This document shows, one piece after another, positions 1-64,000 of a stretch of 64,000 bases of DNA. The DNA is from Rhodovarius crocodyli. Its GTDB lineage: Bacteria > Pseudomonadota > Alphaproteobacteria > Acetobacterales > Acetobacteraceae. The stretch spans positions 62,001 through 126,000 of the forward strand of contig NZ_SACL01000005.1 in the NCBI RefSeq assembly GCF_004005855.1, in the 5' to 3' direction. Position 1 is the stretch's first letter; every line of letters starts with the position of its first letter. The notes beneath the pieces were generated by a model. The model saw nothing but the letters and a program-made list of their open reading frames with translations, searched no databases and had not been told where the DNA came from. A program made the translations under genes and the position numbers.

Positions 1-81
1 GCCTTCCGGCAGTTCCTCCAGCGCCAGGGGCACGCGGTCGTCGGCGGGGATCTCCCGCCCGGCGATGTCAATGAGCGCCAT
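1..81 (-). CDS. DUF934 family protein, N-terminal fragment
   Basis: Only the first 27 codons lie in the window; the gene runs off the left edge. The peptide begins MALIDIAGREIPADDRVP, which resembles the start of DUF934 proteins. In many alphaproteobacteria DUF934 sits directly after the sulfite reductase gene and before cysH, and it is thought to assist assimilatory sulfate reduction, though its biochemical role is not settled. Its ATG lies inside the last codons of the upstream sulfite reductase gene (14-bp overlap), which implies translational coupling in one operon. The call rests on a short fragment plus context. Confidence 0.7.
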   Translation of the reverse strand, partial: MALIDIAGREIPADDRVPLALEELPEG

Positions 82-2050
82 AGACCGCCTCCTTGAAGGG
101 TGCCGCGCCCAGGCGGCGATAGGTATCGATGAAGCGTTCGCCCTCCGTGCGGCGGGCGACATAGGCATCCACGATCTTCCCGATGGCGTCGGGCACGTCC
201 TCGCTCGGCACGGCGGGGCCGATGATGCCGCCGATCGCCGCCTGCTCGTCCGACGCGCCGCCGAGGGTGATCTGGTAGACCTCCTCGCCGTTCCGGTTCA
301 CGCCCAGCAGGCCGATATGGCCGATATGATGCTGGCCGCAGGCGTTGATGCAGCCCGAGATATTCAGGTCGAGCGGCCCGATCTCGGCCTCCCGCGCGGC
401 GAAACGCTCGCTCAGCCGCTGGGCGACCGGGATGGCGCGCGCCGTGGCCAGCGCGCAGTAGTCCATGCCTGGGCAGGCGATGATGTTGGTCACCAGCCCC
501 GCATTGGCATCGGCCAGCCCCGCCTTGCGCAGCGCGGCATAGAGCACGGGCAGCGCCTCCTTCTCCACATGCGGCAGGATCAGGTTCTGCTCGTGGCTGA
601 CGCGCAGCTCACCGAAGGAATACTGCTCCGACAGGCCGGCGATCAGTTCCATCTCCTCGGCGGTGGCGTCGCCGGGGATGCCGCCCGCGGGCTTCAGCGT
701 GACGGTGGCCGAGATGTAGCCCGGCACGCGATGCGGGTGGGTGTTGCGGGCCACCCAGTCGGAGAAGCCCGGCAGCTGGGCCAGCGCGGCGTCGAAGGCG
801 GGTGCTGCCTCGGGCAGCGCCTGGAAGGGGGGCTCCTCGAAACGCGCGCCGACGGCGGCGAGCAGATCGTCGGTCAGCAGGGCGTAATCGGCCGGCAGGG
901 CCGCGAACTCGGCCTCCACCATGCGGCGGAATTCCTCGGCGCCCGTCTCGCGGATCAGGATCTTGATGCGGGCCTTGTAGATGTTGTCCCGCCGGCCGAG
1001 CGCGTTGTAGACGCGCAGCACCGCCTCGACATAGCGCAGCAGGTCCTGCGCCGGCAGCCAGTCCCGCAGCTTGGTCGCGATGATGGGGGTGCGGCCCAGA
1101 CCGCCGCCGGCATGCAGCTCGAAGCCCACCTCGCCCGCCGGGTTGCGGCGCGCGATCAGCCCGATGTCATGCACGCGGATGGCGGCGCGGTCCTGCTCGC
1201 TGCCCGTGATGGCGATCTTGAATTTACGCGGCAGGTACGTGAATTCGGGATGGTCGGTCGAATACTGCCGCAGGATCTCGGCATAAAGGCGCGGGTCCAC
1301 CACCTCATCGGCGGCGGCGCCGGCATATTGGTCGGTGGTGACGTTGCGCACGCAGTTGCCGCTGGTCTGGATGCCGTGGATATCGGCCTCGGCCAGCAGG
1401 CGCAGGATCTCGGGCGTGTCCGTCAAACGGGGCCAGTTGAACTGGATGTTCTGCCGCGTGGTGAAGTGGCCGTAGCCCCGGTCATAATGCCGCGCGATAT
1501 AGGCCATCTGCCGCAGCTGGGTGGATGACAGCACGCCATAGGGGATGGCGACCCGCAGCATGTAGCCGTGCAGCTGCAGATATAGGCCGTTCATCAGCCG
1601 CAGCGGCTTGAACTCCTCCTCGTTCAGTTCGCCCTTCAGGCGGCGTTCCACCTGATTGCCGAACTGGGCCGCGCGCTGGCGCAGGAATTCGCGGTCGGCC
1701 TCGTCATAGCGGTAGATGCCGGCATGGGGCGAGCTGTGGCTGCGGCTGGGCGGCGGCGGGAAAGGCCCTTCGGCCCAGTCATGCCCCTTCCGCAGCAGGT
1801 CGCCGCGCACAGAGGGGCCCTGGGCGCGCAGGCGCTCCCGGTACTCGGCGGGCACGCCGTCCTCGATCTCGACGCCGCGGATATCGACGGCCAATTGCTG
1901 GTCGTCGCGACGGACGCGCGCCAACAGGCCGTCCAGCGCCTCGCCTTCCAGCAGGGCTGCCTCAGCGCGATCGGTGGTCCAGCCGCGCTGGCCGTCGTGC
2001 CAGACGACGACGCCGTCGGTCAGGCGATTGGCGGTGATGGTGCTGCCCAT
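68..2050 (-). CDS. cysI: DUF2849-sulfite/nitrite reductase hemoprotein fusion
   Basis: Predicted 660 aa, about 100 residues longer than usual ferredoxin/NADPH-type sulfite reductases. Residues 1 to about 95 (ITANRLTDGVVVW near the start, RERLRAQGPSVR later) match the small DUF2849 protein that is normally a separate gene upstream of cysI. A Pro/Ser-rich linker follows. The hemoprotein then starts near GIYRYDEADREF and holds two ferredoxin-like halves. The siroheme/[4Fe-4S] ligands are Cys526 and Cys532 (CPGMDYC) and Cys567 and Cys571 (CINAC). The expected reaction is six-electron reduction of sulfite to sulfide in the cytoplasm; nitrite is the alternative, but DUF934 next door favours sulfite. 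The ATG at 2050 was chosen over two upstream ATGs because GGAGG lies 5 nt before it. Confidence 0.92.
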   Translation of the reverse strand: MGSTITANRLTDGVVVWHDGQRGWTTDRAEAALLEGEALDGLLARVRRDDQQLAVDIRGVEIEDGVPAEYRERLRAQGPSVRGDLLRKGHDWAEGPFPPPPSRSHSSPHAGIYRYDEADREFLRQRAAQFGNQVERRLKGELNEEEFKPLRLMNGLYLQLHGYMLRVAIPYGVLSSTQLRQMAYIARHYDRGYGHFTTRQNIQFNWPRLTDTPEILRLLAEADIHGIQTSGNCVRNVTTDQYAGAAADEVVDPRLYAEILRQYSTDHPEFTYLPRKFKIAITGSEQDRAAIRVHDIGLIARRNPAGEVGFELHAGGGLGRTPIIATKLRDWLPAQDLLRYVEAVLRVYNALGRRDNIYKARIKILIRETGAEEFRRMVEAEFAALPADYALLTDDLLAAVGARFEEPPFQALPEAAPAFDAALAQLPGFSDWVARNTHPHRVPGYISATVTLKPAGGIPGDATAEEMELIAGLSEQYSFGELRVSHEQNLILPHVEKEALPVLYAALRKAGLADANAGLVTNIIACPGMDYCALATARAIPVAQRLSERFAAREAEIGPLDLNISGCINACGQHHIGHIGLLGVNRNGEEVYQITLGGASDEQAAIGGIIGPAVPSEDVPDAIGKIVDAYVARRTEGERFIDTYRRLGAAPFKEAVYGAH

Positions 2051-2188
2051 GGGCGCCTCCGGCATACAGACCCGGATACGCAATATTTTCCGTTGGAAAA
2101 TCGCATTATCCAGGTGTTTTTTGCCATTTAGAGGTTGGCCGCGCCCAACGCAACATCGGCGGCCGCAATTTTCGCATTCAGAATCGTA
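2051..2188 (-). promoter_or_regulatory. AT-rich upstream region of the sulfite reductase operon
   Basis: This spacer is clearly richer in A+T than the flanking genes. It holds a perfect inverted repeat, ATTTTCC-GTT-GGAAAAT (2085-2101), about 35 bp upstream of the chosen cysI start. There are also two similar stretches, CGCATTATC near 2104 and CGTATTATC near 2185. Dyads of this kind are typical LysR-type binding sites, so this is a plausible operator for sulfur control. No clear -35/-10 pair could be fixed. Which regulator binds is not shown; the LysR gene just upstream is a candidate. Confidence 0.4.
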
Positions 2189-3139
2189 TTATCGCTGATC
2201 CAACCAGGGAAACATGCTCCATGCCCTTTCCCGCGCCTGGGCATTGGCTGCCCGCAATGCCTCGATGAACTGGCCGGCGTGGCGGGACCCCGCCCGGCTG
2301 GCCAGCCGCATGATGGCGGGCGATGTGCGCAGCACCGGGGACTGGAAGCGCAGCACCTCCACCTGCGCGCCCGGTTCCTCCAGCGCGGGCGCGGTGACGA
2401 AGGCCACCGCGTCGCTGCGCCTGACCACGGACAGCCAGGCACTCATCGGCTCCAGCATCATGGCGGGAAAGGCCGGGTGGGGGCGGCGCGCCCGGGCCTC
2501 GGCGCGTGCCTCCGTCAGCATCCGGCTGAAATTGGCCGACAGGTTCGCGGTGGTCACCAGCGGATAGGCCAGGATCTGCGACAGCTCGGGCCGCTTCAGC
2601 CGCAGCAGCGGGTGGCCGGCGCGCACGGCCGCCAGCATGGGGTGGGCGGGCAGCGGCTCGATCGACAGGCCCGCCAGGTCCACCACGCTGGTGGTATTGG
2701 CCAGCGCAATCTCGACCAGCCCCGCGCGGAGCTGCGCCACCGCCCGCGGCCAGGGCTGGATCTCCATGCGCAGCCGGATGCGCGGCTGCTCCCGGCCGAA
2801 GGCGATGGCCGCCGGCAGCAGGATGGTCTCGAAGGGATAAGGGCCTGAGGCCACAGCGATTTCCTGCCCCGGGCCGCTGCGCAGCTCCGACAGGTTCCGC
2901 TGCAGGGCTTCCATGCGCTCCAGTATGGATGGGGCATCGGCCAGGATCATGCGGCACATGTCGGTGGGCTCGGCGCCCTGGCGGCTGCGCAGGAACAGCG
3001 GGCCGCGCAGCATGGCCTCGACGGCCGAAATACTGCGCGTCAGCGCGGGTTGGGTGACCCCCAGCACCCGCGCGGCGCGGGTGAAGTTGCCGTGGGTGGC
3101 GATGGCCTGGATGCGCTGCAGGTCACGGATGTCGAGCAT
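2189..3139 (-). CDS. LysR-family transcriptional regulator
   Basis: The 316-aa protein has the normal LysR length. The winged HTH is at the N-terminus (MLDIRDLQRIQAIATHGNFT, then AARVLGVTQPALTRSISAVE), followed by a substrate-binding domain from about residue 90. It lies upstream of the sulfite reductase fusion on the same strand, 138 bp away, and is divergent from the Bug receptor at 3244. LysR proteins usually control the divergent neighbour, so the receptor/hydrolase pair is the first candidate target and the cys operon the second. The effector is unknown. Confidence 0.85.
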   Translation of the reverse strand: MLDIRDLQRIQAIATHGNFTRAARVLGVTQPALTRSISAVEAMLRGPLFLRSRQGAEPTDMCRMILADAPSILERMEALQRNLSELRSGPGQEIAVASGPYPFETILLPAAIAFGREQPRIRLRMEIQPWPRAVAQLRAGLVEIALANTTSVVDLAGLSIEPLPAHPMLAAVRAGHPLLRLKRPELSQILAYPLVTTANLSANFSRMLTEARAEARARRPHPAFPAMMLEPMSAWLSVVRRSDAVAFVTAPALEEPGAQVEVLRFQSPVLRTSPAIMRLASRAGSRHAGQFIEALRAANAQARERAWSMFPWLDQR

Positions 3140-3191
3140 GGCGCGCAGCCTAGCATGCAGAATGGTTATGGATCTTCACCGGATAGGGCAT

Positions 3192-3207
3192 TGGCGGAAA
3201 TCCGCCA
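3192..3207. promoter_or_regulatory. Inverted repeat in the LysR/receptor divergent promoter
   Basis: A perfect dyad, TGGCGGA-AA-TCCGCCA, lies in the 104-bp divergent gap, 37 bp before the receptor start. Its position and symmetry fit an operator for the adjacent LysR regulator. It is shorter than a typical LysR footprint, so it may be only the recognition half. Confidence 0.4.
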
Positions 3208-3243
3208 TTCCCGGCAAGCCGGATGCAGCCCCAGGAGCATCCG

Positions 3244-4209
3244 ATGACCGCCACCCGCCGCCTGCTGCTCGCAAGCCCCGCCATCCTCGCCATGCCGGCG
3301 CGCGCGCAGGGCTTTCCCGACCGCCCCATCCGCATCAACGTGCCCTACCCGCCCGGCGGCGGCAGCGACGCCGTGCTGCGCGGCCTGACCGAGAGCATGC
3401 GGGAGACGCTGGGCCAGCCCATCGTCATCGACAACAAGCCCGGCGCCGGCGGCAATCTGGGCGCGGAACAGGTCGCGCGCGCCCCCAAGGACGGCTACAC
3501 GCTGCTGTTCACGGCGGGCGCGCTGGCCATCGCGCCCTCGGTCAACCGGGCGCTCAGCTTCGACCCGCGCAAGGATCTCGCGGGGGTGGCGCTGGCCGCC
3601 TATGTGCCGCTGATCCTGGTGGTGGCGCCGAACAGCCCGATCCGCTCGGTGGCGGACATCATCGCCCTGGCCCGCCAGCGGCAGGACGGCGTGACCTATG
3701 GCAGCTTCGGCATCGCCACGCCGCCGCACCTGGTGGGTGAGCGCATCAACCAGCATGCGGGCCTGTCCATGACCCATGTGCCCTATCGCGGCAGCAGCAC
3801 CGCCCTGCCGGACCTGCTGGACGGCCGGCTGACCTTCGGCATCTTCGATGCCGTCAGCATGACGCCGCAGGTGACGTCGGGGCGCTTGCGGGCGCTGGCC
3901 ATCACCGGCCCCCGCCGCAGCGAGGCCCTGCCCGACCTGCCCACCCTGACCGAGGCCGGCGTGCCCTTCGACACGGTGGGCTGGCACGCGGCCTTCGCCC
4001 CGGCCGGCACGCCCGCGCCCATCATCGCGCGGCTGAACGCGGCCTTCGTGAAGGCGCTGGAGGAACCGCGCGCAAAGCGGATGATCCTGGGCGGGGGCTC
4101 CATGCCCATCGAGCCCCCGCTGTCGCCCGCCGAATGGGACGCGCATTTCGCCCGCGACGTCGAAAGCTGGGGCGCCATCGCCCGCGCCGCCCATATCACC
4201 CTGGATTGA
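3244..4209 (+). CDS. Bug/TctC-family solute-binding protein
   Basis: This is a periplasmic receptor of the tripartite tricarboxylate transporter type. The N-terminus (MTATRRLLLASPAILA, ending ARAQ) is a signal peptide with a twin-arginine-like pair. The mature part shows the family hallmarks FPDRPIRINVPYPPGGGSD, ENKPGAGG-like IDNKPGAGGNLG, and GYTLL. No TctA or TctB membrane subunit is nearby, so it is an orphan. The ATG at 3244 was chosen because AGGAG lies 6 nt upstream; an earlier in-frame ATG at 3223 lacks one. The hydrolase gene starts 5 bp after its stop, suggesting a shared transcript and a ligand that the hydrolase processes. Confidence 0.88.
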   Translation: MTATRRLLLASPAILAMPARAQGFPDRPIRINVPYPPGGGSDAVLRGLTESMRETLGQPIVIDNKPGAGGNLGAEQVARAPKDGYTLLFTAGALAIAPSVNRALSFDPRKDLAGVALAAYVPLILVVAPNSPIRSVADIIALARQRQDGVTYGSFGIATPPHLVGERINQHAGLSMTHVPYRGSSTALPDLLDGRLTFGIFDAVSMTPQVTSGRLRALAITGPRRSEALPDLPTLTEAGVPFDTVGWHAAFAPAGTPAPIIARLNAAFVKALEEPRAKRMILGGGSMPIEPPLSPAEWDAHFARDVESWGAIARAAHITLD

Positions 4210-4214
4210 TCGCC

Positions 4215-5399
4215 ATGCGCATCGAAGCCGACATCCCCTTCGCCGAGGTCGCCGTCGCGGCCGGCACCCGCACCCTGATGATGGACGCCTATCTGCCGGA
4301 AGGCCCCGGGCCGCATCCCGCGCTGGTGCTGGCCTTCGGCGGGGCCTATCACCGCGGCAGCCGCAAGGATGACGTGTTCGCCGGCGCCCGCGGCAGCAAC
4401 ACGGCCATGGCCGAATACGCCCGGCGCTTTGCCGCGCGCGGCTATGCCTGCTTCTCCATCGATTATCGCCTGGCCGCCGACGACGCCCCCGCCGGCCCCA
4501 CCCCGGTGCTGACCGTCCCCGGTGAGATCGGGGTGCAGCGGATGGATGTGGTGCGGCAGATGCTGGGCATGCCGCCGGCCTCCCATGCCGACCACATGCG
4601 CATCATCGAGGGCGCGATCGACGACATGGCCGCCGCCGGCCGCTTCGTGGCCCGGCAGGCGGCGCGCTTCGGCATCGACCCCGACCGCATCGTGCTGGGC
4701 GGCTGGTCGGCCGGGGCGCGGGCCGCCCTTTACGCGGCCCTGGCCGAGGGCGTGCCCTGCGCGGGCGTCATCGCCCTCTCGGCCCGGATGGAGAGCGGCG
4801 ACCTGGCGGCGCATCTGCCCCGCTTGGCCTGCCCGCCGCCCGTGCTGCTGATCACGGCGCAGGATGACCTGGGCACCCTGCCCGCCGAGACGCCCGGCAT
4901 GGCCGCCGCCCTGCGCCACCATGGCGGAGAGGCCCTGCACGTCACCATCCCGGGCTGGGACCACTGGTACCCGGCCGAGGCCGTGACCGATGCGGGAACG
5001 AGCGTCGAGGCGACCATGGCGGAGGCGCTGGAACGCTGGACCCGCAGCGGAGAGGCGCTGCTGGAGGATTTCGCCGCCGCCTACAACCGCCACGACATCG
5101 AGGCCCTGCTGGGCATGGTGACCGAGGACTGCGTGTTCGAGACCGCCTTCGGCACCCGCCACCAGGGCAAGGCCGAGCTGCGTGAGGCCCTGCCCGGCGC
5201 CTGGCGGCAATGGCCCGACGCACGCTGGGACGGCGCGCAGCACGTCGTCAACGGCGACCGGGGCTTCAGCGAATGGGTGCTGCGCGGCACGGATGCGGCC
5301 GGCACTCGCACCGAGTTGCGCGGCGTGGACCTGTTCCGGCTGCGGCACGGGCTGATCGCGCGCAAGGATACGTTTCGGAAGCCGTATGCCGTGCCATAG
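4215..5399 (+). CDS. Alpha/beta hydrolase fused to an NTF2/SnoaL-like domain
   Basis: Predicted 394 aa. Residues 1 to about 275 form an alpha/beta hydrolase of the esterase/carboxylesterase type: an oxyanion-type strand LVLAFGGAYHRGS, the nucleophile elbow GGWSAGAR (Ser about residue 160), an acid region near AQDDLG and a histidine in PGWDHWYP. From about residue 280 a second domain begins (LLEDFAAAYNRHDIEALLGM), the classic start of a SnoaL/NTF2-like cone fold. The N-terminus shows no signal peptide, so a cytoplasmic location is likely. It follows the Bug receptor by 5 bp. The substrate is unknown; the fusion itself is less common than either domain alone. Confidence 0.8.
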   Translation: MRIEADIPFAEVAVAAGTRTLMMDAYLPEGPGPHPALVLAFGGAYHRGSRKDDVFAGARGSNTAMAEYARRFAARGYACFSIDYRLAADDAPAGPTPVLTVPGEIGVQRMDVVRQMLGMPPASHADHMRIIEGAIDDMAAAGRFVARQAARFGIDPDRIVLGGWSAGARAALYAALAEGVPCAGVIALSARMESGDLAAHLPRLACPPPVLLITAQDDLGTLPAETPGMAAALRHHGGEALHVTIPGWDHWYPAEAVTDAGTSVEATMAEALERWTRSGEALLEDFAAAYNRHDIEALLGMVTEDCVFETAFGTRHQGKAELREALPGAWRQWPDARWDGAQHVVNGDRGFSEWVLRGTDAAGTRTELRGVDLFRLRHGLIARKDTFRKPYAVP

Positions 5400-5435
5400 A
5401 AATGCACGATTCCGGCCCAGTTCCGGCCACGTGAT

Positions 5436-5464
5436 TTGCGCATGAATAATCGTCCATGTAATTT
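5436..5464 (+). promoter_or_regulatory. Candidate sigma70-type promoter of the small secreted protein
   Basis: TTGCGC (5436-5441) and TAATTT (5459-5464) are separated by 17 bp, inside a locally AT-rich stretch. They lie 19 bp before a strong AAGGAGG ribosome site. The match is reasonable for an alphaproteobacterial housekeeping promoter but rests on pattern alone. Confidence 0.35.
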
Positions 5465-5482
5465 CCCCCGAAGGAGGACGTC

Positions 5483-5779
5483 ATGCGCAGAATCATCATC
5501 GCCGCGGCCTTGGCCCTAGGGCTCGTGACTGGCCTGGCGCCCCTCGCCGGAGCCCAGGCCCTGACGGTCACGCCCCCGGCGTCCGGCTCGGGCGTGGAGG
5601 CCACCCAGGTCCAGTATTACTACCCGCCGCCGCGCCCTTATTACCGGCCGCCGCCGCCGCCGCGCTGGCACCATTACCACCGGCCTGCCTGGCACCACCC
5701 GCGCCCGTATTATCGCCCGCCCCCGCCGCCCCGGCACTGGGGCCATCACCATCACCACGGGCGCCGCCACTGGCGGTAA
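5483..5779 (+). CDS. Small secreted Pro/His/Tyr-rich protein
   Basis: The 98-aa product starts with a clear Sec signal peptide (MRRIIIAAALALGLVTGLAP, cleavage probably after AGA-Q). The mature ~73 residues are almost all low complexity: repeated YYPPPRPYYRPPPPP-type blocks alternating with His-rich runs, including HHHHH near the end. AAGGAGG precedes the ATG, so it should be translated well. Many proteobacteria encode such Pro/His-rich exported peptides, with no agreed function. Histidine clusters suggest metal binding and Tyr/Pro repeats suggest an extended, wall-associated or cross-linkable chain; both are inference. It is a stand-alone gene with its own apparent promoter. Confidence 0.75.
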   Translation: MRRIIIAAALALGLVTGLAPLAGAQALTVTPPASGSGVEATQVQYYYPPPRPYYRPPPPPRWHHYHRPAWHHPRPYYRPPPPPRHWGHHHHHGRRHWR

Positions 5780-5882
5780 TGCGTTCGTGGGATGAACTCA
5801 GCCTGACTTCCCCGTAATCTCTGGACGTTGCGACCCGCTTCCCCCAAAGATGGGCGCAACGACAGAGCATCCGGGGAACGTC

Positions 5883-6290
5883 ATGCTGCAGCATTATTTC
5901 GCGACCCTGCCGGTTTTCCTGACCTGGTTTCCCCTCGGCATCCTGATGCTGGCGGCCTTTGCCGCCGCCTATGAGCGCATCACGCCCTGGCGCGAGCTCA
6001 TCCTGATCCGCAACGGCAATATCGCCGCCTCGGCCAGCTATTCCGGCGCGCTGCTCGGCTATGCGCTGGTGCTGGCGGCGGTGATGAGCGCGGCGCAGAG
6101 TCGGGCCGACCTGCTGCTGTGGGCGCTGGTCGGCTTCGTGGTGCAGTTGCTGGCCTTCGGCGTGGCACGGCTGCTGCTGGGCGCGGGGCTGAAGGCGCGC
6201 ATGGAGGCCGGCTGCGGCGCCACCGGCCTGTTCCTGGGCGCCGTCTCGGTCTGCGCCGGGCTGATCAACGCCGCGACCATGCTGGGCTGA
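5883..6290 (+). CDS. DUF350 (YjfL-like) inner-membrane protein
   Basis: Predicted about 135 aa with four hydrophobic segments (near FLTWFPLGILMLAAF, SGALLGYALVLAAV, LLLWALVGFVVQLLA, and the C-terminal LFLGAVSVCAGLINA). The charge and spacing pattern fits DUF350, the family of E. coli YjfL. It is followed by DUF1190 and a glutathionylspermidine-synthase-like gene in the same order as yjfL-yjfM-yjfC. The ATG at 5883 is taken because the hydrophobic part starts just after it; an upstream start at 5850 would add 11 polar residues. A dyad CGTTGCG...CGCAACG (5826-5832/5855-5861) precedes it and may be regulatory. Confidence 0.8.
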   Translation: MLQHYFATLPVFLTWFPLGILMLAAFAAAYERITPWRELILIRNGNIAASASYSGALLGYALVLAAVMSAAQSRADLLLWALVGFVVQLLAFGVARLLLGAGLKARMEAGCGATGLFLGAVSVCAGLINAATMLG

Positions 6291-6302
6291 GGAGGTATCG
6301 CC

Positions 6303-6956
6303 ATGCGCCGCTCTACCGCCGTCACCATCACGCTGCTGTCCACCGCGGCCATCGCGCTGGTCTGGTGCGGGGATGGACCGACCCCACCCGAGGGCGACAC
6401 GCTGTTCACCTCGGAGGACGCCTGCCGGGCCAGCTTCGGCTCCGACGACACCGCGGCCTGCCGAGACGCCTTCGCCGATGCGCGCCAGCGGCATGAGGCC
6501 ACGGCCCCGCGCTTCACCGAACGCGCGATCTGTGAGAACCAGACCGGCGGCGAATGCACCACCGTCAGCCAGCCCAACGGCACCTCGCTGTTCATCCCCG
6601 TCATGGCGGGCGTGCTGATCGGGCGCGTGCTGGCCAGCGGCGGGCCGCGCAGCGTCATGCCGCTCTATGCCGGGGCGCAGGCCAATTGCCCGCCCGGCAT
6701 CCAGCCCCTGCCGCCGGGCTGCGCGGCACCGCGCCCGACCTCCTCATCCACCAGCGGGGGGCGGGGCTTCTACTACAGCGGCAGCAGCTACATGGGCGAC
6801 AGCGACCGCACGGGTGCGACCCGCAGCTTCAACGCCAGCACCACCGGCAGCACCGTGCTGGCGCGCGGCGGCAGCTACAGCGGCTCCAGCAGCATCGCGC
6901 GCGGCGGGCTGGGCAGCACCGGCCGCGGCTTCTCCAGCAGCAGCAGCAGCAGCTGA
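6303..6956 (+). CDS. DUF1190 (YjfM/YgiB-like) exported protein
   Basis: The 217-aa product has an N-terminal hydrophobic segment (TAVTITLLSTAAIALVWCG) with a Cys near its end, as in lipoproteins, although the lipobox is not canonical. The next part has the DUF1190 pattern: DTLFTSEDACRASFG, then paired cysteines (CRDAF, ICENQTGGEC) and AQANCPPGIQPLPPGC. The C-terminal third is Ser/Gly-rich and ends in polyserine encoded by six AGC triplets (6936-6953). It lies between DUF350 and the ATP-grasp gene, 12 bp after the former and overlapping the latter's spacing by one base. It is probably periplasmic or membrane-anchored. The trio is associated with envelope stress functions elsewhere, but this role is inferred. 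Confidence 0.78.
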   Translation: MRRSTAVTITLLSTAAIALVWCGDGPTPPEGDTLFTSEDACRASFGSDDTAACRDAFADARQRHEATAPRFTERAICENQTGGECTTVSQPNGTSLFIPVMAGVLIGRVLASGGPRSVMPLYAGAQANCPPGIQPLPPGCAAPRPTSSSTSGGRGFYYSGSSYMGDSDRTGATRSFNASTTGSTVLARGGSYSGSSSIARGGLGSTGRGFSSSSSSS

Positions 6957-6957
6957 G

Positions 6958-8124
6958 ATGCAGCGGCACGAGATCCCTCCCCGCGCCGACTGGCAGCGGC
7001 GCATCGAGGCCGTGGGCCTGGCCTATCACTCCGATGGCCAGGAACCCGGCCCCGGCGGCGGGCTGTTCTGGCATGAGGGTGCCTATTGGTCGCTGTCCGA
7101 GGCCGAGGTGGATGCGCTGGACGACGCCACGGCCGAGTTGCACGCCCGCTGCCTGGATGCCGTGGACCACCTGGTGAACCGGGAACCCGAGGCGCTGACC
7201 CGCGACTTCGCCCTGCCCGACTGGTTCGCGGCAGCCCTTTCCGAGAGCTGGCGGCGCGGCGACCCCGCATTGATGGGGCGGATGGACCTGGCCTTCGACG
7301 ACCGCACCGGCGCGATCGCCCTGCTGGAATACAACGCCGACACGCCGACGCTCGCGATCGAGACGGCGGTGGCCCAGTGGTACTGGCTGCAGGACGCCTT
7401 CCCGGACGCCGACCAGTTCAATTCCCTGCACGAGAAGCTGCTGGCGCGCTTCCAGTGGCTGGGCCGGCTGATGAACGGCCAGCCCCTGCATTTCGCGGCC
7501 TATCCGGACCTGCCGGAGGAATGGCTGCACAGCACCTATTATCGGGACCTGGCGGAGCAGGCGGGCATCCGCGCCATTCCCATCGCGCTCGAATCCGTGG
7601 GCTTCGACGGTGAGGGGTTCCGGGGGGAGGAAGGTGAGGAGATCCGCTTCCTCCATAAGCTGTACCCATGGGAATGGGCCATCAAGGACGAGTTCGGCCG
7701 GCAATTGGCGGGTGACAGGACCGGCGTGCTGGAACCGCCCTGGAAGGCGCTGCTGTCGGACAAGGCGATCCTGCCGGTGCTGCACAAGCTGTTCCCCCAG
7801 CACCCGAACATCCTGCCCGCCTTCATGGGCCGGCTGGGCGACCGCCCCGGCGCCTGGGTGGAGAAGCCCTGCCTGGGCCGCGAGGGCGCGAATATCCGCC
7901 TCAGCCGCGACGGCTTCACTGAGGAACAGACCGATGGCGAGTACGGCGGCGCCGATGCCCGCTTCATCACCCAGGCCCGCGCCGTGATCCCGGAGAAGAA
8001 CGGCTGGCATGCCGTGATCGGCAGCTGGGTGGTGGGGGAGGAGACCGGCGGCATCATCTTCCGCGAGGCGCGGGAGCGGGTGATGCGCGAAACCTCCCGC
8101 GTGGTGCCGCACCTGTTCCGTTGA
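6958..8124 (+). CDS. Glutathionylspermidine synthase-like ATP-grasp protein (YjfC-like)
   Basis: Predicted 388 aa, the normal length for YgiC/YjfC proteins. These correspond to the synthetase (C-terminal) domain of E. coli Gss and lack the amidase domain. Visible family motifs are FDDRTGAIALLEYNADTPT, the ATP-grasp lysine region AWVEKPCLGREGANI, and the final GWHAVIGSWVVG. It would be a cytosolic ATP-dependent amide ligase; YgiC/YjfC homologues do not necessarily make glutathionylspermidine, and the true substrate is open. The ATG at 6958 lies 1 base after the DUF1190 stop, so translation is coupled. The cytosolic ligase, a membrane DUF350 and an exported DUF1190 together suggest one modification system acting at the envelope. 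Confidence 0.85.
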   Translation: MQRHEIPPRADWQRRIEAVGLAYHSDGQEPGPGGGLFWHEGAYWSLSEAEVDALDDATAELHARCLDAVDHLVNREPEALTRDFALPDWFAAALSESWRRGDPALMGRMDLAFDDRTGAIALLEYNADTPTLAIETAVAQWYWLQDAFPDADQFNSLHEKLLARFQWLGRLMNGQPLHFAAYPDLPEEWLHSTYYRDLAEQAGIRAIPIALESVGFDGEGFRGEEGEEIRFLHKLYPWEWAIKDEFGRQLAGDRTGVLEPPWKALLSDKAILPVLHKLFPQHPNILPAFMGRLGDRPGAWVEKPCLGREGANIRLSRDGFTEEQTDGEYGGADARFITQARAVIPEKNGWHAVIGSWVVGEETGGIIFREARERVMRETSRVVPHLFR

Positions 8125-8248
8125 TCCACAGCGTTGGCGCCTGCCCGGCCTTCACGCGGCGCGGCGGGGCTGTTAGCTAGTCTCAGGGGCCTGCCATGCC
8201 GAATCCACGGCAAGGCGGGTCGTTTCTATCCTTGGGGGCCCTCGTCAG

Positions 8249-9376
8249 ATGAAGATCGCTGTGGATCGCGCCATCCTTCTGAAGGCCCTGGCGCATGTGC
8301 AATCGGTGGTGGAACGCCGCAACACCATCCCCATCCTGGCCAATGTGCTGCTGGATGCGAAGGATGGCGGGTTGAGCCTGACGGCCACCGACATGGAAAT
8401 CGCCGTCGTCGAGGAAGTCTCGGGCGTGACCGTGACGCGCCCGGGCCGCACCACCGCCCCGGCCGCGACGCTCTATGAAATCGTCCGCAAGCTGCCGGAA
8501 TCCGCCAAGATCGAGCTGGACCATCCGGGCGGCGAGGCGCCGCTGGTGCTGCGCGCCGGCCGCTTCGTGACCAACATGCTGGCCCTGCCGGTGGAGGACT
8601 TCCCCTCCATGACCGAGGGCAAGCTGCCGGTGCGCTTCGCCCTGCCGGCCGGCACGCTGCGCGGGCTGATCGACCGCACGAAGTTCGCGATCTCCACCGA
8701 GGAGACGCGCTACTACCTCAACGGCATCTACATCCATGTGGCCGAGATCGAGGGCACCCCGGTGCTGCGCGCCGCCGCCACGGACGGCCACCGCCTGGCC
8801 CGCGTCGAGGAACCGGCCCCCGAGGGTTCGGCCGGCATGCAGGGCGTGATCATCCCCCGCAAGACGGTGAATGAGCTGCGCAAGCTGGCCGAGGAAACCC
8901 AGGAAGACGTCGAGATCCGCCTCTCCGAGACCAAGGCGCAGTTCAAGGTGGGCGGCGTGCTGCTGACCTCCAAGCTGATCGACGGCACCTTCCCGGATTA
9001 CGAGCGGGTGATCCCGCGCGCGAACGACAAGATCCTGCGCGTGGACAAGAAGGAATTCGCCGAGGCGGTGGCCCGCGTGGCCGCCATCAGCAGCGAGCGT
9101 TCGCGCCCGGTGAAGCTCTCGGTGGACCGCAACCACCTGCGGCTGGAAGCCAGCAGCGCCGACCAGGGCCAGGCCCAGGAGGAGCTGGACGAGGGCAATG
9201 TGGAATACGCCTTCACCCCGCTCGAGATCGGCTTCCAGGCGCGGTACCTCGCCGACATCACCGAGCAGATCGGCGAGAAGGTGGAGTTCCAGTTCGCCGA
9301 TGGCTCCTCGCCGACCGTCGTGAAGGACGCGGCGAAGCCCGAGGCGCTGTATGTGCTGATGCCGATGCGGGTGTAA
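8249..9376 (+). CDS. dnaN: DNA polymerase III beta subunit (sliding clamp)
   Basis: The 375-aa protein has the expected length and three-repeat clamp architecture. It starts MKIAVDRAILLKALAHVQSV, with TIPILANVLLDA shortly after, contains TDGHRLA in the second domain, and ends in YVLMPMRV, the canonical clamp C-terminus. It encircles DNA and tethers polymerase III and other enzymes. It starts the dnaN-recF-gyrB block. dnaA is not directly upstream; the ATP-grasp gene is. The 124-bp leader has a TGATCCACA at 8122-8130 with one mismatch to a DnaA box, but a single site is not evidence for an origin. Confidence 0.98.
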   Translation: MKIAVDRAILLKALAHVQSVVERRNTIPILANVLLDAKDGGLSLTATDMEIAVVEEVSGVTVTRPGRTTAPAATLYEIVRKLPESAKIELDHPGGEAPLVLRAGRFVTNMLALPVEDFPSMTEGKLPVRFALPAGTLRGLIDRTKFAISTEETRYYLNGIYIHVAEIEGTPVLRAAATDGHRLARVEEPAPEGSAGMQGVIIPRKTVNELRKLAEETQEDVEIRLSETKAQFKVGGVLLTSKLIDGTFPDYERVIPRANDKILRVDKKEFAEAVARVAAISSERSRPVKLSVDRNHLRLEASSADQGQAQEELDEGNVEYAFTPLEIGFQARYLADITEQIGEKVEFQFADGSSPTVVKDAAKPEALYVLMPMRV

Positions 9377-9378
9377 GC

Positions 9379-9536
9379 GGGGCCGAAAGGCCCCTGGCCC
9401 CCAGGAGTTTGGCTCCCCACCCTGGGAAGGCGTAATTATATTCCTATCTGTCCCACCAGGATGAGCACCAACAGAAGGCAGCTCCGGGAGACACTGTCTC
9501 CTGACGGGCTCCAAGGGCAGAGCCCTTGGTGGGGGT
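9379..9536. repeat. Modular intergenic element, copy A (dnaN-recF)
   Basis: This copy starts 3 bp after dnaN with GGGGCC-GAAA-GGCCCC (9379-9394), a stable GNRA-looped hairpin that may end the dnaN message. It continues with CCCCAGGAGTTTGGC and an AT-rich core around 9432-9450. On the right are GGAGAC/GTCTCC (9487-9501) and CCAAGGGC-AGA-GCCCTTGG (9511-9529). The right half carries the same AGA-looped middle hairpin found in the other copies, and the left half is more degenerate. Its right end overlaps the possible recF start codons (TTG 9526, GTG 9529), so it could affect recF translation. Confidence 0.65.
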
Positions 9537-10677
9537 TAACCTGACCCCCGCGCTTCGCCTCACCCGCATCATGCTGACGGATTTCCGCTCCTACGAGGCA
9601 GCGGAGCTGTCCACACCCGCGCCCATGGTGGTGCTGACCGGCCCCAACGGCGCCGGCAAGACCAACCTGCTGGAGGCGCTGTCCCTCCTTGGCCCCGGGC
9701 GTGGCCTGCGCAACGCGAAGGTGGCGGAGCTGGCCCGCACCGGCACCCCGCGCTGGGCCGTGGCAGGGCGTTTCACCGGCGCCTGGGGCGATTTCGAGAT
9801 CGGCACCGGCACCGCGCCCGACGCACCGGAGCGCCGGGTGTTCCGCCTCGACGGCGCCCCCGCCCGCAGCCAGGCTGAATTGTCCGAGCGCGTGGCCGCC
9901 GTCTGGCTGACGCCCCAGATGGACCGGCTGTTCCAGGAGGCCGCCTCCGGCCGCCGGCGCTTCCTGGACCGGCTGGTCTATGCGCTGGACCCCGCCCATG
10001 CGCGGGAGGTCGCGGCCTATGAGAACGCCATGGCCCAGCGCAACCGCCTGCTGGCCGAGGGCGGCGCCCCCGACTGGCTGACCGCGCTGGAGGACGCGAT
10101 GGCCCGCCATGGCGTGGCCGCCGCCGCCGCCCGCCGGGCGCTGGTCAGCCGGCTGGATGCCACCTTGGCGGCAGGCGCGCTGGGGGGCTTCCCCTCGGCC
10201 ACGCTGGCCCTGTCCTGCGCCACCACCCAGGCCCTGGCGGATCGCCCGGCCCTGGAGGTGGAGGACAGCCTGCGCCGCGCCCTGCGCGATGCCCGCCCGC
10301 GCGACCGCGGCGCCGGTGCCGCCGTCGAGGGCCCGCACCGCGCCGATCTGCGCCTGGAACACCGGGAAAAGGGCGTGCCGGCGGCCCTGTGCTCGACGGG
10401 TGAGCAGAAGGCGCTGCTGGTCTCCACCGTGCTGGCCCATGCCGGGCTGATCGCGGATGCGCGGGGCTTCGCGCCCCTGCTGCTGCTGGATGAGGTGGCG
10501 GCCCATTTCGACAATGCCCGGCGCGATGCGCTGTTCCAGGCGCTGTCCACCCTGCCCGCCCAGGCCTGGCTGACCGGCACGGAGGCCGAGCTGTTCGCGG
10601 GGCTGAAGGGGACCGCCCAGGGCTTTCTGGCAAGTCACGGGGGCTTGCGGGAAAATCCCGAATTGCCCCTGCCCTGA
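9529..10677 (+). CDS. recF: DNA replication and repair protein RecF
   Basis: This is an SMC-like ATPase that loads RecA at gaps. Near the N-terminus it has LTRIMLTDFRSYEAAEL and the Walker A GPNGAGKTNLLEALS. The signature and Walker B regions are STGEQKALL and LLLLDEVAAHFD. Length (about 382 aa) is normal. The start is uncertain: no ATG lies before the conserved region, ATG 9571 would remove the first strand, and the credible choices are TTG 9526 or GTG 9529. All of these lie inside or next to the hairpin of repeat copy A, and none has a clear ribosome site. gyrB follows after 66 bp. Confidence 0.95.
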   Translation: MGVNLTPALRLTRIMLTDFRSYEAAELSTPAPMVVLTGPNGAGKTNLLEALSLLGPGRGLRNAKVAELARTGTPRWAVAGRFTGAWGDFEIGTGTAPDAPERRVFRLDGAPARSQAELSERVAAVWLTPQMDRLFQEAASGRRRFLDRLVYALDPAHAREVAAYENAMAQRNRLLAEGGAPDWLTALEDAMARHGVAAAAARRALVSRLDATLAAGALGGFPSATLALSCATTQALADRPALEVEDSLRRALRDARPRDRGAGAAVEGPHRADLRLEHREKGVPAALCSTGEQKALLVSTVLAHAGLIADARGFAPLLLLDEVAAHFDNARRDALFQALSTLPAQAWLTGTEAELFAGLKGTAQGFLASHGGLRENPELPLP

Positions 10678-10719
10678 CCGGCGGATTTCTGCTATAAACC
10701 GGGCGTTTTTGCGGCCTGA

Positions 10720-13170
<2,451 letters not shown>

Positions 13171-13215
13171 GTAGCCGTGGTGTGATTGCGCCGCGCCACG
13201 TCCCGGGCTAGCCCG

Positions 13216-14757
13216 GTGCCTGTGCAGAATCCCCTCATCCGCCTGAAGGCCCAGCTCCTCCACGGGGCCAGCCGCCCCCTGCCCGCCGTGATCGGGCTGG
13301 GGGCCCTCTCGGCGCTGGCGCTGCCGCCCCTGCATGCGGTGCCCATCCTGCTGGTGGTGTTTCCGGCCCTGCTGTCGCTGCTGGGCGGCGCGGGCAGCTG
13401 GCGCCGCGCGGCGGTGCTGGGCTTCGCCTTCGCCTGGGGGCATCACGCGGTCGGTCTGTACTGGGTCACCCACGCCATGTTCGCGGATATCGCGAAATGG
13501 TGGTGGCTGGTGCCCTTCGCGGCGCCGGGCCTGGCGCTGCCCGTGGCGCTCACCGGGGCGCTGGTGGGTGCGGTGGCCTGGATGACGCCGCCCGGATGGC
13601 GCCGCGTCTTCGCCTTCGCCGGCACTTGGGTGATCGCGGAGATCATCCGCGGCTATCTGTTCACCGGCTTTCCCTGGAACCTGCTGGGCACGGTCTGGGC
13701 CTTCCATCCGCTGCCGCTGCAGCCGGCCGCCGTGATCGGCACGCATGGGCTGTCGCTGCTGACGGTGCTGCTGGCCTGCCTGCCCGCGCTGCGGGACTGG
13801 CGCTGGATGGGCGCGGGTGCCGCGGTGCTGGCCTGCTGGATGGGCTATGGCGCGTGGCGGCTGGCCCAGCCCTCCCCGCCCGATACCGACACCATGCTGG
13901 TGCTGGTGCAGGCCAATGTCGCCCAGGACGTGAAGTGGCGGCAGGACCAGCGCATGCCGATCTTCCAGCGCTATCTGGACCTGACGGCGCTGGCCGCCCA
14001 TGCCGCGCGGGCCGGGCATCCCGATGCCCCGATCGCCGTCATCTGGCCCGAGACCGCGAGCCCCTTCCTGCTGTCCGAGGACGCGCAGGCCCGCCAGTTC
14101 GTGGCGCAGGCCCTGCCCGCCAACAGCCAGCTGCTGGCCGGCAGCATCCGCGCGCAATGGAACCCGGCCGGCGAGCTGGACCGCGTCTACAACGCGCTGG
14201 TCGGCGTGAACCCGGCCGGCGAGGTCACCGCCGTGTTTGACAAGCACCACCTGGTGCCCTTCGGCGAATACATGCCGCTGGACGGGCTGATCCCGATCCG
14301 GATGGTCACGGGCGGGCGCGACTTCACGCCGGGCCCGGGCCTGCGCAGCATCGCGCCGGGGGGCCTGCCGCCCTTCAGCCCGCTGATCTGCTACGAGGTC
14401 ATCTTCCCCGGCCAAGTGGTGGGCGAGACCCGGCCGGCCTGGCTGCTGAACATCACCAATGATGCGTGGTTTGGTTACTCGGCCGGACCGTTCCAGCATC
14501 TGGCCAGCAGCAGGCTGCGCGCGGTGGAGGAAGGCCTGCCCATGGTGCGGGCCGCGCAGACTGGTATCTCAGCGGTTTTCGACTCGGCGGGTCGGGAATT
14601 GCGCCGGCTGGCGCTGGGCACAACCGGTACGCTGGCCGGCTGGCTCCCGGGGGCTGCAACCCCCACCGTGTTCAGCCGTTGGGGCTTATTGATTCCATGC
14701 CTTTTGTCGCTAATTTGCGTTCTGGCAGCACGGCCTGAGCCCAGACGGAAAGCGTAA
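13216..14757 (+). CDS. lnt: Apolipoprotein N-acyltransferase
   Basis: This inner-membrane enzyme transfers the third acyl chain to the N-terminal Cys of lipoproteins. The first ~200 residues contain about six hydrophobic segments, and a nitrilase-like periplasmic domain follows (VLVQANVAQDVKW onward). The catalytic triad is visible: Glu in IWPETASPF, Lys in FDKHHLVPFGEY and Cys in LICYEVIFP. A last C-terminal hydrophobic segment (LLIPCLLSLICVLAA) completes the topology. The start is uncertain between GTG 13216, GTG 13222 and TTG 13186; the GTG at 13216 is a compromise. In alphaproteobacteria lnt often precedes an XRE regulator, as here. Confidence 0.93.
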   Translation: MPVQNPLIRLKAQLLHGASRPLPAVIGLGALSALALPPLHAVPILLVVFPALLSLLGGAGSWRRAAVLGFAFAWGHHAVGLYWVTHAMFADIAKWWWLVPFAAPGLALPVALTGALVGAVAWMTPPGWRRVFAFAGTWVIAEIIRGYLFTGFPWNLLGTVWAFHPLPLQPAAVIGTHGLSLLTVLLACLPALRDWRWMGAGAAVLACWMGYGAWRLAQPSPPDTDTMLVLVQANVAQDVKWRQDQRMPIFQRYLDLTALAAHAARAGHPDAPIAVIWPETASPFLLSEDAQARQFVAQALPANSQLLAGSIRAQWNPAGELDRVYNALVGVNPAGEVTAVFDKHHLVPFGEYMPLDGLIPIRMVTGGRDFTPGPGLRSIAPGGLPPFSPLICYEVIFPGQVVGETRPAWLLNITNDAWFGYSAGPFQHLASSRLRAVEEGLPMVRAAQTGISAVFDSAGRELRRLALGTTGTLAGWLPGAATPTVFSRWGLLIPCLLSLICVLAARPEPRRKA

Positions 14758-14940
14758 CGAAAATTCGGAAATGGGTCTATTTTTGAGACTTCTTGAAAAT
14801 ATTGACCAACTCTTTCCAAGCCGTTAATAACTTGGCCTCAAGCAGGATGCTGGGTCCAAGCCTGCAGAAAGCGGCGCGTGTGGCGCCACGTCACGGCACC
14901 GTCTTGATGGGGGTGGCAACAGGCCACGATACGGAAGCGG

Positions 14941-15402
14941 ATGAAACAGGCGATGCCCAGTGAGGACATGCTAGACCGAGGTGACAAGGAGCACCGGCCT
15001 AGCCCCATCGACGTTCATGTGGGGGCGCGTGTGCGCCTCCGCCGCACGTTGCTGGGGATGAGCCAGGAGCGACTCGGTGAGGCATTGGGCCTTACTTTTC
15101 AACAGGTTCAGAAGTACGAGCGCGGTGTGAACCGCATCGGTGCCTCGCGCCTGTTCGACCTGGCCCGGGTGCTGGACGTTCCGATCAGCTTCTTCTTCGA
15201 CGACATGCCCGATGCCATGGGCGGCAGCAGTGCCGTGACCCGCCGCATCGCCGGATTCGCCGAAAGCCAGGAAGGCTTCGAGGACGACACCCTGCATCGC
15301 CGGGAGACCCTGGAGCTCGTCCGCGCCTATTACCGGATCACCGATCCGTCTGTGCGCAAGCGCGTGTTCGACCTCATCAAGAGCCTGACGCCGGTCGATT
15401 GA
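14941..15402 (+). CDS. XRE-family HTH regulator, PraR-like
   Basis: The 153-aa protein has an N-terminal XRE helix-turn-helix (VGARVRLRRTLLGMSQERLG, then EALGLTFQQVQKYERGVNRI). It continues with ASRLFDLARVLDVPISFFFDD and a C-terminal tail conserved in alphaproteobacterial regulators of this kind. Such proteins, including PraR of rhizobia, repress surface, biofilm or symbiosis genes. The gene lies downstream of lnt after 183 bp of AT-richer DNA that likely holds its promoter. Three in-frame ATGs are possible (14941, 14953, 14968); the first is used since GGAAG lies just upstream. Large surface-glycan glycosyltransferases follow, convergently. Confidence 0.85.
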   Translation: MKQAMPSEDMLDRGDKEHRPSPIDVHVGARVRLRRTLLGMSQERLGEALGLTFQQVQKYERGVNRIGASRLFDLARVLDVPISFFFDDMPDAMGGSSAVTRRIAGFAESQEGFEDDTLHRRETLELVRAYYRITDPSVRKRVFDLIKSLTPVD

Positions 15403-15437
15403 GGCCGTCTGGCGCTCCGGCGCCGGTCAATTTGTCG

Positions 15438-18179
15438 TTACCACTCCGTGATGATGATGATGCCCTCGGGCAGCAGGGAATCCCCTGCCCCGCGCGCCAT
15501 CATCATGTCTCCGTGCAACAGCGTGACGCGGCCATCCGCGGCGGCGGGGCGTTCCAGCCCCAAGGCCTCGGCCAGCCCGGCGTGGTCGCTGTGCCACTCC
15601 CCGTCCAGCAGCTTCACCGGCTCGGGCCTGCGGCCATCCGCCAGGTCCGAGAACCGCGCGCAGCTCCAGCCCTCGGCCGTGATCCACAGCCTCGGCTGGC
15701 GGGGACGCGGGAAGCTGGCCGCCAGGGCATCGGCCAGCTCCGCCCGCCCGGCGGTGCTGATCGCCCCTTCCTGCAGGGCCTTGCAGACCGCCAGCGGCGC
15801 GCAGGCCTCATGGTCGGCCTCGATCGCGGCCCGATAGGCCTCGGCGATGCGGCGCGGCGCCAGGGCATGCGCGACATGCGCGCGCGCCACCCGTGCCAGC
15901 GCCTCGCGCCGTGCCGGGTCACGGCCCAGCAGGGCCAGCGCCTCGGCCAGTTCCGCCACCGTCGGCGCGGCCGGAAGGCACAGCACCGCATCGGAAGGCA
16001 GCTCCGCCAGGCTGCCCATGGCGTTCACGATGCAGGCGAGCCCGGCCGCCATGGCATCCGCCACCGCCCCGCTGCTTTCCCCCTGGTGGCGCCCGCGCAG
16101 CTGAACCGCGATATCCGCCGCCGCCAGCCAATCCTCATAGGCCGCGCGCGACAGCTGGCCCGTCACCCGGACCTGCCGCGCCACGCCGGCCGCACGCGCC
16201 TCGGCATCGATCACTTCCGGCAGGCCGGGCTGCGCGTCACCGGCAAAGACCAGCTCCGCCCCCAGCCCTGAGGCCGCCAGCGCCCTGACCAGCGGCAAGG
16301 GAAGCTTCTTCGGCACGCAGGCGCCGAAGCTGACGATGACGAGGCCCTCCGCATCCAGCCCCAGACGCGCACGGGCGGCCAGGCGGTCCGGCAGCGGCTG
16401 GGCCCGGCGCAGATGCGGCACCACCCGCGTCCGCGCCAGCGCCGGCTGCCCATAGGCATCCCGCAGCAGGCCGAGCGCCGCCTGCGAATGAACGATGACG
16501 CCGGCGCTTTCCTCCAGCACCTGGGCCGAGAGCGGCAGCGACTGCGCCACCGCCCCGGCATCGCCGCCGAGCGCCGCCAGCAGCGCGGGATAGCCCTGGT
16601 TGCGGTAGATCGCAGCCAGCAGCGCAGCCCCCGAGCCATCCGCCGCCCAGCGGCGGTATTCCGGCAGCCCCACATCATGCAGCACGGTGGTGGCAGGGCG
16701 GCGCGGCAGCAGCAGCGCATGCTGGGTATGGTGCAGATGGGAATTGCCGACCTGATGCAGCACCCGGTCGAAGCGCCACAGATGCGGCGCGAAGCCCTCG
16801 ACCGGCATCCAGGGCAGCCCCGCCAGCAACCCGCGCCGAGGCTTCTCGCCGCTGACCAGGGTGATGGCGTAGTGCCGCGCCAGCGCCGGCACCAGCTCCG
16901 CGGAATAATCGGCGATGCCGCTCGGCTCGGGCGGCAGCGGGCCGGTCATGGCCAGGCGCGGCAGCGGCGCGCGCCAGGGCGCGCCGGCGGGGGGCGCCCA
17001 ACCTTCCATCGCGGCCCATGCACGCGCGGCGGCGGCGGCCCAGGTCAGCTCGGCGGCGCGCGCGGGCCCATAGGCACTCAATTCCCGCGCGAAGGCGGCA
17101 TCGCCCAGGATGCGCCCCATCACCCGGGCCATGTCCGCCGGGTCCTCGGGGTTGAACAGCACATCGGCGCGGCCGGCCACTTCCGGCAGCGCCCCGCGAT
17201 CGCTGGCGCAGAACGGCGCACCGGCCGCCATCGCCTCCGCCAGCGGCAGGCCGAAGCCTTCCGCCAGGGAGGGCATGACGAACAGCGCGGCCCCCGCATG
17301 CAGCGCCGGCAGGGCGTCCTCGGCCACGAAGCCCAGGTGGCGCAGGCTGCCCGGCGGCAGCCCCGCCTCCGCCGCCAGCGCCTGCAGATGCGCATCGGGC
17401 ACCGAGCCGGTGACGGCGAGCACCAGCCCCTCACGCAGGGCGGCGGGCAGCAGGGCGAAGGCCTGGATCAGCCGCGCCTCGTTCTTGCGGATGTCATTCA
17501 GCCCGAGGCACAGCACATAGCGTCCCTCGACGGGCGACGCCCCCTGCCCCGGGTTGAACCGCGAGGAGACCCCACCGCCCACGCTGCACAGCGCCTCGGG
17601 CGGCAGGTCCAGGTGGTGCAGGCCTTCCTGCCGCGTCGCCTCGGAATTGCACAGCAGCCCGTCCATCCGGCCGAGCTCCAGCACATGCCGGGCATACCAG
17701 GGCACCAGCCCGGCATCGCGCCAGGCCCCGTCCAGATACTGCTGCGGGAAGGACAGCGGGATCAGGTCGTGCAGCGTCGCCACGGTCGCCGGGCGCGGCA
17801 TGCTGTCGGGCCAGGTCGTGACGAGCGGCTCGTTCCAGCCCTCGAAGGGGCTGCCCACATGCAGCATGTCGGGTGCGACGGCGCGCACGGCCTCGGCGCG
17901 GATCAGCTCCGCCGCGCGGCGCAGCGGGTGGTGCGGGTCGGCGCCCGCGGCACAGCCGGCGGGCGCCACGAAGCGATGGATCGCCCAGCGCCCCAGCAGG
18001 GGGGCGAACTCGGCCTCCAGCGCGTCCGCTGCCTCGGCCATGCTGCCGTTCAGCAGCACATGCACCTCATGCCCGCCGCGCCCGGCGGCCAGGGCCAGCG
18101 CCAGCTCGCGGGTATAGCGGCCGAGCCCCGCATGGCGGCTGCCGCCCTGCGCGCCCTGAAGATCGAGCAACAGCTTCAT
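15438..18179 (-). CDS. Two-domain GT4 glycosyltransferase
   Basis: The predicted 913-aa protein has two tandem GT-B folds of family GT4. The first (about 1-410) begins MKLLLDLQGAQGGSRHAGLG, typical of a donor/acceptor N-lobe, and has the nucleotide-sugar motif EGFGLPLAEAMAAGAPFCAS. The second (about 430-800) begins near PSGIADYSAELVPALARHY and has HQGESSGAVADAMAAGLACI. About 100 residues of unassigned sequence follow. Its ATG overlaps the stop of the upstream glycosyltransferase (ATGA), so they are co-translated. The pair probably builds a surface polysaccharide; no polymerase or flippase lies in the window. The start was set at the ATGA because earlier codons lie in the overlapping gene. Confidence 0.88.
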   Translation of the reverse strand: MKLLLDLQGAQGGSRHAGLGRYTRELALALAAGRGGHEVHVLLNGSMAEAADALEAEFAPLLGRWAIHRFVAPAGCAAGADPHHPLRRAAELIRAEAVRAVAPDMLHVGSPFEGWNEPLVTTWPDSMPRPATVATLHDLIPLSFPQQYLDGAWRDAGLVPWYARHVLELGRMDGLLCNSEATRQEGLHHLDLPPEALCSVGGGVSSRFNPGQGASPVEGRYVLCLGLNDIRKNEARLIQAFALLPAALREGLVLAVTGSVPDAHLQALAAEAGLPPGSLRHLGFVAEDALPALHAGAALFVMPSLAEGFGLPLAEAMAAGAPFCASDRGALPEVAGRADVLFNPEDPADMARVMGRILGDAAFARELSAYGPARAAELTWAAAAARAWAAMEGWAPPAGAPWRAPLPRLAMTGPLPPEPSGIADYSAELVPALARHYAITLVSGEKPRRGLLAGLPWMPVEGFAPHLWRFDRVLHQVGNSHLHHTQHALLLPRRPATTVLHDVGLPEYRRWAADGSGAALLAAIYRNQGYPALLAALGGDAGAVAQSLPLSAQVLEESAGVIVHSQAALGLLRDAYGQPALARTRVVPHLRRAQPLPDRLAARARLGLDAEGLVIVSFGACVPKKLPLPLVRALAASGLGAELVFAGDAQPGLPEVIDAEARAAGVARQVRVTGQLSRAAYEDWLAAADIAVQLRGRHQGESSGAVADAMAAGLACIVNAMGSLAELPSDAVLCLPAAPTVAELAEALALLGRDPARREALARVARAHVAHALAPRRIAEAYRAAIEADHEACAPLAVCKALQEGAISTAGRAELADALAASFPRPRQPRLWITAEGWSCARFSDLADGRRPEPVKLLDGEWHSDHAGLAEALGLERPAAADGRVTLLHGDMMMARGAGDSLLPEGIIIITEW

Positions 18180-21100
18180 GCCGGGCCTCCGCTGGTGCGG
18201 ATGGCGTCGATCCACCCGGCTTCGGGACCGCTGCGGGGCAGCAGGGGATCGGGCCTCGCCTCGGCGCCGATGGGTTCGGGCAGCGGCGGACGGGCGGCGA
18301 GCAGCGCCTCGGCCAGCGCCTCCCAGCCGGCACAGGCCTCCGCCACCGCTCCGGGCGAGGGCGCGGGCGGATTCTCCAGCGCGGCCTCGATCAGCCGCGC
18401 CAGCGCCACAGGTTCCAGCGGGTCGAAGGTCGTGGCCGGGAACGCGACACCCGCCGGGGCAAGGCAGGGCACCCCGGCCTCGGCGGCGGCGACCAGCAGC
18501 GCGGGCCATTGCCCGGCCTCCTCGGCCGAGAACGCCAGCAACGCGCGCGCCAGCAGCGGCTCCAGCGGCGCGGCCTCCGGCCAGTCGAGCGCGATGCAGC
18601 CCGGATATTCCCCCTCCAGCAGCGCCACAGGCGGGGCCTTGGGGCCCAGCAGGGCCAGCGCCTCCGCCAAGGGTGCGGAGAGGCGGCTGGCCAACAGGAA
18701 GCCGCCCTCGGGCGGAGAGGGATGCTCGCCCTCTTGCGGGAGGCGCCCCAGCGTCACCACCGGCAGGCAGGCCGCGGTCAGCACGCCGCGGCCGTCCCGC
18801 GCCAGCGCCGCCGCGAGATCCGGATCAGGGGCGGGCAACAGCAGGCCGTCGAAGGATGCGGGTTCGCTCAGCACGGCGCGGATCGCTTCCCGCTTCGCGG
18901 CCTCCACGCGATGCGGACGGGTGAAGGCCATCGGTTCGGCCAGCAGCAGCAGCGTCTCGGCCCCAGCCTCCCGCGCCTGGCGCCAGCCGCGCGGGGGCTG
19001 GGCGCGCGTGCCGGCATCCAGCACCAGCAGCCGGTCCCCGGCGGCGACCAGATAAGGCGAGCTGCGGGCCACCAGGGCGTCGCGCACGGCCAGGCGCTGC
19101 TCCAGCATGGGCGCGGCGAGGCCCGCCAGCGCCTCCGGCGGCAACAGCCAGATCTCATCCTGGCCCTCGGGGGTCAGCACGATGTCGAGCTCGGGCATCG
19201 GGCGCGCGGCCAGCACCCCCGCGAGGCCCTGGACCAGCCCCAGCCGCCAGCGCCGCGCGGCCCAGTTGCCGCGCGCTTCCAGCAGCGCGGTCACATCCAG
19301 CAGCAACCTGCCGCCCGCGCTGCGACGGGGCGCCTGCGCGGTGCCGAACCGCGCGAGCTCCGCCTGGTGATGCCTGCCGGCGCGGCGCAGCGCATTCACC
19401 CGCATCTCACGCGCAAAGGGGTCGCCCAGCGCCTCCGCCCGGTCATAGGCCTCCAGCGCCAGCAGCAACTCGCCCGCCATCGACAGGGCGTTGCCGTACT
19501 GCACCTGGATGCCGGCATCACGCGGGCACAGGCGCAGATAGTCCGCATAGAGCGCCGCGGCCTCGGGCCATTTCCCGGCATTGCGGCTGAGATTGGCCTG
19601 GCGGCGCAGGCGCCCGGCGCGCGTCAGCGTCGCGAAGATGCCGCGCGGCGGCTTGCGCCCCTGCGGCAGGGCGGGCAGCACCTGCGCCTCGCGCTCCGCC
19701 TGGGCGCCGGCCTGGTCGCCGGGCAGCAGCGTGATGTGGCGCAGGGCCAGGCACAGGCGGCGCTTGTCGCGGCCATGTTCCTCGGGCGGCTCATCCAGCC
19801 GCAGCAGCAGCAGCACCGTGCCGTCCTCGGCGACGGGACCCGTCACCCGCAGCAGCAGCCCGTCCGCGCCCTCCGCGTCCAGGCGGCGCCAGACCGGCTC
19901 TCCGCCCGCCAGCCGCGCCGTCAGCCCGTTGGGCGCCGGCCAGGGCGGCGTTCCCAACTCCAGCTCCAGAGAGACCACGCTGCCCGGCGCTTCCTGCGAG
20001 CGCGCGACGAATCGGGCGTGGCGGCCGCGCATCCAGGTGCAGCCCGCCTCGGCCGGATACCAGCCCGACTGGAGGGAGACCGCCTGCGACAGCGCGGCAC
20101 TGACCGCCGCCGCCCCGCCGCCGCCGGCCGCCATGGAAATGCCGGCGGCCACGCGCTCGCCTGTCGGCAGCAGCAGCGGCACGGCGCGGAACTCGACCTC
20201 ACGCGCGGGCTGGGCCATCAGCCGCCGCGTCTCGGTCAGGAAGTGGCGCGCGACCCCGGGCCATTGGCGGGGCACGAATTCGCGGGCGATGCGCGCCTCG
20301 GCCGCCGCCAGGGATGCGCGGTCATCCAGCCAGTGGCGCAGCGTCCCCACCCATTCCGGCACGCTGCCCGCATCGGCATAGGTCACGAGATCCCCGCCCA
20401 CTTCCGGCAGGGCGGAGGTGGGCGAGGCGATGCAGGGCCGCCCGAAGGACAGGCTCTCCCCCACCGCCAGGCCCCAGCCTTCCACGAAGCTCGGCATCAC
20501 GGTGAACAGGCAGGCGCGGTAGAGCGAGGCGAGCTCCACATCCGACAGGCCATGCACCACCATGATGCGGCCATCCAGGTTGCGGGTCGCCTCCAGCTGG
20601 CCCATCAGGTCGCCCACGCGCCAGCCGGGCCGGCCGACCAGCACCAGGATGGGCGGGTCACCGCCTTCCTCCAGCATGCGCTTCCAGGCGTGGAACAGCA
20701 GCAGGTGGTTCTTGCGGACCTCGATGGTCGAGACCGAGAGGACGAACTCCCGCCCCTTCACATCCAGCAGGGGCGCGGGCCAGGTATCCAGCCAGGCGGG
20801 GGTCTCGACCGGCTTCAGGCCGAAGCTGTGGGCCAGCGGAATGGCCACCGTCTCGATCGGCGGATAGCCGCGGGCGGCCACCAGCTGCCGGAAGGACTGC
20901 GCGGAATATTCCGAGATCGCGAGCGCGAAGTCCCAGAAGAACAGCGCCTCGTTCAGGGCCTGGTTGAAATAGAGGCTGGTGTCGCTGGTCGCGTATTCCG
21001 GGTGGGTCGCCGGGAAGGTGTCATAGATCAGCACGCCCAGCCGCAGGCCGCGCGCGCGCATGGCCATGTAGAAGCCGGGGGCGCCCGCGAAGAACCAGAA

Positions 21101-21715
21101 GGCGCCCAGCACCACCAGCGCCGCACCCGGCGCCGGTCGCAGGGGCTCCGCGCGCATGCGGGCGCGCTGCACCAGCTCACGCGCCTGCGCGGGGTCCAGC
21201 TTCGTGCCGGCGCAGAAATCGATGATGGCGGCCAGGTCGTCGTGCCGCACGGCCCAGAGGCGCGAATCATTCAGCTGCGGAAACACCGCCAGCGCGCCCT
21301 CGGAACCCGGCCCCGCGCTGCCGTCCAGCACCGCGGCCAGGATGCCCAGCTGCACGCGCTGGATGCCCGAGACGCTGCCGTGATCATACAGGAACTGCAG
21401 CAGGTCCTGCACATCGAGCAGGAGCGAGGCGTCGGAGGCCGCATCGGGTTCCGGCAGGCCCGGCAGGTCCTGGGCGCCGGCTTCCTCATGCGCGCCGTGG
21501 CTGGGACCGAGCGCCATCGCGGCCTCCAGCGCGGTGCCCGCCCAATCGGCCCGGCGTGCCATGCGGCACCAGCAGGCGATGTCGAGAAGCGCCGGCAGAT
21601 CAGAGGGCCAGGCCAGGCGCGCGGCCCAGGCCAGGCGTGCCGCCTCCGGCCAATCCCGCTTCTCGGCGGCGGCGGCGGCGCGGCGCAACCAGGCGGAACG
21701 GCGTTCAGGCCCCAT
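18176..21715 (-). CDS. Large GT4 glycosyltransferase with TPR-like middle region
   Basis: The predicted 1179-aa protein has an N-terminal helical TPR-like segment (EKRDWPEAARLAWAARLAWP). A GT4 glycosyltransferase with STIEVRKNHLLLFHAWKRM and MPSFVEGWGLAVGESLSFG follows, spanning about residues 100-480. A further ~160 residues of beta-rich sequence lead to a second TPR-like helical pair (NAGKWPEAAALYADYLRLCP and LLALEAYDRAEALGD). The C-terminal ~350 residues resemble a degenerate GT-B fold (RLLLDVTALLEARGNWAARR) without an obvious nucleotide-sugar motif. It overlaps the next glycosyltransferase by 4 bp. It probably acts on a surface glycan; the last domain may be structural. Confidence 0.8.
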   Translation of the reverse strand: MGPERRSAWLRRAAAAAEKRDWPEAARLAWAARLAWPSDLPALLDIACWCRMARRADWAGTALEAAMALGPSHGAHEEAGAQDLPGLPEPDAASDASLLLDVQDLLQFLYDHGSVSGIQRVQLGILAAVLDGSAGPGSEGALAVFPQLNDSRLWAVRHDDLAAIIDFCAGTKLDPAQARELVQRARMRAEPLRPAPGAALVVLGAFWFFAGAPGFYMAMRARGLRLGVLIYDTFPATHPEYATSDTSLYFNQALNEALFFWDFALAISEYSAQSFRQLVAARGYPPIETVAIPLAHSFGLKPVETPAWLDTWPAPLLDVKGREFVLSVSTIEVRKNHLLLFHAWKRMLEEGGDPPILVLVGRPGWRVGDLMGQLEATRNLDGRIMVVHGLSDVELASLYRACLFTVMPSFVEGWGLAVGESLSFGRPCIASPTSALPEVGGDLVTYADAGSVPEWVGTLRHWLDDRASLAAAEARIAREFVPRQWPGVARHFLTETRRLMAQPAREVEFRAVPLLLPTGERVAAGISMAAGGGGAAAVSAALSQAVSLQSGWYPAEAGCTWMRGRHARFVARSQEAPGSVVSLELELGTPPWPAPNGLTARLAGGEPVWRRLDAEGADGLLLRVTGPVAEDGTVLLLLRLDEPPEEHGRDKRRLCLALRHITLLPGDQAGAQAEREAQVLPALPQGRKPPRGIFATLTRAGRLRRQANLSRNAGKWPEAAALYADYLRLCPRDAGIQVQYGNALSMAGELLLALEAYDRAEALGDPFAREMRVNALRRAGRHHQAELARFGTAQAPRRSAGGRLLLDVTALLEARGNWAARRWRLGLVQGLAGVLAARPMPELDIVLTPEGQDEIWLLPPEALAGLAAPMLEQRLAVRDALVARSSPYLVAAGDRLLVLDAGTRAQPPRGWRQAREAGAETLLLLAEPMAFTRPHRVEAAKREAIRAVLSEPASFDGLLLPAPDPDLAAALARDGRGVLTAACLPVVTLGRLPQEGEHPSPPEGGFLLASRLSAPLAEALALLGPKAPPVALLEGEYPGCIALDWPEAAPLEPLLARALLAFSAEEAGQWPALLVAAAEAGVPCLAPAGVAFPATTFDPLEPVALARLIEAALENPPAPSPGAVAEACAGWEALAEALLAARPPLPEPIGAEARPDPLLPRSGPEAGWIDAIRTSGGPA

Positions 21716-21803
21716 GGATGGCCCCTGCTTCGGTGGCGGTCGGGGCGGGGATCAGGCTGGTGGCCTGTTGCGGCGCGGCATGGAATGGCACAGCGGCAAT
21801 TGA

Positions 21804-21836
21804 GCCCATCCGGCGCGCGAACTCAACCGGATGGGC
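21804..21836 (-). terminator. Stem-loop after atoE
   Basis: GCCCATCCGG (21804-21813) pairs perfectly with CCGGATGGGC (21827-21836) around a 13-nt loop, 13 bp past the atoE stop. The stem is strong but no run of T follows on the minus strand, so it may be a 3'-end stabiliser or a Rho-assisted stop rather than a classic intrinsic terminator. Confidence 0.5.
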
Positions 21837-21848
21837 CCAGATACCACG

Positions 21849-23279
21849 TCAGGGCATCACGGGCGGCACATAGGTCAGCGTGCCCGCGAAGTACCACAGC
21901 ATGAACAGCACCAGCGGCGCATGGATCAGCAGCTGCAGGAAGCTGAAGCCCACGATGTCGCGCGCCTTCAGCGCCAGCACGCCCAGCAGCGGCAGCATCC
22001 AGAACGGGTTGATCAGGTTCGGCAGCGCCTCGGCCGCGTTATAGACCTGAACGGCCCAGCCCAGATGCACCTGCAGGTCATTGGCGGCCTGCATGACATA
22101 GGGCGCCTCGATGATCCACTTGCCGCCGCCCGAGGGGATGAAGAAGCCCAGCACCGCCGAATACACGCCCATCAGCAGCGGGAAGGTGTCGTGGTTGGTG
22201 ATGCTGACGAACAGATGGGCGATGCGGTCGCTGACGGTGTGGCCGTCGAAGCCCTTGGCCGCCGTCATCATGACCGCGATGGAACCATAGAGCGGGAACT
22301 GGATCAGCACGCCCGTGGTGGCCGGCACCGCCTTGGAGACGGCGTTCAGGAAGGAACGCGGGCGCCAGTGCAGCAGCATGCCGATCATCAGGCAGATCAG
22401 GTTGTAGGTGTTGAGGTTGGCGATGGCCGTCACGGCACCCACGCGGCCGAATTCCAGCACCATCCACACCGCCGCCATGCCCACCAGCAGGATGGTCAGC
22501 AGGGGCGAGTATTCCAGCCAGTCACCGGGCTTGTCGCGCGGCGGCAGGGCCTCGGCCTTGGTGTTCACGTCCACGCCCAGGTCCTGGGCGGTCACGGCCT
22601 TGGCGCCGGTGGGGGTCGAGACCCAGCACACGATGATGGAGACCACCATCAGCACCACCGCCATCACCATGGACTGCCACAGGAAGATGGTCTCGGAGAA
22701 GGGCAGCACGCCCGTGATGCGCAGCACCGACGGCGGCAGGCTGGCCGGGTTGGCCTGCAGCTGCGCGGCGGAGGAGGAAAGCCCGAGCGCCCAGGTGGCG
22801 CCGAGGCCGAGATAGCCCGCCGCGCCGGCGGCACGGTAATCCATGCGCAGGTCCGTCCGCGCCGCCATGGCGCGCGCCAGCAGGCCGCTGAACACCAGGC
22901 TGATGCCCCAGTTCAGGAAGGAGGCGGACATGGACACGAAGGCGATGAAGGCGACCGCGCCGGGCCCCGACTTCGGCATGGCCGCGAGGCGCGTGATCAG
23001 CTTCGCCGCCGGCGGGGAACTGGCGATGACGTAGCCGGTGATGGCCACGAAGGCCATCTGCATGCTGAACACGATCAGCGACCAGAAGCCGTTGCCGAAG
23101 GTGCGGGCGACCTCGGTGGGGGCCGCGCCGTTCAGCATGGCGGCGGCGGCCACGACGATCACGGCGATGGCGGCGAAGATATAGGCGTCAGGGAACCATT
23201 TCTCGGCCCAGGCGGTGAAGCGCAGCGCGAGGCGCGCCATCCAGCCCTGGCCGTCACCCGATGCGGTCTTGTCGGACAT
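21849..23279 (-). CDS. atoE: Short-chain fatty acid transporter, AtoE family
   Basis: The predicted 476-aa inner-membrane protein has about 12 hydrophobic segments and the AtoE/citrate-type look: KWFPDAYIFAAIAVIVVAA near the start and GKWIIEAPYVMQAANDL in the C-terminal half, matching the conserved GGGKW...AP region of this family. It should carry short-chain fatty acids across the membrane. GGAGAG lies 6 nt before the ATG at 23279, which decides the start; the longer frame to 23339 lacks a ribosome site. No ato catabolic genes lie nearby. Upstream is a 10-bp-arm dyad (see next entry), likely its regulator site. Confidence 0.88.
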   Translation of the reverse strand: MSDKTASGDGQGWMARLALRFTAWAEKWFPDAYIFAAIAVIVVAAAAMLNGAAPTEVARTFGNGFWSLIVFSMQMAFVAITGYVIASSPPAAKLITRLAAMPKSGPGAVAFIAFVSMSASFLNWGISLVFSGLLARAMAARTDLRMDYRAAGAAGYLGLGATWALGLSSSAAQLQANPASLPPSVLRITGVLPFSETIFLWQSMVMAVVLMVVSIIVCWVSTPTGAKAVTAQDLGVDVNTKAEALPPRDKPGDWLEYSPLLTILLVGMAAVWMVLEFGRVGAVTAIANLNTYNLICLMIGMLLHWRPRSFLNAVSKAVPATTGVLIQFPLYGSIAVMMTAAKGFDGHTVSDRIAHLFVSITNHDTFPLLMGVYSAVLGFFIPSGGGKWIIEAPYVMQAANDLQVHLGWAVQVYNAAEALPNLINPFWMLPLLGVLALKARDIVGFSFLQLLIHAPLVLFMLWYFAGTLTYVPPVMP

Positions 23280-23329
23280 ATTTCTCTCCGGATGCGTGTT
23301 GCTCGATCCGGACGTTTCCCTGTTTATTT

Positions 23330-23358
23330 TGCGACGCACAAAATCATGGTGCGTCGCA
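23330..23358. promoter_or_regulatory. Perfect 10-bp-arm inverted repeat upstream of atoE
   Basis: TGCGACGCAC (23330-23339) and GTGCGTCGCA (23349-23358) are perfect reverse complements with a 9-bp spacer. They lie in the 107-bp gap between the stop of the molybdopterin oxidoreductase gene and the atoE start, about 51 bp before the atoE ATG. Surrounding DNA is AT-rich, as in a promoter. This is a strong operator candidate for a dimeric regulator (e.g. GntR, IclR or LysR type); none can be named. Confidence 0.5.
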
Positions 23359-23386
23359 GCATTTTATATTGCAGTGCAGCAAATAC

Positions 23387-26300
23387 CTAAGCGTCTATGA
23401 CCAATGCAGTATTGGGTACAGCCTGACAGGCCAGACAGCAATCCGGGTCGTCAACGTTCACCGTGACAAGATGCCGCGCCGTGCCCTCGATCACCCGCAG
23501 GGCGCAGCTCTCGCACTGGCCGGTGCGGCAGCCGCTGGGCGGTTTCAGCCCGTGCGCCTCGGCCAGGTCCAGCAAGGAGCCATCCTGCGGGCGCCACACC
23601 GCGTCCAGCCCGGAACGCGCGAAACGCACCGGAAAGACGGCATCGGGCGGCGGGGGCTCGGCAGGCGGCGGGGCCAGGAAGGCTTCCTGGAAGATGTCGA
23701 ATCGCGGCACCCCGCGCGCGACCAGCGCCTCCGTCGTCTCGCGCAGCATGGCCGGCGGCCCGCACAGGTAGAATCGCGCCCGGGCCGCGATCATGTCGGG
23801 GGAGACATCGGCCACCGCGAAGCGGGGCCCCTCGCGGCTGTCATGGCGCATGACCGTGAGCGCGGGCAGCAGCGATTCCAGCTCCCGCAGCCGTGTGCCG
23901 AACACCTCATGCGCCGCGCCCCGGAAGGCGTAGTGCAGCACCACCCGCGCCGCGTCGGCCTGCCCCACCATGGCCTCCAGCAGCGCCATGAAGGGCGTGA
24001 TGCCGATGCCGGCCGCGACCAGCACCAGCGGGAAATGCGCGCGGACCGGCATGGTGAAATGCCCGCCCGGCGGGCGCGCCGGCAGCACATCCCCCACCCG
24101 CAGCACGTCATTCACATGGCCCGAGCCGATGCCGCCCGGCACCCGCTTCACCGTCAGGCGATAGGTATCGGCGGGGGCGGCGGACAGCGAGTATCGCCGC
24201 TCCACCCCGCCCAGCGTCACGGGCAGGTACTGCCCCGGCAGGAAGCCGGGCAGCGGCCGCCCGTCAGGGGCCGCGAGCAGCACGGAGGTCACGTCCGGTG
24301 CCTCGGGTTGCAGGGCGCGCACCACCATCTCGCCGGCCCAGGCGGCATTGCCGGCGCGCCGCGCCTCACAGGCGATGCCGCGCATGGGCACGGAGCCGCT
24401 GATCGGGTCCGCTCCCAGGGAGGCCACCAGCGCGTTGTAGCTGCTGGCCGTGGGCGCGGGTTCGCCCAGCGGCTCGCATGCCTGCCACCAGCCGTATTCG
24501 GCCACCACCACATCCGCCGCCAGGGAGGCGTCGATCCGGGCGCGGAAGCGCGCCTCGCCGGCGGGAGTGGCCAGAACCAGCCAGTCCCCTTCCGTGATGC
24601 CGCGCGCGGCGGCGGCCTCGGGCGCGATCTCGGCCACCGGGTCCGGTGAGCGTCGCCGCAGGGAAGCGAAGCCGCGCTGCTGGCTGTGGCAGTAGAAGCC
24701 GTTCTTTGCCGTGGTCAGCCGCAGCGGAAATGCCGGGTCGGGCTGCGGCACCGGCCGATGGAAAGGCAGCGGCGCCTGGCCATGCCGCAGCAGCTTGTCG
24801 GAATAGAGCTCGATCAGCCCGCTCTCGGTCGCGAAGGCCGGGCTGCGCTGGGCATAGAGGCGCGTGGTCTGCGCCAGCGGCACCCGGATGCCCTCCGGCC
24901 GCGCCCGCAATGCGGCCAGATCGATGCCCAATGGTTCCAGCTGCCAGTTCCGCGCCGCGTCCATGTCGCCGCCGAAGAAGTGTTCGCCCAGGCCCAGCCG
25001 GGTGGCGAGCGCGAAGGTGATCTCCAGATCCGATCGCGCCTGGCCCTGGGGCTCCAACATGCGGGTGCGCAGCTGCACCAGCTCCTCCGCGGCCTCGGTC
25101 AGCTCGAAGCCGATGCGCAGCCCCTCGCGCTCCCACAAGGCGCTGACGGGCAGCAGGATGTCGGCGAAGCGTGCGGTCGGCGTCTCGAACAGGTCGGTCT
25201 GGACGTGGAAGTCGAGCGCCTTCAGCGCCGCCTCGGCCCGGGCCGTATCGCCCTGGCTGACCAGCATGTTGGCCCCCATGCCGACCAGGGCGCGCACCGG
25301 ATAGGGGCGGCCCTCCAGCACCGCGGTATAGAGGTCGTCGGCCGTGATGTAGCCCATGGCCGGGGGGCCGATCGGGCGTTCCGCCAGGCCCAGCGCCTTC
25401 TCCGCCTGGCCCGGCGGCAGCAGATGCTGGCCGCTGACCTTGCGCGCCGGCTGACGGCGGATCTCACGATTGCCGCCCGCCACGTCCCATGTCCCGGTCA
25501 GGGCCATCAGGATGGCGATGGCGCGGTCGGTCTGGGTGGCGTTGCCGTGCTGCCCCACCCCGGTCCAGCAGTAATAGCTGGTGGCGCGCGACGCCCCGAT
25601 GGCGCGCGCGGCCGCGATGATCTGCGCGGCCGGCACCCCGGTTTCGGCGGCGGTGCGCTCCGGCGTCCAGAGCGCCACGGCCTCCGTCAGCAGCTCAAAT
25701 ACCGGCCGGCCTTCCACCAGCTGCTCGGCATTGGTCCATCGCCGCACGAATTCGGCGTCATACCCGCCCTGGGCGATCACCTCCCGGATCAGGCCCAGCG
25801 CCAGCGCGGCATCCGTGCCGGGGCGCAGCTGCAGCCAGTGATCGGCCTGGGCCGCGGAGCCTGTCCGCCGGGGGTCCACCACCATCAGCTTCGCGCCACG
25901 CTTCTGCCCGGCCGCCACCGCCTCGGCCTGCGCCAGCCAGGTGTGGGAAGGGTTGTGGCCCCAGAGCAGGATCAGCTCCGCATTGCGGTAATCCGGCACG
26001 GTGATGCCGGTGCCGAAGGTGAAGGCGTGGGCGCTGTCCTTGTGCCAGTTGCAGATCTCGGTCGCGTAGACGGTGTTGGGGCTGCCGAAGACGCGGATCA
26101 GCCGTTCGATCCAGTCGATCGCGTCCGAAATCGGCGTGCCGGAGGGCGAGGTGACGGCGAAGCCCACCGCCTCCGCGCCATGCGCGGCCTTGATGGCCAG
26201 CAGCCGCGCCGCGACCTCGTCCAGCGCGGCATCCCAGGTGATGGGCTCCCAACCCGGATCGGCCGCGCCCTTGGGGGCCGTGCGGCGCAAGGGCACGGTC

Positions 26301-26473
26301 AGCCGGTTGGTCGCATGCGCGATCTCGGGCCCAGCGCGCCCCTTCGCGCAGATGGCAGCCCCGGTCGGATGCGACGGATCCGGCTCGACCTTGACCAGCC
26401 GGCCATCCTCGATGGTGTTGATCGTGCCGCAGCGAGAGCGGCACAGCGTGCAGAAACCGGAAACACGCGCCAT
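23387..26473 (-). CDS. Molybdopterin oxidoreductase-FNR-[2Fe-2S] three-domain fusion
   Basis: Predicted 1028 aa. Residues 1 to about 690 are a DMSO-reductase-family catalytic unit: a [4Fe-4S] site with Cys8, Cys11, Cys15 and Cys42 (FCTLCRSRCG ... ICAKG), a possible Mo ligand Cys141 (ATEICNWHKDSAH), and typical MGD-binding stretches (LLWGHNPSHTW, ARFADILLPV). Next is a ferredoxin-NADP reductase-like part with LPGQYLPVTLGGVERRYSL for FAD and VAAGIGITPFMALLE for NAD(P)H. The end is a plant-type [2Fe-2S] ferredoxin with Cys982, Cys987, Cys990 and Cys1016. One chain can thus move electrons from NAD(P)H to molybdenum or the reverse. The substrate is unknown; no signal peptide means cytoplasm. AAGGAGG precedes the ATG. 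Confidence 0.88.
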   Translation of the reverse strand: MARVSGFCTLCRSRCGTINTIEDGRLVKVEPDPSHPTGAAICAKGRAGPEIAHATNRLTVPLRRTAPKGAADPGWEPITWDAALDEVAARLLAIKAAHGAEAVGFAVTSPSGTPISDAIDWIERLIRVFGSPNTVYATEICNWHKDSAHAFTFGTGITVPDYRNAELILLWGHNPSHTWLAQAEAVAAGQKRGAKLMVVDPRRTGSAAQADHWLQLRPGTDAALALGLIREVIAQGGYDAEFVRRWTNAEQLVEGRPVFELLTEAVALWTPERTAAETGVPAAQIIAAARAIGASRATSYYCWTGVGQHGNATQTDRAIAILMALTGTWDVAGGNREIRRQPARKVSGQHLLPPGQAEKALGLAERPIGPPAMGYITADDLYTAVLEGRPYPVRALVGMGANMLVSQGDTARAEAALKALDFHVQTDLFETPTARFADILLPVSALWEREGLRIGFELTEAAEELVQLRTRMLEPQGQARSDLEITFALATRLGLGEHFFGGDMDAARNWQLEPLGIDLAALRARPEGIRVPLAQTTRLYAQRSPAFATESGLIELYSDKLLRHGQAPLPFHRPVPQPDPAFPLRLTTAKNGFYCHSQQRGFASLRRRSPDPVAEIAPEAAAARGITEGDWLVLATPAGEARFRARIDASLAADVVVAEYGWWQACEPLGEPAPTASSYNALVASLGADPISGSVPMRGIACEARRAGNAAWAGEMVVRALQPEAPDVTSVLLAAPDGRPLPGFLPGQYLPVTLGGVERRYSLSAAPADTYRLTVKRVPGGIGSGHVNDVLRVGDVLPARPPGGHFTMPVRAHFPLVLVAAGIGITPFMALLEAMVGQADAARVVLHYAFRGAAHEVFGTRLRELESLLPALTVMRHDSREGPRFAVADVSPDMIAARARFYLCGPPAMLRETTEALVARGVPRFDIFQEAFLAPPPAEPPPPDAVFPVRFARSGLDAVWRPQDGSLLDLAEAHGLKPPSGCRTGQCESCALRVIEGTARHLVTVNVDDPDCCLACQAVPNTALVIDA

Positions 26474-26535
26474 GAAAGCCCCTCCTTGCCGGGGCGGCAT
26501 TGTCGGGGATGGCGCGGGTGCGGGGAAGGGGTGAA

Positions 26536-26786
26536 CGCCGGGGGCCTTGCCCCCGCCCCCCAGCCAGGGGCGCTGCCCCCGGCACCCCCGCCAGGAGCCT
26601 GAGGCCCCTGGCCCCCCATGAGTGTTCTGAAAGTGTGCGGAAGGGGCTCTGAGCGAACGCGGGGCCAAAGGGCGCTCTGTGCCCCTTCCGCACACTTTCA
26701 GCCCCCGGTTTCCAAAGGCCTTTCGGCCTTTGGCGGGGTGCAGGGGCAGAGCCCCTGGCTGGGGGGCGGGGGCAAGGCCCCCGGCG
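26536..26786. repeat. Modular intergenic element, copy B (44-bp terminal inverted repeats)
   Basis: The ends are 44-bp inverted repeats (26536-26579 and 26743-26786) with one mismatch. Each contains GGGGGC-CTT-GCCCCC and a (C)AGGGGC-TCT-GCCCC-type hairpin; the left copy reads GCT in the second loop. The right inner hairpin is CCAAAGGCC-TTTC-GGCCTTTGG, and the left inner one is a degenerate partner (CCAGGAGCCTGAGGCCCCTGG). The core is a second, 20-bp-arm inverted repeat (see next entry). The element fills the space between the start of the molybdopterin oxidoreductase gene and the stop of gntR, both on the minus strand, and ends 1 bp before the gntR stop. Confidence 0.85.
26628..26700. terminator. 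20-bp perfect inverted repeat in the core of copy B
   Basis: The left arm 26628-26647 (TGAAAGTGTGCGGAAGGGGC) is the exact reverse complement of the right arm 26681-26700, with a 33-nt loop that itself pairs (GAGCG/CGCTC). A stem of this strength downstream of gntR is likely to end or stabilise its transcript; both orientations read ATTTTTC-free ends, so termination would not rely on a long U-run. Confidence 0.6.
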
Positions 26787-26787
26787 C

Positions 26788-27468
26788 TCACCCCCCTCCC
26801 CGCTCCAGCGCCGCCTCGATCAGGGCGCCGTGGGCGCGCAGGTCGCGTTCCATGGCCTGGCGGGCGGCTGCGGGGTCGCGGGCGGCCATGGCGGCCAGCA
26901 GGTCCATATGCGGGTGGGCGCCCGGCACGGCGGAGGTGCCGGGCCGGAACAGCAGGCTGATGGTGGGGCCGGCCTGCAGCCACAGGCTTTCGACCACGCG
27001 GGCCAGCACGGGCATGCGGGCCAGTTCCAGCAGGGCGAAGTGGAAGCGTTCGTTCTCGCGCAGCACCTGGGCGGCGTTGCCGGTGCGGCGGCCCTCGGCC
27101 ACGCCCGCGTGCAGGTCGCGCAGCCGCGCGACATCGGTGAAGGTCGCAAGCTCGGTGGCGCGGGCTACGGCGCGGCCTTCGAGTTCGACGCGCAGTTCCA
27201 TGATTTCCCGGTAACGGGGCAGTTCCAGCCGGGGCACCCAGGCGATGCCGCGCGCGTCCAGTTCCAGCGCGGCTTCGGAGACGAGGCGCAGCAGGGCCTC
27301 GCGCACCGGGGTGGGGCTGACGTTGAGTTCCGCGGCCAGGGTTCGGTGCACCAGGCGCTGGCCGGGCGCGAGCCGCCCGCCGGTCAGCGCGCCACGCAGG
27401 CTGCGATAGACCTTCTCGGTCAGGCTTTCCTCGCGCTCGACCGGCGCCAGCGCCGTGCCCCCGTCCAT
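26788..27468 (-). CDS. GntR-family regulator (FCD type)
   Basis: Predicted 226 aa, normal for GntR/FadR-type FCD regulators. The N-terminal winged helix has SLTEKVYRSLRGALTGGRLA, PGQRLVHRTLAAELNVSPTP and VREALLRLVSEAALEL. The C-terminal helical effector domain contains RYREIMELRVELEGRAVARA and a later His/Asp metal-type pattern (NERFHFALLELA, HMDLLAAMAARD). It is divergent from the ThDP operon at 27539 and a perfect palindrome lies between them, so it probably represses that operon until a pathway metabolite binds. The ATG at 27468 is chosen (GAGGG upstream) over ATG 27504, which would lie inside the palindrome. Confidence 0.88.
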   Translation of the reverse strand: MDGGTALAPVEREESLTEKVYRSLRGALTGGRLAPGQRLVHRTLAAELNVSPTPVREALLRLVSEAALELDARGIAWVPRLELPRYREIMELRVELEGRAVARATELATFTDVARLRDLHAGVAEGRRTGNAAQVLRENERFHFALLELARMPVLARVVESLWLQAGPTISLLFRPGTSAVPGAHPHMDLLAAMAARDPAAARQAMERDLRAHGALIEAALERGGG

Positions 27469-27503
27469 GCATTCCCTCGCTTGACCGAGATCGTCATATC
27501 GCA

Positions 27504-27517
27504 TTTGCTATAGCAAA
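27504..27517. promoter_or_regulatory. Perfect 14-bp palindrome, likely GntR operator
   Basis: TTTGCTATAGCAAA is a perfect palindrome in the 70-bp gap between gntR and the divergent catabolic operon, 22 bp before the operon's GTG start. FCD-type GntR regulators often bind short palindromes with a TAT-like centre. It is well placed to control both promoters. Confidence 0.65.
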
Positions 27518-27538
27518 CAACAAGGCTGAGGAAACACC

Positions 27539-29272
27539 GTGCCCGACACCATCATGGCTAACGCCCCCACGGCCAACGCCAATGTGGCCCTGCGCCTGGC
27601 GGAGGCCTTCGCCCGCCATGGCGTGACCGTCACCTTCGGCCAGTCCCTGCCCAGCGCCTTCCACCTGGCGGCACCGCATGCCGGCATCCATCAGGCGGTG
27701 TACCGGCAGGAGAACATGGGCGGCGCGATGGCCGACGCCTATGCGCGCATCTCGGGCAAGGTGGGCGTCGTCACGGCCCAGAACGGCCCCGCCGCCACCC
27801 TGCTGGTGGCCCCGCTGGCCGAGGCCATGAAGGCCAGCGTGCCCGTCATCGCCCTGGTGCAGGAGGTGACGCGCGACACCACCGACAAGAACGCCTTCCA
27901 GGAGCTGGACCACATCCGCATGTTCGATGCGGTCAGCAAGTTCACCCGCCGCATCGACCGCGCCGACCGGCTGGAGGATTACGTGGACATGGCCTTCGTG
28001 GCCGCGACCTCCGGCAGGCCGGGCCCCGCGGTGCTGCTGCTACCGGCCGACCTGTTGCTGGAAAAGGCCGCCGCCGCGTCCAACCGCCGCGCGAATAACG
28101 GTTCCTTCCCGCTGGACCGCACGCTGGCCGACCCCACGCGCATCGAGCAGGCGGCGAAGCTGCTGGCCGAGGCCAAGAACCCCGTGATCCTGTCCGGCGG
28201 CGGCGTGCATCTGTCCTTTGCGGCTTCGGAGCTGGCCGCCTTGCAGCAGGACGCGCATCTGCCCGTCGGCACCACCTTCATGGGCAAGGGCGGCGTGGCG
28301 GAAACCCATCCGCTGTCGCTCGGCGTGGTGGGCAACACGATGGGTCCGGGCGCGCGCTCGCATTTCGCGCGGCCCATCATCGAAAGCGCGGATGTGGTCC
28401 TGCTCGTCGGCAACCGCACCAACCAGAACGGCACCGACAGCTGGAAGCTGTATCCGCGCGACGCGACCTTCATCCACATCGACCCGGACCCGCTGGAGAT
28501 CGGCCGCAACTATGAGGCGCTGCGCCTGAACGGCGACGCGAAGCTGACGCTGGCGGCATTGCGTGAGGCCATGCTGCGCCTGGACCTGTCGAGCCGCGCC
28601 GCCGCCCGCCCCGCGCTGGAGGCCAGCATCGCCCAGGGCGTTGCCGAGTATCAGGCGCGCGTCGCCGGCCTGCTGGCGCGCGACGGCAGCCCCGCCCGTC
28701 CCGAGCGCGTGATGGCCGAGCTGGACCGTCGCCTGCCCGATGACGCCATCGTGGTGGCTGATGCCTCCTATTCCTCGAACTGGATCAACCTGTTCCTGAC
28801 GGCACGCCGCCCGGGGCAGCGCTTCCTCACGCCGCGCGGCCTCGCGGGGCTCGGCTGGGGCGTGCCGATGGCCATCGGCGCGCAGATCGCGGCGCCGAAC
28901 TCCCGCGTCGTCTGCCTCTGCGGCGATGGCGGCTTCGGGCATAGCTGGGCGGAGCTGGAAACCCTGCGCCGCATGGGCATTCCGGTCACGGTCATCGTGC
29001 TGAACAACGGCATCCTCGGCTTCCAGAAACACGCCGAGGACATGAAATACGGCGACCACACCATCGCCTGCGACTTCGCCGAGGTGGACCACGCCGCCAT
29101 CGCGCGGGCATGCGGCATCAGCGGCGTGCGCATCGAGCGCGGCGAGGAGATCGGCGCGGCACTCGACGCCGCCTTCGCGTCCAACGCGCCCAACCTGATC
29201 GAGGTGCTGACCGACCCCGAGGCGCGCCCGCCCTTCACCATGTATCACGGCCACTACCCGGAGCCGTACTGA
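27539..29272 (+). CDS. Thiamine diphosphate-dependent enzyme, acetolactate synthase-like
   Basis: The 577-aa protein has the three-domain layout of the acetolactate synthase/decarboxylase superfamily. The N-terminal PYR domain has the catalytic Glu in VYRQENMGGAMADAYARISG, the middle domain has ILSGGGVHLSF, and the PP domain has the ThDP/Mg motif CGDGGFGHSWAELETLRRMG ending in VIVLNNG. It may be a decarboxylase, lyase or synthase; the substrate is not readable. GTG at 27539 is the start, with TGAGGAA 6 nt upstream. It opens an operon of six closely spaced genes. No regulatory small subunit is present, so it is unlikely to be the biosynthetic acetolactate synthase. Confidence 0.85.
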   Translation: MPDTIMANAPTANANVALRLAEAFARHGVTVTFGQSLPSAFHLAAPHAGIHQAVYRQENMGGAMADAYARISGKVGVVTAQNGPAATLLVAPLAEAMKASVPVIALVQEVTRDTTDKNAFQELDHIRMFDAVSKFTRRIDRADRLEDYVDMAFVAATSGRPGPAVLLLPADLLLEKAAAASNRRANNGSFPLDRTLADPTRIEQAAKLLAEAKNPVILSGGGVHLSFAASELAALQQDAHLPVGTTFMGKGGVAETHPLSLGVVGNTMGPGARSHFARPIIESADVVLLVGNRTNQNGTDSWKLYPRDATFIHIDPDPLEIGRNYEALRLNGDAKLTLAALREAMLRLDLSSRAAARPALEASIAQGVAEYQARVAGLLARDGSPARPERVMAELDRRLPDDAIVVADASYSSNWINLFLTARRPGQRFLTPRGLAGLGWGVPMAIGAQIAAPNSRVVCLCGDGGFGHSWAELETLRRMGIPVTVIVLNNGILGFQKHAEDMKYGDHTIACDFAEVDHAAIARACGISGVRIERGEEIGAALDAAFASNAPNLIEVLTDPEARPPFTMYHGHYPEPY

Positions 29273-30288
29273 TGCTGGCGCTGCGCAAACCGGCGGCGGG
29301 CTTCGGCCTTTCGCTGACCGAGGCGCCGGAGCCCCCTGCCCCGGGCGCCGGCGAGGTGACGATGCGGGTCGAGGCCGTGGGCATCTGCGGCAGCGACGTG
29401 CATGCCTATGAGTGGACGGACGGCTACGCCTTCATGGTGCCGCACCTGCCGCTGACCATGGGCCATGAATTCGCGGGCGTGATCGAGCAGGCGGGCGCGG
29501 GCGTGACGCTCGCCACCGGCACCCGCGTGACCGTCATGCCCGGCATCGCCTGCGGCCGTTGCGCCAACTGCGCGCGCGGCGACGGGCGCAACTGCACCGA
29601 CCGCCGCTCCATCGGGCTGACCTGCGACGGCGGCTATGCCGGGCGGCTGACGCTGCCGGCCGCCAACTGCCTGCCCCTGCCCGCCAATGTCGATGCGGAG
29701 ATCGGCGCCCTGACCGAGCCCCTCGGCGTCGGCGCCCAGGCCGTTCTGGTGGGCGAGGTGGGCCTCGGCGACACGGTGCTGGTGCTGGGCCCCGGCACCA
29801 TCGGCCAGGCGCTGGCCATCATGGCGCGTGCGGCGGGGGCCGCGCGCGTCATCGTCGCGGGCCGTGCCGACGCGCCGCGCTTCGAGGTGCTGCGCGAACT
29901 GGGTTTTTCGGAGCTGATCGACGTGGCGGAGGCCCCGCTGGCGGAACAGATCCAGGGCAAGGTCGATGTGGTGCTGGAGGCCACGGGCCACCCCGCCAGC
30001 ATCAATGACGGCCTCGCGGTGCTGCGCAAGGAAGGCGTGATCGTGGCGGTCGGCATCCACCCCGCGCCGCTGACCCTCGCGCTGACCGATTTCGTCCGCA
30101 TGCGCCACCAGCTGCGCTCCAGCCACGGCACCGCGCGCACCACCTGGGACAAGGTGCTGGCCATGCTGGGCCGCGACCCTGAGAGCTTCCGCCCCATGAT
30201 CACCCATCGCCTGCCGCTGGACCGCGGCATCGAGGGCTTCGAACTGGCGCGGCAGCGCGCCGCCAGCAAGGTGATGCTGACGCCATGA
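29272..30288 (+). CDS. Zinc-dependent alcohol/polyol dehydrogenase (MDR family)
   Basis: The 338-aa medium-chain dehydrogenase shows the catalytic zinc sites CGSDVH and TMGHEFAGVIEQAG, the structural zinc Cys cluster GIACGRCANCARGDGRNC, and the nucleotide fold VLVLGPGTIGQALAIMARAA. It likely oxidises a sugar acid or hydroxyl group with NAD(P)+. The ATG overlaps the upstream stop by one base (TGATG). The group of ThDP enzyme, zinc dehydrogenase and SDR is typical of sugar-acid catabolism. Confidence 0.88.
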   Translation: MLALRKPAAGFGLSLTEAPEPPAPGAGEVTMRVEAVGICGSDVHAYEWTDGYAFMVPHLPLTMGHEFAGVIEQAGAGVTLATGTRVTVMPGIACGRCANCARGDGRNCTDRRSIGLTCDGGYAGRLTLPAANCLPLPANVDAEIGALTEPLGVGAQAVLVGEVGLGDTVLVLGPGTIGQALAIMARAAGAARVIVAGRADAPRFEVLRELGFSELIDVAEAPLAEQIQGKVDVVLEATGHPASINDGLAVLRKEGVIVAVGIHPAPLTLALTDFVRMRHQLRSSHGTARTTWDKVLAMLGRDPESFRPMITHRLPLDRGIEGFELARQRAASKVMLTP

Positions 30289-31040
30289 ACAAATCCCGTG
30301 TCGCATTGGTGACGGGCGCGGCCCGTGGCCTGGGTGCCGGCATCGCCCGCGAATTGGCGCTCGCCGGCCACCCGGTGGTGCTGGCCGATGTGCTGGACCA
30401 GGTGGAGGCCACCGCCGAGGCGCTGCGCCGCGACGGCTTCGAGGCCCGCGCCGTCCGCCTCGATGTCTCGGACGAAAAGGCCGTGACCGCCCTGCCCGTG
30501 GCGCTCGGCGACTGGTGGGGGCGGCTGTCGGTGCTGGTGAACAATGCCGGCATCTCGCCCAAGGTCGATGGCCGCAAGCGCATGGTGCAGGACATCCCCC
30601 TCGATGAGTGGAACCGCGTGATGGCGGTGAACCTCACAGGGCCATTCCTGCTCTCGCGCCTGTGCATCCCCAACATGCGCGCGCAGGGCTGGGGGCGGAT
30701 CGTGATGATCACCAGCCAGGCCGCCCATGTGCCGAGCTCGATCACCGGGGCCTATTACGGCGCCTCCAAGGCCGGGCTGATGGCGTTGGGGCGCAACCTC
30801 GCGATGGAGCTGGGGCCCTTCGGCATCACGGTCAACAACGTGGCCCCTGGGCGCATCAACAGCGACATGGTGGCGGGCGCCGCCCCCGGCATGAACGAGG
30901 CCTTCCTGGCGCGTATCCCGGTGGGCCGGCTGGGCGAGGCGTCGGATGTCGGCAAGGCCGTCGCCTTCCTCGCCTCGGACAATGCCAGCTACCTGAACGG
31001 CACCACCATCGATGTGGGCGGCGGCAGCTACATGCCCTGA
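30285..31040 (+). CDS. Short-chain dehydrogenase/reductase
   Basis: The 251-aa SDR has the cofactor motif VTGAARGLGAGIARELA, the structural NNAGIS, the catalytic Ser in ITSQAAHVPSSITGAYYG and the YxxxK in YYGASKAG. It is a classical-type NAD(P) oxidoreductase that ends in GGGSYMP, as in FabG-like enzymes. Its ATG overlaps the dehydrogenase stop by 4 bp (ATGA). It likely acts on the product or substrate of the zinc dehydrogenase. Confidence 0.88.
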   Translation: MNKSRVALVTGAARGLGAGIARELALAGHPVVLADVLDQVEATAEALRRDGFEARAVRLDVSDEKAVTALPVALGDWWGRLSVLVNNAGISPKVDGRKRMVQDIPLDEWNRVMAVNLTGPFLLSRLCIPNMRAQGWGRIVMITSQAAHVPSSITGAYYGASKAGLMALGRNLAMELGPFGITVNNVAPGRINSDMVAGAAPGMNEAFLARIPVGRLGEASDVGKAVAFLASDNASYLNGTTIDVGGGSYMP

Positions 31041-31097
31041 GCCCAAACCGATCAGCAGAGGCCGCAAAGGCCCGATCAACCTGGAGGAAACAAGAAC

Positions 31098-32057
31098 ATG
31101 ACCACCCGCCGCACCTTACTGGGCGCCATGGGCGCTGCCGTTGCCGCGCCTGCTGTCGCGCAGGAACGCTTCCCCTCGCGCCCCATCCGCCTGTTCGTGC
31201 CCTGGACCGGGGGCACGTCCTCCGACGTGCAGCTGCGCTCGGTGTCCGAGGGCGCGTCCGCCATCCTCGGCCAGCCCATCGTGATCGAGAACCGGCCCGG
31301 CGCCGGCGGCACCCTGCATTGCCAGGCGCTGGCGAGCGCGGCCCCCGATGGCTACACGCTGGGCCAGATCCATCTCTCGGTCGTGCGCCGCCCCTTCATG
31401 GTGCGCCAGCCGCAATGGGATGCGGTGCGCGACTACAGCCACATCATCCGCCTGGCGGGCTGGATGTATGGCGTGGCCATCCGCAATGACGGCCCCTGGC
31501 AGAACTGGCGCGAATTCGTGGCCGCCGCCAAGGCCGCGCCGGGCACGCTCAGCTATGCCACCAGCGGCATCGGCACCACCAACCACCTGGCCATGGAGGA
31601 GCTGCTGGGCAAGGAAGGCATCGAGATGCTGCACGTGCCCTACCGCGCATCCTCCGAGGGCGTGACGGGCGTGCTGTCGCGCCAGGTCCACAGCATCGCC
31701 GATGCCTCCAGCTGGAAGCCGATGGTCGAGGACCGGCAGATGCGCGCGCTGAATGTCTGGACCGAGAACCGCGTGCCCAGCCTGCCCGACGTGCCGACGC
31801 TGAAGGAGCTGGGGCACGACATGGTCGTCACCTCTCCCTATGGCCTGTCCGGCCCGCGCGGCATGGACCCCGGCCGCGTGAAGCTGATCCACGACGCCTT
31901 CCACACCGCGCTGATGAGCGAGGCGCACCAGCGCGTGCTCAACCAGTTCGACATGCCGCGCCAGTACCTGAACACCGAGCAGTTCGCGGATTTCATCGCG
32001 ACCCGCGCGGAGTATGAGCGCGCCATGGTGAACCGCCTGAACATCAGGTTGGACTGA
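31098..32057 (+). CDS. Bug/TctC-family solute-binding protein
   Basis: The 319-aa receptor starts MTTRRTLLGAMGAAVAAPAV with a twin-arginine-like signal ending in VAQ. Family marks are FPSRPIRLFVPWTGGTSSD, VIENRPGAGGTL, DGYTLG and VPSLPDVPTLKELG. GGAGG lies 10 nt before the ATG. It is the only 57-bp gap in the operon and it carries no TctA/TctB. The ligand is presumably the compound consumed by the surrounding enzymes. Confidence 0.87.
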   Translation: MTTRRTLLGAMGAAVAAPAVAQERFPSRPIRLFVPWTGGTSSDVQLRSVSEGASAILGQPIVIENRPGAGGTLHCQALASAAPDGYTLGQIHLSVVRRPFMVRQPQWDAVRDYSHIIRLAGWMYGVAIRNDGPWQNWREFVAAAKAAPGTLSYATSGIGTTNHLAMEELLGKEGIEMLHVPYRASSEGVTGVLSRQVHSIADASSWKPMVEDRQMRALNVWTENRVPSLPDVPTLKELGHDMVVTSPYGLSGPRGMDPGRVKLIHDAFHTALMSEAHQRVLNQFDMPRQYLNTEQFADFIATRAEYERAMVNRLNIRLD

Positions 32058-32059
32058 GC

Positions 32060-33091
32060 ATGGCCGGCTTCCACAACCCGCACCTTCCGGTGCGGGACGA
32101 CTGGCTGGCGCAGCAGGCCGAGGAGGCGATCGACCCCGGCCTGCCGATCATCGACCCGCACCATCATCTGTGGGACGTGGCGCGACCGCGCTATCTGCTG
32201 GATGAGCTGCTGGCCGACACGCGCGGCGGGCACAACATCCTGGCCACCGTCTTCGTGGAATGCCGCGCGATGTACCGCGCCGGCGGCCCCGAGCCGATGC
32301 GCCCGCTGGGCGAGACCGCCTTCGTGGCCGGCGTGGCCGCCATGGCGGAAAGCGGCCTCTATGGCCCCACCCGCGCCTGCGCCGGCATCGTGGGCCATGC
32401 CGATTTGCGGCTGGGCCACGCGGTGCGGGAGGTTCTGGAGGCACAGCTCGTCACCGGCGGCGGGCGCTTCCGCGGCATCCGCCACATCACCGCCTGGGAT
32501 GCGAGCCCGGAGACGCGCAGCACCACCATCATCCCCCCGCCCGGGCTAATGAGTGACGCCGCGTTCCAGCAGGGTTTCTCGGAGCTGGAGCCGCTCGGCC
32601 TGTCCTTCGACGCCTGGCTGTATCATCCGCAATTGCCGGAGCTGATCGCGCTGGCCCGGCGCTTTCCGGGCACGCGGATCATCCTGGACCATCTGGGCGG
32701 GCCGCTCGGCGTCGGCCCGTACAGGCGGGAAGAATCCTTCGCGCCCTGGCGCGACAGCATCCGCGAATTGGCGCGATGCCCCAACGTGGCGGTGAAGCTG
32801 GGCGGGCTGGCCATGCGCACCCATGGCAATGCCTTCCATGAGCGCCCCGCCCCGCCCTCCAGCGCCGACATGGCCGATGCCTGGCGCCCCTGGATGGAGA
32901 CCTGCATCGAGGCCTTCGGGCCCGACCGCTGCATGTTCGAGAGCAACTTCCCGGTCGACAAGGGCATGACCGGCTACACCGCGCTGTGGAACGCGTTCAA
33001 GCGGCTCGCATCGGGCGCCTCGCCCGGGGAGAAGGCCGCGCTGTTCCATGACACCGCCGCGCGTATCTACAACATCAAGGGGGAAGCATGA
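32060..33091 (+). CDS. Amidohydrolase-2 family enzyme (lactonase-like)
   Basis: The 343-aa protein has the metal signature IIDPHHHLWDV, a later His (ILDHLGGPLG) and a C-terminal Asp region MFESNFPVDKGM, as in amidohydrolases of the 2-pyrone-4,6-dicarboxylate lactonase/sugar-lactonase branch. Such enzymes hydrolyse lactones or decarboxylate, in the cytoplasm. Start at 32060 is 2 bp after the receptor stop, and its own stop overlaps the next ATG. It could open a sugar lactone made by the zinc dehydrogenase upstream; this is inference. Confidence 0.85.
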   Translation: MAGFHNPHLPVRDDWLAQQAEEAIDPGLPIIDPHHHLWDVARPRYLLDELLADTRGGHNILATVFVECRAMYRAGGPEPMRPLGETAFVAGVAAMAESGLYGPTRACAGIVGHADLRLGHAVREVLEAQLVTGGGRFRGIRHITAWDASPETRSTTIIPPPGLMSDAAFQQGFSELEPLGLSFDAWLYHPQLPELIALARRFPGTRIILDHLGGPLGVGPYRREESFAPWRDSIRELARCPNVAVKLGGLAMRTHGNAFHERPAPPSSADMADAWRPWMETCIEAFGPDRCMFESNFPVDKGMTGYTALWNAFKRLASGASPGEKAALFHDTAARIYNIKGEA

Positions 33092-34308
33092 TCCAGTTCA
33101 CGAGGCGCGGCGCCATCGCCGCAACCGGCGCCATACCCGTCGCGGCCCGCGCGCAGAACCGGCCGGTGCTGCGGCTGGGCATCCTGGGCGACCTGTCGGG
33201 GCCGTATCGAGACCTCTCGGGCCTGGGCACCATGGCCTGCGTGCGGCTGGCCATCGCGGATGCCAAGGCGCAGGGCATCGACCTGGATGTCGAGGTGCTG
33301 CACGCCGACCACCAGCACCGCCCCGATGTCGGCACGCAGATCGCGCGCGAGTGGTTCGACCGCCGCGACGTGGATGCGATCCTGGAGGTCAACAACTCCG
33401 CCATCGCGCTGGCGGTGGCCGACCTGGCGCGGGAGAAGGACAAGCTGTTCCTGGCCACCGGCCCGGCGACGGCGGACCTGCACGGCAGCCGCTGCGGGCC
33501 CAACCATGTCCACTGGACCTATGACACCTGGATGCTGGCGCATGGCGCGGGCAGCGCCACGGTGCGGGCAGGCGGCGACAGCTGGTTCTTCCTGACCGCC
33601 GACTATGCCTTCGGCCATGCCCTGCAGCGCGACACGGCGCAGGCGGTGGAGGCGGCCGGCGGGCGCGTGCTGGGCCAGACGCGCTATCCCTTCCCCGCCA
33701 CCACCGACTATTCCAGCTTCCTGCTGCAGGCCCAGGCCAGCCGCGCCAAGGTGCTGGGCCTGGCCAATGCCGGCACCGACACGGTGAACGCCGTGAAGCA
33801 GGCCCATGAATTCGGCCTGACGCGCCGCATGAAGCTGGTGGGCCTGCTGTGCCTGCTGGGCGATGTGCGCGCCATGGGCGCCGAGGCCGCGCAAGGGCTG
33901 TTGACCACCGAGCCCTTCTACTGGGACCTGAACGAGCGCACCCGCGCCTTCACCCAGCGCGTGCTGCCCGCGATGCCCACCGGCATCTACCCCAGCACCA
34001 ACCACGCCGGCGCCTATTCCGCCGTGCTGCATTACCTGAAGGCGGCGAAGGCGCTGGGCGTGGCGGCCACCAAGGCCTCGGGCCGGGCCGCGGTGACGCA
34101 GATGAAGGCGATGCCGACCGACGACGACTGCTTCGGCCCCGGCAGCGTGCGGTCGGACGGGCGCAAGCTGCACCCCGCCTATCTGTTCGAGGTAAAGACC
34201 CCCGCCGAGGTGCGGACCGGCTGGGACCTGTACAAGCTGACCGGGACCATCCCGGCAGACCAGGCCATGCGGCCGCTGGCGGAGGGCGGGTGCACGATGG
34301 CGGGGTAG
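33088..34308 (+). CDS. Liv-type periplasmic binding protein (ABC receptor)
   Basis: The 406-aa receptor starts with an RR-type signal (MIQFTRRGAIAATGAIPVAA, ARAQ) and has the type I periplasmic fold of branched-chain amino-acid/urea/amide receptors (LRLGILGDLSGPYRDLSG, ADHQHRPDVGTQ, LVGLLCLLGDV). The operon holds no permease or ATPase. A second receptor of a different transporter class in the same operon is odd; it may serve a related ligand or feed a distant transporter. It is the last gene of the operon, followed by repeat copy C. Confidence 0.85.
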   Translation: MIQFTRRGAIAATGAIPVAARAQNRPVLRLGILGDLSGPYRDLSGLGTMACVRLAIADAKAQGIDLDVEVLHADHQHRPDVGTQIAREWFDRRDVDAILEVNNSAIALAVADLAREKDKLFLATGPATADLHGSRCGPNHVHWTYDTWMLAHGAGSATVRAGGDSWFFLTADYAFGHALQRDTAQAVEAAGGRVLGQTRYPFPATTDYSSFLLQAQASRAKVLGLANAGTDTVNAVKQAHEFGLTRRMKLVGLLCLLGDVRAMGAEAAQGLLTTEPFYWDLNERTRAFTQRVLPAMPTGIYPSTNHAGAYSAVLHYLKAAKALGVAATKASGRAAVTQMKAMPTDDDCFGPGSVRSDGRKLHPAYLFEVKTPAEVRTGWDLYKLTGTIPADQAMRPLAEGGCTMAG

Positions 34309-34315
34309 CGCCGTT

Positions 34316-34558
34316 CCGGGGCCTTGCCCCGGCCCCCGCGCAGGGGCTCTGCCCCTGCACCCCGCCAGGACCGTAGCGGCCCTGGACCCCGGGGAGTTGG
34401 CGCCAAACACTGATAGCTTTGATTATTATAATGAAATTGGCGCCCCGCTTACCCAGCGACGGCACCAGCTCCTATCAGGTCCAGGAGATATTATCTCCTG
34501 GCGGGGAGCTTGAGGGGCAGAGCCCCTCAAATCGGGGGCTCCGGGGGCAACGCCCCCG
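34316..34558. repeat. Modular intergenic element, copy C
   Basis: Lies between the convergent stops of the Liv-type receptor and a ThDP enzyme. From the left: CCGGGGC-CTT-GCCCCGG, CAGGGGC-TCT-GCCCCTG, a CCAGG.../...CCTGG stem with central CCGTAGCGG, then GGAGTTGGCGCC. The core is an AT-rich run around 34415-34437 (TTGATTATTATAATG). Then TTGGCGCC again, CCAGGAGAT/ATCTCCTGG, TTGAGGGGC-AGA-GCCCCTCAA and GGGGGC-AAC-GCCCCC. The right half mirrors the left in order, with different stem sequences. Confidence 0.85.
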
Positions 34559-34560
34559 CC

Positions 34561-36156
34561 CTACCCCCGCAGCGCCTTGATCTGCCTCGGATAGCTCGAC
34601 GCATCCACCCGCGCATCGATCAGCTTCGGTCCCGGCATGGCCAGTGCTTCCGTCACCGCGCGGCGCAGGCCCTCGTCGTCCTGCACGCGCCAGGAGGTGC
34701 CGCCCACGCCTTCCATCAGCGTCGCGAAATCGGCGCTGGGCCAATCGAGCCCGCCTTCGGGCAGTTCGCGGCTGCCTTTCTTGATGTCGATCAGGCTGAG
34801 CGTCGCGTCGTTGAACACCACCACCAGCAGGTTGGCCTTCAGCGCGGCGGCGGTGGCGAGTTCGCCCAGGCACATCAGCAGCCCGCCATCGCCGGTGAAG
34901 GCCACGGCGCCGCGCGCGGGGTCATGCAGGGCAGCCGCGATGCCGGCGGGCACGGCATAGCCCATGGTGGCCAGCCCGTTGGAGATCAGCAGGTCCCCCG
35001 GTTCCTTCGCCTGCCAGAAGCTGGTGCAGGGGAACATGTGCGCCCCCGCATCCACCGCCACGCGCGGGTTGGCGCCGGCGGCGCGGCAGGCGGCCTGCGT
35101 CACCTCGACCAGCGCCTGCGGGGAGATGCCGCGATTGCCCGAGGGGCCGTTGGACAGCGCCGCCTTCCAGGCCGCGCGGTGGGTCGCGATCTCGGCGGCC
35201 GTCCAGTCGCCGGCGGTGCCCGACAGCGCGGCCAGCGCCAGCCCCACATCGCCGGTCAGCGCCGCATCCGGCACCAGGTAATGCGGGTCGCGCGGGCAGG
35301 CGGCGATGTCGATGACGGGGGCCTGGAACTTCCAGGGCTGGGGCACCCATTCCATCGGGTCGCAGCCGGCCAGGATGATGAGGTCCGCCCCCGACAGGAT
35401 CGGCACCTCGGCCGCGCCGCCGGTGAACACGCCGCCGAATTGCGGGTCCGCATCCGGCAGCACGCCCTTGGCCTTGTAGGTGACGAGCACCGGGCAACCG
35501 AGCGAGCGGGCCAGCGCGCGCAGGGCGCCCGCGTGGGGGATCGCCTCCAGCCCCACCAGGATGGCCGGGCGACGCGCCTTGGCCAGCAGGGCCTGGGCGG
35601 CGGCCAGGGGCGCTGCCTCAGGCGCGCGGGGCGGCGGCGGGGTGAAGGGGGCGGCGGGGGTGGATTCGAGCTGGGCGGCCTCGCCCGTCAGCTCGATCAG
35701 CACCGGGCCGCGCGGGGCGGAGAGGCTGGCGGCAATGGCCGCCTGGGCCACGGCGCCCGCCCCGTTCTCGGCCCGCAGCTGCGCCTTGGTCACGGGTTTG
35801 AGCAGCGCCGCGTGGTCCACGAACTGGTGGCAGGCGAAGGTCCGTTCCCTGGCGGTGAAGCCGTCGGCCAGCAGCACCACGGGTGCGCGTTCCAGGCTGG
35901 CGGTCGCAATGCCGTTGGCGACCGCCGAGACACCGGGGCCGCGCGTGGTCAGCACCGGGGTGGGCGCGCCCGTCAGCTCGGCCGCGACGCTGGCCATGAT
36001 GGCCGCGCCGGTTTCGGTGCGGGCCAGGCGGAAGGGCATGCCCACCGCGCGCGCCGCCGCCATCAGGTCCAGGCTGCTGCCCCCGCCCGGCACACCATAG
36101 AGCGCGCGCGCCCCCGCCGCGTGCAGTGCCTGCACGATCACCTCGGCTGCATTCAT
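34561..36156 (-). CDS. Thiamine diphosphate-binding acetolactate synthase-like enzyme
   Basis: The 531-aa protein is a second ThDP enzyme not closely alike to that at 27539. It has LYGVPGGGSSLDLMAAARAV, the catalytic Glu in ARTETGAAIMASVAAELTG, and the ThDP motif FTGDGGLLMCLGELATAAAL ending VVVFND. It belongs to the large-subunit acetolactate synthase-like group but stands alone. The ATG at 36156 has a strong GGGGGAAGG upstream. It is divergent from the Anbu operon, and its stop lies 2 bp from repeat copy C. Confidence 0.82.
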   Translation of the reverse strand: MNAAEVIVQALHAAGARALYGVPGGGSSLDLMAAARAVGMPFRLARTETGAAIMASVAAELTGAPTPVLTTRGPGVSAVANGIATASLERAPVVLLADGFTARERTFACHQFVDHAALLKPVTKAQLRAENGAGAVAQAAIAASLSAPRGPVLIELTGEAAQLESTPAAPFTPPPPRAPEAAPLAAAQALLAKARRPAILVGLEAIPHAGALRALARSLGCPVLVTYKAKGVLPDADPQFGGVFTGGAAEVPILSGADLIILAGCDPMEWVPQPWKFQAPVIDIAACPRDPHYLVPDAALTGDVGLALAALSGTAGDWTAAEIATHRAAWKAALSNGPSGNRGISPQALVEVTQAACRAAGANPRVAVDAGAHMFPCTSFWQAKEPGDLLISNGLATMGYAVPAGIAAALHDPARGAVAFTGDGGLLMCLGELATAAALKANLLVVVFNDATLSLIDIKKGSRELPEGGLDWPSADFATLMEGVGGTSWRVQDDEGLRRAVTEALAMPGPKLIDARVDASSYPRQIKALRG

Positions 36157-36248
36157 GGACCTTCCCCCGGTCTGCTTATTGACTAGGCACAGAGTGCAAC
36201 CAGAGGCTCTGCTTGACCACCCGCCCCGCTTGCTTTGCGGCGCAGGCC

Positions 36249-37745
36249 ATGCCCTGTTTAACCGCAGGATACGGGGAGAAGAGCTTGACCGCCTTTGATG
36301 AGATGCGGGACGGCGCGGTGGCCGCGGCCACCTACGCCGAGATCCGCGCCTGGATCGAGCGCACCCCGCTCGAGGACCTGAAACGCAAGAGTTCCGAGGC
36401 GGAGCTGCTGTTCCGCAGGCTCGGCATCACCTTCGCCGTCTATGGCGAGGGCGGCGACCCTGAACGGCTCATTCCCTTCGACATCATCCCCCGGCTGATC
36501 GCGGCCAGCGAGTGGAAGTCCCTCTCGGCCGGGCTGGAACAGCGCGTGCGCGCGCTCAACGCCTTCATGCTCGATGTCTATTCCGAGCAGCGCATCCTGA
36601 AGGCCGGCATCGTGCCCAGCGAACTGGTGCTGGACAATGAGGCCTTCCAGCCCGCCATGGTGGGCTTCACGCCTCCGGGCGGCATCTACACCCACATCAG
36701 CGGCATCGACATGGTGCGCACGGGGCCCGACGCCTTCTTCGTGCTGGAGGACAACTGCCGCACGCCCTCCGGCGTGTCCTACATGCTGGAGAATCGGGAG
36801 GCGATGCTGCGGCTGTTCCCGCGCCTGTGCGCCCAGCACCGCCTCGCCCCCGTCTCGCGCTATCCGGAACACCTGCTGGCCACGCTGAAATCCGTGGCAC
36901 CGGCCGAGGCAGGCCCCAACCCCACCGTGGTGGTGCTGACGCCGGGCAGCTTCAACAGCGCCTATTACGAGCACTGCTTCCTGGCCGACGAGATGGGCGT
37001 GGAAGTGGTCGAGGGCGTGGATCTGTTCGTCTCCGAGGACGACGTGGTGTTCATGCGCACCACCCGCGGGCCGCAGCGCGTGGACGTCATCTATCGCCGC
37101 ATCGACGACGACTTCCTGGACCCCGAGGTGTTCCGCAAGGACAGCCTGGTGGGCGTGCCCGGCCTGATGCGCGCCTACAAGGCGGGCAACGTCACGCTGG
37201 CCAATGCGCCCGGCGCGGGCATCGCGGACGACAAGGCCATCTACCCCTATGTGCCCGAGATGGTGCGCTTCTACCTGAACGAGGAACCGAAGCTCGCAAA
37301 CGTGCCCACCTATCTGTGCGACCGCGAGGAAGACCGCGCGGAGGTGCTGGCGAACCTGGACAAGCTGGTGGTGAAGCTCGCGCGCGGCTCCGGCGGCTAC
37401 GGCATGATGATCGGCCCGCATGCGGATGAGACGATGCGCGCCGAATTCGCCCGCCGCATCACGGAAAAGCCCGGCGACTACATCGCCCAGCCCACCCTTT
37501 CGCTGTCCACCGTGCCGACCGTGACGGAAGGCGGCATCGCCGCCCGCCACGTGGACCTGCGGCCCTTCATCCTGTTCGGGAAGAACGAGATCTCCATCGT
37601 GCCCGGCGGGCTGACGCGCGTGGCCCTGCGGGAAGGCTCCCTCGTGGTCAATTCCAGCCAGGGCGGCGGCACCAAGGACACCTGGGTGCTGGAGGACGGG
37701 CCGGCCCGGCAGTCGCAAAGCCAGAGCCAGGGAGGAACGCCCTGA
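36249..37745 (+). CDS. Circularly permuted ATP-grasp protein (Anbu operon)
   Basis: Predicted 498 aa. It matches the COG2308-type circularly permuted ATP-grasp family, with FDEMRDG near the start, PGGIYTHISGIDMVRTGPDAFFVLEDN, LTPGSFNSAYYEH and a late VDLRPFILFGKNE. These are predicted peptide/amide ligases that use ATP, found next to alpha-E proteins and Anbu. Start codons are uncertain: TTG 36213, ATG 36249 and TTG 36285 all precede the conserved part; ATG 36249 is used. The next gene's ATG overlaps its stop (TGATG). It is the first gene of a three-gene operon, with an upstream divergent promoter. Confidence 0.85.
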   Translation: MPCLTAGYGEKSLTAFDEMRDGAVAAATYAEIRAWIERTPLEDLKRKSSEAELLFRRLGITFAVYGEGGDPERLIPFDIIPRLIAASEWKSLSAGLEQRVRALNAFMLDVYSEQRILKAGIVPSELVLDNEAFQPAMVGFTPPGGIYTHISGIDMVRTGPDAFFVLEDNCRTPSGVSYMLENREAMLRLFPRLCAQHRLAPVSRYPEHLLATLKSVAPAEAGPNPTVVVLTPGSFNSAYYEHCFLADEMGVEVVEGVDLFVSEDDVVFMRTTRGPQRVDVIYRRIDDDFLDPEVFRKDSLVGVPGLMRAYKAGNVTLANAPGAGIADDKAIYPYVPEMVRFYLNEEPKLANVPTYLCDREEDRAEVLANLDKLVVKLARGSGGYGMMIGPHADETMRAEFARRITEKPGDYIAQPTLSLSTVPTVTEGGIAARHVDLRPFILFGKNEISIVPGGLTRVALREGSLVVNSSQGGGTKDTWVLEDGPARQSQSQSQGGTP

Positions 37746-38686
37746 TGCTGAGCCGTACCGCCGAAAGCCTGTTCTGGATGGCGCGCTATACCGAGCGCGC
37801 CGCCAATGTCGCCCGCAGCCTGGGCGTGGCCGGCCGCATGGCCTCCATGTCCGCAGCCCTGGAAGCCGAGAGCGCCGAGTGGAAGGGGATCCTGATCGCC
37901 AGCGGCGGCGAGGCGGGCTACCTGGAGAAATACCCGGCCGTCACGCCGGAAGCCGTGGTGGACTGGCTGGTGCGCGACCGCGACAACCCGTCCTCCATCT
38001 TTTCCTGCATCGCGGCCGCGCGGAACAACGCGCGCACCGTGCGCACGGCGCTGACGGTCGACATGTGGGGCGCCATCAGCGACACCTGGAACACCCTGCG
38101 CCGCATGCCCCAGGCCGAGACCAGCGGCGAGGCGCTGACCGGCTTCCTGGAATGGGTGCGCGAGCGCGTGCTGCTGTCCAACGGCGCCGCCACCGACACC
38201 ATGCTGCGCGACGAGGCCTGGCGCTTCGTCCAGCTCGGCACCGCGCTGGAACGCGCGGACAACACGGCCCGCCTGCTGGACGTGCGGCACGCCATGCTGG
38301 CGCGCAACTCCACGGCCGAATACGCGCAGTGGCAGGCTGTGCTCGCCTCCTTCTCGGCCACCCGCGCCTATCAGTGGGTGTTCCGGGACCGGCTGGAACC
38401 CGCCCGCATCGCGGAGCTGGTGATCCTGCGCCCCGAGCTGCCGCGCAGCCTGGTCGCCTGCTATGCCCGGGTGAATGAGCTGCTGGACGCGCTGGCCGTC
38501 GGCCAGGGCGGCCGCAAGGGCGGGTGCCACGCCCAGGCGGCGGAAACCCTGTCCATGCTGACCGAAGGCAGCATCGACGCCATCATGGCCGAGGGCCTGC
38601 ACGAGTTCCTGACGCGCATGATCGAGCGCACGGCGGAACTCGGCAACGCCATCCAGGACTTCTACATCCAGGTGGCCGAGGCGTGA
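37745..38686 (+). CDS. Alpha-E domain protein (DUF403)
   Basis: The 313-aa helical protein starts MLSRTAESLFWMARYTERA, the hallmark of the alpha-E family, with conserved LLSNGAATDTMLRDEAWRF, FVQLGTALERADNTARLLDV and AYQWVFRDRLEP. Its function is not known, but it is nearly always linked to circularly permuted ATP-grasp proteins and sometimes to transglutaminases and Anbu. It overlaps both neighbours (1 and 4 bp), so one transcript is certain to be coupled. It may present or receive the product of the ATP-grasp ligase. Confidence 0.88.
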   Translation: MLSRTAESLFWMARYTERAANVARSLGVAGRMASMSAALEAESAEWKGILIASGGEAGYLEKYPAVTPEAVVDWLVRDRDNPSSIFSCIAAARNNARTVRTALTVDMWGAISDTWNTLRRMPQAETSGEALTGFLEWVRERVLLSNGAATDTMLRDEAWRFVQLGTALERADNTARLLDVRHAMLARNSTAEYAQWQAVLASFSATRAYQWVFRDRLEPARIAELVILRPELPRSLVACYARVNELLDALAVGQGGRKGGCHAQAAETLSMLTEGSIDAIMAEGLHEFLTRMIERTAELGNAIQDFYIQVAEA

Positions 38687-39414
38687 CCTACTGCCTCGGC
38701 CTCAACCTGGCCCAGGGGCTGGTGATGCTGTCCGACACGCGCACCAATGCGGGTGTCGACAACATCAGCACCTTCTCCAAGATGCAGATCCTGGAAGTGC
38801 CCGGCGAGCGCGTCATCTGCATGACCACCGCCGGCAACCTGGCCATCACGCAATCGGCCTGGGGATACCTGCAGGAAGGCGTGACGCTGGACGGCCGCCG
38901 CCAGAAACTGGCGGACATGCCCAACATGTTCCAGGCCGCCCGCCTGCTGGGCGCGGCCGTGCGCGAGGTCTACGAGGCCGACGGCAAGGCACTGGCCGCC
39001 CAGGGCATCGGCTTCGATGCCAGCTTCCTGCTCGGCGGGCAGATCGGCACCGAGGCACCGCGCCTGTTCCTGGTCTATGCCGCCGGCAACTTCATCGAGG
39101 CGACCCAGGACACGCCCTTCCTGCAGATCGGCGAGCACAAATACGGCAAGCCCATCCTGGACCGCGCCCTGAACTGGGACACGCCGCTGATGGACGGCGT
39201 GAAGCTCGCCCTCGTCAGCATGGACAGCACGCTGCGCTCCAACCTGACCGTGGGCATGCCGCTGGACCTGATGACGGCTGATCGCGACAGCCTGCACATC
39301 GGACGCTGGCGCCGCATCACCGAAGACGACCCGTACTTCTCCATGGTCCGCCAAGGCTGGTCGAACGCCCTGCGCAGCGCCCTGGTGGCCCTGCCGGCGC
39401 CTGAGTGGGGGTGA
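38683..39414 (+). CDS. Anbu: proteasome-like Ntn-hydrolase
   Basis: Predicted 243 aa, normal for Anbu (ancestral beta subunit), a bacterial proteasome/HslV relative. Translation begins at GTG 38683, overlapping the alpha-E stop by 4 bp. Met removal would leave Thr as residue 1 (TYCLGLNLAQGLVML). Asp17 (SDTRTN) and Lys32 sit where the proteasome catalytic Asp and Lys do. Later motifs include ICMTTAGNLAITQS and FDASFLLGGQIG. No ATPase partner such as HslU is nearby. The combination of ATP-grasp ligase, alpha-E and Anbu suggests a peptide tag is added and removed; the usual fourth gene, a transglutaminase-like protein, is missing here. Confidence 0.9.
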   Translation: MTYCLGLNLAQGLVMLSDTRTNAGVDNISTFSKMQILEVPGERVICMTTAGNLAITQSAWGYLQEGVTLDGRRQKLADMPNMFQAARLLGAAVREVYEADGKALAAQGIGFDASFLLGGQIGTEAPRLFLVYAAGNFIEATQDTPFLQIGEHKYGKPILDRALNWDTPLMDGVKLALVSMDSTLRSNLTVGMPLDLMTADRDSLHIGRWRRITEDDPYFSMVRQGWSNALRSALVALPAPEWG

Positions 39415-39419
39415 GCCCT

Positions 39420-39604
39420 GGGGCTTTGCCCCGGCCCCCGCCAGGAGCCTGTGGCCCCTGGCCCCACTTGAGTTAACTGAAAAAGCCGGAGAGGGACGAT
39501 GTCCCTCTCCGGCTTTTTCAACTCCCGGTTTCCAAAGGCCTCTCGGCCTTTGGCGGGGTGCAGGGGCAGAGCCCCTGCGCGGGGGTTCCGGGGGCAAGCC
39601 CCCC
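39420..39604. repeat. Modular intergenic element, copy D
   Basis: Fills the gap between the convergent stops of anbu and the DEAD-box helicase. The left half has GGGGC-TTT-GCCCC and a shorter CCAGG...CCTGG-type hairpin (no middle TCT hairpin). The core is a perfect 20-bp-arm inverted repeat, listed separately. The right half has CCAAAGGCC-TCTC-GGCCTTTGG (39532-39552), CAGGGGC-AGA-GCCCCTG (39561-39577) and GGGGGC-AA-GCCCCC (39590-39603). The right half is nearly identical to that of copies B and E over about 50 bp, while the core differs. Confidence 0.82.
39478..39520. terminator. Bidirectional terminator, 20-bp perfect stem
   Basis: TGAAAAAGCCGGAGAGGGAC (39478-39497) and its exact reverse complement (39501-39520) enclose a GAT loop. 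The stem ends in a run of five A's on one side and five T's on the other, so on both strands it is a GC-rich stem followed by U's. It is well placed to end both anbu and the convergent helicase transcript. Confidence 0.85.
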
Positions 39605-39617
39605 AGGTCCACCCCAT

Positions 39618-40916
39618 TCAGGCCGGGCGCGCGCCCTGGCGCTGCCCCTGCGGGCGGCCACCCTTGGGCGGCCCGCCCTGGGGCCGGCCGCCGCCGCCGG
39701 CGCGCTGCGGGCGGCCGCGGTGGGGGGGCTTGGGCCCGTTGCGCTTGGGTGCGCCGCCGCGGTTGGCCACGCGTTCCATGGGCTCGGACTTGTCGCGGCG
39801 CAGGTCTTCGCTGGGAAGGTCGATGCGGATCAGCTTCTGGACCTGCCAGAGCTTTTCCTTTTCCTCGACCGTGCACATCGCGATGGCGATGCCCGAGGCG
39901 CCGGCGCGCGCGGTGCGGCCGATGCGGTGGACATAGGCCTCGGGGGTGTCGGGCATGTCGTACTGGATGACATGCGTCACGCCGTCCACGTCGATGCCGC
40001 GGGCGGCGATGTCGGTGGCGACGAGCACGGGGGCGCTGCCCTTCTTGAACTCATAGAGCGCGCGCTCGCGCTGGCCCTGGCTCTTGTTGCCGTGGATGGC
40101 GTTGGAGTTGATGCCGTCCTGTTCCAGGTTCTTCACGATGCGGTCCGCGCCGTGCTTGGTGCGGGCGAACACCAGCGCGCGGCCGACGCCGGGGGCTTCC
40201 AGCAGCTCGGCCAGCTTCACGCGCTTGCGGTCGATGTCCAGCACCAGCAGCTTCTGGTCCACGCGCTCGGCCGTGGTCGAGACGGGCGTCACCTCGATGC
40301 GGGTGGGCTCGTTCAGGATCTCGGAGGCGAGCTTGGCCACTTCCGTCGGCATGGTGGCCGAGAAGAACATGGTGTGGCGCGGCTTGGGCAGGTTCGGCAG
40401 CAGGCGGCGGATCGCGGGCCAGAAGCCCTTGTCCAGCATCTGGTCGGCCTCGTCGAGGACCAGGATCTCGACGCCGCGCAGGGTCGCGGAGCCGGCGTCC
40501 AGATGGTCCTGCAGGCGGCCGGGGGTGGCCACCAGGATGTCCACGCCGGGCGACAGGGTGCGGCGCTGCGGGCCATGCGGCACGCCGCCCACGATCACGC
40601 CCACCGACATCTTCAGGTGGCGGCTGTAGTTCTTGAGGTTGTCGGCGATCTGGCTGGCCAGTTCGCGGGTGGGCGAGAGGATCAGCGCGCGGAAGCCGTT
40701 GCGCGGCGCGCGGGTCTTGCTCTCATGCAGGCGGTGCAGCAGCGGCAGGCCGAAGGCGGCCGTCTTGCCGGTGCCGGTCTGGGCGATGCCCAGCACGTCC
40801 TGGCCCAGCAGGGCGGAGGGGATGGCGCGGGCCTGAATCGGCGTGGGGTTCTCGTAGCCTTCCTCGGTGAGAGCACGGAGGATGGGCTCGGCGAGGCCAA
40901 GTTCGGTAAAGGACAT
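39618..40916 (-). CDS. DEAD-box RNA helicase, RhlE-like
   Basis: Predicted 432 aa. The helicase core has all motifs in order: Q motif region TPIQARAIP, AQTGTGKTAAFGLPLL, SPTRELASQIADNL, TPGRLQDHL, DEADQMLDKGF, SATMPTEV, LVFARTKHGADRI, ATDIAARGIDV and HRIGRTARAG. A basic Gly/Pro/Arg-rich tail (GRPQRAGGGGRPQGGPP) follows, typical of RNA-binding tails. It unwinds RNA in ribosome assembly or RNA decay in the cytoplasm. Start is at MSFTELGLAEP (40916), the common family start; ATG 40931 is also possible, and neither has a clear ribosome site. Confidence 0.93.
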   Translation of the reverse strand: MSFTELGLAEPILRALTEEGYENPTPIQARAIPSALLGQDVLGIAQTGTGKTAAFGLPLLHRLHESKTRAPRNGFRALILSPTRELASQIADNLKNYSRHLKMSVGVIVGGVPHGPQRRTLSPGVDILVATPGRLQDHLDAGSATLRGVEILVLDEADQMLDKGFWPAIRRLLPNLPKPRHTMFFSATMPTEVAKLASEILNEPTRIEVTPVSTTAERVDQKLLVLDIDRKRVKLAELLEAPGVGRALVFARTKHGADRIVKNLEQDGINSNAIHGNKSQGQRERALYEFKKGSAPVLVATDIAARGIDVDGVTHVIQYDMPDTPEAYVHRIGRTARAGASGIAIAMCTVEEKEKLWQVQKLIRIDLPSEDLRRDKSEPMERVANRGGAPKRNGPKPPHRGRPQRAGGGGRPQGGPPKGGRPQGQRQGARPA

Positions 40917-41150
40917 GGGTGAAGTAAGCATCCAGATACGCCCGCAGCCCGAAAGGCGGCAGGTGAAGCGGCCGGACCCGCGTGATGGGGCCCTGTCTTG
41001 AGTGTCCGGGAGCGGCGTCCTACCCCAGTGCCTGCGGCAGTTCCCCGGCGGGGAACCGACCTCGCACCATTCACGCGGCTGGACGCGGCGGGCGTTGCCG
41101 CCCGCTGACAGCGCGCATGTAGTGCAGCGCAGCACGCCGCGCAAGGATGT
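40917..41150 (-). promoter_or_regulatory. Long leader of the DEAD-box helicase gene
   Basis: The 234 bp between the LysR-like gene's stop and the helicase start hold no gene. Two stem-loops are visible: TTCCCC-GGC-GGGGAA (41041-41055) and GCGGGCG-TTGC-CGCCCGC (41088-41105). Helicases of this type often have long structured, cold-responsive leaders. That role here is inference, and the stems could equally be part of the LysR 3' end. Confidence 0.35.
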
Positions 41151-42356
41151 TCATCGATGCAGGTCGCGGATCGTCTCGGCGAAGCGCCGCTGCAGCCAGG
41201 TCGGGCTCCAGTCCCGCCGGCTCAGCAGCCAGACGGGCCGGGTGGCCGCCGGCACGGAAAGCGGCAGGATGGCCAGCCCTTCCAGGGAATGGTCGCGCAC
41301 CACGGCGCTGCGGGCCGCGACGGCCAGGAAGTCGCCTTCCATCACCAGGCCGCGCGTCAGCTCGAACAGGCGCGATTCCACCACGGGCTGGGGTGGGGCC
41401 AGCCCCTCGGCCTCGAACAGCGCGCGCAGCCGGGCGGCAGCACCGGTGCGCGGGTGCGGCGCCACCCAGCGCCAGGCCAGCAGGTCCCGCGCGGAAAGGT
41501 TGGACAGCCGCGTCAGCGGGTGACCGGGGCGGCAGATCACGCACAGCTCGCTCTGGCAGATCTCCTCGGCCATCAGGTCCTTGGGGATGTTGGGCCGCAA
41601 CGTGCTGCAGATGTAGTCCAGCCTGCCGGAGCGCAGGGCCTGGAACATCGTCTCGTATTCATCCTGCACCACCAGGAAGCTGACGCGCGGCAGCTCTCCC
41701 GACAGGCGGCTGATGGCGGCGGGCAGGATGCCGGCGGCGGAGATGCGCACCGCGCCGATCGCGATCCGCCCCTCCGGCAGGCCGGCGATGCCGTTCAGGT
41801 CCTCACGCGCCGCGCGCAGCTCGGCCAGGGCCAGGTTGCAGGCGGCGGCGAATTCCTGGCCGGCAGCATTCAGGCTGGCGCCCGCGCGTTCCCGGTGCAC
41901 CAGGGGGGCGCCGAGAACCTGTTCCAGCTCTCCCACCGCGCGGTGCAGGCTGGGCGGGCGCAGGCCGAGCTCGACGGCGGCGGCGCTGAAGCCGCCATGC
42001 TCGGCCATGGCGATCACGGCGCGCAGCTGCGGCATGGTCAGCATCGCGATGGCCTGCTCCGGGCGGGGCCCGCCCTCCTGCCCGGCGCGCAGCCGGGCCA
42101 GGGCGCGCAGCAGATAGGACAGGCAACGCTCCGTCCGGTGCGCCAGCGCGGCCCCGGCCTGGGTGCGCAGCAGCCCGCCTGCCCGGCGCTCGAACAGCTC
42201 CATGCCGAAGCGTTGTTCGAGGGCCGCGAGGCTGAGCGTGGCCGCGGGCTGGCTCAGCAGCATCTCCCGCGCGGCGGCGCGCAGGGACTGCCCGCCCGCC
42301 ACCAGCAGGAAGAGCCGGAGCTGTCGCAGGTTCGGCAGGTCGGCGGGGATGGTCAT
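41151..42356 (-). CDS. LysR-type regulator with two N-terminal HTH domains
   Basis: Predicted 401 aa, about 100 longer than standard LysR proteins. The first HTH lies at about 8-70 (LRQLRLFLLVAGGQSLRAAA, then REMLLSQPAATLSLAALEQR). A second, separate LysR HTH follows at about 105-165 (LTMPQLRAVIAMAEHGGFSA, then AAVELGLRPPSLHRAVGELE). The effector domain starts near LPEGRIAIGAVRIS and is normal. Both HTHs look intact. The gene is divergent from the biotin-carrier/Pxp cluster, so it is the likely regulator of that cluster. The translation start (ATG 42356) has no clear ribosome site. Confidence 0.85.
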   Translation of the reverse strand: MTIPADLPNLRQLRLFLLVAGGQSLRAAAREMLLSQPAATLSLAALEQRFGMELFERRAGGLLRTQAGAALAHRTERCLSYLLRALARLRAGQEGGPRPEQAIAMLTMPQLRAVIAMAEHGGFSAAAVELGLRPPSLHRAVGELEQVLGAPLVHRERAGASLNAAGQEFAAACNLALAELRAAREDLNGIAGLPEGRIAIGAVRISAAGILPAAISRLSGELPRVSFLVVQDEYETMFQALRSGRLDYICSTLRPNIPKDLMAEEICQSELCVICRPGHPLTRLSNLSARDLLAWRWVAPHPRTGAAARLRALFEAEGLAPPQPVVESRLFELTRGLVMEGDFLAVAARSAVVRDHSLEGLAILPLSVPAATRPVWLLSRRDWSPTWLQRRFAETIRDLHR

Positions 42357-42641
42357 GACGATTTAGCAAGAACCTATCACCCGCAACGCGCTTCAAATAG
42401 CGTCAGGCGGGGCTCGCGGCGCCAATCTGAGATCGTCCGATCCGGGCATGCATAAGGATTCGGCAATCGGTGCACAGGAACCGCGAAAAGAGTTCAGGGA
42501 AGTGAGGAAGATGCCGGCTGCCCCGCTTCACGGGCCGCCGCACGGGCGTAGGATGTGGTGATCCGAAGGTAGTGACTGAAGTTATGATGCCGAGTTTCAA
42601 AGAAGGCCGCGGGGCCCATGCCGCCGCAAGGACCGCCTGAG
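42357..42641. promoter_or_regulatory. Divergent promoter region of the LysR-like gene and accB cluster
   Basis: The 285-bp gap holds no gene that could be supported. A short dyad, GATCG-TC-CGATC, lies at 42431-42442, and AT-richer stretches occur near 42445-42500 and 42560-42600. The gap is a likely binding region for the two-HTH LysR-like protein. AAGGA (42628-42632) lies 9 nt before the accB start. An upstream in-frame ATG at 42618 is less likely. Confidence 0.4.
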
Positions 42642-43103
42642 ATGACCCCCGCAAGCCTGGACCTGGTCAAGCAGCTGATTGCGCTTCTGCCGCAATCGGG
42701 CGCCAGTGAGATCGAAGTCGCCGAAGGCGGTGTTCGCGTGCGCATCGTGGCGCGCGGCGCGACCTCGGGCGCCGTGGTGGCGGCACCTGTTGCCGCCCCC
42801 CCGGCCATGGCGGCCCCGCCGCCTACCGCCGAGCCGGTGCCCGCCGCTGCTCCCGCAGCCGGCGAGATCATCGTGAAGGCGACTATGCACGGCGTGTTCC
42901 ACCGTGCCCCGGCCCCGGGCGCCCCGCCCTTCGTCGAGGTCGGCGCCACGGTCGGCAAGCGCCAGCAGCTCTGCATCCTGGAAGCGATGAAGGTGTTCAA
43001 CGCCGTCAACGCCCCGCAGGAAGGCACCGTCACCGCCATCCTGGCCGAGAACGGCACCGATGTGGTGCTGGGCCAGCCGCTGTTCACCATCAAGCCGGCA
43101 TGA
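42642..43103 (+). CDS. accB: Biotin carboxyl carrier protein (AccB-like)
   Basis: Predicted 153 aa, normal for AccB. An N-terminal helix (TPASLDLVKQLIALLPQSG) and an Ala/Pro linker precede the biotinyl domain: MHGVFHRAPAPGAPPFVEVG, then CILEAMKVFNAVNAP with the biotinylated Lys in EAMK, then ending in VLGQPLFTI. It carries carboxy-biotin from biotin carboxylase to the transferase. It is the first gene of a cluster with pxpB, pxpC and pxpA, and accC lies downstream at 46172. The housekeeping acetyl-CoA carboxylase genes are probably elsewhere; this pair may be dedicated. Confidence 0.9.
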   Translation: MTPASLDLVKQLIALLPQSGASEIEVAEGGVRVRIVARGATSGAVVAAPVAAPPAMAAPPPTAEPVPAAAPAAGEIIVKATMHGVFHRAPAPGAPPFVEVGATVGKRQQLCILEAMKVFNAVNAPQEGTVTAILAENGTDVVLGQPLFTIKPA

Positions 43104-43795
43104 GTATCGTTACCCTGGAGCGCGCGCGGGTCACCCCCTGCGGCGGCTCCGCGCTGTTGCTGGAGGCGGAGGGCGACCTGACCCTGCCGACCCAGATGGG
43201 CATCTGGAACATCGCGGACGAGATCCGCGACTGGCCCGGCGTGCTGGACCTGCAGCCCGGCATGAACAACCTGCTGGTCGTGCTGGACCCGGTCGAGGGC
43301 GATGCCGACGCCACCGCCGCCCGCATCCTGGCCCGCTGGCAGGACATCCCGCGCACCCGCACACTCGGCCGGCTGATCGAGGTCGATGTGGTCTATGGCG
43401 GCGAAGGCGGCATGGACATGCAGGAGCTGTGCGACATCGTGAAGCTGACGCCCGCCGAGGTGGCGGCCAGGCACGCCGCCCCGGAATACGTGATCTTCGC
43501 GCCTGGGGTCAGCCCTGGCTTCGGCTATCTGTTCGGGCTGGACCAGCGGCTGTTCTGCCCGCGCCGCCAGGTGCCGGTGATGCGCCCGGCCGGCGGCGGC
43601 GTGGCCATCGGCGGCGCGCAGTCCAATCTGGGCGCGCCCATCCGCCCCGGTGCGGCCACCATGAACCCCACCGGCTGGTATGTGATCGGCCGCGCCACCA
43701 ACCCGCCCGTGCCCTTCGACCTGGACTATGACCCGCCCAACCGGGTCTCGCTGGGCGACCGCATCCGCTTCCGCATCGAGAGGCTGGACGCATGA
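43100..43795 (+). CDS. pxpB: PxpB/KipI-type subunit (5-oxoprolinase/carboxyltransferase)
   Basis: The 231-aa protein matches the KipI/PxpB family: YVIFAPGVSPGFGYLFGLDQ, CPRRQVPVMRPAGGGVAIGG and NPTGWYVIGRATNPPVPF. The fold is the N-terminal half of the urea carboxylase transferase domain. With PxpC it forms a transferase-like complex. The ATG overlaps the accB stop by 4 bp (ATGA), so it is translated with a biotin carrier. In other bacteria PxpABC hydrolyse 5-oxoproline with ATP. Confidence 0.9.
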   Translation: MSIVTLERARVTPCGGSALLLEAEGDLTLPTQMGIWNIADEIRDWPGVLDLQPGMNNLLVVLDPVEGDADATAARILARWQDIPRTRTLGRLIEVDVVYGGEGGMDMQELCDIVKLTPAEVAARHAAPEYVIFAPGVSPGFGYLFGLDQRLFCPRRQVPVMRPAGGGVAIGGAQSNLGAPIRPGAATMNPTGWYVIGRATNPPVPFDLDYDPPNRVSLGDRIRFRIERLDA

Positions 43796-44781
43796 TCGAG
43801 ATCATCGAGACCGCGCCGCTGAATGCGGTGCATGACCTCGGGCGGCTGGGCACGCGCTGCTACGGCATCGGGCGCTCCGGCGCGATGGACCGCGTGGCGC
43901 TGGCCGCCGGCAACGCCATGCTGGGCAATGACGCCAACGCCGCCGGCATCGAGGTGCAGCTGTTCCCGATCGTGCTGCGCTTCACGGTCGATACCATGGT
44001 GGCCGTGACCGGCGCGGATGCCGGCGCGCTGCTGGACGGCGTGCCCGTGCCCGCCTTCTGGGCCATGCCGGTGAAGGCCGGGCAGGAGCTGGAGCTGGTC
44101 TCCCCCGCCGATGGCATGCGCAGCTACGTCACGGTGGCCGGCGGCATCGACGTGCCGGTGGTGCTGGGGTCCCGCACCACGGCGCTGCGTGACGCCTTCG
44201 GCGGCTTCCAGGGCCGGGCGCTGAAGGCGGGCGACATGCTGCCCATCGGCGCCGCCCCTGCCCTGGCCGCGCGCGAAGCCGCGGGCTTCGGTGCCGCCAG
44301 CCCCTGGCATGCCGTGACGCGCCCCGCCTGCGGCGACGCGGCGCCCGACGACATCACGCTGCGCGTCGTCCCCGCCGGGGAATACGAGCAGTATGACGAG
44401 CCCTCCCAGGCCGCGCTCTGGGCGCAGCCCTGGACGGTGACGACCCAGAGCAACCGCCAGGGCTATCGCCTGCAGGGCGATAAGGCGCTGGTGCGCCAGC
44501 CGCTGGAAATGCGCTCGCACGGGATCGTGCCGGGCGTGGTGCAGGTGCCCCCTTCGGGCCAGCCCATCATCCAGCTGTCGGACGGCAATTCGGCCGGCGG
44601 CTATCCCAAGATCGGGGTGGTGATCGACGCCGACCTGTGGCGCGTGGCCCAGGCCGCCCCAGGCCGCCGCCTGCGCTTCGTGCCCTGCACGCCGGCATTG
44701 GCGCGTGAGGCCGAGCGCGAACTGGCGCATTACCTCGACACGCTGCGCCGGCAATCGGCCTGGGTCAGGAGGGCGGCATGA
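43792..44781 (+). CDS. pxpC: PxpC/KipA-type subunit (5-oxoprolinase/carboxyltransferase)
   Basis: The 329-aa protein has the KipA/PxpC pattern: IETAPLNAVHDLGRLGTRCY, GIGRSGAMDRVALAAGNAML, TVAGGIDVPVVLGSRTT, TTQSNRQGYRLQG and SHGIVPGVVQVPPSGQPIIQ, then DGNSAGGYPKIGVVIDADLW. It is the C-terminal half of the urea-carboxylase-type transferase. It overlaps pxpB by 4 bp. Together with pxpB, a biotin carrier and accC it could form a biotin-dependent enzyme acting on an amide or lactam. Confidence 0.9.
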   Translation: MIEIIETAPLNAVHDLGRLGTRCYGIGRSGAMDRVALAAGNAMLGNDANAAGIEVQLFPIVLRFTVDTMVAVTGADAGALLDGVPVPAFWAMPVKAGQELELVSPADGMRSYVTVAGGIDVPVVLGSRTTALRDAFGGFQGRALKAGDMLPIGAAPALAAREAAGFGAASPWHAVTRPACGDAAPDDITLRVVPAGEYEQYDEPSQAALWAQPWTVTTQSNRQGYRLQGDKALVRQPLEMRSHGIVPGVVQVPPSGQPIIQLSDGNSAGGYPKIGVVIDADLWRVAQAAPGRRLRFVPCTPALAREAERELAHYLDTLRRQSAWVRRAA

Positions 44782-45131
44782 TCCTCTCCCCTTCCCAGAT
44801 CGCGGAGCTGACCGCGCTGATGCGCGCCCATGGCGTGGACACGCTGGAAATCAGCGAAGGCGCGGACAGCATCCGGCTGGTGGCCGCGGCCGGCGCCGCC
44901 GCTGCCCCGGCCGCGCCCGCCACCGCCAAGGCGACCGCCCCCGGTGTCGGCACGTTCGCGCCCCTGGCCTGCCCCGGCCAGGCCGTGCAGCCCGGCCAGG
45001 TGCTGGGCACCATCGATGCCGGGCTTGTCCGCCGCCCCGTCACCGCTCCCTGCGCGGGCACCATCCTGCGCCTTCTCGCCGAGCCCGGCAGCCTTGCCGG
45101 TTTCGGCACCCCTCTCTTTGAAATCAACTGA
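44778..45131 (+). CDS. Degenerate biotin-carrier-like protein lacking the biotin lysine
   Basis: The 117-aa protein has AccB-like layout: a short helical N-terminus (ILSPSQIAELTALMRAHGVD, then TLEISEGADSIRLVA), an Ala/Pro linker and a biotinyl/lipoyl-like fold ending in FGTPLFEI. Alignment with EAMKLMNEIEAP-type sites gives DAGLVRRPVTAP, so Lys is replaced. It overlaps pxpC by 4 bp. It cannot carry biotin in the normal way; it may be a scaffold, a regulator or a decoy carrier, or a copy decaying after duplication. The tight coupling and good coding quality favour a retained role. Confidence 0.8.
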   Translation: MILSPSQIAELTALMRAHGVDTLEISEGADSIRLVAAAGAAAAPAAPATAKATAPGVGTFAPLACPGQAVQPGQVLGTIDAGLVRRPVTAPCAGTILRLLAEPGSLAGFGTPLFEIN

Positions 45132-45142
45132 CGGAGGACGCC

Positions 45143-45910
45143 ATGAAGATCGACCTCAATTCCGACCTGGGCGAAGGCTTCGGCCGCTGGAAAAGCGGCG
45201 ATGACGAGGCGCTGATGAAGATCATCTCCTCGGCCAATGTCGCCTGCGGCTATCACGCCGGCGACGCCATCATCATGCACCGCATGGTGGAGCTGGCGAA
45301 GGAGAACAAGGTGGCGCTGGGCGCCCATGTCGGCCTGCCGGACCTGCTGGGCTTCGGCCGCATCCCGATGGATATCAAGCCGCGCGACATGCAGAAGCAC
45401 GCGCTGTACCAGCTGGGCGCGCTGGCCGCGATCGGCCAGGTGGGCGGCTACAAGGTGACGCACGCCTCCAGCCACGGCGCTATGGGCCAGATGGGCATCG
45501 CCAACCCCGAATTCGTCGAGATGCTGTTCGACGTGTTCAAGGCCTTCGACAAGGACATCATCGTGGCCCCGCAGCCGGGAAGCCACGGCATGGGCTATGC
45601 CAAGAAGATCGGCCTGCGCACCGTGTGCAAGATCTTCGCGGACCGCGCCTATGACGACAATTGCCGCCTGGTGAACCGCAAGATGCCGAACTCGGTCATC
45701 ACGGACCTGAAGGAAGTCGAACAGCGCCTGATCCAGCTGATGGACGACAGCACCATCACCGCGCAGTCCGGCAAGCGGATGAAGGTCGATGCCCAGTGCA
45801 TCCTGGTGCACAGCGACACCAAGGGCGCGGTCGAGATCGCCCGCACGGTGCGCGAGACGGTGGAAAAGGGCGGCGGGCAGATCGTGCCGCTGACCGAGCT
45901 GGCGTCGTAA
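45143..45910 (+). CDS. pxpA: PxpA/LamB-YcsF family protein
   Basis: The 255-aa protein matches PxpA: MKIDLNSDLGEGFGRWKSGD, ISSANVACGYHAGDA, GAHVGLPDLLGFGR and VTHASSHGAMGQMG. It has a TIM-barrel-like metal site with the family His/Asp motifs. The E. coli homologue opens 5-oxoproline together with PxpBC. GGAGG lies 6 nt before the ATG. It closes the first part of the cluster; accC follows after repeat copy E. Confidence 0.93.
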   Translation: MKIDLNSDLGEGFGRWKSGDDEALMKIISSANVACGYHAGDAIIMHRMVELAKENKVALGAHVGLPDLLGFGRIPMDIKPRDMQKHALYQLGALAAIGQVGGYKVTHASSHGAMGQMGIANPEFVEMLFDVFKAFDKDIIVAPQPGSHGMGYAKKIGLRTVCKIFADRAYDDNCRLVNRKMPNSVITDLKEVEQRLIQLMDDSTITAQSGKRMKVDAQCILVHSDTKGAVEIARTVRETVEKGGGQIVPLTELAS

Positions 45911-45913
45911 GGC

Positions 45914-46152
45914 GAGGGGCTTCGCCCCCTCGACCCCCAGCAGGGGCTCTGCCCCTGCACCCCGCCAGGAAACTCAGTTTCCTGGACCTTCGGCAAGTTG
46001 GTGCCGGCCTGGGGAACGGGTCTTTAGTTTTAATATCTTGGCGCCCGCCTTTCAGGCTCTGGCGCCAATCATCGGTTTCCAAAGGCCTTTCGGCCTTTGG
46101 CGGGGTGTTTGAGGGGCAGAGCCCCTCAATGGGGTCCGGGGCAACGCCCCGG
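45914..46152. repeat. Modular intergenic element, copy E
   Basis: Lies between pxpA and accC, which are on the same strand. The left half has GAGGGGC-TTC-GCCCC(C)TC, CAGGGGC-TCT-GCCCCTG and CCAGGAAAC/GTTTCCTGG-like stem. The core has a GTTGGTGCC, AT-rich DNA near 46021-46040 and two copies of TGGCGCC. The right half has CCAAAGGCC-TTTC-GGCCTTTGG (46080-46101), TTGAGGGGC-AGA-GCCCCTCAA (46109-46129) and CCGGGGC-AAC-GCCCCGG (46136-46152). It splits what otherwise looks like one operon, so it may lower or stop read-through into accC. Confidence 0.83.
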
Positions 46153-46171
46153 GGCGGCATAAGGTGAGCGC

Positions 46172-47533
46172 ATGTCTTTCGACACAGTCCTGGTAGCCAA
46201 TCGCGGCGAGATCGCCCTGCGTGTCATCCGCGCCTGCAAGGCGCTGGGCCTGCGCAGCGTGGCCGTGTTCTCCGAGGCCGACCGGGGCGCGTCCTACCTG
46301 GCGCTGGCCGATGAGGCGGTGTGCATCGGCCCTGCCCCCGCGCGTGCCAGCTACCTGGATGGCCAGGCCGTGCTGATGGCGGCCCTGGCCACCGGCGCTC
46401 AGGCTATCCATCCCGGCTACGGCTTCCTGGCCGAGAACGGCGATTTCGCCGAGGCGATCGAGCAGGCCGGCCTGCAGTTCATCGGCCCGACGGCCGAGGT
46501 GATCCGCCTGATGGGCGACAAGATCACCGCCAAGGCCGCGATGAAGCAGGCGGGCGTGCCTTGTGTTCCCGGCAGCGACGGCGCCTTGCCCGATGACCCG
46601 GCGGCCTGCGCCGCCCTGGCCGAGCGGATCGGCTACCCCATCATCGTGAAGGCCGCGGGCGGCGGCGGCGGGCGCGGCATGCGCATGGTGCGCAGCGCGG
46701 ATGAGTTGGCGACGGCGGTGGCCACGACGCGTGAGGAAGCGCGCCGCGCCTTCAACAACCCCGAGCTCTACATGGAGAAGTTCCTGGAGCATCCCCGCCA
46801 TGTGGAGATCCAGGTGCTGTGCGACCATCACGGCAACGCGGTGTGGCTGGGTGAGCGCGACTGCTCCGTCCAGCGCCGCCACCAGAAGGTGATCGAGGAA
46901 GCCCCCGCCCCCGGCATTCCCCGCGAAGCGGTCGCGGCGCTGGGCGAACGCTGCGCGGCGGCCTGCCGCGCCATCGGCTATCGCGGCGCCGGCACCTTCG
47001 AGTTCCTGTATGAGGACGGCGTCTTCGCCTTCATCGAGATGAACACCCGCGTGCAGGTGGAACACCCGGTGACGGAGCTGACCACCGGCATCGACATCGT
47101 GCGTGAGCAGATCTCGGTGGCCCAGGGCAACAAGCTGTCCTTCACCCAGGCCGACATCCAGCGCGCGGGCCATTCCATCGAGCTGCGGATCAACGCCGAG
47201 GACCCGTTCACCAGCATCCCCTCCCCCGGGCATGTGGCGGTGTGGCATGCCCCGGGCGGGCCCGGCCTGCGGGTGGACAGCCACATGGTCTCGGGCGCCG
47301 AGGTGCCGCCGCATTACGACAGCCTGATCGCCAAGATCATCGCCCATGCGCCGACGCGTGAGGCCTGCCTGGACCGCCTGCTGGGCGCCCTGCGGGAATT
47401 GCGGGTGGAGGGCATCACGGTGAATGCCGACCTGCACCGGCTGGTGCTGTCCGACCACGCATTCCGCCAGGGCGGCGTCACAATCCACTACCTGGAAAAG
47501 CGCCTGGAGGCGGAGCGCGAGGCCGCCGCGTGA
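46172..47533 (+). CDS. accC: Biotin carboxylase (AccC-like)
   Basis: The 453-aa ATP-grasp enzyme has the biotin carboxylase motifs: VLVANRGEIALRVIRACKAL, VKAAGGGGGRGMRMVRS, the ATP site region, EMNTRVQVEHPVTE and ELRINAEDP. It carboxylates biotin on the carrier using ATP and bicarbonate. AAGGTGA precedes the ATG. It would pair with the accB product above. Its gene overlaps the next (MFS) by 4 bp, and the cluster has no carboxyltransferase of the acetyl-CoA type, so PxpBC are the likely transferase. Confidence 0.95.
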   Translation: MSFDTVLVANRGEIALRVIRACKALGLRSVAVFSEADRGASYLALADEAVCIGPAPARASYLDGQAVLMAALATGAQAIHPGYGFLAENGDFAEAIEQAGLQFIGPTAEVIRLMGDKITAKAAMKQAGVPCVPGSDGALPDDPAACAALAERIGYPIIVKAAGGGGGRGMRMVRSADELATAVATTREEARRAFNNPELYMEKFLEHPRHVEIQVLCDHHGNAVWLGERDCSVQRRHQKVIEEAPAPGIPREAVAALGERCAAACRAIGYRGAGTFEFLYEDGVFAFIEMNTRVQVEHPVTELTTGIDIVREQISVAQGNKLSFTQADIQRAGHSIELRINAEDPFTSIPSPGHVAVWHAPGGPGLRVDSHMVSGAEVPPHYDSLIAKIIAHAPTREACLDRLLGALRELRVEGITVNADLHRLVLSDHAFRQGGVTIHYLEKRLEAEREAAA

Positions 47534-48885
47534 TCGCGGCCAACGCCGAGGACGGGATCCCGACGCCGCAGCGGCATCTGGCGATCGCGACCATGGCCAT
47601 GGCCGTGTTCATGTCCGCCGTCAGCGCCAGCATCGTGAACGTGGCGCTGCCGGTGCTGGGGCGTGAGTTGCAGTCCACCCCCAGCGAGGCCGTCTGGATC
47701 GTCTCCTCCTTCCAGATCGCCATGGCCGCCTGCCTGCTGCCCTTCGCGGCATTGGGTGAGATCCATGGCTATCGCAAGGTGTACCTGGCTGGGCTGGTGG
47801 TGTTCACCCTGGCCTCGGCGGGGGCGGCCATGGCCGATAGCCTGCCGGCCCTGACCTTCTGGCGCGTGGTCCAGGGGCTGGGCAGCGCGGGCATACTGGG
47901 CGTGAACACCGCCATCCTGCGCTTCGTCTATCCGCGCCGGCTGCTGGGGCGGGGCGTGGGCATCAACGGCTTCATCGCAGCCACATCGGCCACCATCGGC
48001 CCGCCGCTCGGCTCCGCGCTGCTGGCGCTGGGGGATTGGCGTTGGCTGTTCGCGCTGAACGTGCCGGTGGCGCTGGTCGCGCTGGGCCTGGCCGTCGCCT
48101 CCATTCCCGACACCCCCCGCGCGCAGCGCCGCTTCGACCCCGTCGAGGCCGCCCTCAGCGCACTGGCCATCGGCGCCTTCCTGGCGACCGCCAATGCCCT
48201 GGCGCAGGGCTTTCCCTGGGGGCTGGTCGCGATGTCGGCCATGGTCTGCGCGGTGGCGGGCTGGCTGCTGGTCACGCGCGGGCATGGGCGCGCGGCGCCG
48301 CTGCTGCCGCTCGATCTGTTCCGCATCCCGATGTTCCGGCTCTCGGCCATCGTCTCCGTCTGTTCCTTCACCGCGCAGATGCTGGCCCTGGTCGCATTGC
48401 CCTTCTTCCTGGAGCGCCACGCGGCGGGCGGGGCTGCGCTGATCGGGCTGCTGATGGCGCCCTGGTTCGCGGCCTCCATGGCCAGCGCGGTGGCCGCCGG
48501 CTGGCTGGCCGACAAGATCTCCACCGGGCGCCTGGGCGGCATCGGGCTGCTGCTGTTCGGCGCGGGGCTGGCCGCACTGGGCCTGCTGCCGGAACAGGCG
48601 GCGGCCTGGGACGTCGCCTGGCGCATGGCGCTGTGCGGCCTGGGCTTCGGCTGCTTCCAGTCGCCCAACAACCGGGAGCTGATCGCCTCCGCGCCGCCAT
48701 CCCGCACGGGGGCCGCCAGCGGCACGCTGGGCACCGCGCGCATGCTGGGGCAATCGCTCGGTGCCGCGCTCGCCGCCCTGCTGCTCGCGCATTTCCATGA
48801 CACCGGCGGCATGGCGGCTTTGCTGGCCGGTGCCGCCATTGCCATTCTCGCCGCCAGCGTCAGCACGCTGCGCAAACCTTCCTGA
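47530..48885 (+). CDS. MFS drug/metabolite transporter, DHA2-like
   Basis: The 451-aa inner-membrane protein has about 14 hydrophobic segments and the family start MAVFMSAVSASIVNVALPVL, with WIVSSFQIAMAACLLPFAAL and LTFWRVVQGLGSAGILGVN, then VGINGFIAATSATIGPPLG. Such proteins are H+-coupled exporters or importers. GTG 47530 overlaps the accC stop by 4 bp (GTGA). Co-expression with accC suggests it moves the substrate or product of the biotin/Pxp enzymes. Confidence 0.87.
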   Translation: MIAANAEDGIPTPQRHLAIATMAMAVFMSAVSASIVNVALPVLGRELQSTPSEAVWIVSSFQIAMAACLLPFAALGEIHGYRKVYLAGLVVFTLASAGAAMADSLPALTFWRVVQGLGSAGILGVNTAILRFVYPRRLLGRGVGINGFIAATSATIGPPLGSALLALGDWRWLFALNVPVALVALGLAVASIPDTPRAQRRFDPVEAALSALAIGAFLATANALAQGFPWGLVAMSAMVCAVAGWLLVTRGHGRAAPLLPLDLFRIPMFRLSAIVSVCSFTAQMLALVALPFFLERHAAGGAALIGLLMAPWFAASMASAVAAGWLADKISTGRLGGIGLLLFGAGLAALGLLPEQAAAWDVAWRMALCGLGFGCFQSPNNRELIASAPPSRTGAASGTLGTARMLGQSLGAALAALLLAHFHDTGGMAALLAGAAIAILAASVSTLRKPS

Positions 48886-48899
48886 CCGGAGACTATCCC

Positions 48900-49844
48900 A
48901 TGACCACCGATGTGGTGCTGCTGTCCGACTCCCCCGCCTATCGCAACACGCTGGGCGAGGGCTTCATTGTGCATGAGGCGCACAAGACCGGCATCGAGGG
49001 CCTGCCCGCCGAGGTGCGCGCGAATGCCCGCATCCTCATCACCTCGGGCTTCACGGGGGCAAGTGCCGCCCAGATGGACCAGCTGCCCAAGCTCGGGCTG
49101 ATCTGCTGCCTGGGCACGGGCTATGAGAACATCGACGTGAAGGCGGCCCTGTCGCGCGGGCTGACCGTGACCCACGGCGCGGGCACCAATGCCGCGGCCG
49201 TGGCCGACCACGCCATGGGCATGCTGCTGGCCATGATGCGCGACATGCCGCGCGCGGACCGCCTGGCCCGCCAGGGCACCTGGCGCAACGACCTCGGCCC
49301 CCGCCCGACCGCCACCGGCAAGCATCTGGGCATCATCGGCCTGGGCGGCATCGGTGAGCGAATCGCCCGCCGCGCCGAGGGCTTCGAGATGAAGATCAGC
49401 TACACCACCCGCACCCCGCGCCCGCAGGTGCCCTGGACGCATGTGCCCAATGTGCTGGACCTGGCGCGCCAGGTGGATGCGCTGATCGTGGCGGCCCCCG
49501 GCGGTGCCTCCACCTATCACATGATCAACGCCGAGGTGCTGGAGGCGCTGGGCCCCAAGGGCGTGCTGGTCAATATCGGCCGCGGCAGCGTGGTGGATAC
49601 CGAGGCTCTGGTGGCCGCGCTGAAGGCCAACACCATCCTGGGCGCGGCACTGGATGTGTTCGAGCAGGAGCCGCATATTCCCGAGGAGCTTCGCGCGCTC
49701 GACAACGTGATCCTGACGCCGCACATGGCGTCCTGGGCGCCGGAGGTACGGCAGGCCTCGGTGGAGCTGCTGCAGCGGAACGTGGCGCTTTTCCTGGCAG
49801 GTCAGCCCGTCGCCTCGGCCATCCCGGAGCATCGCGCGGCCTGA
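48900..49844 (+). CDS. D-2-hydroxyacid dehydrogenase
   Basis: The 314-aa protein has the NAD(P)-binding motif GIIGLGGIGERIARRAEG and catalytic Arg (LVNIGRGSVVDTEALV), Glu (DVFEQEPHIPEE) and His (LTPHMASWAP), as in glyoxylate/hydroxypyruvate reductases and D-lactate-type enzymes. It reduces a 2-keto acid or oxidises a D-2-hydroxy acid in the cytoplasm. It starts 14 bp after the MFS gene with GGAG upstream, so it is likely in the same transcript. Confidence 0.9.
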   Translation: MTTDVVLLSDSPAYRNTLGEGFIVHEAHKTGIEGLPAEVRANARILITSGFTGASAAQMDQLPKLGLICCLGTGYENIDVKAALSRGLTVTHGAGTNAAAVADHAMGMLLAMMRDMPRADRLARQGTWRNDLGPRPTATGKHLGIIGLGGIGERIARRAEGFEMKISYTTRTPRPQVPWTHVPNVLDLARQVDALIVAAPGGASTYHMINAEVLEALGPKGVLVNIGRGSVVDTEALVAALKANTILGAALDVFEQEPHIPEELRALDNVILTPHMASWAPEVRQASVELLQRNVALFLAGQPVASAIPEHRAA

Positions 49845-49931
49845 AGCGTCACAATCGCCCGGGCGCCGCGTTGACGTAATAGGCTACCGCATCCAGCATC
49901 CCCGGCCATCAACCTCCGGGGATTGAAGACG

Positions 49932-51497
49932 ATGCGTGTGATGCGACGCCTGGGCCTGGTCGCGGCCGCCCTCGCCGGGCTTGCGGGGGCGCCCAAGCCC
50001 TCCCCCGCCGCCAACCTGACCGCCGTGCTGGAAGCCGAGATCGTCACGCTCGATCCGCACTTCATCGGCGCCTACATCACGCGCACCTTCGGCTACATGG
50101 TGTTCGACACCCTGTATGCGCCGGACAGCAACTTCAATTACCGCCCGCAGATGGTCCAGGGGCACACCGTCTCCGACGACCGGCTGACCTGGACCTTCAC
50201 GCTGCGTCCGGGCCTCGCCTTTCATGACGGCCAGCCGGTGCGCGCGCAGGATGTCGTGGCATCCCTGCAGCGCTGGGCGACGCGCGCGGCCCTCGGCGGC
50301 CGGCTGATGGCCGTGACCGAGAGCCTGACGGCCACCGACGAGCGCACCTTCGTCCTCAAGCTGAAGGAGCCCTACGGGCTGGTGATCGAGACGCTCGGCA
50401 CCATGGCCTCCCCCACGCCCTTCATCATGCCCGAGCGCCTGGCGCGCACCCCGGGCACGGAGCGCATCACGGAGATCGTGGGCTCCGGCCCCTTCATCTA
50501 TTCCCGCGCCGACCACCGCCAGGGCGACCGCATGCTGCTGCGGCGCAACCCGAACTACGTGCCGCGCGATGAGCCCGCGGACTTCCTGGCCGGCGGCAAA
50601 CGCGTGATGATCGACGCGCTGGACATCCGCGTGGTGCCCGATGCCGGCACGGCGGCGGCCGCCCTGCAGGCCGGCCAGATCGACTACATGCAGTACGCGC
50701 CCTTCGACCTGCTGCGGAACTTCGAGCGCGACCGCCGCATCACCGTGCAGAACTTCACCGGCGCGCACATGTTCACCGGCCATTACCGGCTGAACCATGC
50801 CAACCCGCCCTTCAACGACCCCGCGATCCGCTCCGTACTGCTGCGGCTGGTGGATCAGGCGGAGGTGATGGCGGGCTTCGGGCTGGACCAGCGCTATGCC
50901 CGCACCTGCCAGGCCTTCTTCACCTGCGGCGGGCCGAATGAGAGCGCGGCCGGGGTCGGCCCCGTGACCGATCCCTCGATCGAGGCCGCGCGCACCGCGC
51001 TGCGCGCCACGCGCTACAACAACGAGCCCATCGTGCTGATGGTCGCGTCCGACCTGGAGGCCGCGCGGGTTTCCACCGACATCCTGGCCGACCGCATGCG
51101 CCGCGCGGGCTTCAACGTGGATGCGCAGGTGACCGATTGGGCCACGCTGCTGGCCCGCCGCACGCGGCGCGAGGGCTGGCACATCTATGGCGTGCACGCG
51201 CTGAACGTGGACCTCGGCAACCCGCTGACCAACTCGGTCATCAACTTCAACTGCCAGGATACGGGCACCGCGGGCTTCATGTGCTTCCCGCGCCTGAATG
51301 AGCTGTACGACGCCTTCGCCCGCGCGCCGGATGCCGCCTCCCGCAGGCCGCTGGTCGATGAGATGCAGCAGATCATCTACTCCCAGGGCGTCGCGGTGCC
51401 CTGGGGCCAGTTCGCGCAGCCCGCCGCCTTCCGCAGCAACCTGCGCAACATGATCCCGTCCGCCATTCCGCTGTTCTGGAATGTCGAGAAGCCGTGA
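49932..51497 (+). CDS. Peptide-type ABC substrate-binding protein (SBP_bac_5)
   Basis: Predicted 521 aa with an N-terminal signal (MRVMRRLGLVAAALAGLAGA). Family signs are LTAVLEAEIVTLDPHFIGAY, GYMVFDTLYAPDSNF, QMVQGHTVSDDRLTWTFTLR, GLAFHDGQPVRAQDV and a later GSGPFIYS. This is the type II receptor fold of dipeptide, nickel and opine systems. No Dpp-like permease is nearby. A hairpin CCCCGG...CCGGGG (49900-49921) lies before it. Start is uncertain among TTG 49923, ATG 49932 and ATG 49941. GMC oxidoreductase follows after repeat copy F. Confidence 0.87.
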   Translation: MRVMRRLGLVAAALAGLAGAPKPSPAANLTAVLEAEIVTLDPHFIGAYITRTFGYMVFDTLYAPDSNFNYRPQMVQGHTVSDDRLTWTFTLRPGLAFHDGQPVRAQDVVASLQRWATRAALGGRLMAVTESLTATDERTFVLKLKEPYGLVIETLGTMASPTPFIMPERLARTPGTERITEIVGSGPFIYSRADHRQGDRMLLRRNPNYVPRDEPADFLAGGKRVMIDALDIRVVPDAGTAAAALQAGQIDYMQYAPFDLLRNFERDRRITVQNFTGAHMFTGHYRLNHANPPFNDPAIRSVLLRLVDQAEVMAGFGLDQRYARTCQAFFTCGGPNESAAGVGPVTDPSIEAARTALRATRYNNEPIVLMVASDLEAARVSTDILADRMRRAGFNVDAQVTDWATLLARRTRREGWHIYGVHALNVDLGNPLTNSVINFNCQDTGTAGFMCFPRLNELYDAFARAPDAASRRPLVDEMQQIIYSQGVAVPWGQFAQPAAFRSNLRNMIPSAIPLFWNVEKP

Positions 51498-51502
51498 GAC
51501 AC

Positions 51503-51614
51503 AGGGCCGGGGGCCCTGCCCCTGGCCCCCGCCAGGACCTGCCTGACTGATCGGCTGATTGTTGGTTTCCAGCGGGCCGCGCCCGCTGGAGGGGTGCGGG
51601 GGCGAAGCCCCTGC
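51503..51614. repeat. Modular intergenic element, copy F (short)
   Basis: This is the shortest and most divergent copy, between the SBP stop and the GMC gene on the same strand. It has a GGCCGGGGGCCCTGCCCCTGG-like left hairpin cluster and GCCAGGACC, then a short AT-richer core (CTGATCGGCTGATTG). CCAGCGGGC-CGC-GCCCGCTGG (51569-51589) is a perfect 9-bp stem, followed by GGGGC-GAA-GCCCC (51599-51611). It ends 15 bp before the GMC start, so it could affect that gene's translation. Confidence 0.65.
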
Positions 51615-51628
51615 CATGGAGAAGTGCA

Positions 51629-53188
51629 ATGTATGATGTGATCGTCGTCGGTGCCGGTTCCGCCGGTGCGGCCCTGGCCGGCCGGCTCTCGGAAAACCCC
51701 AACCGGCGCGTGCTGCTGCTGGAAGCCGGGCGCGACTGGCGCGCGGCCGAGGCGCCGGCCGCCGCGCGCTCCGCCAATATCATCCCCTTCATGCACGACC
51801 CGCGCCACCAGGCCGAATGGCAGTGGCCGCACCTCGTCACCCGCCGCACCAAGGCGCAGGAGCCGAAATTCTACTGGCGCGGCAAGGCGCTGGGCGGGTC
51901 CTCGCTGGTGAATGCCCAGATCGCCATCTGGGGCGTCGCCGCCGCCTTCGACAGCTGGGCCGAGGCCGGCTGCGAAGGCTGGTCCGCGAAGGAGGTGATG
52001 CCCCTGTTCGCCAAGATGGAGGACGACCCCGAGATGGCGGGCGTGGCCCATCACGGCCAGGGCGGGCCCATTCCCGTCTATCGCGCCCCGCAGGAGACAT
52101 GGGGCCCGGTGGACAAGGGCCTGCGCGATGCGGGGCTGGCCCTCGGCTATCCCTGGAACCCGGACCTCAACGCCCTGAGCGGCGAGGGCGTGGCCTGCTA
52201 CCCGATCAACAGCCGCGGCCTGCAGCGCGTGACCACCAATGACGGCTATCTGGAGCCCGCGCGCGGCCGCGCCAACCTGACCATCCAGGGCGGCGCGCTG
52301 GTGGACAAGGTGCTGGTGACCGACGGCCGGGCCACCGGCCTGCGCGTGCGCATCGACGGCGTCTGGCAGGACATCACGGGCCGCGAGATCGTGCTGTGCG
52401 CGGGGGCGGTGCATTCGCCCGCCATCCTGCTCCGCTCGGGCCTCGGCCCCGCAGCCGAGCTGAAGGCGCTGGGCATCGACGTGGTGCGCGACATGCCGCA
52501 TGTGGGCAAGCACTTCATCGACCATCCCGTCATCCGCGCGACGCTGGCGCTGAAGGACGAGCTGGCCTGCAAGGACCCGGCCGCGCGCCACACCAACTGC
52601 TGCGTCACCTATACCTCCGGCCTTGCGAATGGCGGCGAGCGGGACATGATCCTGATCGGGTTCAACCACCGCAACCTGCCCATGGGCGATGTGCCGAACC
52701 CGGCCGGCGGCGTGGCGGCGGGGCTCTACAACGCATTCTCCGAAGGTGAGCTGACGCTGCGCTCGGCAGACCCCGAGATCGACCCGATCGTCGAGGAGAA
52801 CATGCTGGACGATGCGCGCGACCTGCTGCGCATGCGCGATGCGGTGAAGCGGCTGGCGGCCCTTTCGGCCCAGCCCGCGCTGGCCGGCATCTGCGACCAG
52901 ATCACCTTCGCCGAAACCGACCTCTCGATGGACCAGGCCGCCAACCTGCCCGCCGCGGAGCTGGACCGGCTGATGCAGGAGCAGGCCGGCGATATACAGC
53001 ATGCCGCCGGCACCTGCCGCATGACCGCCTATGAGGACCCGCGCGGCGTGGTGAACCCGGACCTGACGGTGAAAGGCATCGAAGGCCTGCGCGTGGCCGA
53101 CGCCGCGATCATGCCGACCGACTGCCGCGCCAACACCCACTTCACCTGCGTGATGATCGGGGAATGGCTGGCCAGGAAGATGGGGTAG
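51629..53188 (+). CDS. GMC-family FAD-dependent oxidoreductase
   Basis: The 519-aa flavoprotein has the FAD motif VIVVGAGSAGAALAGRLSE, GKALGGSSLVNAQIAIWG, GRANLTIQGGALVDKVL, LCAGAVHSPAILLRSGLGP and the C-terminal HAAGTCRMTAYEDPRGVV and NTHFTCVMIGEWLA regions with the usual catalytic His/Asn area. It oxidises an alcohol or sugar with FAD and an acceptor such as a quinone or oxygen. The N-terminus has no signal peptide. It follows a peptide-type receptor, so the receptor may supply its substrate. Confidence 0.9.
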   Translation: MYDVIVVGAGSAGAALAGRLSENPNRRVLLLEAGRDWRAAEAPAAARSANIIPFMHDPRHQAEWQWPHLVTRRTKAQEPKFYWRGKALGGSSLVNAQIAIWGVAAAFDSWAEAGCEGWSAKEVMPLFAKMEDDPEMAGVAHHGQGGPIPVYRAPQETWGPVDKGLRDAGLALGYPWNPDLNALSGEGVACYPINSRGLQRVTTNDGYLEPARGRANLTIQGGALVDKVLVTDGRATGLRVRIDGVWQDITGREIVLCAGAVHSPAILLRSGLGPAAELKALGIDVVRDMPHVGKHFIDHPVIRATLALKDELACKDPAARHTNCCVTYTSGLANGGERDMILIGFNHRNLPMGDVPNPAGGVAAGLYNAFSEGELTLRSADPEIDPIVEENMLDDARDLLRMRDAVKRLAALSAQPALAGICDQITFAETDLSMDQAANLPAAELDRLMQEQAGDIQHAAGTCRMTAYEDPRGVVNPDLTVKGIEGLRVADAAIMPTDCRANTHFTCVMIGEWLARKMG

Positions 53189-53190
53189 GA

Positions 53191-53406
53191 CGGGGGCCTT
53201 GCCCCCGATCCCCCACCGAGGGGCTCTGCCCCTCGGCTCCCCGCCAGGAGATCATATCTCCTGGACCTGATAGGAGTTTGGCGCCCGACCTTAGCAGGAT
53301 CGGCACTATTTTATTATTAAAATCAAAATCGTATGGATGACACACCAACTCGCCGGGGTCCAGGGCCGCTACGGTCCTGGCTGGGGCCCCGGGGGCAAGG
53401 CCCCCG
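53191..53406. repeat. Modular intergenic element, copy G
   Basis: Lies between the convergent GMC gene and the Bug receptor gene. The left half is CGGGGGC-CTT-GCCCCCG (53191-53207), CGAGGGGC-TCT-GCCCCTCG (53217-53235) and CCAGGAGAT/ATCTCCTGG (53244-53264), then GGAGTTTGGCGCC. The core has a long AT-rich stretch (53305-53335, TTTTATTATTAAAATC). The right half has CCAGG...CCTGG with central CCGCTACGG (53360-53380) and GGGGGC-AAG-GCCCCC (53391-53405). The right middle hairpin is missing or eroded. Confidence 0.83.
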
Positions 53407-53415
53407 TAGCGCGCC

Positions 53416-54360
53416 CTACCCCGCCCGCCACGGCTTCGTCCGCCACATCGCTCCATAGGCGGCGCTCTGTTCCTCGACGAAGCGCGTCATCTCCGGCCGG
53501 TTCATGTGCCGCACGATCACGAAGTCCCGCTCGGCCATCGCGCGGAACTCCGGGTCGGCGGCGGTCTGGCGCACCGCTTCCTCCCACCGCGCCACCAGCG
53601 CGGGCGGGCAGCCCGCCGGCAGGGCGAAGCCCCGCGCGGAGCCCGCGGCCACCTCGTATCCCTGCTCCATGGCGGTCGGCAGGTCGGGCGCGCGGGCCCA
53701 GCGTTGGCGCTCCATCAGCGCCACGATGCGCAGCGCACCCTGCAGATGCGCCCGCACCGTCAGGCTGACGGTGGAGACGGAGCCCATCACATGCCCGCCC
53801 TGGACCAGCTGCATCGCCTGCCCCGCGCCCACCATCGGCACCCAGGAGAACTTAACCCCCGCCGCGTTCTCCAGCTGCATCAGCGCCAGGTGCGGCGCGC
53901 TGCCCACGCCGGCGCCCGCGATGGTGATTTCCTCGGGGCGCGCGCGGGCGGCCTCCACTAGGTCCCGCAGGGTGCGGAACGGCGTGTCGTTGCCGACGAA
54001 GATCGTATAGGGCTCGTCGGTCAGCAGCCCGGCATAGGCGAAGCTGTCGGTGCGATAGCGCGGTGTGTTGTCGTACAGCGCCGTGACCAGCGCGGGGAAG
54101 GACACCAGGGCTGCCGTGCGGCCATCGGGGGCCGCGGCGGCCACCTCGTTCAGCATGATCATGCCGCCGGCGCCCGCCCGGTTCACCACCACGATGGGCG
54201 TGCCCAGGCTGCGCTCCAGGAAGGGTGCGGCCATGCGCGCGGCCAGGTCGATGTTGCCGCCGGGCGCGAAGCCCACCAGCAGTTGCACCGGTCTTTCCTG
54301 GGCGTGCGCCACGGCAGGGATGCCCAGGCCGGCGGCAAACAGGGGGCGGCGACGCGGCAT
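53416..54360 (-). CDS. Bug/TctC-family solute-binding protein
   Basis: The 314-aa receptor starts MPRRRPLFAAGLGIPAVAHA with a Sec/Tat-like signal. The mature part shows VQLLVGFAPGGNIDLAARMA, VVVNRAGAGGMIMLNEV and TIAGAGVGSAPHLALMQLEN. It is the third such orphan in the window. It is divergent from the luciferase-like gene at 54462, and no TctA/TctB genes are present. The ligand may be shared with the neighbouring flavoprotein. Confidence 0.87.
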   Translation of the reverse strand: MPRRRPLFAAGLGIPAVAHAQERPVQLLVGFAPGGNIDLAARMAAPFLERSLGTPIVVVNRAGAGGMIMLNEVAAAAPDGRTAALVSFPALVTALYDNTPRYRTDSFAYAGLLTDEPYTIFVGNDTPFRTLRDLVEAARARPEEITIAGAGVGSAPHLALMQLENAAGVKFSWVPMVGAGQAMQLVQGGHVMGSVSTVSLTVRAHLQGALRIVALMERQRWARAPDLPTAMEQGYEVAAGSARGFALPAGCPPALVARWEEAVRQTAADPEFRAMAERDFVIVRHMNRPEMTRFVEEQSAAYGAMWRTKPWRAG

Positions 54361-54410
54361 GGGCGGTTCCGGGCTCGATTGCCAGACAATGCTGCGCCGC
54401 GTTTGCCTGC

Positions 54411-54438
54411 TTGCCCAGCGTTTTTCCTCGGCTAGGCT
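54411..54438 (+). promoter_or_regulatory. Candidate promoter of the luciferase-like gene
   Basis: TTGCCC (54411-54416) and TAGGCT (54433-54438) are spaced by 16 bp within the divergent gap of 101 bp. AAGGA (54450-54454) lies 7 nt before the start codon. This is a plausible housekeeping promoter by pattern only. Confidence 0.35.
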
Positions 54439-54461
54439 GACCGCAACCCAAGGAACGCCCG

Positions 54462-55505
54462 ATGCGATTCAGCAACTTCCTGTTCCCCGAAAGCGGATCC
54501 CCCGACCGCGACGGCATGATCATCCGCGACAGCCTGGAGGAAGCGAAGCTCTGCGACGAGCTGGGCGTCGAGGTCATCTGGCTGGCCGAGCACCATTTCG
54601 ACGGCAACTGCGCCTATGTGGACCCGGTCAGCTTCGCGGCCGCCGTGCTGGCCGCGACCAAGCGCATCAAGGTGGGTTTCGCGGTGGCGCAGGTCTCGCT
54701 GCACCACCCCATCCGGCTGGCCGAGCAGATGTCCATGCTGGACCAGCTGTCCGAGGGGCGGGTCATCGTCGGCCTCGGGCGCGGCACCGCCTACAACATC
54801 TACGAATACCAGGGCTACGGCATCCCGGCCGAGGAATCCCAGGCGCGGTATGAGGAAGCCGAGGGCATCATGCTCCAGGCCTGGAACAGCCCGCAGGGCT
54901 TCGAGCACCACGGCCAGTTCTGGCAGCTGAAGGTTCCGGGGCTGCGGCCGAAATCCTACACCCAGCCGCATCCCTATGTGGTGCGCGCGGCGTCCTCCGA
55001 GGAAGGCGCCCTGCACCTGGCCCAGCGCGGCCTGCCCTTCATGATGAATGTGCAGTCCATCGAGACCACGCGCACGCGCCTCGGCCTGTATCGCCAGGAA
55101 ATGGCGAAGGCCGGCTATGGAGAGGCGCATATCGCCCAGTGCCTCAAGGAAAGCTGGGTGTGGCGCAACGTGGTGGTGGCCGAGACCGACGAGGAGGCCG
55201 AGCGCATCGGCGTGCCGGCCTTCGAGGAAATGCAGGCCGCCCGCAAACGCCTGCGGGAGAAGGTGCAGCGCGAACAGGGCCTCATCATGAAGAAGGAGAC
55301 GGCGCCGCCCGCGCGCGTCGATGTGCGCCACGCGCTGATCTACGGCTCACCCGCCACGGTCGCAGCCCGCATGGCCGAGATCGACGAGACGGGCGTGGGC
55401 GGGGTGATCTGTTCCTTCCGCCTCGGGCCCATGGGGGCGGAGGCGGCGGCCAACTCCATCCGCCTGTTCATGGAACAGGTGGCGCCCCGTTTCAGTCGAG
55501 CGTGA
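54462..55505 (+). CDS. LLM-class flavin-dependent oxidoreductase
   Basis: The 347-aa protein has the luciferase-like TIM-barrel marks: FLFPESGSPDRDGMIIRDSL, IWLAEHHFDGNCAYVDPVSF, VAQVSLHHPIRLAEQMSMLD and VGLGRGTAYNIYEYQGYG. Such enzymes are FMN-dependent monooxygenases or F420-dependent dehydrogenases; the E/H-rich start fits bacterial luciferase-type monooxygenases. The substrate is unknown. Its 3' end overlaps the convergent phzF-like gene by 14 bp. Confidence 0.87.
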   Translation: MRFSNFLFPESGSPDRDGMIIRDSLEEAKLCDELGVEVIWLAEHHFDGNCAYVDPVSFAAAVLAATKRIKVGFAVAQVSLHHPIRLAEQMSMLDQLSEGRVIVGLGRGTAYNIYEYQGYGIPAEESQARYEEAEGIMLQAWNSPQGFEHHGQFWQLKVPGLRPKSYTQPHPYVVRAASSEEGALHLAQRGLPFMMNVQSIETTRTRLGLYRQEMAKAGYGEAHIAQCLKESWVWRNVVVAETDEEAERIGVPAFEEMQAARKRLREKVQREQGLIMKKETAPPARVDVRHALIYGSPATVAARMAEIDETGVGGVICSFRLGPMGAEAAANSIRLFMEQVAPRFSRA

Positions 55506-56367
55506 CCTCGCCGCTGAACACCGGTACGCAGGACCCGCCGACGGAGGCGCGATAGCCGTCGCCGGCCAGCCAGGCCCGGGTCTTGAGCAGGCTCGGGCGG
55601 CCCATCTCCACGCCCTGCACCATGTCCCAGGCGCCCTCGGTGCCGCCCTGCATGGCCAGCAGCAGGGCGGCGAGCGGCGTGGCGGCGCTGCCGGTTGCCG
55701 GGTCCTCCATGGTGGTGGAGGAGAACATGCGCGTGCGGATGCGCTCGCCGTCCCGCGCGTAGATATAGAGCGCGGCGCGCCCCTTCAGCTGCGGGATGTT
55801 GGCGGCCAGCTTGCGGGCCTCGGCCTGGTTGGGGGCTGCGCGGGTCAGCGCCTCGGGCGTGACCTCGGCGATCAGGAAGGGGTTGCCCACGCTGGCGCGT
55901 ACCGGCAGGTGGGTCGTGGTCAGGATGTCGTCCTCCGACAGGCCGGCGAGCGGGGCCAGCGCCTCGGCCGGGTATTTCTCGAAGCTGGCGAGCGGCTGGG
56001 GCGCGGCGATGGTGGCCGTCGCCAGGCGCCCGTCCTCATGGCCCAGCTCGATATGCACCAGCCCCGCGATCTCCTCGAAGATCAGCTTGTTGTCGCGCGC
56101 GTATTCGGCCAGCACCCAGCCGGTGCCCACATTGGGGTGGCCGGCGAAGGGCATCTCGGCCACGGGCGTGAAGATGCGCACCTGGGCGGTGTGCGCCGGG
56201 TGGCTGGGCGGCAGGACGAAGGTGGTCTCGCTGAGATTGAACTCGCGGGCCAGGGCCTGCATCTCGGCGTCGGTCAGGCCGCGCGCGTCGGGGAATACCG
56301 CCAGCGGGTTGCCGCCGAAGCGGGTGGTGGTGAAGACGTCGAGCGTCACGAAACGAAAGCTGCGCAT
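55492..56367 (-). CDS. PhzF-family isomerase-like protein
   Basis: Predicted 291 aa. Family motifs are MRSFRFVTLDVFTTTRFGGN, PLAVFPDARGLTDAEMQALA, REFNLSETTFVLPPS, VAEMPFAGHPNVGTGWVLAE and TMEDPATGSAATPLAALLLA. The Glu in NLSETTFV is the conserved catalytic residue. It is probably an isomerase/epimerase of small acids. The ATG at 56367 (MRSF) is taken as the likely start, with 56379 as an alternative. It is divergent from the SBP/amidase pair. Confidence 0.9.
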   Translation of the reverse strand: MRSFRFVTLDVFTTTRFGGNPLAVFPDARGLTDAEMQALAREFNLSETTFVLPPSHPAHTAQVRIFTPVAEMPFAGHPNVGTGWVLAEYARDNKLIFEEIAGLVHIELGHEDGRLATATIAAPQPLASFEKYPAEALAPLAGLSEDDILTTTHLPVRASVGNPFLIAEVTPEALTRAAPNQAEARKLAANIPQLKGRAALYIYARDGERIRTRMFSSTTMEDPATGSAATPLAALLLAMQGGTEGAWDMVQGVEMGRPSLLKTRAWLAGDGYRASVGGSCVPVFSGEVTLD

Positions 56368-56451
56368 GGGCGGAACCATGCCCGTGGCGCCTGGACAGCG
56401 CCAGCCATCGCGTCATTCTGCGCGCCGCAATATTCCTGAGGGATCTATCGG

Positions 56452-58032
56452 ATGGGTGTGACGCGCAGGCAGGCGATGGTGGCGACGGCGGCGGGGGTTT
56501 CGGCACCTTCGCTGGTCCAGGCGCAGGCCAACCGGGTGGTGAAATACGTCCCCCGTGGCGACACGCCGGTGCTGGACCCCATCTGGACCACCGCCTACCA
56601 GACGCGCGACCACGCCTTCCTGGTGTTCGACACGCTGTTCGGCCTGGATGCGAAGTTCCAGCCGCAGCCGCAGATGCTGGAAGCGGCCGGCACCGAGAAT
56701 GACGGCAAGCTCTGGACCCTGCGCCTGCGCCCGGGGCTCAGGTTCCATGACGGCTCTCCCGTGCTGGCGAAGGATTGCGTGGCCAGCATCCGCCGCTGGG
56801 GCGCGCGCGACACCTTCGGCCAGACGCTGCTGGGCCTGACGGATGAGCTGTCGGCGCCCGACGACCGCACCATCCGCTTCCGCCTGAAGGCCCCCTTCCC
56901 GCTGCTGCCCTATGCGCTGGGCAAGGCGAGCCCGAACATCTGCGTGATGATGCCCGAGCGCCTGGCGTTGACCGACCCGAACACCCGCGTGACCGAGATG
57001 GTGGGCAGCGGCCCCTATCGCTTCCTGGTGAATGAGCAGGTGCAGGGCGCCAAGCTGGTCTATGGCAAGTTCGACCAGTATGTGCCCCGTGAATCCGGCA
57101 CGCCGGAATGGACCTCGGGGCCCAAGCGCGCGAATTTCGAGCGCGTGGAGATGCATGTCATCCCCGATTCCGGCACGGCCGCGGCCGCACTCGCCGCCGG
57201 CGAGGTCGATTGGTGGTGGGCGCCCGAGGCGGACCTGATCCCGCTGCTGCGCCGCAACCGCCAGGTCGTGGTGCGCGAGGTGGACCCCACGGGCCTGATC
57301 GGCACGCTGCGGCTGAACCAGACGGTCGCCCCCTTCAACAACCCCGCCATCCGCCGCGCCATCCTCGGCGCCGTGGACCAGGCGGATTTCATGACGGCGG
57401 TGGCCGGCACCGACCCCGAGATGTGGCGCAAGGATGTGGGCATCTTCTGCCCCGGCACGCCCATGGCCAGCGACGCGGGCATGGAGGTGCTGACCCGCCC
57501 GCGCGACCTCGCGGCCAGCCGCAAGGCCCTGGCGGATGCCGGCTATAATGGTGAGAAGGTGGTGCTGCTGAGCACGACCAACATCCCCATCCTGAAGGCC
57601 GTCAGCGATGTGGCGGCCGACCTGTTCCAGCGCCTGGGCATGAACCTCGACAACCAGCAGATGGATTGGGGCACTGTGGTGCAGCGGCGCGTCAGCAAGA
57701 ACGCGCCCGAGCAGGGCGGCTGGAGCGCCTTCGGCACCTTCTGGGGGGGGCTCGACATGTTCGACCCCGCCGTCCACGCCTTCCTGCGCGGCACGGGCGC
57801 GAACGCCGCCCCCGGCTGGCCCGAGGCCCCGCGCATCGAGGAACTGCGCACCCAGTGGCTGGCCGCCGACGAGGCCGGCCAGCGGCGCCTGGCGCGCGAC
57901 ATCCAGCTGCAGGCCTTCCAGGATGTGCCCTACATCCCGCTCGGCCAGCAGAAGAGCTTCACGGCCTATCGCCGCAACCTCGAAGGTGTCCTGGACGGCC
58001 TGCCGGTCTTCTGGAACATCCGCCGGGCATGA
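56452..58032 (+). CDS. Peptide-type ABC substrate-binding protein (SBP_bac_5)
   Basis: The 526-aa receptor begins MGVTRRQAMVATAAGVSAPS, a twin-arginine-like signal ending LVQAQ. Later come VVKYVPRGDTPVLDPIWTTA, AFLVFDTLFGLDAKFQPQPQ and LRFHDGSPVLAKDC. The overall pattern resembles the other SBP at 49932. GAGGGATC precedes the ATG. The downstream amidase overlaps its stop (ATGA), so the receptor and amidase are one operon; no permease genes are near. The ligand may be an amide or a small peptide. Confidence 0.87.
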   Translation: MGVTRRQAMVATAAGVSAPSLVQAQANRVVKYVPRGDTPVLDPIWTTAYQTRDHAFLVFDTLFGLDAKFQPQPQMLEAAGTENDGKLWTLRLRPGLRFHDGSPVLAKDCVASIRRWGARDTFGQTLLGLTDELSAPDDRTIRFRLKAPFPLLPYALGKASPNICVMMPERLALTDPNTRVTEMVGSGPYRFLVNEQVQGAKLVYGKFDQYVPRESGTPEWTSGPKRANFERVEMHVIPDSGTAAAALAAGEVDWWWAPEADLIPLLRRNRQVVVREVDPTGLIGTLRLNQTVAPFNNPAIRRAILGAVDQADFMTAVAGTDPEMWRKDVGIFCPGTPMASDAGMEVLTRPRDLAASRKALADAGYNGEKVVLLSTTNIPILKAVSDVAADLFQRLGMNLDNQQMDWGTVVQRRVSKNAPEQGGWSAFGTFWGGLDMFDPAVHAFLRGTGANAAPGWPEAPRIEELRTQWLAADEAGQRRLARDIQLQAFQDVPYIPLGQQKSFTAYRRNLEGVLDGLPVFWNIRRA

Positions 58033-59453
58033 GCGCGCGTCATCTTCCGGCGACCGAGCTCGCCGCCGCGATCCGCGAGAAGCGCCTGTCGCCCGTCGAG
58101 CTGATGGCCGATGTGCTGAAGGGCGTGGAGGCGATGCAGCCGGAGCTGAACTGCTTCGTCACCCTCGCCCCGGAACAGGCGATGGCACAGGCGCGCGAGG
58201 CCGAGGCGGCCGTGATGCGCGGCGACGACCTGGCCCCGCTGCACGGCCTGCCGCTGAGCGTGAAGGACATCGTCAACACCGCCGGCATGAAGACCACCTT
58301 CGGGTCGCTGCTGCTGGCCGATAACGTGCCTGCCGAGGACGCGGCCTGCATCGCCCGGCTGCGGGCGGCGGGCGCCATCATCTTCGGCAAGACGACCACG
58401 CCCGAATTCGGCGCGAAATGCCTGACCGACGCGCCGCTGTTCGGCCGCAGCCGCAATGCCTGGAGTGCCGCGCACACCTGCGGCGGGTCCTCCGGCGGGG
58501 CGGCGGCGGCGGTGGCGGCCGGCATCTCGCCCATCGCCGTGGCCACCGACGGCGGCGGGTCCACCCGCATCCCTGCCGCCTGCAACGGGGTGGTGGGGCT
58601 GAAGCAGTCGCTCGGCGCCATCGCGCACAGCCAGGTGCCGGATGCCTTCGGCAACTACACTTATGTCACGCCCATGACGCGCAACGTGGCCGACACGGCG
58701 CTGATGATGCAGGTGATGGGCGGCGAGCATGAGAGCGACCCTTGGTCCATCGGACGCTCCGTGCCCGACTACATCGCCGAGGCCGCGCCCACCGGCGACC
58801 TGAAGGGAAAGCGCGTGCTGTTCTGCGCGACGCCCCCGGGCCGGCCCATCGCGGCCGATACGCTGGCGGCCTTCGAGCAGGCGAAGGCGCATCTGGCGGC
58901 GCTGGGCGCGGAGTTGGAGGAGTTCTCGGGCGAAGGCTTCGATGTGGAGCCCATCTGGCGCGCCATCAACCACACCACCTGGCTGGCGCGCTTCGGCCCG
59001 ATGGCGGAGCGTGACGGCAACCGCATGTCGCCTTCCCTGCTGCAGCAGCTGGCCCTGGCGCAGAACGTCAGCGGCACCGACTACCAGCAGGCGATGTTCG
59101 ACCGCGCGGCGCTGTTCCGCCGCGTGCAGGTGATGTTCCGGGATGCGGACCTGATCATCACGCCCACCATCTCCCGCCCCGCGCTGCCGATCGACCAGGA
59201 CCTGTTCGCGCCGATCGAGATCGACGGAAAGCGGTATGAGGAAGTGCGTGCCAACTGGTTCCCCTGGACCATGCCCTTCAACATGACGGGCCACCCGGCA
59301 GTCAGCCTCAACTGCGGCTTCTCGGCCGAGGGGCTGCCGATCGGGCTGCAGATGATCGGGCGTTTCCACCAGGATGCGGCGCTGCTGCGCGCCGCCGCCC
59401 TGTTCGAGGCAACGGCCGGGCTGCTGGAGCGTTGGCCCGAGATCGCGCGATAG
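58029..59453 (+). CDS. Amidase (amidase-signature family)
   Basis: Predicted 474 aa with the Ser-cisSer-Lys triad: Lys79 (LPLSVKDIVNTAG), the cis-Ser in CGGSSGGAAAAVAAG (Ser154/155) and the nucleophile Ser178 in ATDGGGSTRIPA. It hydrolyses amides such as peptide amides, aryl amides or dipeptide-like bonds in the cytoplasm. Its ATG overlaps the receptor stop by 4 bp, so it is co-translated. A DUF486 membrane protein gene starts 9 bp after it. Confidence 0.92.
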   Translation: MSARHLPATELAAAIREKRLSPVELMADVLKGVEAMQPELNCFVTLAPEQAMAQAREAEAAVMRGDDLAPLHGLPLSVKDIVNTAGMKTTFGSLLLADNVPAEDAACIARLRAAGAIIFGKTTTPEFGAKCLTDAPLFGRSRNAWSAAHTCGGSSGGAAAAVAAGISPIAVATDGGGSTRIPAACNGVVGLKQSLGAIAHSQVPDAFGNYTYVTPMTRNVADTALMMQVMGGEHESDPWSIGRSVPDYIAEAAPTGDLKGKRVLFCATPPGRPIAADTLAAFEQAKAHLAALGAELEEFSGEGFDVEPIWRAINHTTWLARFGPMAERDGNRMSPSLLQQLALAQNVSGTDYQQAMFDRAALFRRVQVMFRDADLIITPTISRPALPIDQDLFAPIEIDGKRYEEVRANWFPWTMPFNMTGHPAVSLNCGFSAEGLPIGLQMIGRFHQDAALLRAAALFEATAGLLERWPEIAR

Positions 59454-59462
59454 GACCCCATC

Positions 59463-59807
59463 ATGAGCCCCATGCTGACCACGCTGCTGCTGCTGCTCGG
59501 TTCCAATGTGGTGATGACCTTCGCCTGGTACGGGCATCTGAAGCACCCGAGCTGGCCGCTGTGGCTGGCCATCGTGGCCAGTTGGGGCCTGGCCTTCTTC
59601 GAATACTGCCTGGCCGTGCCGGCCAACCGCTATGGCTATGGCACCTTCACCGGGCAGCAGCTGAAGATCATGCAGGAGGTGATCACGCTGGCGGTGTTCG
59701 CCGTGTTCAGCGTGACCTTCCTGGGTGAGGCGATCCGCTGGAACTACATCGCCGCCATGGTCTGCCTGGTGGGGGCGGTGGGGTTCATGTTCATCCCGGC
59801 GCGCTAG
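59463..59807 (+). CDS. DUF486 (DMT-like) small membrane protein
   Basis: The 114-aa protein has four hydrophobic segments and matches DUF486: LLLLLGSNVVMTFAWYGHLK, WPLWLAIVASWGLAFFEYCL, AVPANRYGYGTFTGQQLKIM, QEVITLAVFAVFSVTFLGEA. It is a small transporter-like membrane protein of unknown substrate. It probably belongs to the SBP-amidase transcript. Its 3' end overlaps the convergent DinB gene by 4 bp. Confidence 0.85.
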   Translation: MSPMLTTLLLLLGSNVVMTFAWYGHLKHPSWPLWLAIVASWGLAFFEYCLAVPANRYGYGTFTGQQLKIMQEVITLAVFAVFSVTFLGEAIRWNYIAAMVCLVGAVGFMFIPAR

Positions 59808-60355
59808 CGCCAGATCGTCTCCTCCGCCCAGCCCAGCGCCGCGAACTCCCCGGCGCGCAGCGGCGCCTCGGCTTCGGGGAAGAACTCATCCAGCTGGGGC
59901 GGCTTCACCGGCGTGCCGCTCAGCATGGCATGCGCCTGGCCGCGATGATGGATCTGGTGCTGGAACAGGTGCAGCAGCAGCCGGTCCATGCGGTCGCGCT
60001 GGATGCGGGTGAAGCGGTTCACCTCCACGATGCGCGACAGGTCCGCGGCCTCCGTCACGGCGATCAGGCGGCGGTCGACGGCGGCCTGGGCCTCCAGCAG
60101 GGCCGCGGGGGTGCCGCATGGCTCCCGGTCGGCCCAGGCGGCGGGGCCGAGCGTCCCGCCCTCCAGCGCGTCCACATAGAACCAGTCGACGATCAGGATG
60201 TGGTTCAGCGTGGCGCGGATGCTGGGGAAGAAGCCGGTGCGTGGCGCCACGAAATCCTCGGGCGACAGGGCCAGGCACGCCGTCAGCAGACGCTGGTTGG
60301 CCCAGGCATTGTTGTAGGCCATGGCCCGGAAGGGCTGGGTGGGGTCGGGTGCCAT
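59804..60355 (-). CDS. DinB-family protein
   Basis: Predicted 183 aa, a four-helix bundle of the DinB/YfiT type. It starts MAPDPTQPFRAMAYNNAWAN and has the metal-binding His pattern (LNHILIVDWFY and HLFQHQIHHRGQAHAML). Members use a metal and thiol cofactor in small-molecule transfer or isomerisation, but the role here is unknown. GGAGGG lies 7 nt before the ATG at 60355, which decides the start over 60385. Confidence 0.88.
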   Translation of the reverse strand: MAPDPTQPFRAMAYNNAWANQRLLTACLALSPEDFVAPRTGFFPSIRATLNHILIVDWFYVDALEGGTLGPAAWADREPCGTPAALLEAQAAVDRRLIAVTEAADLSRIVEVNRFTRIQRDRMDRLLLHLFQHQIHHRGQAHAMLSGTPVKPPQLDEFFPEAEAPLRAGEFAALGWAEETIWR

Positions 60356-60401
60356 GTCATCCCTCCTGCCAGGCAAGCATGGCACCCGGCGGCCGCTGCG
60401 C

Positions 60402-60617
60402 TCAACCGGGTTGCAGGATGAAGCGCCCGGCCAGCCGATAGGCGAGCGGGATGATCACCCAGACCATGCCGGCGACCATCTGCGGCACGATGAAGCCCGC
60501 CACCTGCCAGCTGGGCCTGCCCGCCAGCAGCGGGCCCCACAGGTAAAGCAGCGAGGTGATGAGCGGATAGGCGCCGATGATGAGCACCAGCGTCAGGCGG
60601 ATACGGGAAGGTTTCAT
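60402..60617 (-). CDS. Small two-helix membrane protein, unknown
   Basis: The 71-aa protein has two hydrophobic segments (LTLVLIIGAYPLITSLLYLW and VPQMVAGMVWVIIPLAYRL) with a polar loop. AAGGAGG precedes the ATG, so it is probably expressed. It is divergent from a TetR-family gene with a matching operator, so it is likely regulated by that protein. I do not recognise the family with confidence; it may be a small component of an efflux or stress response. Confidence 0.7.
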   Translation of the reverse strand: MKPSRIRLTLVLIIGAYPLITSLLYLWGPLLAGRPSWQVAGFIVPQMVAGMVWVIIPLAYRLAGRFILQPG

Positions 60618-60630
60618 GCCGGCCTCCTTA

Positions 60631-60671
60631 ACGGAACGGTTCGTAACGGCTATCTATACGGTCCGTTCCGT
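60631..60671. promoter_or_regulatory. Twin inverted operator for the TetR regulator
   Basis: ACGGAACGGTTCGT (60631-60644) and ACGGTCCGTTCCGT (60658-60671) are inverted relative to each other, with 12 of 14 positions matching after reverse complement and a 13-bp gap. The gap is AT-rich (TATCTATA), as in a promoter core. The pair lies in the 84-bp divergent gap. This is a strong TetR-type operator. Confidence 0.65.
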
Positions 60672-60701
60672 AGCGTCCAACTTTGGTGCATCATCGCAGC
60701 C

Positions 60702-61316
60702 ATGACCTCCGCGCGTGCCTCCATCGGCAACACCCGCAACCCGGAAACCCACGCCGCCATCCTGGATGCGGCCGAGGCGCTGCTGGCCGAGCACGGCTAT
60801 GCCGGTGTCAGCATGGAGGCGGTGGCGCGGCGCGCGGGGGCGGGCAAGCCCACCCTGTATCGCTGGTGGCCCAGCAAGGCCGCCTTGCTGATGGAGGTGT
60901 ATGAACGCCAGAAAAGCCTGGCCCTGGCCGAGCTGGAGCCCGGCGCCTGCGCCCAGGACGACCTGACGGAATTCGTCACCTCCATGATCCGCTTCTGGCG
61001 GGAAACCCCGGCGGGCCAGGCCTTCCGCAGCATCGTGGCCGAGGCCCAGGCAGAGCCCGCGGCCCTGCGCCTGCTGCGCGACGAGATGCTGGCGCGCGGC
61101 CGCGCCAATGCCGCCGCCATCATCCACCGCGCCGCCGAGACCGGCGAGATAGCGCCCCACCCCGACGCCGAGGCGATGATGGACATGATCTTCGGCGCCG
61201 CCTGGTACCGGCTGCTGACCCACCGCCTGCGCGGCACCGCCGAGGAAATGCCGCGCATCGTGGCCGCCGCCTTCGCCGCCGCCCGGCCCGGCGGGCCATT
61301 GGCGCTGCCGGGATAG
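60702..61316 (+). CDS. TetR-family transcriptional regulator
   Basis: Predicted 204 aa. The TetR HTH is clear: [40 protein letters not shown] and [16 protein letters not shown]. The rest is the helical ligand domain. It probably represses itself and the divergent small membrane protein through the twin operator. A longer in-frame extension starts at 60321, but the HTH position and the operator show the true start is at 60702. The ligand is unknown. Confidence 0.88.
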
Positions 61317-61348
61317 CGCGCGGCCGCGATCCAGGGCATCAAGCTGCC

Positions 61349-62452
61349 ATGTCGCACAACAGCTTCGGGCATCTGTTCCGCTTCACCACCTGGGGGGAAA
61401 GCCATGGGCCGGCCATCGGCTGCGTGGTGGATGGCTGCCCGCCCGGCCTGGCGCTGAGCGAGGCCGAGATCCAGCCCTTCCTGGACAAGCGCCGCCCCGG
61501 CCAGTCCAGCTTCGTGACGCAGCGGCAGGAGCCCGACCAGGTGCGCATCCTGTCCGGCGTGTTCGAGGGCCGCACGACGGGCACCCCCATCGCGCTGCAC
61601 ATCGACAACCAGGACCAGCGCAGCAAGGACTATGGCGAGATCGCCAACAGCTTCCGCCCCGGCCATGCCGACATCGCCTATGAATGGAAATACGGCGTGC
61701 GCGATTATCGCGGCGGCGGGCGGGCCAGCGCGCGCGAGACCGCGATGCGCGTGGCCGCCGGCGCCGTGGCGCGGCTGGTGCTGGGCGGGGCCGTGCGCAT
61801 CCGGGGCGCCATGGTGGCCCTCGGCGCCGACACCGTGGACCGCAGCCAGTGGGACTGGGCCGAGGTCGACCGCAACCCGTTCTTCTGCCCCGACCCCACC
61901 GCCGTCGCGCGCTGGGAGGAGAAGCTGAGCGGCATCCGCAAGGCCGGCTCCTCCATCGGCGCCGTGATCGAGGTGGTGGCCGAGGGCGTGCAGCCCGGCC
62001 TCGGCGCGCCGATCTACGGCAAGCTGGACGCCGACATCGCGTCGGCCCTGATGAGCATCAATGCCGTGAAGGGCGTCGAGATCGGTGACGGCTTCGCCTC
62101 CGCGGCGCTGACCGGGGAGGAGAATGCCGACGAGATGCGCATGCGCCAGGACGGCATGGTGGAGTTCCTGGCCAACCACGCCGGCGGCGTGCTGGGCGGC
62201 ATCTCCACCGGCCAGCCCATCGTGGCGCGGATGGCGGTGAAGCCCACCAGCTCCATCCTGACCCACCGCCAGGCGGTGACGAAGGACGGCGAGAACACCG
62301 AGCTGCGCACCAAGGGCCGGCATGACCCCTGCGTGGGGATCCGCGCCGTGCCGGTGGCGGAAGCCATGCTGGCGATCGTGCTGGCCGACCACCTGCTGCG
62401 GCACCGGGCGCAGAATCCGGGGGCGCCGGAAGTGGCGCGGCTGCCGCGGTAG
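61349..62452 (+). CDS. aroC: Chorismate synthase
   Basis: The 367-aa protein catalyses the last shikimate step, EPSP to chorismate, using reduced FMN. It has the three signatures: [39 protein letters not shown] and [20 protein letters not shown]. Length and start ([20 protein letters not shown]) are standard. It is a stand-alone gene here, with no other aro genes in the window. It ends next to a module-like stem-loop. Confidence 0.97.
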
Positions 62453-62471
62453 TCAGGGGCAGCGCCCCTGA
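62453..62471. terminator. Solitary stem-loop after aroC, like the repeat's middle hairpin
   Basis: TCAGGGGC-AGC-GCCCCTGA (62453-62471) starts 1 bp after the aroC stop. It matches the middle hairpin of the modular elements apart from its loop (AGC rather than AGA). CCGGGCGGCAACGC follows and may be a degenerate outer hairpin. It lies between the convergent aroC and pirin genes and likely helps end aroC. Confidence 0.6.
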
Positions 62472-62489
62472 CCGGGCGGCAACGCTCCT

Positions 62490-63194
62490 TCAGGCGTCGC
62501 TCGCCTCCACCATCACCAACTCCGCTTCCTCGCTGGCCTCGATGGTCAGCGTGGCTTCGTCGCGAATGGCCGCCGCGTCGCGCGGACCAAGCTCGGCGCC
62601 GTTCACGGTCACCCGGCCGCGCGCCGCGACCAGATAGGCCACGCGCCCCTCGGGCAGCGCCTGCTCCAGCTTCTGCCCCGGCTGCAGGGTGGCCGCCATC
62701 ACGGCGGCGTTGGCGTTGATGCGCAGCGCTTCCTCATCGCCGTCGCGGCCGCTGGCCAGCACCTCGAAGCCGGCCTCGCGGCCTGCCTTGGGAAAGCTGC
62801 GGCTGCCCCAGCTGGGCTTGGCGCCCATCCGGTCGGGGATGATCCAGATCTGGAACAGCGTGGTCTTCACCGGCTCCAGATTATACTCGCTGTGCACCAC
62901 GCCGGTGCCGGCGGACATCACCTGCACATCGCCGGCCTCGGTGCGGCCGGTATTGCCCAGGTTATCACGGTGGGTGATGGCACCCTCACGGACATAGGTG
63001 ATGATTTCCATGTCGCGGTGCGGGTGCGGGTCGAAGCCCATGCCCGGCGCGATCTCGTCGTCGTTCCAGACCCGCAGCTGGCCCCAATGGACGCGCTTCG
63101 GGTCCTGATAGCCGGCGAAGGAGAAGTGGTGCTTGGCGTTCAGCCAACCGTGGTTGGCACCGCCCAGGCTGCTGAAGGGACGAACATCGATCAT
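62490..63194 (-). CDS. Pirin family protein
   Basis: Predicted 234 aa, a bicupin with the pirin pattern MIDVRPFSSLGGANHGWLNA, FDPHPHRDMEIITYVREGAI, THRDNLGNTG and VHSEYNLEPVKTTLFQIWII. The N-terminal His residues (HPHRD) and a Glu bind the metal, as in quercetin 2,3-dioxygenase-like pirins. It may be a redox sensor or dioxygenase in the cytoplasm. AGGAG precedes ATG 63194. It follows dnaJ on the same strand after a structured 205-bp gap. Confidence 0.92.
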   Translation of the reverse strand: MIDVRPFSSLGGANHGWLNAKHHFSFAGYQDPKRVHWGQLRVWNDDEIAPGMGFDPHPHRDMEIITYVREGAITHRDNLGNTGRTEAGDVQVMSAGTGVVHSEYNLEPVKTTLFQIWIIPDRMGAKPSWGSRSFPKAGREAGFEVLASGRDGDEEALRINANAAVMAATLQPGQKLEQALPEGRVAYLVAARGRVTVNGAELGPRDAAAIRDEATLTIEASEEAELVMVEASDA

Positions 63195-63312
63195 CTCGGT
63201 TACTCCTGCCGGGCGACGATGCGCCGCCCTGTTGCATCCGAGATAGGCGCTGGCCAGAGGTGGCGCCAATGCGGATGGCGCCATCAGCCTTATTCATGGT
63301 GGTGATAATGAT

Positions 63313-63393
63313 GTTCTTTTTTGGAAAAAAGAACCAAAAAACTTTTGGCAGATCGGGGCGCCGCCAGAGGGAGAGTACGCCCTACCCTCTGGC
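63313..63393 (-). terminator. Multi-hairpin region after dnaJ
   Basis: On the minus strand, 6 bp after the dnaJ TAA, comes a perfect 9-bp stem (GCCAGAGGG at 63363-63371 with CCCTCTGGC at 63385-63393). Next is CCAAAA-AAC-TTTTGG (63334-63348), then GTTCTTTTTT-GG-AAAAAAGAAC (63313-63334). The second and third stems give T-runs on both strands, so this looks like a terminator for dnaJ, perhaps bidirectional. It is unlike the modular element family. The same gap must also hold the pirin promoter. Confidence 0.65.
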
Positions 63394-63399
63394 AAAAGG

Positions 63400-64000
63400 T
63401 TATCGCCCCAACCCGTCCCAGAACTCCTTCACCTTGGCAAAGAAGCCCTCGCTCTCGGGCGAAGACTTGCCGCCCTTGGCATCAGCCTCGAAGGCCTCCA
63501 GCAGCTCCTTCTGCTTCGGCGTCAGGTTCTGCGGCGTTTCCACCACCACCTGCACATACATGTCGCCGCGCTGGGTGCTGCGCAGGACCGACATGCCCTT
63601 GCCGCGCAGGCGGAAGCTGTTGCCCGTCTGTGTGCCCGCCGGGATCGAGACGCGCGACCGCCCGCCATCGATGCTCGGCACCTCGATATGGCCGCCGAGG
63701 GCCGCCTGCGTCATGCGCAGCGGCACGCGGACCAGGATGTTCGCGCCTTCACGCTGGAACAGCGCGTGCTGGCGGACATTCACATCCACATAGAGGTCGC
63801 CCGCGGGCGCGCCCCGCACACCGGCCTCGCCCTCGCCCGAAAGGCGGATGCGCGTGCCGTCCTCGACACCCGCCGGCACTGTCACGTTCAGGGTTCGGTC
63901 GCGCTGCACGCGGCCGGCGCCCAGGCAGATCTTGCAGGGGTTCTTGATGATGCGCCCGGTGCCGCCGCAGGTGTGGCAGGGGCGCTCCACCAGGAAGAAG
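63400..64000 (-). CDS. dnaJ: Chaperone DnaJ, C-terminal part
   Basis: The gene runs off the right edge; about 200 residues are visible. The last two zinc-finger repeats, CHTCGGTG and CKICLGAG, are followed by the client-binding domains (VTVPAGVEDGTRIRLSGEGE, AGDLYVDVNV, GHIEVPSIDGG) and the dimerisation tail. The J domain and the first zinc repeats lie outside. It is the Hsp40 partner of DnaK, helping protein folding. A TAA stop is at 63400-63402. Confidence 0.95.
   Translation of the reverse strand, partial: FFLVERPCHTCGGTGRIIKNPCKICLGAGRVQRDRTLNVTVPAGVEDGTRIRLSGEGEAGVRGAPAGDLYVDVNVRQHALFQREGANILVRVPLRMTQAALGGHIEVPSIDGGRSRVSIPAGTQTGNSFRLRGKGMSVLRSTQRGDMYVQVVVETPQNLTPKQKELLEAFEADAKGGKSSPESEGFFAKVKEFWDGLGR

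Follow-up and report, generated by a model that had tools for sequence, protein, structure and literature searches.

The locus described here raises the question of what a stand-alone ATP-grasp ligase, encoded together with a membrane protein and an exported protein in Rhodovarius crocodyli, uses as its substrate. Within the window, by which we mean the whole 64,000-nucleotide stretch of DNA that was analysed, three adjacent genes of the forward strand follow one another in the order DUF350, DUF1190, and GSP_synth ligase, as in the yjfLMC type. The first (5883..6290, ATG at 5883) encodes a 135-aa YjfL-like membrane protein (PF03994, E 8.1e-30), the second (6303..6956, ATG at 6303) a 217-aa YjfM/YgiB-like exported protein (PF06693, E 1.1e-21; 78.3 bits against a cut-off of 22), and the third (6958..8124, ATG at 6958) a 388-aa stand-alone ligase of the YgiC/YjfC type (PF03738, E 5.1e-114). 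The genes are separated by 12 nt (DUF350–DUF1190) and 1 nt (DUF1190–ligase), all three proteins score above the curated cut-offs in a Pfam scan, and each of the three families has one match in the window genome. Downstream of the trio are dnaN (8249), recF (9526), and gyrB (10744), and dnaA resides on a different contig, C22. The sequence-only reading of this DNA had described a trio beside dnaN that resembles E. coli yjfL-yjfM-yjfC and comprises a membrane, an exported, and a cytosolic member; the trio and its position are confirmed, the likeness is borne out by the three Pfam families in the E. coli order, and the threefold split is upheld. That interpretation is partly supported overall, and what it missed is that the DUF1190 partner ends in a conserved tail, the putative substrate of the ligase.

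The three proteins and their known relatives

The AlphaFold2 model of the DUF350 protein (mean pLDDT 94.9; helices 2–33, 38–43, 47–70, 74–99, 103–108, and 112–134) confidently predicts four long helices arranged as two similar halves, each with a short helix between its two long ones. Neither this model nor that of the DUF1190 protein (mean pLDDT 61.9) has a fold match in the PDB at E <= 0.001. The DUF1190 protein begins with an MRRS signal/anchor, a start found in 8/8 sequences of the clade alignment, and carries the atypical lipobox LVWC, compared with LVAC or MVSC in the proteins of genus relatives. The DUF1190 partner in L038 and L023 is without the lipobox Cys, and lipid anchoring is therefore not universal. 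One scan of viral contigs, bearing on a phage origin, found 72 stretches that fit a pattern, none of which encodes a relative.

The ligase matches PF03738 only, with no amidase half in the Pfam scan. Glutathionylspermidine synthetase/amidase (Gss) and trypanothione synthetase, enzymes that act on glutathione and also possess an amidase domain, have the ATP-grasp synthetase half and the catalytic residues in common with it. Residues R108, D110, E124, N126, K269, K303, R308, and R369 of the window ligase align with Gss R316, D318, E330, N332, K498, K533, R538, and R598, the catalytic residues of that enzyme, and Gss T441, T446, and D610, which likewise have roles in Gss, are replaced by L235, W240, and R381. 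Judged by this alignment, the ATP-grasp catalytic residues are intact. The closest PDB entries are E. coli YgiC (7uk8, E 1.8e-69) and YjfC (7uk6, E 1.9e-63), to which the ligase aligns over its full length (residues 1–387 and 1–386, respectively). The sequence-only reading held that the ligase substrate is not known, a statement that is outdated for E. coli; a 2023 paper is cited as reporting peptide–spermidine ligase activity for YgiC and YjfC, which gives a first indication of the substrate.

Two E. coli arrangements resemble the window trio. The yjfI-yjfJ-yjfK-yjfL-yjfM-yjfC operon, which the available text of PMC11237479 places in the CesT/Tir-PspA group, shares the order of DUF350, DUF1190, and stand-alone ligase with the window but also contains YjfI (DUF2170), PspA/YjfJ, and YjfK, for which the E. 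coli YjfI, YjfJ, and YjfK seeds gave no match in window positions 1–20000. PspA/YjfJ-like partners, for which a comparison of neighbourhoods had been proposed, are not needed here, with no PF04012 match in the window genome. In ygiB-ygiC, a DUF1190 gene with the tail directly precedes the ligase, as in the window, and YgiC is the closest solved structure; unlike the window, this pair has no adjacent DUF350 gene.

Position and conservation among relatives

The ligase is present in 5/9 genomes of the genus and 10/60 genomes of the family. The genus loci L019, L020, and L021 contain the trio in the same order, and L022 ends at a contig edge; among the eight loci closest to the window ligase, six have the trio in order, L039 is without DUF350, and L037 is cut by a contig edge. 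At L039 (Roseococcus pinisoli), DUF1190 and the ligase are kept at a locus from which DUF350 is absent. Elsewhere in the family the order differs: the tail gene or DUF1190 gene is followed by the ligase and DUF350 in L023–L028, the ligase is followed by DUF350 and DUF1190 in L029, and DUF350 was not detected at the L030 locus. The three genes are thus kept together in close relatives, contrary to what would have refuted the sequence-only reading, with the limits set by the ligase counts and the differing orders just given. At L031 (genome G048, contig C85), the ligase match lies in two pieces and is interrupted by a TGA, so that the copy has probably decayed.

The trio had also been suggested to occupy the place that dnaA often has in front of dnaN. 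In the same-genus genome G061, the dnaN of which is 95% identical to that of the window, the trio is absent between a 98-aa gene and dnaN, and the flanks are colinear with the window on both sides (82–89% DNA identity, 70% over the 98-aa gene). Nor was the trio seen in the stretches around dnaN, some of them truncated, of a further five genomes of the genus (G060, G063, G065, G066, and G067). In relatives the trio is carried elsewhere: its neighbours in L020 and L021 are other than dnaN, and in the Roseococcus/Rubritepida loci L035, L036, and L039 the set follows a third group of genes. Because the trio is missing from G061 and carried elsewhere in relatives, its position is regarded as incidental, and a meaning of the dnaN neighbourhood was rejected. 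The 3′ end of the ligase gene has a weak match of about 19 bp in G061, so that loss of the trio in G061 is as possible as its gain in the window.

Three further features of the window and its genome were observed. A segment of about 3.2 kb (2123–5392), with a LysR-type regulator, a TctC-like protein, and a hydrolase (all named by eye), is missing from the otherwise colinear G061. No Pfam match at E <= 0.01 was obtained for the 98-aa protein (5483–5779), which looks secreted, is Pro/His-rich, and keeps its place before dnaN in G061 (about 70% identity of the DNA). Contig C43 of the window genome encodes another DnaN-like protein (L131, 445610–446698), which shares 33% identity with the main one.

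The conserved C-terminal tail of the ligase partners

DUF1190 proteins diverge in their middles and are alike at their ends, and it was therefore asked how the gene before each ligase ends. The window tail, SSIARGGLGSTGRGFSSSSSSS (6888..6953, forward strand), is of a kind common to ligase-linked proteins of several phyla; it consists of ARGGLG followed by STGRGFSSSSSSS, matching a [RHK]xG[FLYM]G core with 3–35 residues after it, and is predicted to be disordered (pLDDT < 50 over residues 189–217 in AlphaFold2). The general form of the tail is [RH]xG[FL]G, mostly 7–12 further residues, and then mostly GG, SS, or GS.

Two samples were surveyed; in the tail counts of both, loci from related species do not amount to independent observations. 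Sample A comprises the best 80 loci by similarity to the window ligase (L033, L034, and L037 repeat genus contigs), which by their record titles, including MAG labels that may be wrong, belong to Bacteroidota, Actinomycetota, Verrucomicrobiota, Acidobacteriota, Gemmatimonadota, and Pseudomonadota, with one record labelled Schlesneria. An upstream tail gene is found in 75/80 of these loci (73 by the strict and 2 by the extended pattern); one locus (L105) is without a tail, and four are cut at contig edges (L037, L055, L068, and L076). Sample B consists of 398 Pseudomonadota genomes, 91 of which match PF03738, and 101 loci besides the window were examined, with L236 having no ligase by the profile used. 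A tail gene lies near 84/88 stand-alone ligases of this sample: upstream in 71 (61 strict, 10 extended), downstream in five (L190, L199, L201, L216, and L222), and in a separate unit 2–5 kb off in eight, six of which are PspA–ligase operons with DUF350–DUF1190 on the opposite strand and two of which are others. In these six (L166, L173, L180, L181, L183, and L186, with L267–L272), PspA is directly before the ligase and the DUF350–DUF1190 unit is 2.7–3.9 kb away. No tail gene was found near the remaining four stand-alone ligases (L206, L213, L221, and the fragment L235), and these loci have no DUF1190 match either.

Unlike the window ligase, bifunctional Gss has no tail gene upstream (0/12 loci of sample B within 1500 nt); one same-strand pattern match downstream of Gss in L224 was judged to be chance. 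Among 19152 background ORFs, which include some real tail genes that are not directly upstream, the strict pattern matched 67 and the extended pattern 293. Closer to the window, 11 of the 13 genus and family loci L019–L031 contain a tail gene, which is downstream in L029 and an AGFG variant in L030; the other two are L022, cut by a contig edge, and the split copy L031, which has no tail gene.

Both samples together with the window, YjfM, and YgiB yielded 149 tail ORFs (151 before the removal of chance matches in L199 and L221). These two were among 14 extended-only matches and were judged to be chance, the tail gene of L199 being downstream; the same verdict was reached for pattern matches in the surroundings of the tail-less ligases L221 and L235 (four in L283, one in L284). 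The last two residues of the 149 ORFs are GG in 78, SS in 34, GS in 21, and GE in 6; the last residue varies (G, S, E, A, or T) but is G or S in 139/149, compared with 19% of 951 other proteins. The core lies 7 to 26 residues from the C-terminus (7–12 in 106/149), the gap between tail gene and ligase is <= 20 nt in 121/149, and a loose pattern detects a lipobox-like N-terminus in 127/149. A sorting signal of the GlyGly-CTERM / PEP-CTERM type, of which a hydrophobic segment is a feature, was rejected, as no hydrophobic segment follows the core in the tails listed.

The distribution of DUF1190 itself bears on whether the tail goes with the ligase or with the protein that carries it. DUF1190 occurs in 63/398 Pseudomonadota genomes (68 matches), and 61 of the 63 also have a stand-alone ligase (Fisher p 2.5e-49, with genomes that are not independent). 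By coordinates, 56 of the 68 matches are within 400 nt of a ligase, six are at 2.7–3.9 kb, and six are unlinked: one each in G153 and G434, genomes without a PF03738 match, three in G253, and one in G447. The tail is absent from all six of these unlinked homologues, a small set of which four come from two genomes. In the protein of G153, a KKGGVGG stretch that is perhaps a relic lies about 30 residues from the C-terminus.

The bodies of the tail proteins were compared in groups, namely Bacteroidota (29), Actinomycetota (15), Verrucomicrobiota (7), Acidobacteriota (5), Betaproteobacteria (6), and the window with E. coli YjfM/YgiB, with L081 (uncultured bacterium) placed in Bacteroidota and L112 (titled Klebsiella pneumoniae) in Verrucomicrobiota. 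At E < 1e-3, trimmed bodies match only within groups, except that Betaproteobacteria match the window/E. coli set. Mean pairwise identity is higher in the RxGFG core than in the body in 5/5 groups (0.76–0.96 vs 0.41–0.72), and higher over the whole tail than in the body in 4/5, Acidobacteriota being the reverse (0.69 vs 0.72). Of ten tail proteins scanned, none reaches a cut-off of Pfam or NCBIfam; the idea that DUF4247 is the partner in Actinomadura was dropped, the one Actinomadura tail protein scanned having no Pfam match at E <= 0.1. These comparisons tie the tail to the ligase and not to the body of the protein. On the L112 contig, a MAG by its title, the tail protein and DUF350 are similar to their counterparts in Verrucomicrobiota loci, and the contig is probably mislabelled or misbinned.

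Proposed polyamine tailing and its alternatives

Polyamine genes accompany some of these loci. On contig C10 of the window genome, speD and speE domains lie about 270 bp apart. In betaproteobacterial L047, L063, L071, and L107, homologues of speD and speE sit immediately ahead of the tail gene on the same strand, and the ligase and DUF350 follow; the two matches share one reading frame in L063. In L062 speD/speE lie 4.7 kb upstream, and in L091 they match on the other strand. Overall, only a small share of the 80 sample A loci show speD/speE next to the ligase, and the flanks of sample B are too short for comparison.

We propose, with about as much reason to accept as to doubt it, that the trio is a polyamine-tailing module, in which the C-terminal carboxylate of the DUF1190 partner's tail receives a polyamine, most likely spermidine, through the action of the ligase. 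The cytosolic ATP-grasp ligase would recognise the disordered tail before export, convert its terminal carboxylate into an acyl phosphate, and join the activated tail to a primary amine, most likely that of spermidine; the product would be exported, in most cases lipid-anchored, and positively charged at its C-terminus, and DUF350 would be the inner-membrane partner. The sequences themselves show the linked trio, the tail together with its tie to the ligase, the intact catalytic residues, and speD/speE; from these we infer that the tail may be a substrate and not a docking site alone, that the amine may be spermidine, and that the modified protein may act at the envelope. The modification would probably be timed before export. 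Against the proposal stands that the partner is exported, so that tailing must precede or race that step. The variable spacing between core and C-terminus, the variable last residue, the five stand-alone ligases near which no tail gene was found (four in sample B, one in sample A), the small number of unlinked DUF1190 cases, and the scarcity of speD/speE beside the ligase in sample A also weigh against it. The chemistry has precedents in the cited activity of YgiC/YjfC and, according to the available text of PMC12270671, in the joining of spermidine to the C-terminal Gly-Gly carboxylate of SUMO, for which the mass shift is about +127.15 Da. In that SUMO/ubiquitin–spermidine conjugation, spermidine and ATP are likewise used on a C-terminal Gly-Gly carboxylate, but the chemistry is that of eukaryotic E1/E2 enzymes, whereas the window system would be a single ATP-grasp ligase with an exported protein.

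The main rival, which we consider unlikely, is that the tail merely docks or activates the ligase, the true products being free peptide–polyamine conjugates or another modified peptide. The citation of E. coli YgiC/YjfC as peptide–spermidine ligases would suit it, as would a conserved core that sits some residues short of the C-terminus, where a docking motif would be expected; a pure docking motif would not, however, need the small residues that extend to the very end (GG, SS, or GS in 133/149). The tail could also help to localise or assemble the protein, or bind DUF350 or the envelope, and be linked to the ligase through shared operon history alone; the exported look of the tail proteins and the frequency of DUF350 in the same set agree with this. 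We nevertheless rate it as improbable and the least likely of the three alternatives: the tail is absent from 6/6 DUF1190 homologues without a linked ligase, mutually unmatched bodies carry it beside ligases, and it persists both in E. coli ygiB-ygiC and, within the limits of profile sensitivity, without a nearby DUF350 match in 28/29 Bacteroidota-grouped loci. If the tail is the substrate, the amine might still be another polyamine, an aminopropylated amine, or an envelope amine. The accessible text of PMC11237479 notes that related operons contain AdoMet decarboxylase together with polyamine oxidase and raises the idea that other substrates are aminopropylated, and most sample A loci are without a speD/speE homologue; YgiC/YjfC are cited as spermidine users, though, and speE stands directly before the tail gene in the four betaproteobacterial loci. 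Another amine seems distinctly unlikely. 

The trio itself is of an already known type; what appears to be new is the C-terminus of DUF1190, the proteins united by the tail, and the putative protein substrate. Within open PMC papers, no tie between tail and ligase was found in the literature. An older survey of amidoligases could mention it. The available text of PMC11237479, which treats related operons with PspA and describes DUF1190 as a lipoprotein that chelates metal, makes no mention of the tail.

YgiB/YjfM and YgiC/YjfC are widespread, and both pairs occur in E. coli K-12. The tail offers a specific, testable putative protein substrate for ligases of the YgiC/YjfC kind. It unites many unnamed small proteins with DUF1190 and links envelope proteins with polyamine metabolism. 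Bacteria of at least six phyla may possess a dedicated system of protein C-terminal polyamine tailing, in which spermidine or a related amine is placed on the shared tail of a highly divergent exported protein, a prospect that we regard as evenly balanced. If true, it would explain the function of the trio genes and would be a bacterial counterpart of the recent C-terminal SUMO–spermidine conjugation.

Follow-up and report, generated by a model that had tools for sequence, protein, structure and literature searches.

Composite palindromic repeats such as BIME-1 and BIME-2, described in E. coli and other bacteria, consist of palindromic units inverted around an exchangeable segment, and are extragenic and present in many copies. 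REPs are frequent between convergent genes (PMC1525189), and BIMEs vary in length and in distribution between strains (PMC2817692). Other REPs carry a GTAG or CGTC tag at their palindromic units (PMC3733652), while bidirectional intrinsic terminators are single hairpins that are common to two convergent genes (PMC5381666). This study focused on a palindromic locus, element B, within the window, i.e., the whole stretch of 64,000 nucleotides of Rhodovarius crocodyli DNA that was analysed. Element B proved to belong to a large family of hairpin elements of modular build, which is apparently new to description: no account of such a family in Rhodovarius or other Acetobacteraceae was found in the open-access literature or in Rfam, and no Rfam family was matched at its gathering score. 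Weak matches to Rfam hairpins of the microRNA type fell far below the cut-off, and were taken as chance matches to be expected of any long hairpin.

An earlier note on this DNA had described 44-bp inverted termini around a perfect 20-bp inverted repeat, and both are real. The termini are far beyond chance and are contained within outer arms of 52 bp (26528-26579 and 26743-26794), which showed two mismatches and 96% complementarity in a repeat search, while the inner arms, listed in Table 1 as the central stem, are perfect over 21 bp rather than 20 bp and can be extended to 29 bp at 93%. Treated as single-stranded RNA, positions 26528-26794 gave folding energy z-scores of -15.5 (plus strand) and -18.1 (minus strand), with none of the dinucleotide shuffles used as reference reaching the native energy on either strand, and each arm also folds alone into three local hairpins. 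Element B lies between tandem genes, both on the minus strand, which we take from their ORF translations to specify a GntR-type regulator, on the right, and a molybdopterin-oxidoreductase-like protein, on the left. The left ORF is large and starts at 26473, 62 bp from element B. The earlier note had the right end abutting the gntR stop; the right arm extends through the stop codon (26788-26790), which is inside the element. As had also been noted, no target-site duplication is visible next to the ends.

Table 1. Parts of element B and the adjoining gene, with positions in the window.
Feature	Position	Strand	Basis
Whole composite palindromic element B	26528..26794	- (strand of adjoining gntR)	Outer inverted repeat limits
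Left outer hairpin h1, GGGGGCCTTGCCCCC	26540..26554	+	Sequence; family alignment
Left second hairpin h2, CCAGGGGCGCTGCCCCCGG	26564..26582	+	Sequence; pairing across copies
Left third hairpin h3, b-type, CCAGGAGCCTGAGGCCCCTGG	26591..26611	+	Several pairs with compensated changes in 8 copies
Central stem, left arm, CTGAAAGTGTGCGGAAGGGGC	26627..26647	+	Repeat search; stem alignment
Apical loop, 33 nt	26648..26680	.	Copy comparison
Central stem, right arm, GCCCCTTCCGCACACTTTCAG	26681..26701	+	Repeat search; stem alignment
Right third hairpin, a-type, CCAAAGGCCTTTCGGCCTTTGG	26712..26733	-	Motif count in genome
Right second hairpin h2	26741..26757	-	Sequence; pairing across copies
Right outer hairpin h1	26768..26782	-	Sequence; pairing across copies
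GntR-family regulator ORF, stop within element's right end	26788..27504	-	ORF list

Relatives of element B were numerous. BLASTN recovered about 40 places in its own genome, the good ones 75-89% identical over about 245 bp, and a covariance model built from 146 positions at the centre, trained on own-genome copies, matched about 60 places there and about 100 in the sister species Rhodovarius lipocyclicus (CCUG 44693); the own-genome numbers come from the searches and are approximate. The existence of other copies, raised by the earlier note, is borne out by these dozens of related sequences, and the copies display abundant extragenic palindromic units in composite inverted arrays. Of 120 genomes sampled from the taxonomic family, 27 contained related centres (E <= 1e-6), with the plan unchanged and the hairpin sequences different.

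The design of the family is fixed and polar, with two arms of short local hairpins flanking a central cassette. From left to right, the stop codon is followed by a linker close to GGGCGCRCTCC, hairpin h1 of the GGGGGCCTTGCCCCC type, ACCCC, h2, ACCCC, h3 of the b- or c-type, a spacer close to GAGT, and the central cassette, after which the other side follows in reverse, as the a-type h3, h2, and h1. The h2 module is GGGGCTCTGCCCC with an extended stem, and in some copies the c-type h3, CCAAGGGTCGTAACGACCCTTGG, takes the place of the b-type. The a-type h3 is the most conserved module, with 58 copies in the R. crocodyli genome and none for a reversed-pattern control. The outer modules of the sister species are often exchanged for another hairpin, of the GCGAGAGGGGCTTTGCCCCCCTCGC type.

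Centre types were classified in 114 copies. The long-loop centre, found in 54 copies including element B, has a stem of about 21 bp and a loop mostly of 30-34 nt, the sequence of which varies across copies at an almost constant length, with no conserved pairs predicted. Eighteen copies carry a short-loop centre, in which a 21-bp stem (GAAAAAGCCGGGAGGGGAC...GTCCCCTCCCGGCTTTTTC) encloses a loop of 3 nt. By eye, this variant is terminator-like on both strands, with A5/T5 at the stem ends, and a bidirectional terminator is a plausible role for it; the terminator scan does not call it, probably since its A and T tracts pair with each other. Element B's long-loop centre has no T-run, and no terminator was called there by the pattern scan. 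A reading of the variable tip on a palindrome as an integron attC-like site was dropped, as no conserved GTTRRRY/RYYYAAC pair was seen by eye. Most of the remaining 42 centres consist of an AT-rich cassette, about 83 nt long, that starts with TTTGGCGC and ends with GCGCCAA.

Several further composites are present in the window. One with a short-loop centre (GAAAAAGCCGGAGAGGGACGATGTCCCTCTCCGGCTTTTTC) lies between convergent genes at 39415-39617 and resembles a bidirectional terminator. Composites of the same plan with the AT-rich centre (TTGGCGC...TTGATTTTTATAAT...GCGCCAA) occur at 34309-34560, 45911-46171, and 53189-53415, and a shorter element with this centre is at 9377-9528. The AT-rich cassette sits in a genome of 70% G+C, was seen in about 30 copies in R. 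lipocyclicus, and matched nothing in Rfam; it is possibly a structured cassette in its own right or else a small element inserted there.

The position of the copies relative to genes is distinctive. For 109 copies from R. crocodyli and R. lipocyclicus together, gene orientations, as called by a simple codon-usage gene caller, were convergent at 78, tandem at 30, and divergent at only one, compared with 7 convergent, 36 tandem, and 7 divergent gene pairs in the window as background (Fisher p ~1e-11 for the convergent excess, 0.001 for the divergent deficit). More distant relatives gave 7, 9, and 0, respectively. A copy lying between convergent genes mostly takes up the entire gap. All three convergent gaps of more than 50 bp in the window are occupied by a composite element. 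At 38 of 83 ends in the R. crocodyli genome the first hairpin begins 9-11 nt past the stop codon, and it is from this genome that the consensus of the intervening linker was derived. A further convergent pair in the window is separated by a 37-bp gap (62453-62489) holding one simple hairpin only (GTCAGGGGCAGCGCCCCTGAC), possibly a precursor state of the composite.

Comparison of 26 copies showed that pairing is local. The arm hairpins self-pair at 0.96-1.00 at their best positions, against about 0.5 in permuted copies, and at the pairs flanking the h2 core the complementarity within a hairpin is mostly 0.8-1.0, with about 0.5-0.7 in permuted copies. Between the left and right arms, on the other hand, the match at most positions does not exceed the permuted level, falling to 0.23 against 0.52 at the position next to the h2 core, and the h2 types of the two sides are negatively associated (Fisher p = 0.006 in the R. 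crocodyli genome; stratified p = 0.002 over the two genomes). Every copy has inverted hairpin arms, but these are complementary to each other no more than by chance. A nested cruciform, which the earlier note had considered for the whole element, is rejected as the conserved fold by this arm-to-arm permutation test; the conserved parts are a row of local hairpins and the central stem.

The same comparison bears on the proposal that element B is a single copy made by recent duplication or gene conversion of an arm, as its near-perfect ends had suggested. Its outer arms are indeed the longest near-perfect ones among 53 copies in the genome, with the median copy far below, but element B is then the extreme of a series rather than a special case, every module of both arms recurs elsewhere in other combinations, and a large family shares the identical plan. 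With arm-to-arm identity not exceeding the permuted expectation, and a family alignment that largely refutes it, this origin is very improbable. Element B has 44-bp inverted ends because both of its arms carry the same hairpin types. Most copies avoid such likeness of the arms, probably because long perfect palindromes are prone to instability or would interfere with the local hairpins.

The central stem changes frequently from copy to copy and almost always in both of its arms: 38 cells had the two partners altered together, 3 were wobble cells, and 14 were broken or gapped. Across 72 stems of the two species there were 27 non-Watson-Crick cells, in which G-T (9) and A-C (6) were about equally frequent. 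In Bacillus cereus, the intermediate seen most often in one-strand terminators is G-U (PMC5381666). A one-strand RNA role of the centre is unsupported, since wobble is not favoured over A-C, and the pattern fits use of both strands, selection at the DNA level, or arm-by-arm correction; scarcity of wobble would also be expected from template-switching correction of the arms without any function.

Selection at the DNA level would apply if the element absorbed supercoils between convergent genes, as a cruciform or gyrase site or a site for IHF or a nucleoid protein, with RNA folding being incidental. The perfect complementarity with no preference for wobble is in keeping with such a role, as is the strong enrichment in convergent gaps, in which positive supercoils accumulate (an argument made in PMC1525189), and the alternative cassette is AT-rich, while the inter-REP segment of BIME-1 in E. 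coli binds IHF (PMC2817692). However, the conserved units are local hairpins of 13-22 bp and not long arms, the arms are if anything kept unlike each other, which works against a long cruciform, and the exact IHF consensus was present in none of the 42 other centres, most of them AT-rich. A structural role in DNA is judged improbable.

Comparison with R. lipocyclicus revealed turnover. Both species carry an element at six sites where the two flanks are conserved, and the genes flanking orthologous copies are mostly about 80-91% identical; L002, L003, L008, L011, and L013 were left out of the flank comparison, their synteny being broken. At three of the six (L016/L125, L028/L123, and L030/L135), the sister copy is in the opposite orientation and has a short-loop centre, and at the other three (L015/L031, L098/L118, and L107/L112) both orientation and centre type are unchanged. 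At a further site, L010/L262, the sister species has the AT-rich cassette as centre. Orthologous long-loop cores were, in four of five pairs, less alike than copies within each species. The same element at the same place with normal divergence, the outcome by which the earlier note would have refuted its own reading, is not what was found, as orthologous sites often differ in cassette or orientation.

Two syntenic sites lack the composite in R. lipocyclicus. At the gntR site (L001/L060), where the gntR orthologue is 82% identical, the comparison that the earlier note had proposed showed that the composite is missing and that two other short hairpins are there instead. The fully syntenic site L005/L255 has one simple hairpin. 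Sites have therefore been gained or lost, and no target duplication is visible at either of the two. The suggestion that the element supplies stop codons was unsupported at L005, where the stop codons of both species are at corresponding places. The hairpins at the gntR site (L060:1392-1519) are in tandem, TTGAGGGCCTTGCCCTCAA and TTGAGGGGG...CCCCCCTCAA, joined by ACTCCCA, and follow the same grammar with other units.

These observations bear on whether the family is mobile but non-autonomous, in the manner of a MITE or REPIN, and depends on a transposase acting in trans, with the 3' ends of genes being merely tolerated sites. The dozens of copies per genome, their polar organization and constant size, the conserved termini (GGGCGCRCTCC) beside stop codons, and the differing sites, including the two without a composite, all agree with mobility, and the earlier note is supported to this extent: the repeat is dispersed, and the gntR site of the sister species is without it. 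A REP-associated transposase, for which it had proposed a search, was not detected, as there were no PF01797 (tyrosine transposase) matches in the R. crocodyli or R. lipocyclicus genomes, although three of eight copy-bearing genomes have one. Moreover, the two unoccupied sites have small hairpins of their own and no target duplication, at least six sites are common to both species on both flanks, and orthologous copies are unlike in cassette and orientation, which simple insertion would not predict. Mobility of this kind is considered unlikely, although less so than a structural role in DNA.

The reading favoured here, and held to be probable, is that of a BIME-like composite family of gene 3' ends, in which two hairpin 3' UTRs stand back to back, share a centre, and turn over by recombination between copies. 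Judging from anatomy and position, each arm would serve its adjoining gene as a 3' UTR, with hairpins that could stop 3' exonucleases, reinforce termination, and shield against opposing polymerase. In a transcript from either gene, the fold of each half suggests that the hairpins would form in succession and the central stem would close the RNA. The shared centre would serve both strands, being openly terminator-like in the short-loop variant. For the long-loop centre of element B a part in termination is uncertain because a T-run is absent, and it may instead protect the mRNA 3' end or act as a road-block to opposing polymerase. The very similar arms of different copies would be substrates for recombination or gene conversion, which would swap the cassette and could invert it, so that the same site differs between related species; recombination between similar arms would thus explain the cassette swaps and inversions. 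Enrichment in convergent gaps, the spacing from the stop codon, local pairing, the unlike h2 types of the arms, changes on both sides of the stem, and site turnover all count for the 3'-end module. The location of element B between tandem genes, as for about a quarter of the copies, and its long-loop centre free of T-runs count against it.

A more tentative extension, considered unlikely, is that the elements are exchangeable 3'-end cassettes throughout the family, the arms being a docking frame and the centre being swapped and inverted, at fixed sites at gene ends, by recombination between copies or by some enzyme. If this is true, gene ends would be re-equipped in evolution as a population of modules, and not via point mutation. 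The family suggests how a G+C-rich alphaproteobacterial family equips its convergent gene ends, and offers a remarkably clear example from nature of cassettes being swapped and inverted at fixed sites with a recognisable transposase absent. Its spread over 27 of the 120 genomes makes comparative testing feasible.

Like BIME-1 and BIME-2, the Rhodovarius elements are extragenic, present in many copies, and have palindromic units inverted around an exchangeable segment, and like REPs they are often found between convergent genes. They differ from BIMEs in that the sequence is unrelated, each arm has up to three different hairpins in a fixed order, and the centre is of one of three kinds, namely a long stem that co-varies, a stem resembling a terminator, or an AT-rich cassette; there is also no RAYT gene in the R. 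crocodyli genome and no GTAG/CGTC tag at the units. With the GTAG- and CGTC-tagged REPs they share the character of short palindromic DNA repeats, and CGTC REPs are likewise without a dedicated transposase (PMC3733652), but no more than 15 of 361 units had GTAG/CTAC or CGTC/GACG close to the base of the stem, and the tags were judged absent. Bidirectional intrinsic terminators (PMC5381666) resemble them in having a hairpin common to convergent genes and compensatory change, and the short-loop centre is bordered on either side by A and T tracts. They are, however, single hairpins, whereas the terminator-like stem here, when present, is within a composite repeat of 200-260 bp, and element B's long-loop centre without a T-tract is unlike them. 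As both the transposase and the GTAG/CGTC tag are missing, the family is therefore called BIME-like, rather than a member of the RAYT-mobilised REP family.
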